DNA of 47,909 nucleotides from a virus: the IMG/VR virus record IMGVR_UViG_3300028569_001805, positions 1 through 47,909 of that record; one strand, 5' to 3'. Shown piece by piece: positions 1 to 47,909 of the stretch. Each line of letters starts with the position of its first letter. Positions within the stretch are counted from its first letter, which is position 1. Made by a program: the position numbers and the translations under genes. The notes beneath the pieces are model-generated. The model was not told the origin of the DNA and searched no databases. It was given only the letters and a program-made list of their open reading frames with translations.

Positions 1-37
1 ATAAAACTCGCTTAATTAGGAGAAACGAAAAAAAAAA

Positions 38-439
38 ATGAAAATTAATACATACACGCCATTTGGCATTGGGTTTGATCAACTCTTTCGAGATTTTGAT
101 CATATACATAAAGAAAATACAAATGTTTATCCACCTCATAATGTGGTTAAACTATCCGATGACTCATATGTTATCGAACTTGCTGTTGCCGGTTTTGGTA
201 TAAAAGAACTAAACATTGAGGCGATAGAAAATTCACTGATTATTATTGGTGAACAAGAAGAAAAGGATGAAAGAGAATATTGTCACAAAGGCATTAGCGC
301 TCGTAAATTTACACGGCGCTTTACTTTGGCGGAATATGTCTTTGTGAGAGAAGCTTCTCTTCAAAATGGAATCCTAAGCATAGTGCTTGAAAAGGTTATT
401 CCGGAAGAAAAGAAACCTCGCACTATTAAAATACAATAA
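38..439 (+). CDS. Small heat shock protein (Hsp20/alpha-crystallin family)
   Basis: A 133-aa protein whose residues about 38-125 read as an alpha-crystallin domain: the beta-strand pattern YVIELAVAGF, an ENSLIIIGE strand and a C-terminal LSIVLEKVIPEEKKPRTIKI with the I-x-I-like tail that small Hsps use for oligomer contacts. Known family role: ATP-independent holdase that keeps unfolded proteins soluble in the cytoplasm. T4-like marine phages often carry one. It sits directly upstream of the DNA polymerase but is separated from it by a terminator-promoter element. AGGAG lies about 15 bases before the ATG, one of the few clear Shine-Dalgarno sequences here. Family call is firm; its client in infection is unknown. 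Confidence 0.9.
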   Translation: MKINTYTPFGIGFDQLFRDFDHIHKENTNVYPPHNVVKLSDDSYVIELAVAGFGIKELNIEAIENSLIIIGEQEEKDEREYCHKGISARKFTRRFTLAEYVFVREASLQNGILSIVLEKVIPEEKKPRTIKIQ

Positions 440-461
440 CTTATAGTAAATAAAAATTATC

Positions 462-497
462 AAATCCGCAAAGATTGGTTTACATCTTTGCGGATTT
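462..497 (+). terminator. Rho-independent terminator, hairpin with 14-bp stem
   Basis: AAATCCGCAAAGAT and ATCTTTGCGGATTT form a perfect 14-bp stem around an 8-base loop, followed by a T run. It ends the hsp20 transcript. The loop and descending arm also carry the -35 and spacer of the next promoter. Confidence 0.85.
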
Positions 498-507
498 TTG
501 TTATAAT
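479..507 (+). promoter_or_regulatory. Sigma70-type promoter for DNA polymerase
   Basis: TTTACA (479-484), a 17-base spacer, then TATAAT (502-507). The predicted start (+1 near 514) falls on the polymerase ATG, so the mRNA would be leaderless. The -35 lies in the loop of the hsp20 terminator. Confidence 0.8.
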
Positions 508-513
508 ATTCTT

Positions 514-3069
514 ATGTTGAATGGATTTTATACATGTATTGACCGAAAAATGAACAATCTGCTTTATCGTGGATATAACGATAAAGGACAAAAAGTTTAC
601 AACACTTACAAATTCCGCCCTACGGTTTATCTTGAAAGTAAGGATAAGAATGCCAAATGGAAAAGCTTGGACGGCATTCCTTTGGAACCTATGAGGTTTG
701 AAAGCATGAGTGAATGCCGAGCATTTTCCAAAAGTTATGAAGGTGTTGATTCGTTTAAAATTTATGGAAATGAACGGCATATTCCTTCTTTTATTCAAGC
801 TGAATTTCCAGACACAATCCAATTTGACAAAAGATTAATTGACATATGCTATTTGGATTTGGAATGCCCTAGTGGTGTTGATGGCGCCGAAGGCGGATTT
901 CCCAAACCGGATGAAGCCAAACACCCAATTGTCACCATAACAATTAAAAGCAGCAGAAGTGATACTTACATTGCTTGGGGTCTTAAAGATTATGATTGCA
1001 ACGCAAGTATTGTTCCGCATCTCAAAAAAGAATATCGGCAATTTGAAACTGAATCAGAAATGCTTGATGACTTTTTAAATTGGTGGAGCGACACATTAAA
1101 CACACCTGATATTATTACCGGTTGGAACACTCTTAACTTTGACATTCCATACTTGGTAAATCGAATTTCCCGCATATTAGGCAACGAGGATGTCAATCGA
1201 CTATCACCGTGGAAGCAAGTGGATCAAAAATCAAAAACTTTCCAAGGGCAAACAAATGTGTATTATGAAATATTTGGAATTCAACAACTTGATTATTTGG
1301 AATTGTTTAAAAAATTCACATTGAATACTTACGGTCAACAAGAAAGTTACAAATTGGATAATATTGCCGAACTTGTTCTTGGTGAAAATAAATTGGATTA
1401 TGGAGACTATAACAATCTTACAAAATTGTATGAACAAGATTTCCAACATTTCTTGGATTATAACATTAAGGACGTTGAACTTGTGGAACGACTTGAGACA
1501 AAACTGGGACTGTTAAATCTTGTATTTACTCTTTCATATTTTGCAGGTGTAAACTACACTGAAACATTAGGCACAGTTGCAATTTGGGATAGTATTATTT
1601 TCCGAAAATTGGCCAAACAACATATTGCGGTTCCACCAAGCACACCAAAAGGTGCTGTTGCATATCCAGGTGGATATGTTAAAAACCCAGCCGTTGGAAT
1701 GCACGAATGGATATTAAGTTTTGACCTTAACAGTCTTTATCCTTCGTTGATTATGCAATACAATATGAGCCCAGAAACATTGGTTCGGCATATGACAGTT
1801 CATGGTTTGGATGTTGATCGTATTCTTCAAGAAAAGAAAAATGTAAGTCCGGAACCTAATTTGGCCACGGCGGCCAACGGTGCGTGTTTCAGACGAGATA
1901 AACAAGGGTTTATGCCACAAATTGTTGAGGAGCTATATTCCAAACGTGTGCTTCTTAAAAAACAGATGATTGACAAAAAGAAAGAATTGGAAACAATTGA
2001 TGAACACAAAAATTCCAAATCATATTTTGCCGTTGCGTCCGCAGTTGATCGTCTTGAAACTGAACAAATGGCAATCAAAATTTTGCTGAACAGTTTGTAT
2101 GGTGCTATTGGTAACCGGTTTTTCCGATATTTTGACATTGCGGTAGCTGAAGGTATTACACTTACAGGTCAGCTTGTGATTAAATGGGCAGAGGAAAGCT
2201 TTAATAACCATTTGTCCAATTTCTTAAAAGATGAAAGCCCTAAGGATCGTGTTATTATGATGGACACCGATTCATGCTATATTTCAGTTAAGGATATTAT
2301 TGATAAGTTTAATCCTAAAAACCCAGTAATGTTTCTTGATGAATTTGCCAAAAAATCAATTGAACCTATGTTGGAAAAATCATTTGCCAAATTTGCCAAA
2401 CTGACAAATGCTTATGACAATAAAATGGTAATGAAACGCGAAAGCATTTCAAACCGTGGAATTGTAATTGCCAAAAAACGCTATATTATGAATGTTCATA
2501 ATAATGAAGGTGTTCAATATGCCGAACCTAAAATTAAAATGATGGGCGTTGAGGCAATTAAAAGTTCCACACCAAAAGTGTGCAGACAAGCATTCAAGGA
2601 AATATTCAAGGTAATTATGAACGAGGATGAATCGCGCATGCAGCAATCACTATCTTTGTTTAAAACATATTTTTCCAAACTTCCAGCTGAAACAATTGCA
2701 TCACCAAGAGGTGTCAGCAATATTAAAAAATGGAAAGATCGTCAAACAATCTATATTAAAGGAACTCCTATGAATTCCAGAGCTGCTCTTATGCACAATC
2801 ATCTTTGTGTGACAAAAGGTTTGCAACAACAATATCAACTTATTCAAGGTGGTGATAAAATCAAATACATACATTTGAAAAAACCAAATCCAACAAATGA
2901 AAATGTCATAGGGTTTATTGATAAACTTCCAGTTGAATTTGGTTTGAATGATTTTATTGATTATGATCTTCAATTTAAAAAAACTTTTGTTGAACCGTTA
3001 CAACTTATCCTAAACGCTATTGGTTGGAAACCTGAACCGGTTTCAAGTCTCGAGGATTTCTTTTGCTAA
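514..3069 (+). CDS. 43: Family-B replicative DNA polymerase (T4 gp43-like)
   Basis: An 851-aa DNA polymerase with 3'-5' exonuclease. Seen in order: ExoI DLE near residue 114 (YLDLECPS), ExoII TGWNTLNFDIPYL, ExoIII YNIKDVELV, polymerase motif A SFDLNSLYPS near 404, motif B KILLNSLYGAIGN, and motif C MDTDS near 584. Length is close to T4 gp43 (about 900 aa). An upstream in-frame extension to 475 is open, but ATG 514 is chosen because it gives an N-terminus like that of gp43 (FYTCIDRK...YRGY) and matches the promoter start. It copies the phage genome with the helicase, UvsX and ligase encoded downstream. The stop is 3 bases before the next ATG, suggesting co-transcription. Confidence 0.96.
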   Translation: MLNGFYTCIDRKMNNLLYRGYNDKGQKVYNTYKFRPTVYLESKDKNAKWKSLDGIPLEPMRFESMSECRAFSKSYEGVDSFKIYGNERHIPSFIQAEFPDTIQFDKRLIDICYLDLECPSGVDGAEGGFPKPDEAKHPIVTITIKSSRSDTYIAWGLKDYDCNASIVPHLKKEYRQFETESEMLDDFLNWWSDTLNTPDIITGWNTLNFDIPYLVNRISRILGNEDVNRLSPWKQVDQKSKTFQGQTNVYYEIFGIQQLDYLELFKKFTLNTYGQQESYKLDNIAELVLGENKLDYGDYNNLTKLYEQDFQHFLDYNIKDVELVERLETKLGLLNLVFTLSYFAGVNYTETLGTVAIWDSIIFRKLAKQHIAVPPSTPKGAVAYPGGYVKNPAVGMHEWILSFDLNSLYPSLIMQYNMSPETLVRHMTVHGLDVDRILQEKKNVSPEPNLATAANGACFRRDKQGFMPQIVEELYSKRVLLKKQMIDKKKELETIDEHKNSKSYFAVASAVDRLETEQMAIKILLNSLYGAIGNRFFRYFDIAVAEGITLTGQLVIKWAEESFNNHLSNFLKDESPKDRVIMMDTDSCYISVKDIIDKFNPKNPVMFLDEFAKKSIEPMLEKSFAKFAKLTNAYDNKMVMKRESISNRGIVIAKKRYIMNVHNNEGVQYAEPKIKMMGVEAIKSSTPKVCRQAFKEIFKVIMNEDESRMQQSLSLFKTYFSKLPAETIASPRGVSNIKKWKDRQTIYIKGTPMNSRAALMHNHLCVTKGLQQQYQLIQGGDKIKYIHLKKPNPTNENVIGFIDKLPVEFGLNDFIDYDLQFKKTFVEPLQLILNAIGWKPEPVSSLEDFFC

Positions 3070-3072
3070 AAT

Positions 3073-4014
3073 ATGAATTATTCGCTTACAATTTTTACCA
3101 GCATATATGATAACAAAACACATCGTAAGATGTCTTTTAAATCTTGGGATTCTTTTAAAAATTTGCTGTATGAATTAAGCGCACAACCAGGATACAAACC
3201 TAAAAAGCACGAAAAAAAGCACGGCAGTCCTCTTATAACACCTGCATCATTTTCGGAAAACACGACAAGAAAAAATGATAATGTATTGTCTTGGGGCGGT
3301 TGGGTTGCAATGGATGTAGACGAATACTCTGGAAGCTTTCAGCAGGCTGCAGCAGTATTCGATCCTTATGCTCATGTATGTTATTCCTCGGCAAGCAGCA
3401 CAGCGGAAAAAACAAAATTTCGTGTAATACTTCCAATGACACGCCATGTTGAAGCATCAAAAATTCGTCATTTATGGTATGCGTGCAATAAAGAATTTAA
3501 CAGTCTTGGTGATCCTCAAACTAAGGATTTATCTCGAATGTATTATGTTCCTGCTCAATATCCAAACAGCAATAATTTTATCTATAGCGGGTCAAGCGCA
3601 ACATTTCTCGACCCGGATGCTTTAATGTCGCGTCACCCTTATATTGCCAGCATTAAAGCATCTTCATTCTCTGATAAACTTCCCGATGAAATTCGCGAGA
3701 AGATTCTAAAATACAAAAGAGAAGGATTGTGCAATACCAATTTTAAATGGAACAGCTATGCCGATTGCCCGTTTGTTAATAAGAATATGATTAACGAATA
3801 CCGAACAATTCATAATGGAGGGTGGTATGCTAAAATGTACCAAATTATGCTGAATATTGCCAGTAATGCAATGCGGCGAGGTTACCCGATAACATCAAGC
3901 GAAGTTGCGTCTTTATGTAAACAAATTGATCTTGATACCGGCGGTTGGTATAAGAACAGACCTATGGAAGTTGAATCGGCAAGAGCCATAGAACGCGTGG
4001 CAAAAAGCTTATAA
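3073..4014 (+). CDS. Putative primase-like protein
   Basis: A 313-aa protein immediately after the polymerase gene. Residues 76-83 (GWVAMDVD) give a hydrophobic-DxD motif. CYSSASS and a conserved-looking FRVILPM strand follow, with a basic middle and an alpha-helical C-terminus. This resembles the D-h-D active site of archaeo-eukaryotic or RepB/VirE-N-type primases, and a primase would fit between polymerase and ligase. Primase identity is inference; it could be another replication accessory. No zinc finger or DnaG-type toprim motif is visible. Confidence 0.45.
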   Translation: MNYSLTIFTSIYDNKTHRKMSFKSWDSFKNLLYELSAQPGYKPKKHEKKHGSPLITPASFSENTTRKNDNVLSWGGWVAMDVDEYSGSFQQAAAVFDPYAHVCYSSASSTAEKTKFRVILPMTRHVEASKIRHLWYACNKEFNSLGDPQTKDLSRMYYVPAQYPNSNNFIYSGSSATFLDPDALMSRHPYIASIKASSFSDKLPDEIREKILKYKREGLCNTNFKWNSYADCPFVNKNMINEYRTIHNGGWYAKMYQIMLNIASNAMRRGYPITSSEVASLCKQIDLDTGGWYKNRPMEVESARAIERVAKSL

Positions 4015-4017
4015 ATA
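4010..4017 (+). promoter_or_regulatory. T4-type late promoter TATAAATA
   Basis: Exact TATAAATA, overlapping the stop of the primase-like gene, 7 bases before the ATG at 4025. Confidence 0.6.
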
Positions 4018-4024
4018 GGATATT

Positions 4025-4162
4025 ATGGCACGTTCAAAAAAGAAAAATAAAGAATTGGTTGATCAACCGATTCAAAGCAAAATTGTAGTTGAAGCTCCTG
4101 TGAGAAAAACAACTAAGGAAATTCAAGAAGCATTACTGCTAAGCTTAGCAAAACTATCTTAA
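4025..4162 (+). CDS. Small basic hypothetical protein (45 aa)
   Basis: A 45-aa ORF just after an exact late-promoter box. The N-terminus is very basic (ARSKKKNK) and the C-terminus is a short amphipathic helix (EIQEALLLSLAKLS). No family recognised. The promoter position makes it a likely late gene. Confidence 0.5.
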   Translation: MARSKKKNKELVDQPIQSKIVVEAPVRKTTKEIQEALLLSLAKLS

Positions 4163-4195
4163 AAGAGGTTTACTGTAATCTGAAAGCAATAAAGA

Positions 4196-4203
4196 TATAA
4201 ATA
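4196..4203 (+). promoter_or_regulatory. T4-type late promoter TATAAATA (no adjacent ATG)
   Basis: Exact TATAAATA about 65 bases before the small ORF at 4269. An early-type promoter follows 13 bases later, so the gene may be transcribed at both times. Confidence 0.4.
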
Positions 4204-4215
4204 ACAATACTATGG

Positions 4216-4244
4216 ACTACAACTGCTGATTTTTATAGTAGAAT
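4216..4244 (+). promoter_or_regulatory. Early-type promoter with TAGAAT -10
   Basis: ACTACA (4216-4221), 17 bases, TAGAAT (4239-4244), followed by the leader TCCTGTAAGGAAACACCAC. The same leader recurs after the promoters at 43072 and 46281, so this is a duplicated promoter-leader cassette with a diverged -35. Confidence 0.55.
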
Positions 4245-4268
4245 AGTCCTGTAAGGAAACACCACATT

Positions 4269-4421
4269 ATGAAAAAACTAAAAGCTGCTGAATTCGCCCG
4301 CCTCGTTAATGCCTTCTTCATGGACGGCAACACTCCGATCGGTCAGATGCGAGACGGATCCTAGGTTGTCCTCACCTCCGCCCAAGTCAAAGCCGTCAAG
4401 ACTTTGATGGGAGTGCGCTAA
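4269..4421 (+). pseudogene. 50-codon small ORF interrupted by an in-frame amber codon
   Basis: ATG 4269 opens a frame of 31 codons that meets TAG at 4362-4364. The same frame then stays open for 18 more codons (VVLTSAQVKAVKTLMGVR) to TAA 4419-4421. Both halves share unusually GC-rich codons (GCC, CTC, TCC, GTC) for this AT-rich phage, which suggests one gene of different origin that has gained a nonsense codon. It has its own promoter and leader. A suppressor tRNA is not evident in the tRNA array, so decay is the simpler reading; readthrough is possible. Confidence 0.5.
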
Positions 4422-4463
4422 TCCGAGACTTTGTTTCCCCTCCTTTTTCAAAAATTCTATATT

Positions 4464-5834
4464 ATGTACATCGTAAAATACTACCTTGTTGTTCCAGGCG
4501 CCGCCGTCCGAAACGGAACCGCCATGTCTGCTTCGCCCAAGCAAGCATACAGTCAAGCATGTAACAATGCTTATGAAGCTTTTGCTATGATTGGCAATTG
4601 TGAAAGCATCGGAGTTGGAGGTTATAGCATGTGGAAGGACGGCAAGCTTATTCACGACTATTGGACTATTGCGACATTTAATTCTAAAACCCAATTGATT
4701 AATAAAAATATGAAAACACTTCCTACTCTATATTCTCGCACATCAACCGGAGCTGTTCAGCAATGGACAATGGAAATTGATACCGCACTAGGTCTTTATC
4801 GTGCGTCTTATGGGCAAGTGGATGGCAAAATTATTACCACTGAATGGTCAACTGTTGTGGCTACAAATGTCGGTCGAGCAAATGAACGCGATCTTGTTGC
4901 TCAGGCGCAATTTCAGGCACAGGCGATCTGGAAGAAAAAGAAAGATTCTGGATACTTTGAGTCAATACAGGACATTGATAAACCAACTTTCGTCGAGCCA
5001 ATGTTGGCCAAAAAATGGGAAGACCGAAAAAGCAAGGTTGCATTTCCAGTATATTGCCAACCAAAATTGGACGGCATGCGCGCAATTATTACACGTCATG
5101 GCGCAACAAGTCGCAACGGTAAACCATGGGTAACCATTCCGCATATTTTACAAGCATTGGAACCGGTATTTGAGTCGCATCCAGATTTGATTCTTGACGG
5201 TGAATTGTATTGTCATGGACTGCATGATGACTTTAATAAGATCAGTTCACTTATTAAAAAGACCAAACCGACAGCAGAAGATCTTGAAGAAAGTGCAGCC
5301 ACAATCGAATATCATTGGTACGACATTGCAGACAACACATTAAAGTTTCTTGATCGCAACATGAAAATTGGAAGCATTTGCGCTGAATACAATTTTACTC
5401 CAAAGACTCCAGTTGTTCCTGTGGCAACATATGTGGCATGTGACGAAAGTAAGCTTGATGAACTTTACGGCATTCTTCTTGAAGATGCCTATGAAGGTCA
5501 AATGGTTCGCACCAACGAACCTTATGAATTCAAGCGCAGCAACACGTTGCTTAAGCGCAAGGAGTTTACAGATGATGAATATCTTATCGTGGAAATTTGC
5601 GAAGGCAATGGTAATAAAAGCGGAATGGCAGGTTATGCAACGTTGGAACGACCTGACGGTAAGCGATTCAGTTCCAATATTAAAGGGAATCATACATTCT
5701 TAAAAGAACTATTGCATGATGCAGATTCTTATAAAGGCAAATATGCTACATGCAAATACTTTAATCTTACTCCTGATGGAATTCCACGCTTTCCATATGT
5801 TGTTGGATTCCGAAACGGTCAGGGAATTGATTAA
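4464..5834 (+). CDS. ATP-dependent DNA ligase
   Basis: A 456-aa ligase that seals nicks during phage DNA replication. Motif I KLDGMR (Lys 201) carries the AMP. Motif III WYDI, motif IV EGQMVR and motif V LKRKEF follow, then a C-terminal OB-like domain. Residues 83-165 look like a WGR-like module (TSTGAVQQWTMEID). The first 80 residues are an extra domain not recognised from other ligases. ATG 4464 is chosen over TTG 4431, which would add 11 residues of unlikely sequence. T4 ligase gp30 is similar in size. Confidence 0.93.
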   Translation: MYIVKYYLVVPGAAVRNGTAMSASPKQAYSQACNNAYEAFAMIGNCESIGVGGYSMWKDGKLIHDYWTIATFNSKTQLINKNMKTLPTLYSRTSTGAVQQWTMEIDTALGLYRASYGQVDGKIITTEWSTVVATNVGRANERDLVAQAQFQAQAIWKKKKDSGYFESIQDIDKPTFVEPMLAKKWEDRKSKVAFPVYCQPKLDGMRAIITRHGATSRNGKPWVTIPHILQALEPVFESHPDLILDGELYCHGLHDDFNKISSLIKKTKPTAEDLEESAATIEYHWYDIADNTLKFLDRNMKIGSICAEYNFTPKTPVVPVATYVACDESKLDELYGILLEDAYEGQMVRTNEPYEFKRSNTLLKRKEFTDDEYLIVEICEGNGNKSGMAGYATLERPDGKRFSSNIKGNHTFLKELLHDADSYKGKYATCKYFNLTPDGIPRFPYVVGFRNGQGID

Positions 5835-5853
5835 CACTATTTCCTAAAATATG

Positions 5854-5882
5854 TTTACAAAACACTAACAATATGGTACAAT
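5854..5882 (+). promoter_or_regulatory. Sigma70-type promoter
   Basis: TTTACA (5854-5859), 17 bases, TACAAT (5877-5882). The ATG at 5891 is 9 bases after the -10, giving a near-leaderless mRNA. Confidence 0.75.
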
Positions 5883-5890
5883 AAGATATT

Positions 5891-6085
5891 ATGAAAAATA
5901 CACCGCAAATGCTGCAACGGAAAAAACTAATTGCTGAAATTGCAATGCGTCATCGAGCCGAAAATGAACTCATCAAAAGTTTTCAAGTTCAAACAAAAAA
6001 TCAAAAAGAGGATGATCAATACTCGCAAATTGTTGAACAGGAATTTCACGCGTTGCAAAAGCTTTCAATTAATAACTCTTTTTAA
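5891..6085 (+). CDS. Hypothetical protein (64 aa)
   Basis: A 64-aa hydrophilic, probably all-helical protein (KKLIAEIAMRHRAENELI), first gene of a short transcript from its own promoter. No family recognised. Confidence 0.6.
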   Translation: MKNTPQMLQRKKLIAEIAMRHRAENELIKSFQVQTKNQKEDDQYSQIVEQEFHALQKLSINNSF

Positions 6086-6089
6086 ACAT

Positions 6090-6311
6090 ATGGAAACAAA
6101 CACAACACACGCGAAAATTGAGGAATACAAACAATACATCACCTCTTTGTCGAAAATTCAAGATAAACTATTTTCCGATCTTGAAAATTTATTGGAATGC
6201 GATGACGATGTTATGAATGATTATGTTTTTGACTATGTATACAATTCCGATAAATCTTCATTCCAAGAATATTTAAGTGTTTTTGGTAAAGATACCAATA
6301 ATGAACTTTAA
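6090..6311 (+). CDS. Hypothetical acidic protein (73 aa)
   Basis: A 73-aa acidic protein (LLECDDDVMNDYVFDYVYN) starting at ATG 6090, 4 bases after the preceding stop. The fr ame is open upstream to 5931 but overlaps the previous gene. No family recognised. Bases 6312-6476 after it hold no gene that I can support. Confidence 0.6.
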   Translation: METNTTHAKIEEYKQYITSLSKIQDKLFSDLENLLECDDDVMNDYVFDYVYNSDKSSFQEYLSVFGKDTNNEL

Positions 6312-6476
6312 AACGAAAATGAATTTTGAGTAGTCATATGTAATTGGCGCGCCGTTTTTGTTGTATTTTGTTGTCGGCATAAGCTTTGCATGCAAAGGCA
6401 ATTTGGCCTTGGACTCTTGTCTATATGAGTTATGCAACTTCCAATTTAGGACTGATCATCGTTGCTGGCAAATAAT

Positions 6477-6827
6477 ATGGAAAGCTATTATCTTTATGAA
6501 AAGCCCGAGGTTCTTGCTGGCCTCGGTGCGCAAAATATTATTGAAGACCTCGGAGTCGATCCATCATACCAATACGGCAAACACATTATGGTACGTGCAG
6601 ATCTTTCCGCTGATCAATGTAAGGCGCTAATTCCAATAGGAAACTATTGTTATGATTCCAAAGGCTGCTGCCCATTTTTGGATGAGATTCCAAATTTTCC
6701 AAAACAAGACAACGGTTATTGTCACCTTTTAAAAAGAGGTGATTGGCAAGGCACTGGCTTCGGCTTGCTTTGGGATTCGTGTAAGGAGTGTGGAATCAAC
6801 GAATACCAAAGCGATTATGACGAATAG
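6477..6827 (+). CDS. Hypothetical cysteine-rich protein (116 aa)
   Basis: A 116-aa protein with clustered cysteines (NYCYDSKGCCPFLD, GYCHLL, DSCKECG), suggesting metal binding or disulfides. ATG 6477 is preferred to TTG 6462. It overlaps the next gene by 11 bases. No family recognised. Confidence 0.6.
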   Translation: MESYYLYEKPEVLAGLGAQNIIEDLGVDPSYQYGKHIMVRADLSADQCKALIPIGNYCYDSKGCCPFLDEIPNFPKQDNGYCHLLKRGDWQGTGFGLLWDSCKECGINEYQSDYDE

Positions 6828-7239
6828 TAATACAAACAGAATAAAGTTGGGTGAATTGGGAGAGGCTTTATTTTGTTTATTGGAAAAATGTAAAAGATCG
6901 GATGATCCATTTGACAGTGAAAAAGATGCTGTTGATGCAAACGGTAAAACTGTTGAGATAAAAACTCAGGCTCGATACGCATATAAAAATATGTTTACCA
7001 TTAGAGCCAAAATGACAAACATAAACAAATGCCTAAATGTTGATCGTCTAATTTTTATTGAATTTGATAATAGTGATACTATAGGAGTCTTTGAATGTAT
7101 TGATCGCTCAAAATTTGTAAAATATACAACATCAAATGGAACACAAATGTTAGGATGGCCAATCAATGATAATATGGCTCGACTGCACTCTATAAAAGAT
7201 AAAAAACTCGCCGAATTGATGAGATTTTTATCAGTATAA
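6817..7239 (+). CDS. Putative PD-(D/E)XK nuclease-like protein
   Basis: A 140-aa protein. After a GELGEALF helix comes DAVDANGKTVEIKTQ, a D-x(n)-E-x-K arrangement typical of the restriction-endonuclease fold, with further strands (LIFIEFD). The small single-domain size fits a phage nuclease or a degraded restriction-type enzyme. ATG 6817 is taken because it overlaps the previous stop region and removes an unlikely N-terminal extension. Nuclease activity is inference from the motif. Confidence 0.55.
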   Translation: MTNSNTNRIKLGELGEALFCLLEKCKRSDDPFDSEKDAVDANGKTVEIKTQARYAYKNMFTIRAKMTNINKCLNVDRLIFIEFDNSDTIGVFECIDRSKFVKYTTSNGTQMLGWPINDNMARLHSIKDKKLAELMRFLSV

Positions 7240-7245
7240 ATTTTG

Positions 7246-7274
7246 TTTACATTGCCATAAAAATGGTGTATAAT
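7246..7274 (+). promoter_or_regulatory. Sigma70-type promoter upstream of uvsX cluster
   Basis: TTTACA (7246-7251), 17 bases, TATAAT (7269-7274). Reads into the small ORF at 7293, then 7421 and uvsX. Confidence 0.8.
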
Positions 7275-7292
7275 CACATTATCAACCAACAT

Positions 7293-7424
7293 ATGAACAC
7301 ACAAAAAGAAAAACAGTTGCTTGTAGAAGTAACACCGCCTGGAGAAGAAATTGACAATAATATTCTCGACGAAAAGCAAAAACAAAAAACACAACCCGAA
7401 GATCAACCTGAAGAACAACAATGA
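7293..7424 (+). CDS. Small Gln/Glu-rich hypothetical protein (43 aa)
   Basis: A 43-aa ORF 19 bases after the -10 box. The composition is biased to Q, E, K and P (KQKQKTQPEDQPEEQQ), probably disordered. Its stop overlaps the next start (ATGA), which indicates translational coupling. Confidence 0.55.
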   Translation: MNTQKEKQLLVEVTPPGEEIDNNILDEKQKQKTQPEDQPEEQQ

Positions 7425-7759
7425 TTATACAACGACTAAGTGAAATGTTTACCGCAAAAAAAGACGAATATTATTCCGACTTTTTGCAATCTTTTATGTT
7501 TAACTCTCTGCTATCTTTTTACAAAGACGTGATTGCAGGCATTCATAATGTTCCACAGGAATTGGAACACTTTACAAGTGATTGCCATACATATATTACA
7601 CGTGATCGGGAATTACAAATTAATGCTTTAATCGAAGCAGAATTAAATGATTGTAATGATGAAGAAATAATTCAAATGAAAGCCGACTTGAACAAGCAAG
7701 ATGAATACTATTGCAACGGTATTCTTCAAAACAGAAAATACATTTTCAACCAACAATAA
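7421..7759 (+). CDS. Hypothetical protein (112 aa)
   Basis: A 112-aa, mostly helical soluble protein coupled to the gene before it by an ATGA overlap and lying 12 bases ahead of uvsX. No family recognised. Context suggests an early accessory protein. Confidence 0.6.
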   Translation: MIIQRLSEMFTAKKDEYYSDFLQSFMFNSLLSFYKDVIAGIHNVPQELEHFTSDCHTYITRDRELQINALIEAELNDCNDEEIIQMKADLNKQDEYYCNGILQNRKYIFNQQ

Positions 7760-7771
7760 TAATAACAACAC

Positions 7772-8860
7772 ATGTCATCAATACTAGAAAAACTAAAAAA
7801 GAATTGCCGCATTAAAGAAGCGGATGTGCTTTCCGAAAGCGAATTTTATGCGGAAAAGGATATTACCACAACCAGTGTGCCAATGATCAACGTTGCGTTG
7901 AGTGGTAGCATTGACGGAGGTCTTACAAGCGGACTTACCATTTTGGCGGGACCTTCAAAACATTTTAAAACTTCCTTTGCTCTTCTTATGGCAAGCGCAT
8001 ATCTTAAAAAGCATAAGGAGTCTGTTCTTATGTTTTATGATAGTGAGTTTGGAAGTCCACAAAGTTATTTTGAAAGCTTTGGAATTGATACTTCTCGTGT
8101 GTTACATGTTCCTATTAAAAACATTGAAGAACTTAAATTCGACCTTGTAAATCAACTTGAAACAATCGACCGTAAGGATAAAGTTATTATTGTAATTGAC
8201 AGTGTCGGCAACCTTGCGTCTAAAAAGGAACTTGATGATGCTCTTAATGAAAAAAGTGTTGCTGATATGACTCGTGCAAAATCGTTAAAAGGTTTGTTCC
8301 GAATGGTAACACCGTATCTTACACTTAAGAATATTCCACTGCTTGCTATTAACCACACGTACCAGACGCAGGAAATGTTTAGCAAGGCGGTTGTTTCTGG
8401 CGGTACCGGAATCATGTATTCCTGCGACAACTGCTGGATTATTGGTCGTCAGCAAGATAAAGACGGCACTGAAATTCAAGGCTATCACTTTATTATTAAC
8501 ATTGAAAAATCACGCTTTGTAAAAGAAAAAAGCAAAATTCCCATCAGCGTAAGTTGGAAAGGTGGTATTGAAAAATGGAGTGGACTGCTTGACATTGCGC
8601 TTGAAGCGGGTTATGTTGTAAAACCAAAAAACGGTTGGTACATGGCAATAAACCCAGAAACCAAAGCAGAACTTTCCAAGGCTGTGCGCGAAGCAGGAAC
8701 AATGACCAAAGACTTTTGGGAAGGTGTGTTTAAAAATACAAACTTTGCAACACACATTAAAAACAAATATACAATTGGATTGCGCGATATGATTGATTCA
8801 TCCAGTGATGATTTTGATTTTGATCAAACCGTTGAACAAGAAATTGAAAACATTGACTAA
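7772..8860 (+). CDS. uvsX: UvsX-like RecA recombinase
   Basis: A 362-aa RecA-family strand-exchange ATPase. Walker A GPSKHFKTS is at 60-68 and Walker B VIIVIDSVG near 138-146, with downstream ATPase-core strands (LLAINHTY; GGTGIMY). The C-terminus is acidic (SSSDDFDFD), as in T4 UvsX (391 aa), where it binds partner proteins. It forms presynaptic filaments on ssDNA for recombination-dependent replication. It lies two genes ahead of the replicative helicase. Confidence 0.95.
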   Translation: MSSILEKLKKNCRIKEADVLSESEFYAEKDITTTSVPMINVALSGSIDGGLTSGLTILAGPSKHFKTSFALLMASAYLKKHKESVLMFYDSEFGSPQSYFESFGIDTSRVLHVPIKNIEELKFDLVNQLETIDRKDKVIIVIDSVGNLASKKELDDALNEKSVADMTRAKSLKGLFRMVTPYLTLKNIPLLAINHTYQTQEMFSKAVVSGGTGIMYSCDNCWIIGRQQDKDGTEIQGYHFIINIEKSRFVKEKSKIPISVSWKGGIEKWSGLLDIALEAGYVVKPKNGWYMAINPETKAELSKAVREAGTMTKDFWEGVFKNTNFATHIKNKYTIGLRDMIDSSSDDFDFDQTVEQEIENID

Positions 8861-8861
8861 T

Positions 8862-9152
8862 ATGCAAGAAGGCGTTGATTATAAGTTTGTTGAAAAACCA
8901 TCGTCTGAATTTTATTCCATCAAATTATTGACAGGAATTTGGAAGAACGTAATATATACATACGGCACTGTTTCAATAACAGAGGACGAGGATAAAAATT
9001 ATGCTAAATTGCAATTTCAATTTAAAATTGAGGAATGCCCGGATGAAATAAATGATGATGATTTAATGAAAAATGAATCATTTATGAATTACATTGGAGA
9101 TATTTTAGCCTCCATATTGGAACAGCAAGAATATAAAATTGGTAAAAGTTGA
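8862..9152 (+). CDS. Hypothetical protein between uvsX and helicase (96 aa)
   Basis: A 96-aa protein with a beta-rich centre (IWKNVIYTYGTVSI) and an acidic C-terminus (ECPDEINDDDLM). ATG 8862 follows the uvsX stop directly. No family recognised. Position suggests a recombination or replication accessory. Confidence 0.6.
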   Translation: MQEGVDYKFVEKPSSEFYSIKLLTGIWKNVIYTYGTVSITEDEDKNYAKLQFQFKIEECPDEINDDDLMKNESFMNYIGDILASILEQQEYKIGKS

Positions 9153-9161
9153 GAGTACCGC

Positions 9162-10499
9162 ATGGACAATAATCTTGAAGATATTATAATAAAAAATTTA
9201 GTTCAAAATGAAATTTTTTGCAGAAAAGCATTACCACACTTAAAAACAGAATATTTTGAAGGCCATTACAAATCAGTATATGGTCTTATTTTAAGTTTTA
9301 TAAGCAAATATAATAAGCTTCCAAATTCAAATGTTCTTGACATTGAATTCCAAAATAGCGATTATGTGCATCGTAATGATCGCAATGAAGTTGCAAAATG
9401 TATTTCGGAAATTAATATTCCGTGCGAAGTTGAATTGGAATGGTTAATTGATAGCACCGAAAAATGGTGTAAAGATCGTGCTGTTCATCTTGCCGTAATG
9501 GAAGCGATTACCATTATTGACGGTAAAAGTAAAACCAAAGGTGAAGGACTTATTCCTGAGATTTTGGCCAAAGCATTAAGCGTGACATTTGATACAAACG
9601 TAGGTCACGATTATATTGCCAATGCGGAACAACGGTATGATTTTTATCATAAAACCGAAGATAAAATACCATTTGATTTGGATATGTTGAATGTTATTAC
9701 GGGCGGAGGAATTCCAAGAAAAACATTGAGTATGTTAATGTCCGGAACTGGTGGTGGTAAAAGTTTAACCATGTGTCATTTGGCCGCGGCAAACTTGGCC
9801 GAAGGAAGAAATGTGTTGTACATTACGATGGAAATGTCGGAGGAAAAAATATCCGAACGGATTGACGCTAATCTTCTTGATGTAAGAATTGATCAGTTGA
9901 AAGATTTATCTCGGTCATCATTTTCTTCAAAAATCAAAAATGTTGGTGATCGTACAAAAGGAACTCTTATTGTAAAGGAATATCCTACCGCAGCCGCACA
10001 TGTTGGTCACTTTCGCGCGTTGCTGTTGGAATTAAAGATGAAAAAGAAATTTGTTCCAGATGTCATTTATATTGATTACATTAATATTTGTGCCAGCAGT
10101 CGAATGAAAGGATTGGGAGGTTCGATTAATTCTTACTCACTAGTAAAATCAATTGCAGAGGAAGTCCGCGGATTGGCTGTTGAATTTAATGTGGCTATTT
10201 GGAGTGCAACACAAGTAAATCGAGATGGATATTGTTTAGATCCTTCTACTATAGTTGAAACTGAATATGGTAACAAATTTTTAAATGAAATTACTGTTGG
10301 TGATAAAATAAAAAGTAATACCGGCTTTAATGATGTTATTACCGTTTTCCCTAAGACTAAAAAGAAAGCATATCGTATTACAACTTCATCAGGAAAGACA
10401 ATTATTTGCAGTGCTGATCACAAATTTCCTGTCGGCGGCGTTGATAAATCAATTAATTCTGGTTTAAAAAATGGAGATTCTTTAGTGACATTGAATTAA
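9162..10499 (+). CDS. 41: Replicative DNA helicase N-terminal part fused to split-intein N-half
   Basis: A 445-aa product. Residues 1-357 are the N-extein of a DnaB/T4 gp41-type helicase: Walker A SGTGGGKS at 194-201, Walker B VIYIDYIN near 301-308, and the TQVNRDGY strand ending at the splice junction. Residues 358-445 are an 88-aa split-intein N-half that starts with Cys358. Trans-splicing with the product of the next ORF would give a helicase of about 467 aa (T4 gp41 is 475), the hexameric 5'-3' motor of the replication fork. The stop TAA (10497-10499) is followed by one sense codon and then ATG of the C-half in the same frame. Confidence 0.95.
   Translation: MDNNLEDIIIKNLVQNEIFCRKALPHLKTEYFEGHYKSVYGLILSFISKYNKLPNSNVLDIEFQNSDYVHRNDRNEVAKCISEINIPCEVELEWLIDSTEKWCKDRAVHLAVMEAITIIDGKSKTKGEGLIPEILAKALSVTFDTNVGHDYIANAEQRYDFYHKTEDKIPFDLDMLNVITGGGIPRKTLSMLMSGTGGGKSLTMCHLAAANLAEGRNVLYITMEMSEEKISERIDANLLDVRIDQLKDLSRSSFSSKIKNVGDRTKGTLIVKEYPTAAAHVGHFRALLLELKMKKKFVPDVIYIDYINICASSRMKGLGGSINSYSLVKSIAEEVRGLAVEFNVAIWSATQVNRDGYCLDPSTIVETEYGNKFLNEITVGDKIKSNTGFNDVITVFPKTKKKAYRITTSSGKTIICSADHKFPVGGVDKSINSGLKNGDSLVTLN
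10233..10496 (+). other. Split intein, N-terminal half (gp41-1 type)
   Basis: 88 residues: block A CLDPSTIVET with catalytic Cys1, then EITVGDKIKSNTG, and block B TIICSADHKFP with the conserved His. Length (88) and motifs match the gp41-1 split intein described in metagenomic phage helicases. No homing-endonuclease domain is present. Confidence 0.93.
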
Positions 10500-10502
10500 A
10501 AT

Positions 10503-10613
10503 ATGGAAGAAATAATTACGCAAATTGAGGAATTGGATTATGATATTGAAATGATTGATATTGAAGTAAATGGGAATCATTTATTTTTTGCCAATAATAT
10601 TCTAACACACAAT
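10503..10613 (+). other. Split intein, C-terminal half (gp41-1 type)
   Basis: 37 residues: block F IDIEVNGNHLFFANN and block G ILTHN, ending with the catalytic Asn and followed by Ser+1. The length of 37 equals that of the gp41-1 C-intein. Confidence 0.93.
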
Positions 10614-10946
10614 TCTAATAGTGATATTGATATTACAAATGTTTCCGAATCTATGGGTATTTCACATACAGTGGATTTATTCCTTGTTTTGATCAGTAAT
10701 GAAGCACTTGAAAAATCAAATCAAATTATGGTAAAACAGTTGAAAAATCGCTACAATGATCTTTCAAAACATAAAAGATTTACTGTTGGTGTGGATCGAA
10801 GTAAAATGAGGTTATATGATTTGGCTGATCCAATGGCTAATATTACGGTTGACAGCGGATCTCAAAGTTCAGCAGCAGCTCCAAGTCAATTTATGGCTGG
10901 TAAGACTTCGGTAAGAGCTAATAATTTTGGTGGATTTAAAGTATGA
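10503..10946 (+). CDS. 41: Split-intein C-half fused to helicase C-terminal part
   Basis: A 147-aa product. Residues 1-37 are the intein C-half; from Ser38 onward are 110 aa of helicase C-extein, with the DnaB-type strand NSDIDITNVSESMG, a VDLFLVL strand and KQLKNRYND before the basic GVDRSKMRLY region. Ser38 is the expected +1 nucleophile. The ATG has no visible Shine-Dalgarno and is 3 bases after the upstream stop, so translation probably depends on re-initiation. Confidence 0.95.
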   Translation: MEEIITQIEELDYDIEMIDIEVNGNHLFFANNILTHNSNSDIDITNVSESMGISHTVDLFLVLISNEALEKSNQIMVKQLKNRYNDLSKHKRFTVGVDRSKMRLYDLADPMANITVDSGSQSSAAAPSQFMAGKTSVRANNFGGFKV

Positions 10947-10951
10947 GTATG

Positions 10952-10959
10952 TATAAATA
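10952..10959 (+). promoter_or_regulatory. T4-type late promoter TATAAATA
   Basis: Exact box 12 bases before ATG 10972, start of the late block of putative capsid-targeted proteins. Confidence 0.75.
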
Positions 10960-10971
10960 CATCAATACCTT

Positions 10972-12495
10972 ATGAAACACAAATTCAAATTTAAAGAATA
11001 TCTTACCGAACGAATCACATCTGAAACGGCATTAAAGGTCGCAGATACAATTTCTCAATACATTGCCAAAAAAACTGGTAAAACATTTTTCAAGCTTCCA
11101 GGAATTGAAGAATATAAAAACTCGGGAGATTCTGGTTTTGGTTTAAGAATGTTTTCAAGTAAAGGTAATCAATCTATTCGATTTAACTATAAGAGTGCGG
11201 GAAGTATCGGTTTGGTAAACCTTGCATCAGTGCATTATTGGAACGGTGAAGATCCATCTCCATTCTTCGTTGAATTTGATTCACGTGTTTCGGTTATCAA
11301 GGTTCTTCCTGTGATTGTTGATATGATTAACAATAAAGGCATTAAATTGGGAACTACAATGTCTCCACCTGATGATGTTCCATTAAATGAGAATGAAACA
11401 ATGGATTCAAGCACAATGTTTGACGGCATTGTTTCTATTATTGCGGATAATGCACCTAAAGGCACCTTAACACAAAGCAAAATTTATTCGTACAATAAAA
11501 TCGCAGGTGTAAAAGTGTTTGATGAAATAAGAAAAGAATTTCCCGATCTGCTGTTTAAAGTTGGAAACAAATATGAGTGGAAAGGAACAACCCGCGACAT
11601 TGAAAGCATTATAAAAGATAAAAGCAAAATTTTATCACAACTTGGTGTTGTAGGTATCAAGGTAAGTAAAGGAAGTTCAAACGAAAGTTACGGATCAAAT
11701 AAGAATCTTGATAACCTTTCCAAAAATATCGAAAAATTGTCATTTGAAAAACAATTGGAAGATTTGGAAAATTTAATCCGCATGACAATTAGCGGTTCAT
11801 CTAATGCATTGTTTATTAGCGGTTCGGGCGGTGTTGGTAAAACATTTACAACCGAAAAGATTTTAAAGAGTGCCGGACTGCGCGACGGTTCAGGTTATTT
11901 CAAAAACACAGGTACATCCAGTGCAGCCGGCTTATACAGTTTATTATTCCGTTATAAAGATAAAATCGTTCTATTTGATGACAGTGACAGCACACTTGGT
12001 GATCAAGAATCGCGCAATATTATAAAAGCCGCTACGAATACAAATAAAGTTCGTAAATTGGTTTGGAACAAAATGGGTAAAAATGTCGTTGACCCTGATG
12101 ACATGACCGATGAGGAAATTCTTGATGACGGTTTAATTCCTCGCTACTTTGAATTTACAGGAAGAATTATTTTCATTTCCAACTTATCACTTGACAAACT
12201 TGATCCGGACGGTGCTCTTCGTACGCGTGCATTTATTGTTAACATTGATCCTACCGAAGATGAAATTTACGACTTTATGGAAAAGATTGTCGGAACTATG
12301 GAATTGGAAGACGGATTAACACTGAGTCTTGACTCACGCAAAGAAGTTATTAAACTGTTGCGTGCAGGTAAATCACAACAAAAACCAAACTTGCGAAAAC
12401 TATCTCGAGGTTTAAATATGAAAGCGGGAGCCGAAGTTGCTGGTGTTAATATTTCCGAAGCAGATTTGGTGCGTATGATCGAAATGTACGCATGA
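10972..12495 (+). CDS. AAA-type ATPase with N-terminal capsid-targeting-like peptide
   Basis: A 507-aa protein. It starts MKHKFKFKEYLTE, resembling the T4 capsid-targeting peptide that the prohead protease cuts after (L/I)-x-E. Residues about 250-430 hold a P-loop ATPase: SGSGGVGKTFT (Walker A), IVLFDDSDS (Walker B), RIIFISNL (sensor 1), and ALRTRAF as arginine finger. The N-terminal half is not recognised. In T4-like phages such ATPases are often hypothetical virion or late proteins. Late promoter plus CTS-like start suggest packaging into the head; the substrate is unknown. Confidence 0.8.
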   Translation: MKHKFKFKEYLTERITSETALKVADTISQYIAKKTGKTFFKLPGIEEYKNSGDSGFGLRMFSSKGNQSIRFNYKSAGSIGLVNLASVHYWNGEDPSPFFVEFDSRVSVIKVLPVIVDMINNKGIKLGTTMSPPDDVPLNENETMDSSTMFDGIVSIIADNAPKGTLTQSKIYSYNKIAGVKVFDEIRKEFPDLLFKVGNKYEWKGTTRDIESIIKDKSKILSQLGVVGIKVSKGSSNESYGSNKNLDNLSKNIEKLSFEKQLEDLENLIRMTISGSSNALFISGSGGVGKTFTTEKILKSAGLRDGSGYFKNTGTSSAAGLYSLLFRYKDKIVLFDDSDSTLGDQESRNIIKAATNTNKVRKLVWNKMGKNVVDPDDMTDEEILDDGLIPRYFEFTGRIIFISNLSLDKLDPDGALRTRAFIVNIDPTEDEIYDFMEKIVGTMELEDGLTLSLDSRKEVIKLLRAGKSQQKPNLRKLSRGLNMKAGAEVAGVNISEADLVRMIEMYA

Positions 12496-12517
12496 CAACA
12501 TTTAACACTCCTTTGTT

Positions 12518-12961
12518 TTGCCTGAAGTAAAAATATATGGATGTTCTGATAAGCACTTAAAACAGTTGCTTCTTAGAGCATCGCATTTTTTTATTAAATC
12601 TTTGATGCCACGAAAAAGAAAATTAAAGGTGGCGGTCTTTATAAAGGAAAACTTATTGGCACAGGAAGGAGCGTATGCATCATGTTATCAAATGGACTTA
12701 TATAATGCAGGTTGCGATTATACCATTTGTATAGATTGTTCTCAATCTGAATCAACAATGCTGTGTTCTCTCGCTCACGAAATGGTGCACGTCAAACAAT
12801 TTGTCCGTAAAGAACTTACCATACTAAATGGTAACTATTGCGCAAAATGGAAAGGTGTAAACTTTTCGGAAGATTCGGATTATGAAGAAATGCCTTGGGA
12901 ACTTGAGGCCGATAAGTATGAATTGGAACTAAGCAAAAAGTTTTTTAAAAGCAATAAATAG
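12518..12961 (+). CDS. Putative zinc metallopeptidase (HExxH)
   Basis: A 147-aa protein with LAHEMVHVKQF, the HExxH zinc site, and a downstream PWELEADKYE that could supply the third ligand, as in SprT/ImmA-like minimal gluzincins. No ATG is available: the frame is open only from 12506, so TTG 12518 (MPEVKIYGC) is used. An ATG at 12492 that overlaps the previous stop is in another frame and stops after 12 codons, so an undetected indel is possible. Located among late genes. Confidence 0.75.
   Translation: MPEVKIYGCSDKHLKQLLLRASHFFIKSLMPRKRKLKVAVFIKENLLAQEGAYASCYQMDLYNAGCDYTICIDCSQSESTMLCSLAHEMVHVKQFVRKELTILNGNYCAKWKGVNFSEDSDYEEMPWELEADKYELELSKKFFKSNK
12953..12960 (+). promoter_or_regulatory. 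Late-promoter-like AATAAATA
   Basis: NATAAATA variant, 6 bases before ATG 12967 and overlapping the stop of the metallopeptidase gene. Confidence 0.45.
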
Positions 12962-12966
12962 TAATA

Positions 12967-14286
12967 ATGAAATCATTTAAACAACATTTTTTAACAGAAG
13001 CCAATAATTTGGCACCAGGGGAATTGTACAAATATCAAGTGCGTGTTGATAAGTTTATTGAAAAACTTAAGAAAAAATCTCCTTTCGTACTTACTACTGG
13101 TGAAACGGTTGTACTAAAATACGATAAAGCTGTGGCCGATGCCATTTTAAATAAAGTCGATCCTACAAAAATTGTTTTAAAAAGCGAGGATGGCACTGCA
13201 TCATATACACTTGGTAAATTTGCAAAAACTGCTGAATTTGGCGGCGCAGAAAAGGCTGCAGGCGCGGGAAGTGAAATTACAACACTAAGTGAAAGTGCGC
13301 AATGTGTATATGCTCAAGCATTATGGAACGGCACCGCGGATTATAATGATGACGACTTAAAGGAAGCATATGCCAGTGTTAAGGTTAATGAATCATTGGA
13401 AAATATTCTTAATCTTTCCGACAGCTGGAAAAAATCTTGTATTATTGGTGCTGAATTACTATATAAAAGATTTGGTAAGAAAAATTATACATTTCATAGA
13501 GGTTCCTCATGGGTAAAAAATCTTGAAAAAGTTTTCATGAAACTAAATAAGGTTGATAAACTTTTCAGTAACCTTAATAAATGGAGTCCAGCGGATATTT
13601 ACATGCTTTCACCAGTAGGAGCTCAAATCAAATTTGATCATACCATTGATGACATTGTTGAATTAAATAGAATATTGTATGAAGCACTGGCCAGTGGAGA
13701 CATTATTGGCGTTTCATTGAAAAAAATGAAAAAAGGTGGCAAAATTGATTATTACAATTATGATGAAGAAAAGAAAGTAATTGAATTTGATAAATTTACC
13801 ACTGGCTCCGAAGGATTCTTTTCCTCGAAGGATATCTATATTTACTTTACTGTTAATGGTAAAGTTCAATTTAGAACATTTAATGAACCTTCTTGGCAAG
13901 GTGAAATTAAAGGCAAAATTGCCAACGGAGGAAAACTTGGTTATGGTCCAATTCAAGGTGTCCTAAGACGTTTGGGTCTTAAACAGCTTACCGATGTTAA
14001 AGTTTTAAAATCGGCAATTGAAAAAATGGATCCTATTATGCTGAAGAAATTTTATGAAAATTACAGCAGATACTCAACTGACGGTAAAAAATTATCATAT
14101 GATGAATTTAAAGATCAAGTTGATGCAAATGGAAAATCATGGTTATTCAGCAAATATATTGGCTTGGAACTTATTGATATTATTACCGATTCTAATGAAC
14201 AAGATGATTTTATTACCAGCAGCATTCAATACGCCAGCAGCCAATCTGAATTAAGCGCACCGTTTATCAAATTACATGACGAATAA
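12967..14286 (+). CDS. Putative capsid-targeted protein with nuclease-like motif
   Basis: A 439-aa protein beginning MKSFKQHFLTEANN, a strong match to a T4-type capsid-targeting peptide with a cut site after LTE. The centre has NKWSPADIYML followed about 40 residues later by DIIGVSLKK, an arrangement reminiscent of a PD-(D/E)XK active site (D...SxK). Nuclease function is only a hint. The rest is not recognised. It begins 5 bases after the metallopeptidase stop, and the next gene follows 11 bases after its end with the same kind of N-terminus. Confidence 0.65.
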   Translation: MKSFKQHFLTEANNLAPGELYKYQVRVDKFIEKLKKKSPFVLTTGETVVLKYDKAVADAILNKVDPTKIVLKSEDGTASYTLGKFAKTAEFGGAEKAAGAGSEITTLSESAQCVYAQALWNGTADYNDDDLKEAYASVKVNESLENILNLSDSWKKSCIIGAELLYKRFGKKNYTFHRGSSWVKNLEKVFMKLNKVDKLFSNLNKWSPADIYMLSPVGAQIKFDHTIDDIVELNRILYEALASGDIIGVSLKKMKKGGKIDYYNYDEEKKVIEFDKFTTGSEGFFSSKDIYIYFTVNGKVQFRTFNEPSWQGEIKGKIANGGKLGYGPIQGVLRRLGLKQLTDVKVLKSAIEKMDPIMLKKFYENYSRYSTDGKKLSYDEFKDQVDANGKSWLFSKYIGLELIDIITDSNEQDDFITSSIQYASSQSELSAPFIKLHDE

Positions 14287-14297
14287 GATTAAAACAA

Positions 14298-15539
14298 ATG
14301 ATTACATTTAAACAACATTACATAACAGAAGCCTCCGCCGAAGGTAAAAATCTTCATATGACACACATCGAGGACCAGATTCTTTATGGTGGTGTTGCAG
14401 GCGCACGTGAAGCAATTACCGCATTACGCAGCATGCGTGATATGTTGGCAGGTCACAGCGAACAATCATATGATGTTGCGGCTAAATTTGATGGTGCTCC
14501 GGCAATATTTGTCGGCACCGATCCATCTGATGGCAAATTCTTCGTTGCCAAAAAAGGAATCTTTAATAAAAACCCAAAGGTATATAAAACCGAAGCTGAT
14601 GTTCGTGCTGATACGTCTGGTGACCTTGCCGATAAACTTTCCATTGCATTAAAATACTTTCCTAAACTTGGTATACAAGGTGTTCTTCAAGGCGACCTGG
14701 CATATACATCTCAAGATTTAAAAATTGAAGAATATGATGGTAAGGAATATCTTACATTTCAACCAAATACAATTGTTTATGCCATTCCAAAAGATAGTGC
14801 TTTGGCCAAAACAATAAAAGCAAGCAAAATTGGAGTATTTTTCCATACACAATACACTGGCGATACTTTTGAATCTATGAAAGCATCATACGGCTTCAAT
14901 TCAAATGTTCTTAATAAAACACCTGATGTTTGGTTTACTGATACTTACATTCGAGATCTTTCAGGAAAGGCAACATTAACAGCCAAGGAAACAAAAGAAT
15001 TAACGGACATTCTTTCCGAAGCAGGTAAAATTTTCCAAAGCATAAGCGGTTCCACATTAAAAGAAATTGAAGACAATCAAACACTTGCTCAAACATTGGA
15101 AACATTTAATAATACACTTGTACGTAAAGGACAAAGTATTAAGGATACAACACAGCATGTAAAAGATTTGTTGGTTTGGATCAACGCCAAAGCTCAAAAG
15201 GATATTGATTCCAAAAAGAGTGAAGCAGGAAAAACAAGCGCAACAGCAAAACGTGACGAATTTTTAAAATTCTTTTCTGAAGAAAATAAGAAAAATTTAG
15301 CTCTCATTTACGATTTACAAAATGCTATTGTACGGGCAAAACTTATTATCATTAAAAAATTGGAAGATCTTAAAAAGATGGAAACATTTGTAAGAACGTC
15401 CGATGTCTTGAAAGTTACAGGTCAAGAAGGATTTGCAATCAATGATAAGATTAAACAAAACGTTGTAAAACTTGTTGACCGTATGAGTTTTTCTCGTAAC
15501 AATTTTGATCCTTCTATTATTAAAGGGTGGGAAAGATGA
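14298..15539 (+). CDS. Ligase-fold nucleotidyltransferase-like protein (DUF6267-type), capsid-targeting start
   Basis: A 413-aa protein that starts MITFKQHYITEASAEG (CTS-like, cut after ITE). Residues about 65-75 read AAKFDGAPAIF, a KxDG-like nucleotidyltransferase motif I, followed by FVAKKGIF and VLQGDLAY, which fit motifs IIIa/III of the ligase/capping-enzyme superfamily. The second half is a long helical region. It resembles proteins annotated DUF6267 in cyanophage-type myoviruses (from memory). Possible role: nucleic-acid end joining or an unknown NMP transfer by a protein delivered in the virion. Confidence 0.65.
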   Translation: MITFKQHYITEASAEGKNLHMTHIEDQILYGGVAGAREAITALRSMRDMLAGHSEQSYDVAAKFDGAPAIFVGTDPSDGKFFVAKKGIFNKNPKVYKTEADVRADTSGDLADKLSIALKYFPKLGIQGVLQGDLAYTSQDLKIEEYDGKEYLTFQPNTIVYAIPKDSALAKTIKASKIGVFFHTQYTGDTFESMKASYGFNSNVLNKTPDVWFTDTYIRDLSGKATLTAKETKELTDILSEAGKIFQSISGSTLKEIEDNQTLAQTLETFNNTLVRKGQSIKDTTQHVKDLLVWINAKAQKDIDSKKSEAGKTSATAKRDEFLKFFSEENKKNLALIYDLQNAIVRAKLIIIKKLEDLKKMETFVRTSDVLKVTGQEGFAINDKIKQNVVKLVDRMSFSRNNFDPSIIKGWER

Positions 15540-16216
15540 ATTATTTAAACATACAAAATGATCCATTGGTGAGTATAGCTCGCACCATACTCGAAGCGCC
15601 AAAGTATAAATTTGGTGATATGGTGCAAGCATCTGGCATTGATACGGCTGATCTGCATTATGAAGTTGAAAAGATTGACCATCGTGATGGTAACTTTGGG
15701 CAATATCTTGATCCTACCGAAGGAGCCGGAGGCGGCAAAGATGATCTACTCGTTGATAAAAAATGGGAAAAATTTTATAAAGCAAACGGTTTGCGTTCCT
15801 CAGTATTTGGTTATATGATTGACATATTCATCCCTAAGAGTAAAACATTATTTGGTTTTGCAAAACGTATGGTTGAATTTCCATCTCATCAAAACAGTTC
15901 GGAAAAATATGATTTGATTGATGCTGTTAAAGAAAAATATACACATGTAGGAGTTGTTCGAACGAGTGAACGATACCGTCTGATTGTTGATGAGGTTGCA
16001 TATGATGTATTGCCAGCTGAAGTAATTGGCAATACATCACATGATTATAGTTTTCATGCGGGTGAAGGAGTCATTGCCAGTTTTCTAATGTCTATCGGTA
16101 ACAGCGAGTCCGAGGTGAAAAACAAACTTAAAAGTGCTTTAGGTAAAATTAAAGCAGAATACATTGGCAGCACAACAGAACTCAAGTATGCACAAAAACG
16201 TGCGGTAGGTCGTTAA
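15536..16216 (+). CDS. Hypothetical late protein (226 aa)
   Basis: A 226-aa protein translationally coupled to the previous gene (ATGA). The N-terminus contains ARTILEAPKYKFGD, with an L-x-E site that could be cut by a prohead protease, though it sits 20 residues in. A beta-rich middle (YRLIVDEVAYDVLPAEV) follows. No family recognised. Confidence 0.6.
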   Translation: MNYLNIQNDPLVSIARTILEAPKYKFGDMVQASGIDTADLHYEVEKIDHRDGNFGQYLDPTEGAGGGKDDLLVDKKWEKFYKANGLRSSVFGYMIDIFIPKSKTLFGFAKRMVEFPSHQNSSEKYDLIDAVKEKYTHVGVVRTSERYRLIVDEVAYDVLPAEVIGNTSHDYSFHAGEGVIASFLMSIGNSESEVKNKLKSALGKIKAEYIGSTTELKYAQKRAVGR

Positions 16217-16226
16217 TGCGAATTAT

Positions 16227-16234
16227 TATAAATA
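16227..16234 (+). promoter_or_regulatory. T4-type late promoter TATAAATA
   Basis: Exact box 5 bases before ATG 16240, which argues that translation starts at 16240 rather than at ATG 16216. Confidence 0.65.
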
Positions 16235-16239
16235 GAACT

Positions 16240-16584
16240 ATGAAGTCCGAACCTTTGCGTCTAAGAGATATTATACCTGTTGATTATACAGATGGTGACA
16301 CACCTGAAGATAATGTTGGTTTGATTCCATATCAATATCACAAACGCCATCGTTCGTATGTTGAAGATGAGGACATGGACATTGAAGAACCGGAAACTCC
16401 TTCAGGCCGCGAAGTTGCAATGGCCCGCAGTGCCGCAAGAGCAGTAATTCGTTTGGAAGTGCTGGACGGTAGTTCAAAAGATGATTTGCCACTTGCTCGC
16501 CGTCTTGAAATTGAGCGAATTGTCGCAAAAAGAAAAGACGAAGTTGATACCGTTGCACAAACCATTTTAAGTCAAAACGCATGA
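16240..16584 (+). CDS. Hypothetical late protein (114 aa)
   Basis: A 114-aa protein with an acidic centre (EDEDMDIEEPETPSG) and a helical C-terminus (ARRLEIERIVAKRKDEV). An upstream in-frame ATG at 16216 would put the late promoter inside the coding region, so 16240 is preferred. It overlaps the next ATG by four bases. No family recognised. Confidence 0.6.
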   Translation: MKSEPLRLRDIIPVDYTDGDTPEDNVGLIPYQYHKRHRSYVEDEDMDIEEPETPSGREVAMARSAARAVIRLEVLDGSSKDDLPLARRLEIERIVAKRKDEVDTVAQTILSQNA

Positions 16585-17420
16585 AAACATTTAGAAAATT
16601 TACTGAAGATCGAATGAATGAAATTATCATTTCATTTGGTCGCTTTAATCCACCGACCCGAGGGCACCAGGAAAATATTGAATCAATTGCCGCAATGGCC
16701 AAAGGCAAAACATTCAAAATATATGCTTCTCAAAGCGAAGATCCTAAGAAAAATCCTTTAGGTTATGAGGAGAAAATTAAATTTATGCGCAAAATGTTTC
16801 CGTCATACGGCCGTAATATTATACTTGACCACAATGTAAAAAACATATTTGATGTTGCAACAAGCGCATATGATGAAGGATACACACGTTTTACGGTTGC
16901 CGTTGGAAGCGATCGAGTTAACGAATTTAAGTCTTTATTACAAAAATATGATGGTGTCAAAGGCGCGCATGGATATTACAAATTTCCTGATGGCGTAAAT
17001 GTTGTATCAACTGGAACAAGAGATCCTGATATTGATGACCGAACAGGTGAAGCAACTTTTGCCGTAAGTGCATCAAAAATGAGAAGTGCAGCCGCTGACA
17101 ACGATTTACAAACATTTTCCAAAGGTGTTCCAAAAACATTTGGCGATGTTAAAGAACTATTTAACGCCGTGCGTAAAGGCATGGGTCTTGAAGAAAGTTA
17201 CAACTTTCGCACGCATGTACAATTTGATACATTAAGCGAAGTAAGAGAACATTATATTAACGGATCAATTTTTAATGTTGGAGACATTGTGCATTCCAAC
17301 AAAACAGGCTCCGATAAATTATCCATTTTGGAAAGAGGTGCAAACCACGTGCTTTGCAAAAATTTAAACACACTAAAAGAAAACAAATTTTTTATTAAGG
17401 ATTTGATAAATATACAATAA
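16581..17420 (+). CDS. Cytidylyltransferase-like nucleotidyltransferase
   Basis: A 279-aa protein. FGRFNPPTRGHQ (residues 19-30) is the (T/H)xGH signature of the nucleotidylyltransferase superfamily that includes NMNAT and PPAT, and VSASKMR near 165 matches the second motif (SxTxxR-like). A C-terminal 70 residues form an extra small domain (FNVGDIVHSNKTGSDKLSI). The start MKTFRKFTED resembles the CTS-like starts of neighbours but lacks a clean (L/I)-x-E site. Likely reaction: nucleotide-dinucleotide (e.g. NAD) metabolism; exact substrate unknown. Confidence 0.8.
   Translation: MKTFRKFTEDRMNEIIISFGRFNPPTRGHQENIESIAAMAKGKTFKIYASQSEDPKKNPLGYEEKIKFMRKMFPSYGRNIILDHNVKNIFDVATSAYDEGYTRFTVAVGSDRVNEFKSLLQKYDGVKGAHGYYKFPDGVNVVSTGTRDPDIDDRTGEATFAVSASKMRSAAADNDLQTFSKGVPKTFGDVKELFNAVRKGMGLEESYNFRTHVQFDTLSEVREHYINGSIFNVGDIVHSNKTGSDKLSILERGANHVLCKNLNTLKENKFFIKDLINIQ
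17405..17412 (+). promoter_or_regulatory. Late-promoter-like GATAAATA
   Basis: NATAAATA variant inside the end of the preceding gene, 7 bases before ATG 17420. Confidence 0.4.
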
Positions 17421-19234
17421 TGAATACGCTATTAAACGAAGCCTCAAGCCAAGACCAACTTTTAAAGACGTTGGAAGATCTTACATTCTCCGAAATTTCC
17501 GGCAATTTAAAAGAACAATTGCAACTTGGAGAAAAATCTGATAATTTGAGTTATATAGGAAACTGTACAGATGACGAGGTGGTTGATCATATATTTGGTG
17601 ACGCTTCCGGTTTCGCCAACGCTGTTGAGGAATATGGTGATGATTTTGTGTTAGACGATTTGGTGGTAAAATATGATCCTAAAAAGGATATTCATAGTTT
17701 TTATTATAAAGAACAATTCGTAACTGAAAAGTTAAGCGCATCACAACCTGCATCCGCATGGATTCGAGATTTTATTGATAGTACAAATCCTAAATTTAAA
17801 GGTAAGACTAAAAAGGAGAGAATTTCAATGGCTCTTGGTGCATATTATGCTGCTCAAAAGAATGAAGCATGTGATGATTCATCACCGTTTAAAGCCAATG
17901 ATGATTCAATCGAGTATGATCCAGAACAATTGGCCGCAGGCATTAAAATTGAACTGGAACATACAGATGACGAAGAAATTGCGACAATTATAGCAAAACA
18001 TCACCTTGCTGAAGATCCAGAATATTATATCAAATTGGTATCATGTGTAGAAAAAGGTATTAAGGAAGCAAAAATTCCATCATACAAATATGATGTAGTT
18101 ATTGCTAAACTTAAAGATGGAATTTGGGATTCATCATATGATGTAAAAAGAGGAAAACATCTTGAAGTTACTGACAACAATACCAAAAAGACTATGACAA
18201 TTTTTGTCGAAGAATACGGTGCGGGATTTGAAGGAACTGACAAGTTAAGAAAAAAATATATAAAAGACACACCAGGACAAAGAATAGTAAAACATATGGA
18301 TAAAACTAATACAGAATCGGAAGAAGCAAAAACTTTTGTTTCAAAAGGAATTTACACGCTTGACGGTAAAAAAAATGACGGCGCAAGATCAAGCAAACTG
18401 TTTCTTCAAGCATTGGATGCCGATGGTTTTCTTCATGATCTTTCTTGGAAAGAATGGTCTGAATCCGATTTGGAGGATACATCATCCGATAGCGCTAAAA
18501 AACAATTTATCGACCGTTTGACAAAACAAATTAAGATGTTTAACAAAAGAATTGATCTTAATACTTGGCTTAAAGGTGGGAACAGAAGTTTCATTGATAC
18601 AGTAAATTATATCTTTAAACTTGATCCTAATATTAAATATTCCAAAGCTGCAGGATTAAAAGAAGATGCTGTGCAAGAAGCCATTGATATTAATAATTAT
18701 ATGGCAACTTCCGAAAAATCACAATTTGGTGGATATAGACCAAAGGTTGTCAACAAGAGTGGCAAAGTGTTGTATCTTGGACAAGCATCTTATAACACTC
18801 CATTTGAGGCAAAAGATCATGCCGAAGATTATTTAAAACAATACGCTAAGGGAATCAGTGAACCAAGAGTACCAATCAAAGGTACATATGGTCTTAAGGA
18901 AGAAAAAGAACATTATGATTCATGGATTATCAAACCGCGTGATGGTGGTCAACAAGTAAAAGTCAAAGCACCTGATGAAACGAGTGCAATTGAAATCGCC
19001 TTAGGTCGTAAACCATCGCAAAATGAAATTGATTTTTTCAACTTTCATTACATTTTAATTCAAGAAAAAACAAATGTGGCAACGTTGCGCCATATGAAAA
19101 TTGTTGAACTTGCAACAAAATGCACCGATTCAAATTTGGTGGAAGCATTTGTTGAACAGCAATACAAACCGCAAACTTCTGCATTGGAAATTAAGGAATC
19201 TTTCCGTTCTTTTGTTGCCAATAAAAAAAGCTAA
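17420..19234 (+). CDS. Large modular late protein with DUF5661-like domain
   Basis: A 604-aa protein starting MNTLLNEASS (possible cut after L-N-E). Modules seen: residues about 112-150, ASAWIRDFIDS...KKERISMALGAYYAA, a motif that recurs in phage capsid-associated proteins; residues about 170-220, AAGIKIELEHTDDEEIATIIAKHHLAEDPEYY, which fits DUF5661; and a C-terminal part with YGLKEEKEHYDSW. These are domain types I associate with internal or scaffold-related phage proteins. No enzymatic motif. Probably a virion-internal protein. Confidence 0.6.
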   Translation: MNTLLNEASSQDQLLKTLEDLTFSEISGNLKEQLQLGEKSDNLSYIGNCTDDEVVDHIFGDASGFANAVEEYGDDFVLDDLVVKYDPKKDIHSFYYKEQFVTEKLSASQPASAWIRDFIDSTNPKFKGKTKKERISMALGAYYAAQKNEACDDSSPFKANDDSIEYDPEQLAAGIKIELEHTDDEEIATIIAKHHLAEDPEYYIKLVSCVEKGIKEAKIPSYKYDVVIAKLKDGIWDSSYDVKRGKHLEVTDNNTKKTMTIFVEEYGAGFEGTDKLRKKYIKDTPGQRIVKHMDKTNTESEEAKTFVSKGIYTLDGKKNDGARSSKLFLQALDADGFLHDLSWKEWSESDLEDTSSDSAKKQFIDRLTKQIKMFNKRIDLNTWLKGGNRSFIDTVNYIFKLDPNIKYSKAAGLKEDAVQEAIDINNYMATSEKSQFGGYRPKVVNKSGKVLYLGQASYNTPFEAKDHAEDYLKQYAKGISEPRVPIKGTYGLKEEKEHYDSWIIKPRDGGQQVKVKAPDETSAIEIALGRKPSQNEIDFFNFHYILIQEKTNVATLRHMKIVELATKCTDSNLVEAFVEQQYKPQTSALEIKESFRSFVANKKS

Positions 19235-19237
19235 CAT

Positions 19238-19537
19238 ATGAAAACACTCGCAACCATTCGTTCCGGAACACAACCGACGGTAATATCAAAAACAAAAGAA
19301 TCCAATATTCCTAAACTTGAGGACGAGGAACTTGATGCCATTGATGATGCACTTGGTTTGTCATTAATGTATCTTAGTGATGGTATCGAAAGCATCGACG
19401 GTTTGTATCAAATTGTTTCAAGTTTGGACTCAACAGATGAGGAAACAAGACAAACGGTTGCAGATTTATATGATACCATCAAAACTGCATCAGCGACTAT
19501 TCAATCCAAATATTCGATTCAAACACCAATAGAATAA
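19238..19537 (+). CDS. Hypothetical protein (99 aa)
   Basis: A 99-aa acidic helical protein (LEDEELDAIDDALGLSL) starting 3 bases after the preceding stop. No family recognised. Its operon position suggests a late protein. Confidence 0.6.
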   Translation: MKTLATIRSGTQPTVISKTKESNIPKLEDEELDAIDDALGLSLMYLSDGIESIDGLYQIVSSLDSTDEETRQTVADLYDTIKTASATIQSKYSIQTPIE

Positions 19538-19538
19538 T

Positions 19539-20348
19539 ATGTCCACTTTTAATAAAACTTTTAATAAAATCGACTTGGTAAAAAAAGCTCAAATGCTTCT
19601 TGAGCTTAAAGTTGATGGACAAGACGGTCTCATTACTTGGTCGGCTATTATTTCCAAATTGGAAAGCTTAAACGGGAAAGAAATATTTGTTGAGGAAATA
19701 AAGGAAACTTTGCAACCTAATCTTAAAATTGGTATTTCCGATAAAGCATATGATCTTATATTAAAATATGAAGTTGGTGGAGGAGCAAACTATTACAATA
19801 AAGCATTAAAACATCCTACATATCCTGGTGGACAAAGTGGTGTTACAATTGGAATAGGTTACGATCTTGGGTACAATACAGCAGCGCAATTTAAAAAGGA
19901 TTGGTATGAACATCTTGATGCGAATTCATATAACTCGTTGTTGAGCACAATTGGTAAAAAAGGTAAGGCCGCAAAAAGTTGCATTTCGCGTGTAAAAAAT
20001 ATTAGTGTTTCTTGGGAAGCAGCTGAAAGCGTGTTTATAAGCGATACGTTACCAAGATTTATAAGTGAAACAAAAAGAGCGTTTCCAGGAAGCGATGCTT
20101 TGCACCCTGATGCTTTTGGCGCTCTTGTATCACTTGTTTTTAATAGAGGCGGAAGTGTTGTAGGTGCTTCCCGCGTGGAAATGAATAATATTAGAAAAGC
20201 AATTGGCGGTGAGATTAAAACGTTAAACCTTTACAATTATATTGCGGGACAAATTGTCGCAATGAAACGCTTATGGGTTGGTAAAGGACTTGATGGACTT
20301 TTAACACGTCGTGATGAGGAAGCAAAACTTGTAAAATTTTGTGCGTAA
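19539..20348 (+). CDS. Phage lysozyme-like peptidoglycan hydrolase (GH24 type)
   Basis: A 269-aa protein. Residues 14-50 resemble a small peptidoglycan-binding repeat (KAQMLLELKVDGQDGL). The catalytic part starts near 70: LKYEVGGGANYY contains the glutamate, GVTIGIGYDLGY the conserved turn, and FGALVSLVFNRGG plus RRDEEAKL complete the GH24 pattern. It cleaves the glycan backbone of peptidoglycan. No signal peptide, so it either needs a holin or acts from the virion; its place among capsid-targeted late genes allows either. Confidence 0.8.
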   Translation: MSTFNKTFNKIDLVKKAQMLLELKVDGQDGLITWSAIISKLESLNGKEIFVEEIKETLQPNLKIGISDKAYDLILKYEVGGGANYYNKALKHPTYPGGQSGVTIGIGYDLGYNTAAQFKKDWYEHLDANSYNSLLSTIGKKGKAAKSCISRVKNISVSWEAAESVFISDTLPRFISETKRAFPGSDALHPDAFGALVSLVFNRGGSVVGASRVEMNNIRKAIGGEIKTLNLYNYIAGQIVAMKRLWVGKGLDGLLTRRDEEAKLVKFCA

Positions 20349-20851
20349 TTAGTGAAGGTGGTCATAACCCTGAGTCGTTAACATATTGTCAAGCATCATC
20401 GGCTTCGGTATTTGTTACTCGTCAAACTAATGGAACTAATGCTGACCGCGGAAAATTCTTTAATACAGTATCTATTAGTTTAGCGTCCACTAAGCTTGAT
20501 GGTATAATTATTCCTACTGAAGTTTCAATTGTAATTGAACAAAATAAAAAATATCAATGGGCACTAATAAAAAATGCAACCTTTGCGACCACTCCTACAT
20601 GGACCGTTCACCCAGATTGCGCAAGCACTGAATTCACGATAAGCGATTCGATTATGACTGGTGGAACCATAGTAAAATCTGGATTTATTACAAATGCAAG
20701 TGAATCCATAACACTCAACGATTTGGGAAGTCAATTTTTACAGTTGGGCCGAACTCAAGCTGGCGTTTCTGATGTTTATACATTAGCGATTGCCGCAGAT
20801 TCAGTTAATTCTACATTCAATACAATATTAAGTTGGTATCAAATAGTATGA
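20339..20851 (+). pseudogene. Remnant of a larger virion-type protein (C-terminal part)
   Basis: The frame is open from 20318 to 20851 but contains no ATG or GTG start; TTG 20339 lies inside the end of the lysozyme gene. The product (170 aa) is beta-rich with FLQLGRTQAGVSDVYTLAIAAD...ILSWYQIV, a pattern like the C-terminal end of phage fibre or neck proteins. The missing start and overlap suggest a 5'-truncated gene, or a lost fusion with the lysozyme. Translation from TTG or by frameshift cannot be excluded. Confidence 0.5.
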
Positions 20852-21165
20852 TTAAATCATTTTTAAACTTTATATCCGAAGCAGAATATCAAGGTCGCAA
20901 AGTAGAACTTGATAACCCTTTTAGATCGAGTGACGAAAAACATAAGTTTTATGTTTATGTTCGCAATGAAAAAGGTAATGTAATTAAACTTGGGTTTGGT
21001 GATCCAAGTACAGACATTAAAAGAGATAATCCACAACGCCTAAAAAGTTTTAGAGCAAGGCATCATTGTGATACCGATCCAGGTCCAAAATGGAAAGCTC
21101 GTTATTGGAGTTGTAAGTTTTGGGAAAAAGGAAAAAGTGTTACTGATCTATTGGCTGATAAATAA
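20848..21165 (+). CDS. Small capsid-targeted protein with RARH...CD...WKARYWSC motif
   Basis: A 105-aa protein starting MIKSFLNFISEAEYQG, a CTS-like peptide with a cut site after ISE. The rest matches a module widespread in T4-like phages: VELDNPFR, KFYVYVRNEKGNVIKLGFGD, then RARHHCDTDPGPKWKARYW with two cysteines and histidines that could bind metal. Coupled to the previous frame by ATGA. Its role is unknown; association with the prohead is inferred from the N-terminus. Confidence 0.7.
   Translation: MIKSFLNFISEAEYQGRKVELDNPFRSSDEKHKFYVYVRNEKGNVIKLGFGDPSTDIKRDNPQRLKSFRARHHCDTDPGPKWKARYWSCKFWEKGKSVTDLLADK
21157..21164 (+). promoter_or_regulatory. Late-promoter-like GATAAATA
   Basis: NATAAATA variant overlapping the stop of the preceding gene, 12 bases before ATG 21177. 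May be chance. Confidence 0.3.
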
Positions 21166-21176
21166 CTTTATAGGTT

Positions 21177-21548
21177 ATGCAAAGCTCAAATTTAGAACTT
21201 AATGATAAGAATTTCAACATATATGCCGCAAGGCATTACAACAATCCAAACTGTTTGGATTTAAATGATTTTTATTGTGACGTTGATCGTTTTAAGTATC
21301 TAAAAAAACTATTAAATAAGTATAGTAAAAGAAAAATACTACAAGAAAGACTTATTTTAAATCATCTGATTATTATTTATAATGTTTTTACAATTTCATC
21401 GGCGACACAAATGTGTTTCTATAAACTGAATGAGGAACATTGGCCCGCGCTAAAAACCTTTTTACTATATTTAAATTATATTCATCCAGACGACTACTCG
21501 AATATACCAAGCGATCTTTACATTACTAAAAAACTTCAAAATCTTTAA
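21177..21548 (+). CDS. Conserved T4-like phage protein (123 aa)
   Basis: A 123-aa protein with FNIYAARHYNNPNC, DVDRFKYLKKLLNKY and LQERLILNHLIIIYNVF. This pattern is familiar from small conserved proteins of cyanophage-type T4-like genomes, where function is unknown. It is next to another conserved unknown gene, as is usual in those genomes. Confidence 0.7.
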   Translation: MQSSNLELNDKNFNIYAARHYNNPNCLDLNDFYCDVDRFKYLKKLLNKYSKRKILQERLILNHLIIIYNVFTISSATQMCFYKLNEEHWPALKTFLLYLNYIHPDDYSNIPSDLYITKKLQNL

Positions 21549-21550
21549 TT

Positions 21551-22138
21551 ATGGGCCTACTTTCCAGAACAGCTGATACAATTTATGCCTTACGTTTTTT
21601 ACGTTTGTTGACTACTCGTTGGACCAGCACAGGAGCATATAAATTGGGACTTATTGATAAGGATGGCAAACACATTCGCAGCCCACAAAACAGTGTTGAG
21701 CGTAGTAAGTATAATATTTTTCACAGATTGGTCTTTAACATTAAAAGACTCTTAAATAAAATTCCTTTTGGTAAATCCACAATTGCATCATATCTTACAG
21801 CATTATATTTGATTAAGGAGCATACTGGAATTTCTGATAAAAAGCTTATTGCAATAATGGAAAAGGCGACAGGTGTTGCTTTGGACATTTCAACTCTTAA
21901 TGAATGCACTTGGCATATTACCGAAGATCAAAAACTTAAAAACGGTCGATATGTTTTAAACCGACCCGTTGCATTAAAAGCAACTGGTCACGTGTTGGCG
22001 CTAAGTCAAACAAATGTAATAGTGGAAAATGAAACACCGCCTGTTGGACAAATTTTCGGTGTTAATGTTTACAAGGTGCATCATTGTAAAACACAGCAAC
22101 CGATATATATTACACAACAGGATATTACAAGACAATGA
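21551..22138 (+). CDS. Conserved T4-like phage protein (195 aa)
   Basis: A 195-aa protein. The N-terminus MGLLSRTADTIYALRF, a LVFNIKRLLNKIPFGKST segment and a TALYLIKEHTG helix match a conserved protein of T4-like marine phages whose function is unknown. It starts two bases after the previous stop and overlaps the next ATG. Confidence 0.7.
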   Translation: MGLLSRTADTIYALRFLRLLTTRWTSTGAYKLGLIDKDGKHIRSPQNSVERSKYNIFHRLVFNIKRLLNKIPFGKSTIASYLTALYLIKEHTGISDKKLIAIMEKATGVALDISTLNECTWHITEDQKLKNGRYVLNRPVALKATGHVLALSQTNVIVENETPPVGQIFGVNVYKVHHCKTQQPIYITQQDITRQ

Positions 22139-22479
22139 ATAAACAAAAAAAGGAAGATGTTTCGGTTGGAAGCGGCGCGGTGTCAATGCCTTCATTTCCA
22201 ATAGGAATGAAAAGAAAAGATGTTGATGGCAAAACGCCAACACCAAGTGATGTTATTGCCAAAAGACAAACATGGAAAATGTTTGAAGTAACAAATGAAA
22301 CTTTTGTTAAATTTAAACAGGGAAGTTCGGTGTTTGAAAAATGGAGCACTTATTTAAATTTGGAAGATGATTCCGAAAAAGGCGTTTATGATTATGCAAA
22401 AAAACATAAGACACATACAATTGTTCTTAAAAATGGTCTTAATGGATCATTAAAAAGCATAAGCCGAGGAAAAGAATAA
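22135..22479 (+). CDS. Conserved T4-like phage protein (114 aa)
   Basis: A 114-aa basic protein (MPSFPIGMKRKDVDG; RQTWKMFEV) coupled to the previous gene by ATGA. It is the last gene before the hairpin at 22480 and the nrd promoter. No function recognised. Confidence 0.65.
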   Translation: MNKQKKEDVSVGSGAVSMPSFPIGMKRKDVDGKTPTPSDVIAKRQTWKMFEVTNETFVKFKQGSSVFEKWSTYLNLEDDSEKGVYDYAKKHKTHTIVLKNGLNGSLKSISRGKE

Positions 22480-22504
22480 AATGTAAACACTTTATGTTTA
22501 CATT
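22480..22504 (+). promoter_or_regulatory. Perfect inverted repeat overlapping the nrd promoter -35
   Basis: AATGTAAACA and TGTTTACATT form a perfect 10-bp inverted repeat around CTTTA, with the TTTACA -35 hexamer in its right arm. It could be a transcription terminator for the upstream genes or an operator controlling nrdB-nrdA. Confidence 0.6.
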
Positions 22505-22524
22505 TCTCCATTTTAATGTATAAT
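22497..22524 (+). promoter_or_regulatory. Sigma70-type promoter for nrdB-nrdA
   Basis: TTTACA (22497-22502), 16 bases, TATAAT (22519-22524). A short leader with AAGGGAAA precedes ATG 22543. Confidence 0.8.
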
Positions 22525-22542
22525 CATTAAGGGAAACCTAAT

Positions 22543-23571
22543 ATGTCACAAAGTGGCTTATTTTTTACAAATTTAACAATGAATACTATTACCGACACAA
22601 CAATATTTGACGAACAGATTTCGCGCAAACCAAACCATTATCCATGGACAGAAAATTTCATTGAGGCGATGCACAATGGATTCTGGACTGATAAAGAATT
22701 TAGTTTTAAAAGCGATGTTCATGATTTTAAAACTATTCTTACAGAACAGGAAAGAAATATTATTATTCGCACACTAAGTGCGATCGGTCAAATTGAAGTT
22801 TCGGTTAAAAGTTTTTGGGCCAAATTGGGTGATAATCTTCCTCACCCATCGTTACAAGATCTTGGCTATGTTATGGCCAATACGGAGGTTATTCATAACA
22901 ATGCATATGAGCGGTTGCTTACCGTGCTTGGTCTTGAAGATGTATTTGAGGAAAATCTTAAATTGGATTGGATTCAAGGGCGTGTTAATTATCTTAAAAA
23001 ATACACTCATAGGTTTTATAAAGATAGCAAAAAACAATATTTATATGCGCTTATACTGTTTACATTGTTTGTTGAAAATGTTTCCTTGTTCAGCCAATTT
23101 TATATTATCAATTGGTTTGCCACACATAAAAATGTTCTTAAAGATACCGATCAGCAAGTAAAATATACGCGCAATGAAGAAAATATTCATGCACTTGTAG
23201 GCATTCAAATTATTAAAACAATCCGTCAAGAATGTCCCGAATTATTTGATGCCGAACTTGAAGCTAAAATTACAGGACAAGCACTTGAAGCATACAAAGC
23301 TGAATCCAAAATTGTTGATTGGATGATTAACGGCATTGACGAGCCTGGATTGAATGCAAACATTCTCAAGGAATTTATTAAAAGTCGTATCAACGAAAGC
23401 ATGACGCAAATTGGGTTTGCCAAACCTTTTGAACTTGATCAAACACTACTTGATGCAACAATTTGGTTTGATGAACAATTGCACGGCAATAATATGACCG
23501 ATTTCTTTTTTTCAAGACCGACAGAATATTCTAAAAAGAATCAAAGTTTTGGTGAAGATGATCTTTTCTAA
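22543..23571 (+). CDS. nrdB: Ribonucleotide reductase small subunit (NrdB, R2)
   Basis: A 342-aa R2 protein that makes the radical used by NrdA. Diiron-ligand segments are visible: AIGQIEVSVKSF (first Glu), NTEVIHNNAYE (E-x2-H), LFVENVSLFSQF (Glu) and RNEENIHALVG (E-x2-H). The C-terminal tail ends SFGEDDLF and should dock into NrdA. ATG 22543 suits the promoter and leader; ATG 22579 is an alternative that would shorten it by 12 residues. With NrdA it converts ribonucleotides to deoxyribonucleotides for phage DNA synthesis. Confidence 0.94.
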   Translation: MSQSGLFFTNLTMNTITDTTIFDEQISRKPNHYPWTENFIEAMHNGFWTDKEFSFKSDVHDFKTILTEQERNIIIRTLSAIGQIEVSVKSFWAKLGDNLPHPSLQDLGYVMANTEVIHNNAYERLLTVLGLEDVFEENLKLDWIQGRVNYLKKYTHRFYKDSKKQYLYALILFTLFVENVSLFSQFYIINWFATHKNVLKDTDQQVKYTRNEENIHALVGIQIIKTIRQECPELFDAELEAKITGQALEAYKAESKIVDWMINGIDEPGLNANILKEFIKSRINESMTQIGFAKPFELDQTLLDATIWFDEQLHGNNMTDFFFSRPTEYSKKNQSFGEDDLF

Positions 23572-23591
23572 AGGATACATACATTTACATT

Positions 23592-25244
23592 ATGGAAAAA
23601 CAAAAAATATATTGGTTAAATTCTGACAGTCGCAAATTCCTAGAAAGAGGATATTTGCTTGAAGGTGAAACACCTGAAAGTCGGATGCGTGATATTGCAG
23701 ATGGAGCTGAAAAGCTTTTAGGAATATCAGGTTTTGCGGATAAGTTTGAACGCTATTTGCACGCAGGTTATTATTCATTAAGCAGTCCTATTTGGAGCAA
23801 CTTTGCTCGTGAAAGAGGATTACCTATCAGTTGTTTTGGATCATACATTCCTGATACAATGGAAGGTATTTTTGGCAAATTAAGCGAAGTGGCCATGATG
23901 ACAAAAGGCGGTGGCGGAACAAGTGGTTATTTTGGAAACATACGATCAAGAGGTAGCGTTATTAGTAGCGGTGGCACAAGCACAGGTGCAGTTCATTTTA
24001 TGGAACTGTATGACAAAACAATGAATGTTGTATCTCAAGGTAATGTCCGCCGTGGAAGTTTTGCCGCTTATTTGCCAATTGATCATGGTGACATTGAAGA
24101 ATTTCTCCAAATTAAAGGTGATGGCAATAGCATTCAAGACATGAGTATTGGTATTACTGTATCTGATGAATGGATGAGCAGCATGATTGAAGGTGACAAA
24201 CACAAAAGAAAAATTTGGGGTCTTGTTATTAAAAAGCGCTTTGAAAGCGGATATCCTTATTTGTTATTCAGTGATAATGCAAACAACGCTGCGCCTCAGG
24301 TATACAAAGACAAAGGAATGAAAATTAATAATTCAAATCTTTGCAACGAAATTTATTTGTCCAATGGACCTGATGAAAGCTTTGTTTGTAACCTTTCATC
24401 GCTTAACCTTGAACGCTGGGATGAACTTAAAGATACAGATGCGATTGAAACACTCGTCTATTTTCTTGATGCCGTAATGACGGAATTTATTGATAAAACC
24501 AAAGATGTGGCTTATATGGAAGCGCCAAGAAAGTTTGCCATGCATCAACGTGCTCTTGGTGTTGGTGTTCTTGGTTATCATACATATCTTCAAAGCAAAG
24601 GTATTCCGTTTGAAGGCATGGATGCGCAAACTGAAAACATTACAATCTTTAAAACAATACGCGAAAAATGCGATGCTGCAAGTGTCAAATTGGCCAAACT
24701 TTTTGGAACACCACCATTGCTAAAAGGTTATGGCCGCCGAAACACTACAACAATGGCAGTGGCTCCTACAACAAGCAGCAGCTTTATTCTTGGTCAAGTC
24801 AGCCCTTCGATTGAGCCATTAAACAGTAATTACTTTGTTAAGGATTTGGCCAAAGGAAAATTTACCTATAAGAATCCAGAACTATTAAAACTGCTAAAAT
24901 CCAAGGATCTTAATAATACCGAAACATGGAAAGATATTCTTATTCATGGTGGAAGTGTTCAACATCTCTCATCATTGTCAAATGAAGAAAAAGCTGTATT
25001 TAAAACCTTTGGTGAAATAAGTCAAAAGGAAATAATTATTCAAGCGGCGCAACGGCAAAAATATATTGACCAAGGGCAGTCATTAAATCTTATGATTGCA
25101 CCAAAGGCCAAACCTAAGGAAGTAAACGAACTTATGATTTTTGCTTGGGAACTTAAAGTAAAAGGATTGTACTATCAACGCAGCGCAAACCCATCTCAAG
25201 AATTGGCACGATCAATCACAACTTGCACAACATGTGAAGCATAA
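23592..25244 (+). CDS. nrdA: Ribonucleotide reductase large subunit (NrdA, R1)
   Basis: A 550-aa class I R1, short because the N-terminal ATP-cone regulatory domain is absent. Active-site features: PISCFGS (first redox Cys), SNLCNEIYL (N-x-C-x-E with radical Cys and Glu), FVCNLSSLNL (second redox Cys), and a C-terminal TTCTTCEA pair that would re-reduce the active site. Without an ATP cone it is probably insensitive to overall dATP shut-off, common in phage enzymes. Twenty bases separate it from nrdB. Confidence 0.95.
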   Translation: MEKQKIYWLNSDSRKFLERGYLLEGETPESRMRDIADGAEKLLGISGFADKFERYLHAGYYSLSSPIWSNFARERGLPISCFGSYIPDTMEGIFGKLSEVAMMTKGGGGTSGYFGNIRSRGSVISSGGTSTGAVHFMELYDKTMNVVSQGNVRRGSFAAYLPIDHGDIEEFLQIKGDGNSIQDMSIGITVSDEWMSSMIEGDKHKRKIWGLVIKKRFESGYPYLLFSDNANNAAPQVYKDKGMKINNSNLCNEIYLSNGPDESFVCNLSSLNLERWDELKDTDAIETLVYFLDAVMTEFIDKTKDVAYMEAPRKFAMHQRALGVGVLGYHTYLQSKGIPFEGMDAQTENITIFKTIREKCDAASVKLAKLFGTPPLLKGYGRRNTTTMAVAPTTSSSFILGQVSPSIEPLNSNYFVKDLAKGKFTYKNPELLKLLKSKDLNNTETWKDILIHGGSVQHLSSLSNEEKAVFKTFGEISQKEIIIQAAQRQKYIDQGQSLNLMIAPKAKPKEVNELMIFAWELKVKGLYYQRSANPSQELARSITTCTTCEA

Positions 25245-25426
25245 TGAACAAAAAAACTCCATCCGATGACCTTGGCCCATTTTGGTATGCAATTGCATCA
25301 CTATTTAGCGTCCCTCTATTAATAATCATACTATTAATGTTGTGCGTGATATTTTTATGTGTATGGCCAATCATTCCAATAATAGCATATTACCAACGTA
25401 AAGAAGAATTAAAAAACAATGATTGA
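25244..25426 (+). CDS. Small membrane protein (60 aa)
   Basis: A 60-aa protein with one long hydrophobic stretch of about 35 residues (FSVPLLIIILLMLCVIF then PIIPIIAYY) and a charged C-terminus, probably one or two membrane helices. It shares one base with the nrdA stop and overlaps the next gene. No family recognised. Confidence 0.6.
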   Translation: MNKKTPSDDLGPFWYAIASLFSVPLLIIILLMLCVIFLCVWPIIPIIAYYQRKEELKNND

Positions 25427-25613
25427 ATCCAACAAATGCTCCAAATGTAAATATGCGTATGAACTTACCTGGGATGACGAAGGTGACAAATACTATAATA
25501 ATTATGATGAAGAAGATGATGATCCGAATGAGGAACTTTATCCCGAATATTGCCCGTTCTGCGGTTTACATAAAAATTATTGTGATGAAGAAGATGCATC
25601 CGATATATTTTAA
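25419..25613 (+). CDS. Small zinc-ribbon protein (64 aa)
   Basis: A 64-aa acidic protein with two cysteine pairs, CSKC at the start and YCPFCG later, plus a further Cys, indicating a zinc ribbon. The middle is very acidic (DEEDDDPNEEL). Role unknown. Confidence 0.65.
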   Translation: MIESNKCSKCKYAYELTWDDEGDKYYNNYDEEDDDPNEELYPEYCPFCGLHKNYCDEEDASDIF

Positions 25614-25623
25614 TATATAAACT

Positions 25624-26064
25624 ATGGGTTCATGGTACTACAAAGAAAAAGAATTTACGGACGAAATTGCTCAAGCAGAAATTGATGCTGGTGCCGTAGG
25701 TTTTGTTTATTGTATTACCGACAGTCTTAACGGTAAAAAATATATTGGTAAGAAAACACTGATAGGTAAAAGACGTTTGGCTCCATTAAAAGGGAAAACC
25801 AAAAAACGAACTAAAATTGTTCATAGTGATTGGCAAAAATATTATGGATCAAGTGAAATTGTAAAAGCTCTGGTTCAGGAAAGACCACATGATTTTCAAA
25901 GAGAAGTCTTAACAATATGCCATTCCAAAGGTGAATTAAACTATGAAGAAGCACGTCTTCAGTTTCAACTTGAGGTGCTGCTAAGTGATGACTATTATAA
26001 CAACTTTATTGGGACCAAGATACACTCCAACCACGTCAAATCTTTGTGGAAAAAAAGTTCATAA
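25624..26064 (+). CDS. GIY-YIG-type endonuclease
   Basis: A 146-aa protein. GFVYCITDSLNGKKYIGKK (residues 25-43) carries the two halves of the GIY-YIG motif in variant form, followed by a basic stretch (KGKTKKRTK), a WQKYYGSS segment and a glutamate near 107 (ELNYEEARLQF). Phage relatives are homing or Seg-type nucleases that make site-specific breaks. It sits between the nrd genes and RNase H, a common place for such nucleases. Confidence 0.8.
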   Translation: MGSWYYKEKEFTDEIAQAEIDAGAVGFVYCITDSLNGKKYIGKKTLIGKRRLAPLKGKTKKRTKIVHSDWQKYYGSSEIVKALVQERPHDFQREVLTICHSKGELNYEEARLQFQLEVLLSDDYYNNFIGTKIHSNHVKSLWKKSS

Positions 26065-26069
26065 TTTTG

Positions 26070-26098
26070 TTTACAGTTCAGTAAAAGTTTGGTACAAT
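26070..26098 (+). promoter_or_regulatory. Sigma70-type promoter for RNase H
   Basis: TTTACA (26070-26075), 17 bases, TACAAT (26093-26098), with ATG 26120 about 15 bases past the predicted start. Confidence 0.78.
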
Positions 26099-26119
26099 AT
26101 ATCTTCAAACAACAAATAT

Positions 26120-26989
26120 ATGATTCTCATAGATTATTCAGCCATTGCCGTTTCAGGTGTATTTTCTCAGGTTAAACCTGACAAAATTGAGGAAAACTTT
26201 ATTCGCCATATTATTCTCAATTCACTGAGAATGTACAATTTAAAGTATCGTGATAAGTATGGCGCGATGGTAATTGCCTGTGATGGCGGTTCATGGCGCA
26301 AAGATTATTTTCCCGAATATAAAGGCGCACGTCGGAAAAACCGTGAAGCAAGCACACTCGATTGGACTGAAATATTCCGCATTATTAATAAAGTAAAAGA
26401 TGAAATTTCCGAATACTTACCGTATGCTGTGATTCAACATCCCAAGGCTGAGGCTGATGATGTTATCGGCACACTTGTAGAAACTACACAGGAATTTGGC
26501 AATTATGAACCTGTTATGATTGTCAGTGCGGATAAAGATTTTATTCAATTGCAAAAATATGATAATGTTCAACAGTTTAGCCCTTTGACTAAAAAATTGG
26601 TATCCGATAAAAACCCTCAACGCTATTTGCTGGAACATGTGTTTAAAGGTGACAGCAGCGATGGTGTTCCAAACGTGCTGAGTGCCGATCGAGTGTTTTT
26701 GGAAGAAGGCACGCGTCAAACACCATTGCGCGCAAAGCAAATTGAAGAATGGTGCAAAGCAATTTCTAATGATAATCTTCAAGCTGTAATGCCTGATGAC
26801 ATTTACCGCAATTACATTCGTAACCTGAATGTTATTGATCTCAGCAAAACACCATCCGATATTAAAGCTGGCATTCTCGAAGCTTACAACAATAGGCCGA
26901 CCAAAGGCAATTCCAAAGTACTAAATTATCTTATTGCGCAAAGATGCAATCTTTTAATATCTTGCGTCAATGAATTTTTCCATAAATAA
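26120..26989 (+). CDS. rnh: RNase H / 5'-3' exonuclease (T4 rnh-like, FEN family)
   Basis: A 289-aa FEN-family nuclease that removes RNA primers and 5' flaps. Acidic metal ligands are seen in ILIDYSAIA, ACDGGSWRKDYFPEYKGAR, KAEADDVIG, VSADKDFIQL and GDSSDGVPN, in the order of T4 RNase H. ATG 26120 is set by the promoter at 26070 and removes 45 residues that overlap the GIY-YIG gene. It works with DNA polymerase and ligase to mature lagging-strand fragments. Confidence 0.93.
   Translation: MILIDYSAIAVSGVFSQVKPDKIEENFIRHIILNSLRMYNLKYRDKYGAMVIACDGGSWRKDYFPEYKGARRKNREASTLDWTEIFRIINKVKDEISEYLPYAVIQHPKAEADDVIGTLVETTQEFGNYEPVMIVSADKDFIQLQKYDNVQQFSPLTKKLVSDKNPQRYLLEHVFKGDSSDGVPNVLSADRVFLEEGTRQTPLRAKQIEEWCKAISNDNLQAVMPDDIYRNYIRNLNVIDLSKTPSDIKAGILEAYNNRPTKGNSKVLNYLIAQRCNLLISCVNEFFHK
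26981..26988 (+). promoter_or_regulatory. Late-promoter-like CATAAATA
   Basis: NATAAATA variant overlapping the rnh stop, 6 bases before ATG 26995. Confidence 0.4.
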
Positions 26990-26994
26990 AATAT

Positions 26995-27435
26995 ATGATT
27001 AAAAGAAAAACCATGGTATTGTTTCCGCACGAAGTTTTTGAATCTTTGGAGCAAAGTAAAAATAAACAAGAACGAATTGATATTCTGAGAAATGGAACAT
27101 CACTTGCTCTTAAATTTATTTTACAATGCGCATTTGACACTTCTGTAGTTTTTGATTTACCTGAAGGTGCACCTCCGTATCGACAGGAAAAATCTCCTGT
27201 AGGATTGCAACCTTCACCTTTGAAACAAGCAATTCAAATGCTTCCTCGTTTTACAAAAAGTAATACACGAATTGATAGATTTAGAAAAGAAAAACTATTC
27301 ATTCAATTGCTTGAAACTGTTTATTACAAGGACGCAACTATTATTGTTGATGCAAAAGATAAAAAGCTTCATAAAACATATCCTTTGCTTACCAAATCAT
27401 TGGTACGTGAAGCATTTCCCGATTTGAACTTATGA
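26995..27435 (+). CDS. Conserved phage protein (DUF6433-like, 146 aa)
   Basis: A 146-aa protein: LALKFILQCAFDTSVVFDLPEG, then PPYRQEKSPVGLQPSPL, ending EKLFIQLLETVYYKDA and KSLVREAFPDL. I recognise this layout from DUF6433 proteins of T4-like phages. Function unknown. It overlaps the next start by four bases. Confidence 0.7.
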   Translation: MIKRKTMVLFPHEVFESLEQSKNKQERIDILRNGTSLALKFILQCAFDTSVVFDLPEGAPPYRQEKSPVGLQPSPLKQAIQMLPRFTKSNTRIDRFRKEKLFIQLLETVYYKDATIIVDAKDKKLHKTYPLLTKSLVREAFPDLNL

Positions 27436-27692
27436 CATACACATACAAATGTGAAAAGTGCACTCACGAATGGGATTGCAGTCTTTCCATGGCTGATCGC
27501 GATTTGCCTATCAACCAACCTTGCGTACAATGCAACGCTGAAGGTTCTGTAAAAAGAATTATTTCATTTCCTCCAAGCATTACAAGTGAAAGTGCAATGA
27601 CGCTACAACAAAGAGCAGGCAGTGGTTGGAATGATGTACTTACAAAAATTAAAAGCAAAAGCGGAAGACGTTGTACAATTCAAACTCGTTAA
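27432..27692 (+). CDS. FmdB-like zinc-ribbon protein (86 aa)
   Basis: An 86-aa protein starting MTYTYKCEKCTHEWD with a second pair PCVQCNAEGSVKR; this is the FmdB-type zinc ribbon that occurs in many phages. The C-terminus is helical (AMTLQQRAGSGWNDVL). Possibly a DNA- or protein-binding adaptor; role unknown. Confidence 0.75.
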   Translation: MTYTYKCEKCTHEWDCSLSMADRDLPINQPCVQCNAEGSVKRIISFPPSITSESAMTLQQRAGSGWNDVLTKIKSKSGRRCTIQTR

Positions 27693-27696
27693 TCTT

Positions 27697-27852
27697 ATGA
27701 GTAAACAAAAAAGAGATAGCAAAAGACAAAAGAAAGCACAAGATTATTGTTCGTACGATGATCATAGGAAATTTAAAAAGAATAAACATAACAACGACCG
27801 TATGAAAAAGAATATGGAACAAAATATGTTTATTGACTGGAATTTAATATAA
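27697..27852 (+). CDS. Very basic small protein (51 aa)
   Basis: A 51-aa Lys/Arg-rich protein (KQKRDSKRQKKAQD; KKNKHNNDRMKK). High charge suggests nucleic-acid binding. ATG 27697 lies 4 bases after the previous stop. No family recognised. Confidence 0.55.
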   Translation: MSKQKRDSKRQKKAQDYCSYDDHRKFKKNKHNNDRMKKNMEQNMFIDWNLI

Positions 27853-27861
27853 GATAATATT

Positions 27862-28548
27862 TTGGGATCGAATAGAACATTTGTACATGCACCTGTCTCA
27901 TTAGGTTATGACAATCTTGGTGATGCCAGTGTTCCTGGTACACGAATATACATTACACCTGAAGGTAAACATTATCCAAGTATTACAACAGTTCTTGGTT
28001 CCGTGCTTAAAGAAGGAATTGAAAGATGGAAAGCAGCGGTAGGTACACATGAAGCAAATCGAGTGCTGCACCACGCGGGAACAAGAGGTACCGCGTTGCA
28101 TCTTATTGCTGAAAAATATCTTAATAATGAAACGGATATTTTTCCTCCAAACACAATGCCGCATGTAAAAGCATTATGGTACAGCATAAAACCGATGCTT
28201 GATGCAAACGTTGGAAAAGTGGTGCTGCAAGAAGCTCCGTTGTACAGTGACATTTTTAAGATTGCTGGTCGCGTTGATTGTATTGCAGAATATGAAGGAA
28301 TTTTAAGTGTCATTGATTTTAAAACATCACGACAACGCAAAACAAAAGATTACATTTCAAATTATTTTATGCAAGCAGCTTTTTATGCCGCGGCTTTTTA
28401 TGAACGAACGAACATTCCAATTACACAAAGTGTAATATTAATGGCGGTTGATGATGATCCAAATCCTATCGTATTTAAAGAAAATACATATAAATGGTTA
28501 AAGGATCTAAAAACAGTAATTAAAATGTACAATGAAAAAGCATTATGA
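27862..28548 (+). CDS. RecB-like PD-(D/E)XK exonuclease
   Basis: A 228-aa nuclease of the Cas4/RecB family. HHAGTRGTALHLIAE supplies the first motif, AGRVDCIAEY the aspartate, VIDFKTS the D-x-K core, and YFMQAAFYAAAFYE the Q-x(3)-Y helix. Cyanophage-type genomes carry a similar exonuclease. No ATG is available near the start, so TTG 27862 is used. Probably degrades host DNA or processes recombination ends. Confidence 0.85.
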   Translation: MGSNRTFVHAPVSLGYDNLGDASVPGTRIYITPEGKHYPSITTVLGSVLKEGIERWKAAVGTHEANRVLHHAGTRGTALHLIAEKYLNNETDIFPPNTMPHVKALWYSIKPMLDANVGKVVLQEAPLYSDIFKIAGRVDCIAEYEGILSVIDFKTSRQRKTKDYISNYFMQAAFYAAAFYERTNIPITQSVILMAVDDDPNPIVFKENTYKWLKDLKTVIKMYNEKAL

Positions 28549-29204
28549 TTGAAATTTTAGTTATAAGTGATGTTCATTTGGGAACAGATGTAAGTCAAAA
28601 AGAAAAAGTATTAAAAGTTTTAAAATTAAAATTTAATACACTCGTAATCAATGGGGATTTATTTGATAACTATTCATTTAAACGATATGATAAGCTTGAT
28701 TGGAAAATTTTAAGCAAAATAAGAAAACTTTCAAAAACTCATAATGTCATTTTTGTAAAAGGTAATCATGATAGCAATGTAGAATTTTTAAGCGCAATTA
28801 CAGGTATGGAGCTTTTGGAAAACTACTGTGCTACAATTAACAACAAAACATTCTTTTTCGAACATGGTGATAAGTATGATTATTGGATAAAACATCGACC
28901 AATAATCACTTGGTTTTTTACTGGGTTGTACTATTGGGTTCAAAAATTTGATAAGTCTTATAAAACTTCAAGAGCTTTAAAACGATTAAGTAAGTCCTGG
29001 ATTGACGCTAAAAATATTGTAAGCAGAAAATTTGTCGAAAAATACGGAAAACTGTATGACGTCCTGCTAGCAGGTCATACACATTATGCCGAAATAAAAT
29101 ATTTTGAAACTTGTGTCTATATAAATTCTGGATCTTTTTGTGATAACATTTGTTCTTACATCAAAATTTATTCTGACGGTAAATTTAAATTAAAATACAT
29201 ATAA
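28545..29204 (+). CDS. Calcineurin-like metallophosphoesterase I
   Basis: A 219-aa metallophosphoesterase with the full motif set: ISDVHLG, INGDLFDN, VKGNHDS, FEHGDKYD and LAGHTHYAE. Motif layout is close to LpxH/UDP-diacylglucosamine-type hydrolases, and a hydrophobic stretch (ITWFFTGLYYWV) may touch the membrane as in that family. Substrate cannot be told from sequence. Coupled to the exonuclease by ATGA. Confidence 0.85.
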   Translation: MIEILVISDVHLGTDVSQKEKVLKVLKLKFNTLVINGDLFDNYSFKRYDKLDWKILSKIRKLSKTHNVIFVKGNHDSNVEFLSAITGMELLENYCATINNKTFFFEHGDKYDYWIKHRPIITWFFTGLYYWVQKFDKSYKTSRALKRLSKSWIDAKNIVSRKFVEKYGKLYDVLLAGHTHYAEIKYFETCVYINSGSFCDNICSYIKIYSDGKFKLKYI

Positions 29205-29218
29205 AGGTAAAACATATA

Positions 29219-29851
29219 ATGAAACAACATTCAATTAAATCGCAAGGAATTTTAGATATTTTGAGATCAAGTCAAAATACACCGTATGTTGAGGATTATG
29301 GTTCAACCAAAGAATACTATTTGGTTGAAGAAATTGGTGACCCTCAAGATTATGTTGATTGTTTTCATGAAATTCGGAACAGTCGAGATACCGACACCAT
29401 TAAAATTTACATAAACTGTCCTGGAGGCAATTTGTTTACAACAATACAATTTCTCCAAGTTCTTTCAGAAACCAAAGCACATCTAATTGTTTGTGTTGAA
29501 GGTGCTTGTATGAGCGCCGCAACATTAATCTTTTTAATGGCCGATGAGTTTATTATTACAGATCACAGTATGTTTATGTTTCACAATTATAGTGGAGGCA
29601 CCGAAGGAAAAGGTGGCGAAATGTACCACGGTATGATACACGAACGCAAGTGGGCGGCAAAATTATTCCAAGAAATGTATCAAGATTTTCTTACGCCATC
29701 CGAAATTGTTGATCTTTTAAATGATAAAGACATATGGTTGGATTGTAATCAAGTGGCGGAGCGTTTAGAGCAAAGAATTAAAAAAGAACAAAATGTAGTG
29801 GAATCTGAGATTAAAAAAACTCGGAACTCAAGAAAACTAAATAAAAAATAG
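29219..29851 (+). CDS. ClpP-like serine protease
   Basis: A 210-aa Clp-protease-fold protein. INCPGGNLFTTIQF is the oxyanion-hole strand, EGACMSAATLIFL carries the nucleophile Ser in the M-S-A context, and FMFHNYSGG the catalytic His. T4-like phages often have a ClpP homologue, some acting on proheads. The basic C-terminal tail is extra. Whether it forms rings or pairs with host ClpX is unknown. Expression probably ends near 29851, where a new promoter begins. Confidence 0.85.
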   Translation: MKQHSIKSQGILDILRSSQNTPYVEDYGSTKEYYLVEEIGDPQDYVDCFHEIRNSRDTDTIKIYINCPGGNLFTTIQFLQVLSETKAHLIVCVEGACMSAATLIFLMADEFIITDHSMFMFHNYSGGTEGKGGEMYHGMIHERKWAAKLFQEMYQDFLTPSEIVDLLNDKDIWLDCNQVAERLEQRIKKEQNVVESEIKKTRNSRKLNKK

Positions 29852-29854
29852 TCC

Positions 29855-29883
29855 TTTACAAAGAACAAAAGTTAGGTTATAAT
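29855..29883 (+). promoter_or_regulatory. Sigma70-type promoter
   Basis: TTTACA (29855-29860), 17 bases, TATAAT (29878-29883). ATG 29890 is at the predicted +1, so the transcript is leaderless. Confidence 0.8.
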
Positions 29884-29889
29884 AGACCT

Positions 29890-30576
29890 ATGAACAAACC
29901 TGTTTACATAGTAGGAGATTTGCATGGTACATTTGGTGCCATCAAACACAGCATTCTGCATTACAACAATCGCGATTGCTACCTGCTTTGCGTTGGCGAT
30001 TTGGGTGTTGGTTTTCATCACCCTGAAAGGGAAAAGTCGATTGGGCGTAAGCTTAATGCTTTTTTTGCCGAACACAACATTATGTTTTTCAGTATCAGAG
30101 GCAATCATGATGATCCAAAATATTTCACTGGCCGTGATCGCATTGTTCAGAGCAATTTGGAACTGTTGTCGGACTACACTCTTAAAAGTATTAATGGTAA
30201 AACATTCTTGTTTGTCGGCGGCGCAATTAGTGTTGATAGAATAAACCGTATTCCTGAAAGATCATATTGGCGCGATGAAGGTTTTGTATTGTGTCCTGAA
30301 CTTGCGGTGCAATGCGATGTACTGATTACTCACAGTGCGCCGTGGTGGAACGGCCCTACCGATAAAGCTAATATTTCAGGTTGGTGTAGTCGCGATCGTC
30401 TGCTGTGGGACGAATGTGTTCAAGAGCGAAACGATCATGGAACATTGATTCAACTTTGTACACCAAAAAAACATTATTGTGGACATTTTCACATATCATC
30501 CGTAACTGAAAACAATGGGTGCGTATCCACAATGCTAAACATTGACGAAATTAAAGAACACATACTAACATTATGA
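29890..30576 (+). CDS. Calcineurin-like metallophosphoesterase II
   Basis: A 228-aa phosphoesterase: VGDLHGTFG, VGDLGVGF, IRGNHDD, ITHSAPWW and CGHFH give the complete metal site. The layout is like protein-phosphatase or Ap4A-hydrolase types rather than the LpxH-like paralogue nearby. First gene of a small operon whose next member overlaps it by 4 bases. Confidence 0.85.
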   Translation: MNKPVYIVGDLHGTFGAIKHSILHYNNRDCYLLCVGDLGVGFHHPEREKSIGRKLNAFFAEHNIMFFSIRGNHDDPKYFTGRDRIVQSNLELLSDYTLKSINGKTFLFVGGAISVDRINRIPERSYWRDEGFVLCPELAVQCDVLITHSAPWWNGPTDKANISGWCSRDRLLWDECVQERNDHGTLIQLCTPKKHYCGHFHISSVTENNGCVSTMLNIDEIKEHILTL

Positions 30577-30770
30577 CAAATGACGCAATCGTGCTAACGG
30601 CAATAGGTTTGGCTTTACTAGGATTATTTTTAAGCCCATCATGCCTTGCCTTTGTTAAAGGACACAAATACCGTTGGGTTATTTTGTTTATTAACATTGT
30701 TTTTGGCTTTACTCTTATAGGATGGGTCGGAGCATTAATTTGGGCTCTTGCTGGTGATGATTTAATCTAA
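30573..30770 (+). CDS. Superinfection-immunity-type membrane protein (T4 Imm-like)
   Basis: A 65-aa protein with two membrane helices (AIVLTAIGLALLGLFL and WVILFINIVFGFTLIGWVG). The second contains the F-x-L-I-G-W-x-x-A-L-I-W-A pattern of the superinfection-immunity family (PF14373), and the loop has the expected basic patch (KGHKYR). In T4, Imm sits in the inner membrane and blocks DNA entry of a second phage. Confidence 0.75.
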   Translation: MTNDAIVLTAIGLALLGLFLSPSCLAFVKGHKYRWVILFINIVFGFTLIGWVGALIWALAGDDLI

Positions 30771-30774
30771 CATT

Positions 30775-31005
30775 ATGGAACAAGTTGAAACACAACAATT
30801 AATTGATGCATGCGAAAGATGCAGTCAAACCATTGTAACACCGGACGGCGGTTTAAATTCCTTGCTGCTCACCGTAGCATTTAGGCTAAAAGAACTACAA
30901 CATGAAAACCAAAGCTTAATTCAATTATTAGTGCAAAATAATGTGCAGCAGCAAACACAGAAGCCAAATAATATTATTGCATTTCCGACACCAAACAAAC
31001 AATAA
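30775..31005 (+). CDS. Hypothetical protein (76 aa)
   Basis: A 76-aa protein with a predicted coiled coil in the middle (FRLKELQHENQSLIQLL) and a Gln-rich tail. Same operon as the immunity protein. No family recognised. Confidence 0.55.
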   Translation: MEQVETQQLIDACERCSQTIVTPDGGLNSLLLTVAFRLKELQHENQSLIQLLVQNNVQQQTQKPNNIIAFPTPNKQ

Positions 31006-31009
31006 TACT

Positions 31010-31243
31010 ATGGGACAAGCAAAAAGAAGAGGGCCATACGAAGAACGAAAAAGAATGGCATGTGAAGATAATGCTCTTACAGCCAAACTGCTATTGGAAC
31101 AAGAACAAAGATGGTATGATTCTTTATCTGATGAGGAAAAAATGGCAGTAAAGCTAAAAAGAGCACGGGAAGCAAAAAGTTGCGCAAGTGTTGGAAATGT
31201 TGAAGCGGTGCATCACATTTTTGGTGGCGTTCCTTTTCAGTAA
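31010..31243 (+). CDS. Hypothetical basic protein (77 aa)
   Basis: A 77-aa helical protein starting MGQAKRRGPYEERK, a start type common in small phage proteins. The longer frame from 30941 overlaps the previous gene, so ATG 31010 is used. Last plus-strand gene before the minus-strand glycan block, with convergent ends near 31250. Confidence 0.55.
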   Translation: MGQAKRRGPYEERKRMACEDNALTAKLLLEQEQRWYDSLSDEEKMAVKLKRAREAKSCASVGNVEAVHHIFGGVPFQ

Positions 31244-31265
31244 AACAATTATGGATTTTACCTCC

Positions 31266-31934
31266 TTAGTTGTGCTTAACTTTATTTCTTACTAAATCCA
31301 GCAATAGTGTTTTATTTTCCAATCCTATAGTAAAATTTGCGTGAAATGCAACTAAACTGTGAGGTAATTCAAACTCAACACAATTTGGATTCCAAAGACC
31401 TTCAGCTATATTTCCATAGGTAGTAAACCTTTCGCTTAGAGCCTTGTGTTTTATAATATTGGTTGCAAGTTGTTCATTTAGTGCAGTCTGATCACATTCT
31501 TTATTTTGATAATATTCAGTATTGGAAACGAGGGTATCCAATATGTTTTGAAACAACTGTAAAGTTTTACTATTTTTTCGACAAATAAACATTCCACCAC
31601 ATAATGCATTAGGGCTATCTTGTTGAAATGCTGCATCATAGTCTTCTAATTCCAATTTCATAATTGAAACAATATCATCCTTGACACAAATATCGCTGTC
31701 CAAATAGATTAGGCAGTCATCATCACCTAGAGCCTTTAAATATTCGATTATTTTTTGTATTTTACACAAACAAGAATTGAAAAACCCAACTGACTGAAAA
31801 TTTCCAACACAATTGTCTTCTAATTGAACAATATCAATATTTTGTTTACAATAAAAAACTATTTCGTCATCCAATAATTTAGCCAGACTCTCATGTGGCC
31901 CAATGGTTGAAACATTAAGTATTATAGTTTTCAT
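31266..31934 (-). CDS. Glycosyltransferase-like protein (nucleotide-diphospho-sugar type)
   Basis: A 222-aa GT-A-fold protein. IYLDSDICV is the DxD metal/nucleotide-sugar site, followed by FQQDSPNALCGGMFI and KECDQTALNEQL, as in PF03407-type transferases. Last of three minus-strand genes that share a late promoter. Likely adds a sugar to a phage or host surface component; acceptor unknown. Confidence 0.75.
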   Translation of the reverse strand: MKTIILNVSTIGPHESLAKLLDDEIVFYCKQNIDIVQLEDNCVGNFQSVGFFNSCLCKIQKIIEYLKALGDDDCLIYLDSDICVKDDIVSIMKLELEDYDAAFQQDSPNALCGGMFICRKNSKTLQLFQNILDTLVSNTEYYQNKECDQTALNEQLATNIIKHKALSERFTTYGNIAEGLWNPNCVEFELPHSLVAFHANFTIGLENKTLLLDLVRNKVKHN

Positions 31935-31936
31935 AA

Positions 31937-32623
31937 TTACTTTTTAAGCAAACCATTAATCTCGGAAATTATAGAGTCATCAAGTCCACCCCATGACCAA
32001 TATTGTTTACAATATTCTGTAAATTGCTTTGGTTCGCACCATACAAATGAATCTCGATGAAATTTGTATGCCCATTGCCCCACCGTGTTAAACTCGCTAA
32101 ACTCATGATGAGGTTGTTTGCATATCCATTCGCTCAATTCACAACCATGTGTCTCTAAAATCCACTCTCTAAATTTTGCGTAAAACCAAGTTGGATATAT
32201 TGTTGGATGTCGTCTCATATATTCGTATTCATCATACCACCCCAATGTTTTTTCGGATATTGTATTCCACGGACTGTCGACACATTTTTCTCGTAGTAAA
32301 ACTGGTTTACCATCAATAAAAAAACACTCAGGTGAAAACTCTTTATAGAATATACAGTCGCTGTCTATATGCAAAACATAGTCTCCTTTACACCACGTGT
32401 CAGCATACAACTTTGTTATTTGTTGAGCGAGATAACCATCACACATGTCAAGTGTAGGATGTACCTTTTCACTTGTTAAATGGCCAATTAAATGCGCATC
32501 AGATTCAGGAACAACAATATGTATGTTTGAAAAACCCGACGAATATTGCGCAATACTTTTTAATGAATGTCCAAGCCATTCAAAATCTTTACTATAGGAT
32601 CGTATTAAAATATCTACATTCAT
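31937..32623 (-). CDS. Glycosyltransferase-like protein (DUF6492-like)
   Basis: A 228-aa protein starting MNVDILIRSYSKDFEWLGHSL with HIDSDCIF as DxD motif and a long Trp/His-rich C-terminal half (YPTWFYAKFREW; QYWSWGGLDD). Pattern fits DUF6492 glycosyltransferases. Two bases separate it from the next minus-strand gene, indicating one transcript. Confidence 0.7.
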   Translation of the reverse strand: MNVDILIRSYSKDFEWLGHSLKSIAQYSSGFSNIHIVVPESDAHLIGHLTSEKVHPTLDMCDGYLAQQITKLYADTWCKGDYVLHIDSDCIFYKEFSPECFFIDGKPVLLREKCVDSPWNTISEKTLGWYDEYEYMRRHPTIYPTWFYAKFREWILETHGCELSEWICKQPHHEFSEFNTVGQWAYKFHRDSFVWCEPKQFTEYCKQYWSWGGLDDSIISEINGLLKK

Positions 32624-32627
32624 TATA

Positions 32628-33566
32628 TTATGCTTTAAGAAAATCTATTTTTGGTTGTAATATTTGCAAATCTTCAGCATTAAGTGTTTTAACGCGTTCA
32701 ACTTGAGTATTGATAAAATCAATATTAATAAAGGTTTGGTATGAGTTACGCGAGACATTTAAATCTTTAAAGTTTTCTCTAAACCAACATAAATCCAACG
32801 GAAATATTTCCCAATCCGGACCGGGCAATATAATATTGTTTTCATCTATATTGCAGAACAGAGTTTCATCTAAAACACAAATCAATTTTTTGTATAACAT
32901 TTTAAAGTAATATTCACTTGGGTGACTCACATTATAACATATGATATTTTCTTTATATGTATTTACAATATCTAAAATACTTATGAAACATTTATATTTG
33001 GAACATTCATCTGCTTCTCTTCTTTTAAGTTCTTCCAAACAACTATTCACATTATAATCTATTAAGGCTCCAATTTTTGGATCATTTTCATTTTTTAACC
33101 AATCTAGGATTTGCGTATTATTTAAACCTTTTTCTAAAAGCCATATAAAAATGTATGGTATTTGTAGATCATTTTTATGGTTTTCTGACAAATAACCAGA
33201 AAACCAAAATGATGGAATGCATATTATTTGTTTTGTGCTATGATATTTGTCGTAGATATAGTCGGTAGTTAATTCGATGCGTCTATCTGTTGCCTCATTA
33301 AATTTTTGAATTACAATAATATCCGAATCATCAATAATTCTTTCCAATGATTTAATCGTTTTTTCGGTAGCAATTCCATGTTCGGTAGTTGGTACATACA
33401 TAAAAGGAGCGACAACACCAACTTCTTCAATCCATATTGTTGCTAGATCATAATCTGCGGCTTTTAGTATTTCATAGTTCTCATTAAATTGAGGTGTGTG
33501 AATTTCTAACATTCTACTTAAAACACCTAACTGGCAATTTCCGTAGAACATTATTTTCTTTTTCAT
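32628..33566 (-). CDS. WcbI-like polysaccharide-biosynthesis protein
   Basis: A 312-aa protein with the N-terminal KIMFYGNCQLGVLSRML, the G-N-C-Q signature of WcbI-type acyltransferases, then SDIIVIQKF and ICIPSFWFSG strands. First gene of the minus-strand block and next to a late promoter. In capsule loci WcbI-like proteins modify polysaccharide; here it may act with the two glycosyltransferases on virion glycans. Confidence 0.7.
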   Translation of the reverse strand: MKKKIMFYGNCQLGVLSRMLEIHTPQFNENYEILKAADYDLATIWIEEVGVVAPFMYVPTTEHGIATEKTIKSLERIIDDSDIIVIQKFNEATDRRIELTTDYIYDKYHSTKQIICIPSFWFSGYLSENHKNDLQIPYIFIWLLEKGLNNTQILDWLKNENDPKIGALIDYNVNSCLEELKRREADECSKYKCFISILDIVNTYKENIICYNVSHPSEYYFKMLYKKLICVLDETLFCNIDENNIILPGPDWEIFPLDLCWFRENFKDLNVSRNSYQTFINIDFINTQVERVKTLNAEDLQILQPKIDFLKA

Positions 33567-33572
33567 AATATA

Positions 33573-33580
33573 TATTTATA
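33573..33580 (-). promoter_or_regulatory. T4-type late promoter TATAAATA (minus strand)
   Basis: Reads TATAAATA on the minus strand, 6 bases before the ATG of the WcbI-like gene. A second exact TATAAATA reads on the plus strand at 33577-33584, overlapping it. Confidence 0.7.
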
Positions 33581-33606
33581 AATATCGTAAGATTTGAAAA
33601 CAGTTG

Positions 33607-33635
33607 TTTACAATGTCCTTAAAGTAAGGTATAAT
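33607..33635 (+). promoter_or_regulatory. Sigma70-type promoter
   Basis: TTTACA (33607-33612), 17 bases, TATAAT (33630-33635), for the genes at 33654 and 33913. Confidence 0.8.
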
Positions 33636-33653
33636 ATTCACACAATAAAGATT

Positions 33654-33911
33654 ATGTCAGCAAAAAATGATATTACAGGAGATTCGATTGCCTCAAAAAC
33701 ATTGTCCAAACAAGGACGTGACAATTGGGACAATATTTTTGGACCTAAAAAGACCGCACATGAATGGACGACACATAAAAATTTAAAAGTGAAAATTTTA
33801 AATGCAAACGGTTGGTCTCAAAATGATGGCGTGACACTTGATACACCTATTACAGAATGTGACTTTAATATGCGATTAAGTCTTTCTACAGTTTTGAATG
33901 CAACAATATAA
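33654..33911 (+). CDS. Hypothetical protein (85 aa)
   Basis: An 85-aa protein (LSKQGRDNWDNIFGPKK; LKVKILNANGW) starting at ATG 33654 as set by the promoter. No family recognised. Confidence 0.6.
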   Translation: MSAKNDITGDSIASKTLSKQGRDNWDNIFGPKKTAHEWTTHKNLKVKILNANGWSQNDGVTLDTPITECDFNMRLSLSTVLNATI

Positions 33912-33912
33912 T

Positions 33913-34533
33913 ATGAAACCTATCACGCCAACAACAAAAACAACACTAGTCCTTTCTGGTGGGTTTGAACCTCTTGGTTTTTTTAACGCAAGATCGGCAA
34001 TGCGCAATCTTGTGGTAGGTGCTGTAAAAGCATATGATCCGCATGGCAACATTCATGATTGGAGCTCATGGATAAGCAATGATACAGGATTGCCAGATGA
34101 TTATCCGTGTATGCGTACAGCAGACGTGGCGTATGCAGTTCCTACAATTGTTGTAATTCCTGGCTATTTCAATTCTAAAAGATTTATGAAGCGCAGGCGC
34201 AAAACAATAAAGTTGCGTCAGTTGTACAACATTTATGATCGTAAGTGCCAATATTGTTTGAAGGAAATTCCTTATTCGGTTGCAACACGAGATCATGTGG
34301 TGCCAAGAAGCAAAGGTGGTGTCAATTGTGATTCAAACATTGTGCTGTCATGTAAAAAATGCAATTTGCGTAAAGGATCAAAATTTCCATATTCCAATGC
34401 ATTTGGATCAAGTGTTGTTCCAAAAATATTGTCCGATGTTGAATTTTCGGCATTGTCTGACAGTGTGCGCCATCGTGTTGAATGGGATGTTTTTGTTGGC
34501 AATCCAAGAGAGCAAGTGCCTGCAATTATTTAA
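33913..34533 (+). CDS. HNH endonuclease
   Basis: A 206-aa protein. CQYCLKEIPYSVATRDHVVPRS provides the first zinc pair and the H of the nuclease; NIVLSCKKCNLRKGS the N and second zinc pair. The first 100 residues are a non-nuclease domain with FEPLGFFNARSAMRNLV. Phage HNH proteins act as homing, packaging or DNA-degrading nucleases. Placed just before the tRNA region. Confidence 0.88.
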   Translation: MKPITPTTKTTLVLSGGFEPLGFFNARSAMRNLVVGAVKAYDPHGNIHDWSSWISNDTGLPDDYPCMRTADVAYAVPTIVVIPGYFNSKRFMKRRRKTIKLRQLYNIYDRKCQYCLKEIPYSVATRDHVVPRSKGGVNCDSNIVLSCKKCNLRKGSKFPYSNAFGSSVVPKILSDVEFSALSDSVRHRVEWDVFVGNPREQVPAII

Positions 34534-34562
34534 AAATAATTCATTCTTGAAGCATAAAATTG

Positions 34563-34570
34563 TATAAATA
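34563..34570 (+). promoter_or_regulatory. T4-type late promoter TATAAATA
   Basis: Exact box 4 bases before ATG 34575. Confidence 0.7.
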
Positions 34571-34574
34571 ACTT

Positions 34575-34709
34575 ATGAATATGAAACCTCTCTCCGTCAA
34601 ACCTAACACACCGTCACGCAACGTATTGTGTGTTGCGCGTGCGTGGTCATTTGGCAGTGAGACGTATATTGCCACAGGAACACAAAGCTTTAATCCTAGA
34701 AAAAAATAA
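34575..34709 (+). CDS. Small late protein (44 aa)
   Basis: A 44-aa ORF between a late promoter and a terminator, so very probably a real gene. Contains LCVARAWSFGSETYIATG. The start MNMKPL and the ETYIA word are also seen near the start of the late ORF at 39850 (DETYIAA). No function known. Confidence 0.55.
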   Translation: MNMKPLSVKPNTPSRNVLCVARAWSFGSETYIATGTQSFNPRKK

Positions 34710-34740
34710 GGCAGAGAACAATCCGACAAAAAAGTTTTTG

Positions 34741-34775
34741 AAAGACTCTCCGCCACCAAGCCGAGGGTCTTTTTG
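34741..34775 (+). terminator. Rho-independent terminator
   Basis: AAAGACTCTC pairs with GAGGGTCTTT (one G-T pair) around a 12-base loop, followed by a T run at 34768-34775. It isolates the tRNA promoter array from upstream genes. Confidence 0.85.
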
Positions 34776-34822
34776 TTATGGCATAAGGGAAAAATAAAAA
34801 TGAAAAAAATCGTAAAAAGTTG

Positions 34823-34851
34823 TTTACAACTGCTGCTTTTTATGGTAGAAT
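34823..34851 (+). promoter_or_regulatory. tRNA-region promoter copy 1
   Basis: TTTACA, 17 bases, TAGAAT, in the first 98-bp repeat. Confidence 0.8.
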
Positions 34852-34920
34852 ATTCACATACGGCGGCAACAAAGAAGATTCAAAACCTTCTGCCAACGTA
34901 AAAAAAATCGTAAAAAGTTG

Positions 34921-34949
34921 TTTACAACTGCTGCTTTTTATGGTAGAAT
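34921..34949 (+). promoter_or_regulatory. tRNA-region promoter copy 2
   Basis: Identical to copy 1, 98 bp downstream. Confidence 0.8.
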
Positions 34950-35018
34950 ATTCACATACGGCGGCAACAAAGAAGATTCAAAACCTTCTGCCAACGTAAA
35001 AAAAATCGTAAAAAGTTG

Positions 35019-35047
35019 TTTACAACTGCTGCTTTTTATGGTAGAAT
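35019..35047 (+). promoter_or_regulatory. tRNA-region promoter copy 3
   Basis: Identical to copies 1 and 2. Confidence 0.8.
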
Positions 35048-35116
35048 ATTCACATACGGCGGCAACAAAGAAGATTCAAAACCTTCTGCCAACGTAAAAA
35101 AGATTTACAAAAGATG

Positions 35117-35145
35117 TTTACATCCCACTGAAAATGTGGTATAAT
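35117..35145 (+). promoter_or_regulatory. tRNA-region promoter 4 (diverged)
   Basis: TTTACA (35117-35122), 17 bases, TATAAT (35140-35145); again 98 bp from the previous -35 but in different flanking sequence. Confidence 0.8.
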
Positions 35146-35149
35146 AACT

Positions 35150-35525
35150 CTAACGAAACGCTGAATGAGTGCGAGAAACTCAAAACGACCGTGGTTGAAC
35201 GGCATGGATCACAAGATGATGCGTTGACAATTGATTGAAAAAAAATGTGGCCATCAAGTCCGCAAAAGATTGGTTAATCCAATCAACTTGAAAAAGAATG
35301 TGGCCATCAAGTCCGCAAAAGATTGGTTAATCCAATCAACTTGAAGAACCACATTGTGTGTTCGAACGGTAACTCTACTTCATGAGTTTTAAAGATTATG
35401 TTGTAATCGCCGACACATTCACGTTTGAGGTGCTAATTGCATACTCCTGACTGAGAGTAGCCCGAAGGCGCGGCAAAAGAAAGCAGGAGAGGGAGGGGAG
35501 AATGACCCTACAAGCGAAATTTTCA
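35150..35525 (+). ncRNA. Structured leader RNA of the tRNA operon
   Basis: About 375 bases with no credible ORF. It includes a 53-bp tandem duplication (35244-35345) whose units each hold the hairpin GATTGG-TTAAT-CCAATC. With the next two units it makes about 780 bases of non-coding RNA before the first normal tRNA. Size and position recall the GOLLD RNAs found beside phage tRNAs, but I could not match a consensus. Confidence 0.5.
35244..35345 (+). repeat. Two-copy 53-bp tandem repeat
   Basis: Starts AATGTGGCCATCAAGTCC; second copy from 35297. Each copy contains a 6-bp inverted repeat. Lies in the leader RNA. Confidence 0.9.
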
Positions 35526-35527
35526 AT

Positions 35528-35595
35528 GGGTGATCTCTGGCATGGAGGTCTAAAAACCGAAAGGTATCCTCTGGGTTCGATTCCCAGTCACTCCA
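35528..35595 (+). ncRNA. tRNA-like element with canonical T-arm but no anticodon arm
   Basis: GGGTGA (35528) pairs with TCACTC (35588) and a perfect T-arm CTGGG-TTCGATT-CCCAG precedes it. Between them a GGAGG/CCTCT stem encloses an ACC-GAAA-GGT hairpin in place of a proper anticodon arm. Not a normal tRNA; either degenerate or part of a larger structured RNA. Confidence 0.4.
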
Positions 35596-35657
35596 CTAAT
35601 TTTCAAATATGCATTGGTAATTAAAGGATAATACTTTAAATTTAAACCAATTTTAAT

Positions 35658-35747
35658 GGGTAATAAACTCTAGCGCAAACTTGAAATAAACTAAGCGTGT
35701 CTGTTGTTTCAGATGTAGAGTATGGGTTAGATTCCCAATATTGCCCT
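35658..35747 (+). ncRNA. Multibranched tRNA-like RNA
   Basis: Closing stem GGGTAAT/ATTGCCC and a T-arm-like TGGG-TTAGATT-CCCA. Inside, ACTCTA/TAGAGT encloses two more hairpins (one is TCTG-TTGTTT-CAGA). No anticodon loop with U33 in the right place. Confidence 0.4.
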
Positions 35748-35782
35748 CAAATTTTCGGACGGCTTGCAGGCTGTTCGTGCAA

Positions 35783-35915
35783 GTGAGTGAACATGATGGT
35801 GAAGCCCCGCTGCAACGGATCGGATCATCGTGAAGGTAATAGCATAATAGATGTGTGCCGGTCCAGCTGTGACCGGAGGAATTGGTGCAAATCCAATTTA
35901 CTTTTTGTCACTCAC
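35783..35915 (+). ncRNA. Multibranched structured RNA with 8-bp closing stem
   Basis: GTGAGTGA pairs perfectly with TCACTCAC (35908). Internal hairpins: CATGATG/CATCGTG, CCGGTC-CAGCTGT-GACCGG, and ATTGG-TGCAAAT-CCAAT. The last has the same loop as the T-arm of the tRNA-His at 42631. Confidence 0.5.
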
Positions 35916-35928
35916 AAGTATTTCAAAT

Positions 35929-36005
35929 CGCGAGTTAGACTGGAGGTGGTTCCAGCCAAGTTTCATAAGCTTAGGAGGTCGGTTCGATTCCGGCACTCGC
36001 AACCA
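35929..36005 (+). tRNA. tRNA-fMet-like (CAT)
   Basis: 77 nt. Acceptor CGCGAGT/ACTCGCA with a C1-A72 mismatch, the hallmark of bacterial initiator tRNA; loop TTCATAA; D-arm CTGG/CCAG; T-arm GTCGG-TTCGATT-CCGGC; CCA encoded. The three G-C pairs usual in initiator anticodon stems are not present. Confidence 0.85.
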
Positions 36006-36083
36006 ATTTCACACGGAAGCAGCATGCGGTGCATGAACCCACGGTATTGACAAGTCGGTGTCATATCGAGCATGGTAGTAAAT
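36006..36083 (+). ncRNA. Non-coding spacer RNA after tRNA-fMet
   Basis: No ORF or tRNA fold seen. It runs into the strong hairpin that follows. Confidence 0.3.
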
Positions 36084-36134
36084 CACGGGCTCGCTCATAT
36101 AATCCGAATATTATGAGCCCGTGTGTCCCTTTTC
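36084..36134 (+). terminator. Strong hairpin, probable terminator or processing signal
   Basis: CACGGGCTC (36084-36092) pairs perfectly with GAGCCCGTG (36115-36123) around an AT-rich inner hairpin, followed by CCCTTTT. Could attenuate transcription within the array. Confidence 0.55.
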
Positions 36135-36137
36135 ACA

Positions 36138-36326
36138 ATGATTCATACATTATACACTAAACACACTTATTGTGCAATGTATAATACATTAACGGAATAT
36201 AATAGTGATACCGTTACTAAAACTTTCACAATACAACGAGAGGTTGAAGTAAACCCGCGAAAGCGTAAGACCACCTTGATTGAAAGATCAGTTCATGTCA
36301 CGAATGGACGCCTCTCACATTTTTAA
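36138..36326 (+). ncRNA. Structured RNA with GNRA hairpin
   Basis: ATTATACA/TGTATAAT stem near 36148-36187, then GAGAGG (36239) with CCTCTC (36311) closing a domain that holds CGC-GAAA-GCG, a GNRA tetraloop. A 62-codon ORF occupies the same stretch but the paired structure makes an RNA role more likely. Confidence 0.4.
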
Positions 36327-36334
36327 TAATGTCA

Positions 36335-36409
36335 CCTCCTGTAGCTCAGTGGTAGAGGGGGTTCTTTATAAGGGCCGGGTCGTTGGATCATTCCCAACCA
36401 GGAGGACCA
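36335..36409 (+). tRNA. tRNA-Ile (TAT)
   Basis: 75 nt, acceptor CCTCCTG/CAGGAGG, anticodon loop TTTATAA, CCA encoded. T-loop is ATCATTC (A54 with T58 instead of T54 with A58). Reads AUA. Confidence 0.88.
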
Positions 36410-36413
36410 ATTT

Positions 36414-36487
36414 GCAACCGCACTCAGGAACAGTAGCGATGCTCTCAGTTTGGATTAAGTTCCAGTCTTCGGATTGCTGAGGTTGTA
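36414..36487 (+). ncRNA. tRNA-like element, no usable anticodon arm
   Basis: Acceptor-like GCAACCG/AGGTTGT (6 of 7 pairs) and T-arm CAGTC-TTCGGAT-TGCTG, with normal spacing between them (42 nt). The interior instead pairs GGAAC with GTTCC. No CCA. Degenerate tRNA or tRNA-mimic. Confidence 0.4.
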
Positions 36488-36516
36488 TGCTTGTTAAAGC
36501 TGTTTAAATTTTCAAA

Positions 36517-36601
36517 GCGGACGGAAAGCTGGTGGCTCCAGCAGTAAGACTGTAAATCTTATCTCTTCGGGGGAGTGGATCGAAACCACACGGCCGCACC
36601 A
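36517..36601 (+). tRNA. tRNA-Tyr (GTA)
   Basis: 85 nt, class II with variable arm CTCTTCGGGGGAG; anticodon stem TAAGA-CTGTAAA-TCTTA; T-loop ATCGAAA (A54); acceptor has one mismatch; CCA encoded. Confidence 0.9.
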
Positions 36602-36610
36602 ATTTTCTAT

Positions 36611-36687
36611 GATGCATTAGTGTAACGGGCTAACACACTTGACTTTCACTCAAGAGACTACGGGATCGTTCCCCGTATGCATCACCA
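36611..36687 (+). tRNA. tRNA-Glu (TTC)
   Basis: 77 nt, perfect acceptor GATGCAT/ATGCATC, anticodon arm CTTGA-CTTTCAC-TCAAG, T-arm ACGGG-ATCGTTC-CCCGT (A54/T58), CCA encoded. Confidence 0.92.
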
Positions 36688-36697
36688 ATTTTACAAT

Positions 36698-36770
36698 GCG
36701 CGTGAACGACGGGATTATATTTTACTCGTAATGTGAAATATGAAGGACTCAATTGCCTTCCGCCGCACCA
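36698..36770 (+). ncRNA. Degenerate tRNA-like element (possible Thr CGT or Tyr GTA loop)
   Basis: 73 nt ending GCACCA. T-arm AAGG/CCTT with loop CTCAATT. A 7-bp stem ATTTTAC/GTGAAAT carries loop TCGTAAT, which reads CGT if shifted by one. The acceptor 5' strand (GCGCGTG) pairs poorly with CCGCCGC. Likely non-functional or rearranged. Confidence 0.35.
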
Positions 36771-36774
36771 TTTT

Positions 36775-36874
36775 TAATACATAGTGTAATGGCAGCACGC
36801 CCCAAGCAAAGGGTTTCTTGTCCGATAGGATAGGCAAACATGCCGCAGTGACAGTTCAATTCTGTCTGTATTAT
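36775..36874 (+). ncRNA. tRNA-like element with extra hairpins in place of anticodon arm
   Basis: Perfect acceptor TAATACA/TGTATTA, a normal D-arm (TAGTGTAATGGCAGCAC) and T-arm GACAG-TTCAATT-CTGTC, but the middle holds TGTCC-GATA-GGATA and GGCA-AACA-TGCC hairpins and no anticodon loop. 3' end is TTCG, not CCA. Confidence 0.45.
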
Positions 36875-36883
36875 TCGATTTTC

Positions 36884-36957
36884 GCGTCATAAGTGTTACG
36901 GCAGCACATCTGACTTCCACTCAGAAAGCGTGGTTTCGACTACCACATGACGCACCA
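36884..36957 (+). tRNA. tRNA-Gly (TCC)
   Basis: 74 nt, acceptor GCGTCAT/ATGACGC, anticodon arm TCTGA-CTTCCAC-TCAGA, T-loop TTCGACT, CCA encoded. Confidence 0.94.
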
Positions 36958-36991
36958 ATTTCAAAACAAGTTGTTCACACCGAACAACAAC

Positions 36992-37067
36992 GGGGGTTTA
37001 GCTCATCTGGTAGAGCATCTGCTTTGCAAGCAGAGTGTGGTCGGTTCGAGCCCGGCAACCTCCACCA
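36992..37067 (+). tRNA. tRNA-Ala (TGC)
   Basis: 76 nt, acceptor GGGGGTT/AACCTCC, anticodon arm TCTGC-TTTGCAA-GCAGA, canonical T-loop, CCA encoded. A TTGTTC/GAACAA hairpin precedes it (36971-36987). Confidence 0.95.
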
Positions 37068-37074
37068 CTTTTAT

Positions 37075-37149
37075 ACCACAATAGCTCAGAGGCAGAGCAG
37101 ATTCTTCATACGGATCAGGTCGAGATTTCAAAATTCTCTTGTGGTACCA
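37075..37149 (+). tRNA. tRNA with CAT anticodon (elongator Met or Ile2)
   Basis: 75 nt, acceptor ACCACAA/TTGTGGT, anticodon arm GATTC-TTCATAC-GGATC, T-loop TTCAAAA, CCA encoded. Whether C34 becomes lysidine (Ile, AUA) cannot be told from sequence. Confidence 0.9.
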
Positions 37150-37155
37150 ATTTTT

Positions 37156-37309
37156 CAACACAGACGGTCTAGCTGTTGTAATTTACGAGACCAAAAGAAA
37201 GGGTGACTGCGAGTGCGGAAGTAAGTCTTTAAGACCTAAAACAAAACAATATCTCGACAAGACCGGATACTTGAACAAATTTCTACCTTTCAAACTTCAG
37301 CGCGTGTTG
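37156..37309 (+). ncRNA. Structured RNA unit closed by CAACAC/GTGTTG
   Basis: CAACAC (37156) pairs with GTGTTG (37304). Inside, GGTCT/AGACC and GTCTT/AAGAC hairpins. About 154 nt, no credible gene, lodged between tRNA-CAT and tRNA-Cys. Confidence 0.45.
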
Positions 37310-37320
37310 GAATTCTTTAT

Positions 37321-37395
37321 GCGCCGAATGGGGAATGGCCACCCGACAGATTGCAACCCTGTTATAAGTCAGTTCGATTCTGACTCGGCGCTCCA
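37321..37395 (+). tRNA. tRNA-Cys (GCA)
   Basis: 75 nt, acceptor GCGCCGA/TCGGCGC, anticodon GCA in loop TTGCAAC, T-arm GTCAG-TTCGATT-CTGAC, CCA encoded. Inner anticodon pair is A-C. Confidence 0.88.
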
Positions 37396-37404
37396 ATTTC
37401 TAAT

Positions 37405-37480
37405 GCCTCCTTAGCTCAACTGGCAGAGCAGCTCATTTGTAATGAGCAGGTTATCTGTTCAAATCAGATAGGGGGCTCCA
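37405..37480 (+). tRNA. tRNA-Thr (TGT)
   Basis: 76 nt, acceptor GCCTCCT/AGGGGGC, anticodon arm GCTCA-TTTGTAA-TGAGC, T-loop TTCAAAT, CCA encoded. Confidence 0.95.
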
Positions 37481-37490
37481 ATTTTCATAT

Positions 37491-37565
37491 GCGCTTCAAG
37501 CTTTAACAGTGAAGCACCTGGCTTTTAACCAGACTAACACGGGGCAGTACCGTGGAGGCGCACCA
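37491..37565 (+). tRNA. tRNA-Lys (TTT) with GG-type T-loop
   Basis: 75 nt, acceptor GCGCTTC/GAGGCGC, anticodon loop CTTTTAA, T-arm CACGG-GGCAGTA-CCGTG. The T-loop has G54 G55, and the D-loop (TAACAGTG) lacks the usual G18 G19. CCA encoded. Confidence 0.85.
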
Positions 37566-37574
37566 ATTTTCAAA

Positions 37575-37665
37575 TCCCATCGACGCGAGCAGGCGAACGC
37601 GCGTGACTGTTAATCACTGAACCGTGAAATTCGGGGGCTAGGATCGTTACCTAGGATGGGAGCCA
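37575..37665 (+). tRNA. tRNA-Asn (GTT) with long variable region
   Basis: 91 nt, acceptor TCCCATC/GATGGGA, anticodon loop CTGTTAA with GTGA/TCAC stem, T-arm CTAGG-ATCGTTA-CCTAG (A54/T58), CCA encoded. The variable region is about 20 nt with a CCG...CGG hairpin, unusual for Asn (class I). Confidence 0.85.
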
Positions 37666-37669
37666 ATTT

Positions 37670-37771
37670 TTCATGTCGTCTAAATAATAGGACCCTTTGT
37701 TGTAAAAAGGAAAGTGCAGGAGAATGGCCTGCCATGAAAGTTTTTCTTGCGCTCAATTGAGCTTCACGCTT
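37670..37771 (+). ncRNA. Structured RNA unit upstream of the Trp-like tRNA
   Basis: Hairpins GCAGG/CCTGC near 37716-37732 and CTTCACG (from 37762) with CGTGAAG (37779-37785). The second competes with the acceptor of the Trp-like element that follows. Confidence 0.35.
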
Positions 37772-37837
37772 GGCCCGTCGTGAAGTGATGAGCGGAACAT
37801 GTGGATTCCAAATCCATTTGATGTTAACGGGCCGCCA
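37772..37837 (+). tRNA. T-arm-less tRNA-Trp-like element (CCA)
   Basis: 66 nt. Acceptor GGCCCGT/ACGGGCC, discriminator G and CCA are intact, and GTGGA-TTCCAAA-TCCAT gives a CCA anticodon. Only nine bases separate the anticodon stem from the acceptor, so there is no T-arm. A complete tRNA-Trp exists at 41541, so this may be a relic or truncated form. Confidence 0.4.
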
Positions 37838-37844
37838 ATTTTCT

Positions 37845-38015
37845 GCGTCATAAGTACGAACTAATGGTACAGCACGGCATGTTGTACTCCACATGAAAGA
37901 AGCCTGCTGTCAGGTAAAAATCGTAAGCCATAAGTTGAAATGTCAATCAACAAGGGTGTCCCGGGTCCTTGAATCCGTTATCTCGTGTGCGTCGGAGGAA
38001 TTCCTGTGATGGCGT
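37845..38015 (+). ncRNA. Structured RNA unit closed by GCGTCAT/ATGGCGT
   Basis: A tRNA-Gly-like acceptor strand GCGTCAT (37845) pairs, with two wobbles, to ATGGCGT (38009). Inside: GTAC/GTAC, CAGCA/TGCTG enclosing CATGT/ACATG, TTGA-AATG-TCAA, and CAAGG/CCTTG. About 170 nt. Confidence 0.45.
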
Positions 38016-38055
38016 GCAACAATCTTCGGGTTGGCGAGAATCATAAATTTTTTTA

Positions 38056-38132
38056 CGGGACGTAGCTCAGCCTGGTAGAGCGCATGCTTTGGGAGCATGA
38101 TGTCGTCAGTTCGAATCTGGCCGTCCCGACCA
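38056..38132 (+). tRNA. tRNA-Pro (TGG)
   Basis: 77 nt, perfect acceptor CGGGACG/CGTCCCG, anticodon arm CATGC-TTTGGGA-GCATG, canonical T-loop, CCA encoded. Confidence 0.96.
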
Positions 38133-38136
38133 CTTT

Positions 38137-38358
38137 TGCGGTCATTGAGGGGTATTCGTCAACTAAGACGTTTGTGCAAGGTAGCCATAGGAAGACGCCA
38201 GTCGGCATATGGTAGAAATCGAGTCTTTCGAGACGTTATCAATTTCGGTTGGGAACACATTGCACGATATAGCGACCTGAGCCGCAAATTCATTTCCAAT
38301 TGCCTGATTGCAAGCGGCTATACCTGATAAAGTAGTGTGCAGCGGATTAGGCAATTGG
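38137..38358 (+). ncRNA. Large structured RNA with UUCG hairpin
   Basis: About 220 nt: closing TGCGG(TC) at 38137 with CCGCA at 38282; long-range GTGCAA/TTGCAC; CCATA/TATGG enclosing GCC-AGTC-GGC; GTCT-TTCG-AGAC (38223-38234), a UUCG tetraloop; and a separate 10-bp stem CCAATTGCCT/AGGCAATTGG (38296-38358). No ORF. The most convincing novel RNA in the array. Confidence 0.6.
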
Positions 38359-38370
38359 TCAATTTTCAAA

Positions 38371-38447
38371 CCTCGATTAGCTCAGCCTGGTAGAGCGCAC
38401 GCTTGATAAGCGTGAGGTCGTTGGATCGTGCCCAACATCGAGGACCA
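38371..38447 (+). tRNA. tRNA-Ile (GAT)
   Basis: 77 nt, acceptor CCTCGAT/ATCGAGG, anticodon arm CACGC-TTGATAA-GCGTG, T-loop ATCGTGC (A54/T58), CCA encoded. Confidence 0.93.
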
Positions 38448-38453
38448 ATTTAA

Positions 38454-38528
38454 GAGTTGTTAGTAGAATGGACAGCACGCTACGCTACGAACGTAGAGAT
38501 CCAGTTTCGATTACTGGGCGACTCACCA
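38454..38528 (+). tRNA. tRNA-Arg (ACG)
   Basis: 75 nt, acceptor GAGTTGT/GCGACTC, anticodon arm CTACG-CTACGAA-CGTAG, T-arm CCAGT-TTCGATT-ACTGG, CCA encoded. A34 would need editing to inosine. Confidence 0.92.
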
Positions 38529-38537
38529 TTTTTCAAT

Positions 38538-38611
38538 AGGGGATTAGCATAATGGTAGTGCTCTCGACTTTGACTCGAGATGTTTGTGTTCAACTCACAA
38601 ATCCCCCACCA
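38538..38611 (+). tRNA. tRNA-Gln (TTG)
   Basis: 74 nt, anticodon arm CTCGA-CTTTGAC-TCGAG, T-arm TTGTG-TTCAACT-CACAA, acceptor AGGGGAT/ATCCCCC with unpaired A1-C72, CCA encoded. Confidence 0.92.
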
Positions 38612-38619
38612 TTTTTAAT

Positions 38620-38694
38620 GCGCAATTAGCTCAGCGGTAGAGCCCCTGATTTACATTCAGATTGTCGGCAGTTCAAATCTGTCATTGCGTACCA
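38620..38694 (+). tRNA. tRNA-Val (TAC)
   Basis: 75 nt, acceptor GCGCAAT/ATTGCGT, anticodon arm CTGA-TTTACAT-TCAG, T-loop TTCAAAT, CCA encoded. Confidence 0.95.
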
Positions 38695-38730
38695 TTTTCT
38701 TATGCCTCGTTCGTTCTAATTCGAATCTTG

Positions 38731-38738
38731 TATAAATA
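38731..38738 (+). promoter_or_regulatory. T4-type late promoter TATAAATA
   Basis: Exact box 5 bases before ATG 38744 of the endonuclease gene; lets the inserted gene be expressed late. Confidence 0.7.
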
Positions 38739-38743
38739 ACTTT

Positions 38744-39646
38744 ATGCAAAATGAGATTCGAATTAGGAAATGTTCATTTTGTAGTATTGAAATTTCGAAT
38801 GAAACTAGAGGATCTATTGGAGACCACATACGGTGGTGCAAATCAAATCCAAACAGAAAACAGAGGAAAGAAAAAACATGTCTACGTTGTGGAATACTGT
38901 TTAATAGTAGAGGAAAACGATGTGTCGAATGTAAGAAATTTCCAATTGTTTTTTCCGCAGAAAGAAAAAATAATCTCTCAATAAAGAGAAAAGATTTTCT
39001 TAAGAAGAATCCGGATAAACACCCTTGGAAGAATAATTCTAAATTTATATCCGTTCCTTGTGAATATCTTAAAACCTATCTTAACTCAAAGGGGATATCA
39101 TTTGTTTCAGAATGGAGCCCACTGGAAGATAGAAATTTTTCAATAGATATATGTTTTCCCGATTTAAAATTTGGAATAGAGGTAAATGGAAATCAACATT
39201 ATAATAAGGATGGGACACTCGCCGAATATTATCAAAAACGACATGATTTAATCACCTCAGCCGGATGGACGTTAATTGAATTACATTATACTTCTGTGTA
39301 CAACCATGAACTCATTGATTCTGTAATAAAAATCGGAAAACAACCATCTTATGAAAAATATTTTGAAATATTAAGACTCAAAGCAGCTAAAGAAAAAAAA
39401 TTGGCGCCCGGAGAAAAAATACTATTAAGAGAAGCCATTAGATGGGAACCATATAAAGACTTGGTTTTAAATTCGGGTATAGATTTTTCGAAGTTTGGGT
39501 GGGTGAATAAAGTTTCAAAGCTGCTTGGTAAAAAACCACAGAATGTTTCAAAGTGGATGAAAAGATATTTACCTGAGTTTTATGAACTTAAATGTTTTAA
39601 AAGAAAATTTTCAGCAGGTGTATCGGAACTGTCTTCTAAGCAGTAG
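38744..39646 (+). CDS. Vsr-like (EDxHD) homing endonuclease with zinc fingers
   Basis: A 300-aa protein. The N-terminus has zinc-finger pairs (KCSFCS; DHIRWC; TCLRCG; RCVEC). The nuclease part is FSIDICFPDLKFGIEVNGNQHY followed by YYQKRHDLITSAGW, the E-x-N-G-x-Q-H and R-H pattern of very-short-patch-repair-like homing enzymes. The C-terminal part (KVSKLLGKKPQNVSKWMKRY) looks like a helix-turn-helix DNA reader. It has its own late promoter. Its last 11 codons lie inside the tRNA-Arg(TCT) gene, suggesting insertion into the array. This enzyme family was first noted beside split-intein (fractured) genes. Confidence 0.8.
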   Translation: MQNEIRIRKCSFCSIEISNETRGSIGDHIRWCKSNPNRKQRKEKTCLRCGILFNSRGKRCVECKKFPIVFSAERKNNLSIKRKDFLKKNPDKHPWKNNSKFISVPCEYLKTYLNSKGISFVSEWSPLEDRNFSIDICFPDLKFGIEVNGNQHYNKDGTLAEYYQKRHDLITSAGWTLIELHYTSVYNHELIDSVIKIGKQPSYEKYFEILRLKAAKEKKLAPGEKILLREAIRWEPYKDLVLNSGIDFSKFGWVNKVSKLLGKKPQNVSKWMKRYLPEFYELKCFKRKFSAGVSELSSKQ

Positions 39647-39691
39647 CACCGTAATGGAGCGATGGAGGTTCGAATCCTCTCACCTGCACCA
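39614..39691 (+). tRNA. tRNA-Arg (TCT) lacking a normal D-arm
   Basis: 78 nt. Acceptor GCAGGTG/CACCTGC, anticodon arm ACTGT-CTTCTAA-GCAGT and T-arm GGAGG-TTCGAAT-CCTCT are good; CCA encoded. Only 7 bases (TATCGGA) lie between acceptor and anticodon stem, while a 19-base variable region contains D-loop-like GTAATGG. The endonuclease stop codon lies in this tRNA. Confidence 0.7.
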
Positions 39692-39708
39692 TTTATTTGA
39701 TAAGATCT

Positions 39709-39734
39709 AGATTCAAATTCTCCCAGAGGCACCA
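39709..39734 (+). pseudogene. 3' fragment of a tRNA
   Basis: AGA-TTCAAAT-TCT then CCCAGAGGCACCA: a T-loop, half of a T-stem, an acceptor 3' strand and CCA. No matching 5' part upstream, though GCCTC at 38704 before the endonuclease could pair with GAGGC. Probable leftover of endonuclease insertion. Confidence 0.45.
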
Positions 39735-39738
39735 ATAC

Positions 39739-39814
39739 GCACATGTACTTTCAATGGCAGATGGGAACATTGTCAATGTTTCGGACGCGAGATCAGTACT
39801 CGCCATGTGCGCCA
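39739..39814 (+). tRNA. tRNA-Asp (GTC)
   Basis: 76 nt, acceptor GCACATG/CATGTGC, anticodon arm GAACA-TTGTCAA-TGTTT, T-arm GCGAG-ATCAGTA-CTCGC (A54), CCA encoded. Confidence 0.9.
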
Positions 39815-39832
39815 TTTTCAAAACAAAAAATG

Positions 39833-39840
39833 TATAAATA
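39833..39840 (+). promoter_or_regulatory. T4-type late promoter TATAAATA
   Basis: Exact box 9 bases before ATG 39850. Confidence 0.7.
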
Positions 39841-39849
39841 ACAATACAT

Positions 39850-40311
39850 ATGAATATTATTAAAACAAACGATGAAACGTATATTGCCGCAAAAGCAATT
39901 TTGGGAGGACAAATTGTTGAAGCAAATGGTGAATTTCCTTTTGCCGCAGGCAATACTCCTTGGACTAAAAAAGGAGCACATAATTATGATAACTTTTTGG
40001 CCTCAAACGAAGATCGAATTGGTAAGCCAATGATTGACGGTGGTCTTAAAGCAACCGATAAAAATGCCACATCCATTAATGGTCAACTTAATGACGATGT
40101 AATTTATTGCGGTAGCGGATGCGTTGCATACATGCGAGGCGATACAAAGGTTTTCATTAAACTTCCATCGGGTCTTATTAACACAAGCGATGGAACATTG
40201 CCATGGTCAGAATATCGTAGTTATGATTCAGAAGGTGTCTTTGTTAAAGGTAAAACTTCTGCGGAATTTAAAGCTTATGCTGCCGCACTTGCGGTTGGCG
40301 CAAAAGTATAA
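39850..40311 (+). CDS. Hypothetical late protein (153 aa)
   Basis: A 153-aa protein embedded in the tRNA array, with its own late promoter. It is Gly-rich in the middle (IDGGLKATDKNATSING; YCGSGCVAYMRGD) and has an early DETYIAAKAI. It lacks nuclease motifs, so it is not an obvious homing enzyme. No family recognised. Confidence 0.65.
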   Translation: MNIIKTNDETYIAAKAILGGQIVEANGEFPFAAGNTPWTKKGAHNYDNFLASNEDRIGKPMIDGGLKATDKNATSINGQLNDDVIYCGSGCVAYMRGDTKVFIKLPSGLINTSDGTLPWSEYRSYDSEGVFVKGKTSAEFKAYAAALAVGAKV

Positions 40312-40321
40312 CATTTTCCAT

Positions 40322-40396
40322 GCACGCATAGCTCAATGGAAGAGCGTCTGTCTTCGAAACAGAATGTTGGAGGTTCGAGTCCTTCTGTGTGCGCCA
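40322..40396 (+). tRNA. tRNA-Arg (TCG)
   Basis: 75 nt, acceptor GCACGCA/TGTGTGC, anticodon arm TCTGT-CTTCGAA-ACAGA, T-loop TTCGAGT, CCA encoded. Confidence 0.93.
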
Positions 40397-40398
40397 TT

Positions 40399-40431
40399 GC
40401 CTTCGTAGCCCAACGGTAGAGGCGCCGTAAA
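40399..40431 (+). pseudogene. 5' half of a split tRNA
   Basis: GCCTTCG acceptor strand, then D-arm TAGCCCAACGGTAGAGGC and CCGT. The sequence stops here and tRNA-Leu(TAG) begins. The matching 3' half is at 41264-41293, whose acceptor strand CGAAGGT pairs with GCCTTCG over all seven positions. Confidence 0.6.
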
Positions 40432-40513
40432 GCCCCGATGATGGAATGCAGACATGATAGTCTTAGAAACTGTTGTTCGGAAGAACGTCCGAGTTCAAGT
40501 CTCGGTCGGGGTA
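40432..40513 (+). tRNA. tRNA-Leu (TAG)
   Basis: 82 nt without CCA. Class II: acceptor GCCCCGA/TCGGGGT, anticodon arm ATAGT-CTTAGAA-ACTGT, variable arm GTTCGGAAGAAC, T-arm CCGAG-TTCAAGT-CTCGG. The 3' end reads ATTA, so CCA must be added by host enzyme. Confidence 0.92.
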
Positions 40514-40529
40514 TTAATTTAGATTCTAT

Positions 40530-40537
40530 TATAAATA
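40530..40537 (+). promoter_or_regulatory. T4-type late promoter TATAAATA
   Basis: Exact box 4 bases before ATG 40542. Confidence 0.7.
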
Positions 40538-40541
40538 AAAT

Positions 40542-41256
40542 ATGGACATTTTATGTGAACATGGTTGTGGCAACTTAGCACTTTTTAAGACTATTAAAGT
40601 TGGTAAAAATATATGTTCTAAATCATCCAACAGTTGTCCTGTTATTAGGAAAAGAAATAGCGATGCGCTTCTTTTAAAGAATAAAGATCCTGGATATTTA
40701 GAAAACAGGAAAAACATGAGAAAAAATTATTCATCTGAAACTAGAAAAATGATGGGATGGTCTGCAGGAATAACGAAACATGATGATCCTCGTTTAGAAA
40801 GACCAACATTGGTTGGAAAAAAATTTGGGGCATCATTAAACGGTCATTCTGTGGAATCAAAACGAAAATTATCTAAGGCCCGAATTGAATATTTAGAACG
40901 ATCACCACATATAAAATGGTATACTCTTTCCAATGGTCTTAAAGTTCAAGGAACTTGGGAAGCCCAAGTAGGTGAAAAAATTGATCGAACTTGGGTATAC
41001 CATATCTCGGGAAAGACTTAAGTTTGATGAGCATAGGTGCTATACACCGGATTTTAAAGTTTCCGATCATACATATATCGAAGTTAAAGGTTGGTTATCA
41101 GATCGTGATAAAAACAAATATAGATTAGTAAAAAAAGACAATCCAAATTTAAAAATATTTCTAATCAGAAATGAAAATGGAATTAATAATTTCACAAAAT
41201 TTATTTCGGGACAGATAAAATTGGAAGATGTCGAAGATCTTTATTCCATAATTTAA
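40542..41256 (+). pseudogene. Homing endonuclease gene broken by one frameshift
   Basis: Frame 1 (40542-41021) encodes a zinc-finger N-terminus (LCEHGCGNLA; ICSKSSNSC), an HNH/NUMOD-like middle (GHSVESKRKLSKAR) and KVQGTWEAQVGEK, then drifts to a stop. The following frame (40972-41256) continues LIELGYTISRERLKFDEHR, then YTPDFKVSDHTYIEVKGW, the D and E-x-K of a PD-(D/E)XK nuclease. The change of frame lies at an A6 run near 40976-40981; removing one A joins them into about 237 aa. Real mutation, programmed shift or homopolymer read error are all possible. Inserted between two halves of a tRNA. Confidence 0.8.
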
Positions 41257-41263
41257 ATTAAAA

Positions 41264-41293
41264 CGGTGTGTTCGAATCACACCGAAGGTACCA
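41264..41293 (+). pseudogene. 3' half of a split tRNA
   Basis: T-arm GTGTG-TTCGAAT-CACAC, acceptor strand CGAAGGT, discriminator A and CCA. Pairs with the 5' half at 40399. ACGG just before the T-arm can pair with CCGT of the 5' half, so the break lies in the anticodon arm. Confidence 0.6.
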
Positions 41294-41304
41294 TTTTATA
41301 CAAT

Positions 41305-41353
41305 GCAGGTCCGCAAGGATAACCAAGGGTTGGGATCCCGGCCGCCTGTTCCA
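41305..41353 (+). pseudogene. Short tRNA relic
   Basis: 49 nt: GCAGG pairs with CCTGT before TCCA, and GTTGG-GATC-CCGGC looks like a damaged T-arm. D and anticodon arms are missing. Confidence 0.4.
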
Positions 41354-41360
41354 ATTTTTA

Positions 41361-41449
41361 GGGAGCTAGCGTCAAGGTGACAAACCAGATTTGAACTCTG
41401 GGCTATGCGTTTGTAGCGGGTAGGGGTTCGATTCCTCTAGCTCCCTCCA
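41361..41449 (+). tRNA. tRNA-Ser (TGA)
   Basis: 89 nt class II: acceptor GGGAGCT/AGCTCCC, anticodon arm CCAGA-TTTGAAC-TCTGG, variable arm GCTA...TAGC, T-arm AGGGG-TTCGATT-CCTCT, CCA encoded. Confidence 0.94.
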
Positions 41450-41457
41450 TTTTATAT

Positions 41458-41532
41458 CCACACTTAGCTTATATGGTAAAGCGTTCGCCTGAAGAGCGAA
41501 ACAAGACGATTCGGACACGTCAGTGTGGACCA
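41458..41532 (+). tRNA. tRNA-Phe (GAA)
   Basis: 75 nt, acceptor CCACACT/AGTGTGG, anticodon arm TTCGC-CTGAAGA-GCGAA, T-loop TTCGGAC, CCA encoded. Confidence 0.93.
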
Positions 41533-41540
41533 TTTTCAAC

Positions 41541-41618
41541 GCACCATCAGACTGTGGGCAAGTCGGAAGGACTCCAAATCTTTCGTCTTAGTGAGTTCGA
41601 TCCTCACGTGGTGTGCCA
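41541..41618 (+). tRNA. tRNA-Trp (CCA)
   Basis: 78 nt, acceptor GCACCAT/GTGGTGT, anticodon loop CTCCAAA, T-arm GTGAG-TTCGATC-CTCAC, CCA encoded. Confidence 0.92.
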
Positions 41619-41646
41619 TTTTATCGAAAAAAAGTGAAAAAAGTTG

Positions 41647-41675
41647 TTTACAACTGCCTTGTTTTATAGTAGAAT
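41647..41675 (+). promoter_or_regulatory. Sigma70-type promoter inside the tRNA array
   Basis: TTTACA (41647-41652), 17 bases, TAGAAT (41670-41675), followed by CATGTAAGGAAAAAAC, a relative of the leader seen at 4247 and 43103. Confidence 0.78.
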
Positions 41676-41730
41676 AACCATGTAAGGAAAAAACTTGCCG
41701 AAATAAAAAAACAATATTGGCAAAATAAAA

Positions 41731-41805
41731 AGGGGTGTAGCTAATTGGTCTAGCGTTCGACTCATAATCGAAGGTAAGCAGGTTCAATTCCTGTCGCCCC
41801 TACCA
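41731..41805 (+). tRNA. tRNA with CAT anticodon (Met or Ile2)
   Basis: 75 nt, acceptor AGGGGTG/CGCCCCT, anticodon arm TTCGA-CTCATAA-TCGAA, T-loop TTCAATT, CCA encoded. Second non-initiator CAT tRNA. Confidence 0.92.
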
Positions 41806-41824
41806 TTTTACCAAACTTTATATT

Positions 41825-42553
41825 ATGTACATCAATTCAAACTTTTCAGACTATTATGATTTTTGCACCAAGTATGGTCAAGATTCTAAAATTGTCTACA
41901 ACCGCAAAACATCAAAGATTCCAACGGTTGATAAAACGCTTCCTGGAAGATACACAATCGGCGGATACGATGTTAATGATCCATCACAATTTCTTAAGCT
42001 TTGCGCCATTGTGATACGTGAACTTAATCCTTCAAAAACTTATCGTTTGCAAAATGGTTGGACTTCAAACGCCCCAATTTCATTTTATTGTGTTGGTGGC
42101 CATCCATATTTTCTCATTCATGAAACACACGCTGTTGTATCATTCGCTGAAGCTTATGCTTATAAGAATGATAGACTTGGAAAAAGATTCAAGTACCTTT
42201 CCAACTATTCAACCGCAGTGTGTAACAATTTTGAAGCAAATTGCAAACCTGAAAAGTTGATGGCATTGCATGCACATCTTGATGTTCCGCTGTTTGGATT
42301 GAATTATCGCGGTGTCGAACATTCTGATGATCACAACTGCTGGGTTTTAAATCCATGTTTGAAAGACATGAAATTTCCGGTGGATCCAGTGGTTGTCTAT
42401 ACACAAATTTTTAATTCACTGCAAGCACCTGAACTGCAAACTGTTGAAGTGCAAAACAAATATAAAGTGCTGTCTCATGGTATGGACAATGCTTCTTTTA
42501 AAAGAGAGAGTGGCGGTCCTACACGCAAACGCAAAAAAATTCAATTAGGATAA
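41825..42553 (+). CDS. Hypothetical protein (242 aa) within the tRNA region
   Basis: A 242-aa protein with several His/Asn-rich turns (YCVGGHPYFLIHETHAVV; GVEHSDDHNCWVLNPC) and a basic C-terminus (GGPTRKRKKIQ). The centre looks enzyme-like but no motif is recognised. ATG 41825 shares the TATTATGTACAT start context with the ligase gene. Confidence 0.7.
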   Translation: MYINSNFSDYYDFCTKYGQDSKIVYNRKTSKIPTVDKTLPGRYTIGGYDVNDPSQFLKLCAIVIRELNPSKTYRLQNGWTSNAPISFYCVGGHPYFLIHETHAVVSFAEAYAYKNDRLGKRFKYLSNYSTAVCNNFEANCKPEKLMALHAHLDVPLFGLNYRGVEHSDDHNCWVLNPCLKDMKFPVDPVVVYTQIFNSLQAPELQTVEVQNKYKVLSHGMDNASFKRESGGPTRKRKKIQLG

Positions 42554-42560
42554 GGTACAC

Positions 42561-42630
42561 ACACTGCCAATCTTAGGATTTCTCACCAGGATAATGAGTG
42601 TGCGCGCAAGTGAAATGCTTGCAAATTTTC
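42561..42630 (+). ncRNA. Structured spacer RNA before tRNA-His
   Basis: CACACT/AGTGTG stem followed by GCAAG-TGAAATG-CTTGC, a hairpin shaped like a T-arm. No gene. Confidence 0.35.
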
Positions 42631-42702
42631 CCGAGGGTAGCCTATGTAGTAAGGCCTCAGACTGTGAATCTGACCAACTTGGTGCAAATCCAAGCCCGCG
42701 GA
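42631..42702 (+). tRNA. tRNA-His (GTG) with TG-type T-loop
   Basis: 72 nt without CCA. Anticodon arm CAGA-CTGTGAA-TCTG, T-arm CTTGG-TGCAAAT-CCAAG (G55), acceptor CCGAGGG/CCCGCGG with one A-G mismatch. D-loop ATGTAGTA has no GG. Confidence 0.8.
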
Positions 42703-42710
42703 CTTTCCTT

Positions 42711-42802
42711 GGAACGTGACTGGACGGACGAAGACTGCACTTGGAAAGTGCAGAACACTCCTTCAAAGAGTGTCGCAGGTTCGAATCCTGCACGTTCCGC
42801 CA
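42711..42802 (+). tRNA. tRNA-Ser (GGA)
   Basis: 92 nt class II: acceptor GGAACGT/ACGTTCC, anticodon arm TGCAC-TTGGAAA-GTGCA, variable arm ACACT...AGTGT, T-arm GCAGG-TTCGAAT-CCTGC, CCA encoded. Confidence 0.95.
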
Positions 42803-42805
42803 AAT

Positions 42806-42882
42806 GCACCGGTGGGCTAATTGGTAAAGCCTCCAGATTTAAGCTCTGGCGATTGTGCGTTCGAGTCGCACTCGGTGTACCA
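42806..42882 (+). tRNA. tRNA-Leu (TAA) with short variable loop
   Basis: 77 nt: acceptor GCACCGG/TCGGTGT, anticodon arm CCAGA-TTTAAGC-TCTGG, T-arm GTGCG-TTCGAGT-CGCAC, CCA encoded. The variable region is 5 nt, so it is class I, unlike ordinary tRNA-Leu. A standard tRNA-Leu(TAA) exists at 47055. Confidence 0.82.
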
Positions 42883-42888
42883 TTTTAT

Positions 42889-42976
42889 GGATGATGAATC
42901 AGCGAAGCGCTGAAACTGATTGCTAATCAGTATGAGCTCGAAAGAGCTTTGGGGGCAGGACCTACTTCATCCGCCA
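42889..42976 (+). tRNA. tRNA-Ser (GCT) with GG-type T-loop
   Basis: 88 nt class II: acceptor GGATGA/TTCATCC, anticodon arm ACTGA-TTGCTAA-TCAGT, variable arm GAGCTCGAAAGAGCTT, T-loop GGCAGGA like that of tRNA-Lys. D-loop has no GG. CCA encoded. Confidence 0.82.
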
Positions 42977-43071
42977 TTCTTTTCAATCAATTGTCAATTC
43001 CAATGTGTAATTGTGGATGCTTCCCTTATCCTGTATAGGTTGAATCTTTTTCATTTTGTTGAAAAAAGTTG

Positions 43072-43100
43072 TTTACAAACGGTGCATTTTATAGTGGAAT
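43072..43100 (+). promoter_or_regulatory. Sigma70-type promoter with shared leader
   Basis: TTTACA (43072-43077), 17 bases, TGGAAT (43095-43100), followed by TCCTGTAAGGAAACACCAC and ATG 43125; same leader as at 4247 and 46312. Confidence 0.75.
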
Positions 43101-43124
43101 AGTCCTGTAAGGAAACACCACATT

Positions 43125-43265
43125 ATGACAACTAAAAACACATTTGATTATTCTCCAATTGCTCTTAGGTCGTTGGTGCGCCATAAGATTGCGCCTCCTA
43201 CAAAATATTTTACCAATAAGAAAAAGAGTGCATCCAAAAATGCATGTCGAAAAAATGAACTTTAA
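43125..43265 (+). CDS. Small basic protein (46 aa)
   Basis: A 46-aa ORF directly after a promoter and AAGGA-containing leader. Basic (KYFTNKKKSASKNACRK). No family recognised. Confidence 0.6.
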   Translation: MTTKNTFDYSPIALRSLVRHKIAPPTKYFTNKKKSASKNACRKNEL

Positions 43266-43389
43266 TAGAATCGCGTCAATGACTACGAGAGAAAAGTTAT
43301 CCCAAGCAATCAAAAATGAAAATCGCCTAATACACGGAAATTTCCGTAGATGGAAATATTGGTCTCGTCGAGCTGATAAACTGGGATGA
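43255..43389 (+). CDS. Small basic protein (44 aa)
   Basis: A 44-aa ORF from ATG 43255, overlapping the previous stop. Rich in Arg/Trp at the end (GNFRRWKYWSRRADK). Could also start at ATG 43279. No family recognised. Confidence 0.5.
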   Translation: MNFNRIASMTTREKLSQAIKNENRLIHGNFRRWKYWSRRADKLG

Positions 43390-43436
43390 AAATGGAATCG
43401 CAAGATTGAAAATTGCTGGAATAAACTAATTACATT

Positions 43437-44495
43437 ATGAAAAACGCATCAGTTGAAAAAATTAAATCGGTAGTCTCTCACCCAAATGCAGATCGTCTTG
43501 ATCTTGTCAAAATTTTAGGCTATCAATGTGTAACCGAACGAGGCCTTCATCGTGAAGGTGATCTTGTAATCTACATTCAACCTGACTCAGTTCTTCCTGA
43601 AGATGCTGAATGGGCCGAAGGCTACCGCAAATATTCTCCAGGCCGCATCAAAGCTGTAAAGCTTCGCGGGGAATGGAGCGAAGGTATTGTTGTACAACCT
43701 GAGCAAGTGGATTCTATTATGCTGAAATACGGCGATTGTGTTCAACCTGAAGATGAAGGTCGTGATGTGTCCGATGCCTTAGGCATCACTCACTATGAAC
43801 CACCACTGCCGCAGGATCTTTCTGCTAAAGGTTTGCTTCCTTTTGGCATTCCTAAAACTGATGAAGAGCGATGGGAAAATATGGTAAGTGCACTACCATT
43901 TGGTGAAATTGTAGATGTCACGTTGAAAATTGACGGTCAATCTTGGACTGCATACTACAACATTGAATCTGACACCTTTGGCGTATGCGGCCGAACTCTT
44001 GAATTTAAAGATGACGCTCATAACAAATACACTGCTCATGTCCAAAAATACGGCATTCGTGAAAAGCTCACCGCGTATTGCAAAGAGCACGGCGTTTCAT
44101 TGGCAATTCGTGGTGAATCTTATGGTCAAGGCATTCAGGCATTTGCTGAAAATCCACATTCAAAAGACGATCCGGGATTGGCAATTTTCAGTGTGTATCG
44201 CATCAAAGAAAGAAAATATGCACGCAAAGGTGATGCATTTTATTTTCCAATTGTTGCAAATGCACTGTCACTGCCTCACGTTCCAATCTTGGAAGAAAAT
44301 GTTGTGCTGACTCAAACGTTGATTGACAAATATTCCACTGGTCTTAAGAAAATTGATGGCAAAGCTTTTGAAGGTGTTGTAATCAATCATGGTGCATATT
44401 GTTTGTCTCATTCTGTTGATGACATTGTGCTGACAAAGCAATATGTTGCCAATTCATTCAAGGTAATTAACAAAAACTATGATATGAACAAATAG
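43437..44495 (+). CDS. RNA ligase (Rnl5/DRB0094-type)
   Basis: A 352-aa RNA ligase. Residues 1-110 form an N-terminal OB-like domain (VVSHPNADRLDLVKILGYQ; GDLVIYIQPDSVLP), the hallmark of the Deinococcus DRB0094 group. The nucleotidyltransferase core follows: LKIDGQS (motif I lysine), CGRTLEF, AIRGESYG (motif III), FEGVVI (motif IV) and FKVINKNY (motif V). It seals RNA ends with ATP. Its place beside a tRNA array for all 20 amino acids suggests repair of tRNAs cut by host anticodon nucleases, as T4 Rnl1 does. Confidence 0.88.
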   Translation: MKNASVEKIKSVVSHPNADRLDLVKILGYQCVTERGLHREGDLVIYIQPDSVLPEDAEWAEGYRKYSPGRIKAVKLRGEWSEGIVVQPEQVDSIMLKYGDCVQPEDEGRDVSDALGITHYEPPLPQDLSAKGLLPFGIPKTDEERWENMVSALPFGEIVDVTLKIDGQSWTAYYNIESDTFGVCGRTLEFKDDAHNKYTAHVQKYGIREKLTAYCKEHGVSLAIRGESYGQGIQAFAENPHSKDDPGLAIFSVYRIKERKYARKGDAFYFPIVANALSLPHVPILEENVVLTQTLIDKYSTGLKKIDGKAFEGVVINHGAYCLSHSVDDIVLTKQYVANSFKVINKNYDMNK

Positions 44496-44513
44496 TTGAT
44501 ATTTCGCTTTTTG

Positions 44514-44542
44514 TTTACATTGCCCGTAAAATATGGTACAAT
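44514..44542 (+). promoter_or_regulatory. Sigma70-type promoter
   Basis: TTTACA (44514-44519), 17 bases, TACAAT (44537-44542). Reads into a Cys-rich frame with no clear start codon. Confidence 0.78.
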
Positions 44543-44551
44543 AAACTGTAA

Positions 44552-44845
44552 CGAAACACTGTAACATTTACTAATACCGCCCCGCCTGTTAAGTCTGACC
44601 GTCCTATTAGCTTCTCCATTACAAGTTGCAGCACCTGCCCGTTCTACGCGCACAAATACTGCGGACTATCCCAGCAACTGAACGCGCAATATGACACTGA
44701 CTATTCAACATTTGTCGTAAATGAGTGGAAGCAAGGAATCGTCCCAGAGCGTTGTCCGCTCAAAAATGCCGACTGGCTTTTTTCTTTGAACGAATTGCCC
44801 GGCTATGTCGAAGCCGACCATCGCACCAGAAGACATGATACATAA
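44552..44845 (+). CDS. Cys-rich frame without a canonical start codon
   Basis: Open for 97 codons from just after a TAA at 44549 to TAA 44843. The protein-like part (SCSTCPFYAHKYCG ... PERCPLKN) has four cysteines in a zinc-site arrangement and GC-richer codons. No ATG, GTG or TTG exists before this part. Either it uses a rare start, is a 5'-damaged gene, or is a leader that lost its ATG. Confidence 0.4.
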   Translation, partial: RNTVTFTNTAPPVKSDRPISFSITSCSTCPFYAHKYCGLSQQLNAQYDTDYSTFVVNEWKQGIVPERCPLKNADWLFSLNELPGYVEADHRTRRHDT

Positions 44846-44858
44846 CAATAAAAAAATT

Positions 44859-45122
44859 ATGAATAAAAATGCACAACATACATTAGGTCATGTAGGCTGG
44901 AGTCCAGATTATGGCAGGACGATGGTACAAATTCAAGATGACAATTGTTGGAAACCTATTGAAACTGCTCCCAAGGACGGAACGGAAGTTATTGTCTATT
45001 GTCCGCCAAACCAACACGGTCTTGGTCATTTGGCGAGCATCTGTTCATGGCACCCAGATGCTGGATGGTGCGTATGTGAATTGCGCGAGCCGACATTATG
45101 GACATCACTTCCAAAACTCTAA
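44859..45122 (+). CDS. DUF551-like protein (87 aa)
   Basis: An 87-aa protein with WKPIETAPKDGTEVIVYCPP and a closing PTLWTSLP, the pattern of DUF551 in phages and prophages. Upstream in-frame ATGs at 44805 and 44835 overlap the preceding frame; 44859 is preferred. Function unknown. Confidence 0.7.
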   Translation: MNKNAQHTLGHVGWSPDYGRTMVQIQDDNCWKPIETAPKDGTEVIVYCPPNQHGLGHLASICSWHPDAGWCVCELREPTLWTSLPKL

Positions 45123-45135
45123 TATACATATCATT

Positions 45136-45750
45136 ATGCAAACAGTAAAACAAGCAAAGAAAAGAATTGCAAAGAAAGATTTTGAGCAAGTATTATTTGA
45201 AAAATATCCAAGTCTTTTTGACACTGGTACAGATGGTAAACTTTTGCCTTTAAGGTGCGCCAACGATTGTCCCAAAGGATGGGAAACTATTGTTGATCAT
45301 TTATTCGGATCATTTGTTGACTATATTCAAAACACATCACGCGCCGTTAAAAATCCTAATAGAAAATTCATGAATTTTGTCAATGATTTGATACAAAAGT
45401 TTAACAGAAAAATAAGCTTGCACTGCAATCCAAAAAACATTTTCTGGAAAAAAGTAAGACGGCTTACAGGAAAAATTCAAAATTTCCTCCATAAGCAACA
45501 GTTGTATGTTTATACAAATCCGCCTGCAATAAAAATAGGCCAATTCAAGGAAAAGTTTGGTTGTTTAAGAATCTATATTGATGGAGGAGATGAAACCGTT
45601 CAAGGTATGATTGCGTTCGCGGAATATCTCAGTAAAAACACTTGCCAATATACAGGAAAGCCAGGATTACTAGTTCAAAAAAAATCATGGTATGCCACTT
45701 TATCACCAAAGGAAGCAGCTCGGCTTGGTTACGGTACAGTGCCGCAATAA
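45136..45750 (+). CDS. Conserved phage protein with KFG-LR-Y and CGKPG-type motifs
   Basis: A 204-aa protein. The C-terminal half FKEKFGCLRIYIDGGDE ... LSKNTCQYTGKPGLL ... WYATLSPKEAARLGYG follows a pattern widespread in phage hypothetical proteins, where the middle motif usually is a zinc site; here one Cys remains. N-terminal half is basic and helical. ATG 45136 avoids overlap with the DUF551-like gene. Confidence 0.65.
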   Translation: MQTVKQAKKRIAKKDFEQVLFEKYPSLFDTGTDGKLLPLRCANDCPKGWETIVDHLFGSFVDYIQNTSRAVKNPNRKFMNFVNDLIQKFNRKISLHCNPKNIFWKKVRRLTGKIQNFLHKQQLYVYTNPPAIKIGQFKEKFGCLRIYIDGGDETVQGMIAFAEYLSKNTCQYTGKPGLLVQKKSWYATLSPKEAARLGYGTVPQ

Positions 45751-45764
45751 ACAGCAAAAAGTTG

Positions 45765-45793
45765 TTTACAAACCGTGCAAAATATGGTAGAAT
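45765..45793 (+). promoter_or_regulatory. Sigma70-type promoter
   Basis: TTTACA (45765-45770), 17 bases, TAGAAT (45788-45793). ATG 45800 is at the predicted +1 (leaderless). Confidence 0.78.
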
Positions 45794-45799
45794 ATTGAC

Positions 45800-45952
45800 A
45801 TGCAAGACCAACCAAACATACTGTTGTTTATCTTTCTCACGATTCTTGGCCTCGGCCTTCTAATGGCCGTTGGGGGATTTGACGATGCCTCAGTTCGCGA
45901 TCTTCAAAACCCACAGCAACTATCAACATACAACGCAATATTTAAACTGTAA
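45800..45952 (+). CDS. Small single-span membrane protein (50 aa)
   Basis: A 50-aa ORF at the promoter start with one clear membrane helix (ILLFIFLTILGLGLLMAV) and a soluble tail. No family recognised. Confidence 0.6.
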   Translation: MQDQPNILLFIFLTILGLGLLMAVGGFDDASVRDLQNPQQLSTYNAIFKL

Positions 45953-45965
45953 AACAATACATCAT

Positions 45966-46268
45966 ATGGTGACAATAATCAATTTTCTATGCCTTGTTGG
46001 CATGTGTGTTTATGCACAAACAGGAAATATCACTTTATTCATTGCTTCTGTTATATATTTGTCGCTTGCTTCAATAGGTTGTGCGTTGGCGGCATTTTCA
46101 AAAGACAAAGTTGATATGGAATGGCCAGGATGGATTTCATTGTTACTATCCTTGGTAATTTCTGGCACGGTTGTATATTTTACATTCAGTTCGTCAATAG
46201 GCGTATGGTATTTGTGCGTGTGTTTGTATTGGTACGGAATTATTCTATCAACAAAAGATTCAAAATAA
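45966..46268 (+). CDS. Membrane protein, about three helices (100 aa)
   Basis: A 100-aa hydrophobic protein with helices near 2-18, 22-45, 63-85 and possibly 87-96. ATG 45966 is chosen because earlier in-frame ATGs overlap the preceding ORF. No family recognised; could affect the host envelope. Confidence 0.55.
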   Translation: MVTIINFLCLVGMCVYAQTGNITLFIASVIYLSLASIGCALAAFSKDKVDMEWPGWISLLLSLVISGTVVYFTFSSSIGVWYLCVCLYWYGIILSTKDSK

Positions 46269-46280
46269 TGAAAAAAGATG

Positions 46281-46309
46281 TTTACATCCTCCGCAAAATA
46301 TGGTAGAAT
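46281..46309 (+). promoter_or_regulatory. Sigma70-type promoter with shared leader
   Basis: TTTACA (46281-46286), 17 bases, TAGAAT (46304-46309), then TTCCTGTAAGGAAACACCAC before ATG 46334. Confidence 0.8.
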
Positions 46310-46333
46310 GTTCCTGTAAGGAAACACCACAAC

Positions 46334-46546
46334 ATGAACAACAAGCAAATCTTAAAAAGCGATATTCAATCAATGGAGCAATCAATTGCTTTTCACACCA
46401 AAAGAATGGAAACCTACGGTCAGCCAAATGCGCGCGGACCGTTTCACGTTCTTCCGTTTGATACCGTTGATCCAAAATATCTGCTTCCCGAATTGAAAAA
46501 GTTGCTTGCGCAAATGAAAGCACAACTTAAAAAAACAAAAGCATGA
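46334..46546 (+). CDS. Small helical protein (70 aa)
   Basis: A 70-aa protein with two helices (KSDIQSMEQSIAFHTKRM and PELKKLLAQMKAQLKK) that could form a coiled coil. Overlaps the next ATG by four bases. No family recognised. Confidence 0.6.
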   Translation: MNNKQILKSDIQSMEQSIAFHTKRMETYGQPNARGPFHVLPFDTVDPKYLLPELKKLLAQMKAQLKKTKA

Positions 46547-46728
46547 AACACATCACATTGTTTTGCGCACTTGCGCTTATAAGTTCAAGCTGTACCATTT
46601 CTTATGATCCGTATTATTATCCTGGAATTCACTCGACGGGATTTTCAACTTGCCATACAACTTATACATACATTCCTAACGAATATTGGCGACCGCCTTA
46701 CCGTCGCAATAGCCCATATTATAGGTAA
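46543..46728 (+). CDS. Small lipoprotein (61 aa)
   Basis: A 61-aa protein with a signal peptide (ITLFCALALISSSC) ending in a lipobox-like L-I-S-S-S-C, then a Tyr/Pro-rich tail (YDPYYYPGIHS). Likely an outer- or inner-membrane lipoprotein, possibly a surface-exclusion factor or spanin-like; not proven. A lipoprotein with envelope export fits a Gram-negative host. Confidence 0.6.
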   Translation: MKHITLFCALALISSSCTISYDPYYYPGIHSTGFSTCHTTYTYIPNEYWRPPYRRNSPYYR

Positions 46729-46739
46729 GACATTAATAC

Positions 46740-46973
46740 ATGAAAAATATTGACTACGATTTTGACTTTGGATTTTCCGCTGTAAACGAAAGTGAGTTGG
46801 AAATTGTACAAAACGCAGAAAGTGAAAAAAAGAAAGCAGATGCTTTGTATGCCGCCATTCTTCCTTTGTTATCACGATTAAAAGAAAACGAAGAAAAGGA
46901 TTATATTTATTGGCCAAATCGACTTCCCAAAGTGGAAGAATTTGAAAAATCATTGGCAAATATTATGAAATAA
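46740..46973 (+). CDS. Conserved phage protein (77 aa)
   Basis: A 77-aa acidic helical protein with ILPLLSRLKENEEKDYIYWPNR, a motif I associate with small hypothetical proteins of T4-like phages. Function unknown. Confidence 0.65.
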   Translation: MKNIDYDFDFGFSAVNESELEIVQNAESEKKKADALYAAILPLLSRLKENEEKDYIYWPNRLPKVEEFEKSLANIMK

Positions 46974-46981
46974 TTTGGCAC

Positions 46982-47043
46982 TGTGGTGGTGTCGCTTACA
47001 GGAGCTTTCGGTCCCTACAGGTAAATTGTTTTACCAACCGATA
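46982..47043 (+). ncRNA. Structured spacer before tRNA-Leu
   Basis: GGTAAA-TTGT-TTTACC hairpin and a GGAGC...GTCC stem between 46982 and 47043. Could be a tRNA relic; no ORF. Confidence 0.3.
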
Positions 47044-47054
47044 AATTTTCTAAT

Positions 47055-47141
47055 GCGTAAGTGGTGGAATTGATGATACACTCGGAACTTAAAATTCCGC
47101 GCCTACGAGGCTTGCAGGTTCGAGTCCTGTCTTACGCACCA
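47055..47141 (+). tRNA. tRNA-Leu (TAA)
   Basis: 87 nt class II: acceptor GCGTAAG/CTTACGC, anticodon arm CGGAA-CTTAAAA-TTCCG, variable arm GCCTACGAGGC, T-arm GCAGG-TTCGAGT-CCTGT, CCA encoded. Stands alone, 4 kb from the main array. Confidence 0.96.
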
Positions 47142-47165
47142 TTTTAAGCACATATATATTATTGC

Positions 47166-47909
47166 ATGAAGAAAACACTTGATAAATTTAAAACAGAGGA
47201 CTTACAAAATTTTGTAGAACTGTGCAGCGCATATATTGACATTGACAAAGACAAGTTTTTTACACTTGCGTCCAATGCATTGTTGTACTACAAAGGTTCA
47301 AAAAATCAAAGAGAACAATTGCGCGAATACCAAGAAATTGAATCGCGTTGGTATGATTCTTTAGCAACAGGCAAGCCTGATTATTCTGTATATGATGATC
47401 CGTATATGCTTGTTGAAGTATGGGCGTGCTGGTGCATGTATTCCCGCAAATATATTGGATTGCTTGATAAAGCTGGGCAAACAGAACACGGATCATTGCG
47501 TGACTCATTAGGTGATATTCAATCCATTGCCGATATTGGTTGTGGTTGTGCATATACTACTGCAGCATGGAAAGAAGCATATCCAAATGCAAATGTAATT
47601 GGTACACAAGTTGCTGGTTCACCTCAATACAGTATTGCAACCAATATGGGAGCAGCACACGGATTCAGCATTATTGGAGGATTGGAATCGCATGCCGATC
47701 TTGTTTTTGCAAGTGAATATTTTGAACATTGGGAAGCTCCAATTGAACACCTGGAAGAAGTATTGGCAAAAGCAACTCCAAAAGCACTTGTTATTGCCAA
47801 TGCATTTGGTAGTAAAAGCGTAGGCCATTTTGATGTTTACAAAGATCGTGGTGTTGATTATAGCCCAAAAGCAATTTCGAGAAATTTTAATCAATGTTTG
47901 AGAAATCAT
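47166..47909 (+). CDS. SAM-dependent methyltransferase (partial, runs off window)
   Basis: Open to the window end, 248 codons without a stop. IADIGCGCAYTTAAW is the glycine-rich SAM-binding motif I, NVIGTQV its acidic-strand region, and ADLVFASEYFEHWEAP the catalytic-side strand and helix, as in class I methyltransferases acting on small molecules or proteins. The N-terminal 115 residues are a helical domain. Substrate unknown. Confidence 0.75.
   Translation, partial: MKKTLDKFKTEDLQNFVELCSAYIDIDKDKFFTLASNALLYYKGSKNQREQLREYQEIESRWYDSLATGKPDYSVYDDPYMLVEVWACWCMYSRKYIGLLDKAGQTEHGSLRDSLGDIQSIADIGCGCAYTTAAWKEAYPNANVIGTQVAGSPQYSIATNMGAAHGFSIIGGLESHADLVFASEYFEHWEAPIEHLEEVLAKATPKALVIANAFGSKSVGHFDVYKDRGVDYSPKAISRNFNQCLRNH

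What the first reader, a model, noticed from the sequence alone, without database searches (positions are those of the whole stretch)
10233..10613. gp41-1-type split intein with halves in the same frame, parted by one stop codon and one sense codon
The helicase gene is interrupted by an 88-aa N-intein and a 37-aa C-intein. The stop TAA at 10497-10499 is followed by AAT and then ATG, all in one frame. Known fractured genes of this family usually have the halves far apart or with an endonuclease gene between them. Here the break is almost minimal, so it may be a newly split intein, or one where an endonuclease was lost cleanly. Readthrough of TAA would give a contiguous mini-intein. Translation of the C-half must re-initiate next to the stop with no visible ribosome binding site.
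Basis: partly seen in the sequence, partly recalled or inferred. Interest (0 to 1): 0.9.

Follow-up and report, generated by a model that had tools for sequence, protein, structure and literature searches.

The report
Split intein with endonuclease cleanly lost
In this virus of bacteria, a DNA-copying enzyme is made as two proteins that a known kind of self-cutting protein tag (a gp41-1-type split intein) should join, and comparison with relatives suggests that the selfish DNA-cutting gene that usually sits between the two parts was deleted almost without trace.

Summary
The gp41-type helicase gene of a T4-like phage is broken by an 88-aa N-intein (10233-10496, stop 10497-10499) and a 37-aa C-intein (10503-10613), with only AAT between. 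Both halves match the gp41-1 intein, whose published halves are 88 and 37 aa. The joined model fits solved gp41-1 (TM-score 0.95, rmsd 1.0 A), the expected catalytic residues are present, and the spliced exteins align without a gap to an unbroken helicase.

The break is not new. Stop and start lie at the positions usual among 57 related loci. Six contigs of the nearest relative (intein 89-95% identical) have the same halves with a 685-nt HNH homing-endonuclease insert, bordered by an imperfect direct repeat (GAAYTAAMACAT). Recombination across it reproduces the window's junction. Other relatives show less clean endonuclease deletions. Loss of the endonuclease is thus the best reading; never having had it is the main rival.

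No unusual translation is required: Shine-Dalgarno motifs are not enriched in this phage, a third of same-strand neighbours lie -4 to +5 nt apart, TAA is its usual stop, and no UAA-suppressor tRNA was found. Splicing was not tested. A new variant (smallest natural gap found) of a known kind.

The parts
9162..10232 (+). N-extein: N-terminal part of T4 gp41-type replicative helicase (357 aa)
   Evidence: PHROG 19 DnaB-like helicase, E=7.2e-92; Pfam DnaB_C; joined exteins align without a gap at the splice point to the unbroken helicase of phage C48C1, 247 identities
10233..10496 (+). N-intein, 88 aa, gp41-1 type (Cys1; SxxH block B)
   Evidence: 6qaz E=2.5e-21; Pfam Intein_splicing E=8.7e-5, below its gathering score; 89% identical to L001-L005, 88% to L006
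10497..10499 (+). stop codon TAA of the N-half, at the family's usual split position
   Evidence: 22 aa after HxFP, as in 40 of 57 related loci; homologous stop in L001
10500..10502 (+). whole gap between the halves (AAT); aligned to AAC near the 3' end of the HNH gene in L001
10493..10504 (+). inferred deletion junction GAATTAAAATAT, counterpart of the imperfect direct repeat GAACTAACACAT / GAATTAAAACAT that borders the HNH insert in L001 (5057 and 5739)
   Evidence: 10 of 12 bases match between the two L001 copies; only place of 677 in the insert with such a match; breakpoint alignment
10503..10613 (+). C-intein, 37 aa, own ATG, ends in Thr-His-Asn
   Evidence: 6qaz E=2e-9; 95% identical to L001 C-intein; M to DIEV 18 aa as in the family
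10614..10946 (+). C-extein: C-terminal part of the helicase (110 aa + stop), starts with Ser+1
   Evidence: ORF 10503-10946 hits PHROG 19 at profile positions 511-588, directly following the 159-510 matched by the N-half

Best explanation
The locus is a gp41-1-type naturally split intein in a phage replicative helicase, in which the homing-endonuclease gene that formerly parted the halves has been deleted. Two proteins are made from neighbouring ORFs (N-extein-IntN and IntC-C-extein); the halves should associate, splice in trans and yield a 467-aa helicase. The ancestor most likely had an HNH/NUMOD3 endonuclease gene between the halves, overlapping the C-half start by 8-14 nt as in its relatives. 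A deletion between short direct repeats bordering the insert removed it and left the two ORFs one codon apart. The C-half is then translated like other tightly packed genes of this phage, by ribosomes that finish the N-half and restart 3 nt downstream or by ordinary SD-less initiation. Shown: sequence, homology, catalytic residues, predicted fold, occupied relatives, junction repeats. Inferred: trans-splicing activity, direction of the change, translation mode.
For: Both halves match gp41-1. The AlphaFold2 model of the joined halves has mean pLDDT 92.7 and matches 6qaz at TM 0.95, rmsd 1.0 A, 52% identity. Six contigs with N-inteins 88-89% identical have the same halves with a 685-nt gap holding an HNH_3+NUMOD3 gene. 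The junction is explained by an imperfect 12-nt direct repeat at both edges of the HNH insert. In the intein tree the window is sister to L001/L006 (100/99), with all seven HNH-bearing rows and the window in one set of eight (81/84); the endonuclease-less state needs at least 6 separate changes over the tree. HNH genes at the same place in L007, L022, L030, L092 and L136 are homologous (48-69% identical in the first 95 aa over all pairs) and all overlap the C-half ATG by 8-14 nt. L029 against L030 is an observed clean case: flanks match perfectly outside a deletion between short repeats inside the HNH gene. Endonuclease-like remnants persist in the gaps of L085, L093, L076, L146 and L156.
Against: Polarity is not proved. 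Parsimony would tie if the window/L001 pair were basal among the HNH-bearing inteins. The L001 HNH is only 26-36% identical to the others beyond residue 95, the HNH tree is unresolved, and the extein tree does not group all HNH carriers. The same direct repeat could be a duplication made on insertion. Higher synonymous identity of the intein than of flanking genes, which would fit recent homing, is only a modest excess once codon composition is allowed for. No splicing or translation data exist.
Confidence: 0.75

Rival explanations
1. The window keeps the state before endonuclease invasion: a split intein with adjacent halves, into which the HNH gene inserted later in the L001 lineage, duplicating about 12 nt at its borders.
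For: The direct repeat at the edges of the L001 insert would also fit a duplication on insertion. A published review notes a comparable uncertainty for split gene 43 of Aeromonas phages, where an endonuclease may have entered an already split gene (PMC2988022).
Against: HNH genes of the same family sit at the same place with the same kind of 3' overlap in five other inteins of the same intein set; deletion is directly seen elsewhere (L029/L030).
Confidence: 0.2
2. Readthrough of TAA gives a contiguous precursor that splices in cis, alone or beside trans-splicing.
For: Halves are in one frame with a single stop; the readthrough product is predicted to fold as gp41-1; L164 shows a naturally contiguous mini-intein at another gp41 site.
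Against: No UAA-suppressor tRNA among 24 tRNAs; TAA ends 37 of 55 ORFs, so it is not reassigned; the C-half keeps an ATG at the family position; same frame has a one-in-three chance; no unusual RNA structure at the junction (z=-0.36).
Confidence: 0.05
3. A contiguous mini-intein was freshly split by a point mutation to TAA.
For: Minimal gap and one frame.
Against: The nearest relative is split at the same two codons with an insert between; N- and C-half ends match the typical ends of the family; among 85 distinct paired loci only L164, at a different gp41 site, is contiguous.
Confidence: 0.03

Closest known systems
gp41-1 split intein (PDB 6qaz/6riz; 88 + 37 aa)
   Same: Insertion site in gp41 helicase (..GY | S..), half lengths 88 and 37, fold (TM 0.95) and catalytic residues (half lengths from PMC7229206)
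   Different: About half of the residues differ; here no gene lies between the halves, whereas the gp41-1-like loci fetched here (N-half starting CLDLKTQV) have 234-1600 nt, mostly with a GIY-YIG-like gene
Fractured-gene arrangement (Dassa et al. 2009, doi 10.1093/nar/gkp095; not held in the library, known to me from memory and from citing papers)
   Same: Essential phage gene broken at an intein site with a split intein
   Different: The free-standing endonuclease gene between the halves is absent
L001-L006 loci (IMG/VR, e.g. IMGVR_UViG_3300042397_002782)
   Same: N-intein 88-89% and C-intein 95% identical, same site, same stop and start
   Different: 685-nt gap with an HNH_3/NUMOD3 gene between the halves
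L029 (IMGVR_UViG_3300006108_000064) against L030 (IMGVR_UViG_3300006127_000069)
   Same: Same type of event: endonuclease deleted between halves of a gp41-1-site split intein
   Different: 89 nt with HNH debris remain, out of frame
L091, second intein (IMGVR_UViG_3300005512_003673)
   Same: Near-minimal in-frame gap, 6 nt after TAA
   Different: Different insertion site 12 aa downstream; C-half has an N-terminal extension

Membership tests
gp41-1-type split intein | Sequence match of both halves to gp41-1 | tested here: met
   E=2.5e-21 and 2e-9
gp41-1-type split intein | Same insertion site in gp41 helicase | tested here: met
   NRDGY|C..N|SNSD aligned with other loci of this site
gp41-1-type split intein | Catalytic residues: Cys1, block-B His, penultimate His, terminal Asn, +1 Ser | tested here: met
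gp41-1-type split intein | Hedgehog/intein fold of the combined halves | tested here: met
   pLDDT 92.7; TM 0.95 to 6qaz, predicted on the joined sequence with TAA read as Gln
gp41-1-type split intein | Trans-splicing activity | not testable with these tools
   needs co-expression
Fractured gene (Dassa 2009) | Gene broken at an intein site with each extein part fused to one intein half | tested here: met
Fractured gene (Dassa 2009) | Free-standing endonuclease gene between the halves | tested here: not met
   gap is AAT; present in nearest relative
Contiguous mini-intein | One uninterrupted reading frame | tested here: not met
   TAA at 10497-10499; no suppressor tRNA found

The most novel reading that the evidence does not exclude
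The locus is a natural intermediate on a route from split back to contiguous intein: the endonuclease is gone, the halves are in frame and one substitution in the stop would fuse them, and low-level readthrough may already give some cis-spliced helicase.
Probability: 0.12. Interest if true: 0.65.

Novelty: new variant of a known kind. Interest (0 to 1): 0.45.

Why it matters
Whether fractured phage genes need their endonuclease, and whether the split or the endonuclease came first, are open questions. A pair of close loci with and without the HNH gene, plus several other endonuclease-less lineages, suggests that a split intein can outlast its endonuclease and stay split even when its halves are back side by side. 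That makes split-intein persistence testable: compare the window's locus with a fused version for helicase output. It also gives a compact natural two-gene cassette for trans-splicing.

Tried and rejected
Genome-contig scan for N-intein relatives found none. Exact-pattern scan for the window's junction gave four matches, none encoding an intein. Rfam search of 9.0-12.5 kb and RNA folding of the junction found nothing unusual. The synonymous-identity test for recent intein transfer was only suggestive after the codon-composition control. Two joint alignments of N- and C-halves misplaced the short halves, so the fold used N-half rows plus the L001 C-half. One Pfam call on wrong coordinates failed and was repeated. 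The founding fractured-genes paper is not held. Considered and rejected: sequencing error for the stop; TAA reassignment; mis-assembly across the repeat (my judgement: a 12-nt imperfect repeat is too short to collapse an assembly, and the window differs from L001 by 26-31% in the nearby N-extein DNA).

Full report
What is there. The helicase ORF begins at 9162 and runs into an 88-aa N-intein at 10233, stopping at TAA 10497-10499. One codon (AAT) later an ATG at 10503 opens a 37-aa C-intein followed by the rest of the helicase, to the stop at 10944-10946. The two ORFs hit consecutive parts of the phage DnaB-like helicase profile (PHROG 19, positions 159-510 and 511-588). The exteins joined at the predicted splice point align without a gap at that point to the unbroken helicase of phage C48C1, 247 identities (53%), which also lies just downstream of uvsX as here. 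The window is a 47.9-kb virus record whose UvsX is nearest to those of phage C48C1, Acidovorax phage ACP17 and Stenotrophomonas phages.

Identity. Each half separately matches the solved gp41-1 intein. The published half lengths of gp41-1 are 88 and 37 aa (PMC7229206), the same as here. A model of the joined halves (TAA read as Gln only for this purpose) has mean pLDDT 92.7 and pTM 0.84 and matches gp41-1 at TM 0.95 and rmsd 1.0 A. Cys1, the SxxH motif, the penultimate His, the terminal Asn and Ser+1 are present.

Relatives. Scans of viral contigs gave 85 distinct paired loci. Six contigs (L001-L006) have N-inteins 88-89% identical, and L001's C-intein is 95% identical, at the same site with the same stop and start, but with 685 nt between, holding a 225-aa HNH_3/NUMOD3 protein. 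Others carry HNH or GIY-YIG genes at this site and larger Vsr-like ORFs at other gp41 sites; the HNH class rests on Pfam hits for two of them, the rest of the classing on sequence motifs that I read by eye or by pattern. The window's 3-nt gap is the smallest of all; the next, 6 nt, is at a different site in L091.

Not a new break. The N-half ends 22 aa after HxFP in the window as in 40 of 57 loci at this site, and the C-half ATG lies 18 aa before DIEV in the window, 17-18 in nearly all. The nearest relative is split at the same codons. The stop is therefore the family's ordinary break, not a fresh mutation or a read error.

Loss of the endonuclease. In L001 the HNH insert is bordered by GAACTAACACAT and GAATTAAAACAT, 10 of 12 bases alike, the only such match in 677 places of the insert. 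Crossing over between them gives TTGAAYTAAAAYATGGAAGA, which is the window's junction; on this reading the AAT codon, and perhaps the TAA itself, derive from the 3' end of the HNH gene. In the intein tree the window is sister to L001/L006 within a set that otherwise carries HNH genes (support 81/84), and endonuclease-less loci need at least six separate changes. The HNH genes of the set share a conserved first 95 aa and an 8-14-nt overlap with the C-half start. L029 against L030 shows the same kind of event: flanks identical, deletion between short repeats, 89 nt left. GIY-YIG-like or Vsr-like debris is readable in the gaps of L085, L093, L076, L146 and L156. The weak points are the unresolved HNH tree, the extein tree that does not group all HNH carriers, and the fact that an insertion with duplication would leave the same repeat.

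Translation. In this phage 7 of 55 ORF starts have a 4-base SD motif, no more than random sequence, and 16 of 47 same-strand neighbours lie between -4 and +5 nt apart (ORFs were picked mechanically by longest non-overlap, from the first ATG). The C-half start is ordinary here. TAA ends 37 of those 55 ORFs, and none of 24 tRNAs reads UAA. Readthrough is possible but nothing points to it.

Verdict. A real, well-formed gp41-1-type split intein, notable as the smallest natural gap found and as one half of a with/without-endonuclease pair. The family, site and mechanism are known; the endonuclease-free, one-codon state is a new variant. That no such locus was described before was checked only in open-licence papers, and the founding paper could not be read.

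Noticed in passing
L091 (IMGVR_UViG_3300005512_003673) and L087 (IMGVR_UViG_3300000116_008562): The helicase gene is broken by two split inteins. In L091 they are 12 aa apart, so the middle piece is C-intein, 12-aa extein (SSSDPELTDTSE), N-intein: a helicase to be assembled from three proteins.
   Followed up: partly
L015 (ON528746.1, Shigella phage ESh36), 1882-4862: A cultured-phage (Tequatrovirus, record marked UNVERIFIED) gp41 helicase broken by a split intein with a Vsr-like ORF between; the record annotates only two 'DNA primase/helicase' genes and a hypothetical protein.
   Followed up: partly
L164 (IMGVR_UViG_3300047325_000097), 2981-4816: A contiguous mini-intein at a third gp41 site (ASQLNR|C), at which L152 and L163 have split inteins.
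   Followed up: partly
L091, L087, L148, L150, L156, L015: C-halves at the downstream gp41 site carry an N-terminal extension of some tens of residues before the intein core, of unknown use.
   Followed up: no
window 35832-47141: 24 tRNA genes in about 11 kb, with few anticodon duplicates.
   Followed up: no
L046 and identical loci, 234-nt gap: The gap between gp41-1-like halves holds a 75-aa ORF (MCKLYFKVSGENFDEI...) in place of an endonuclease.
   Followed up: no
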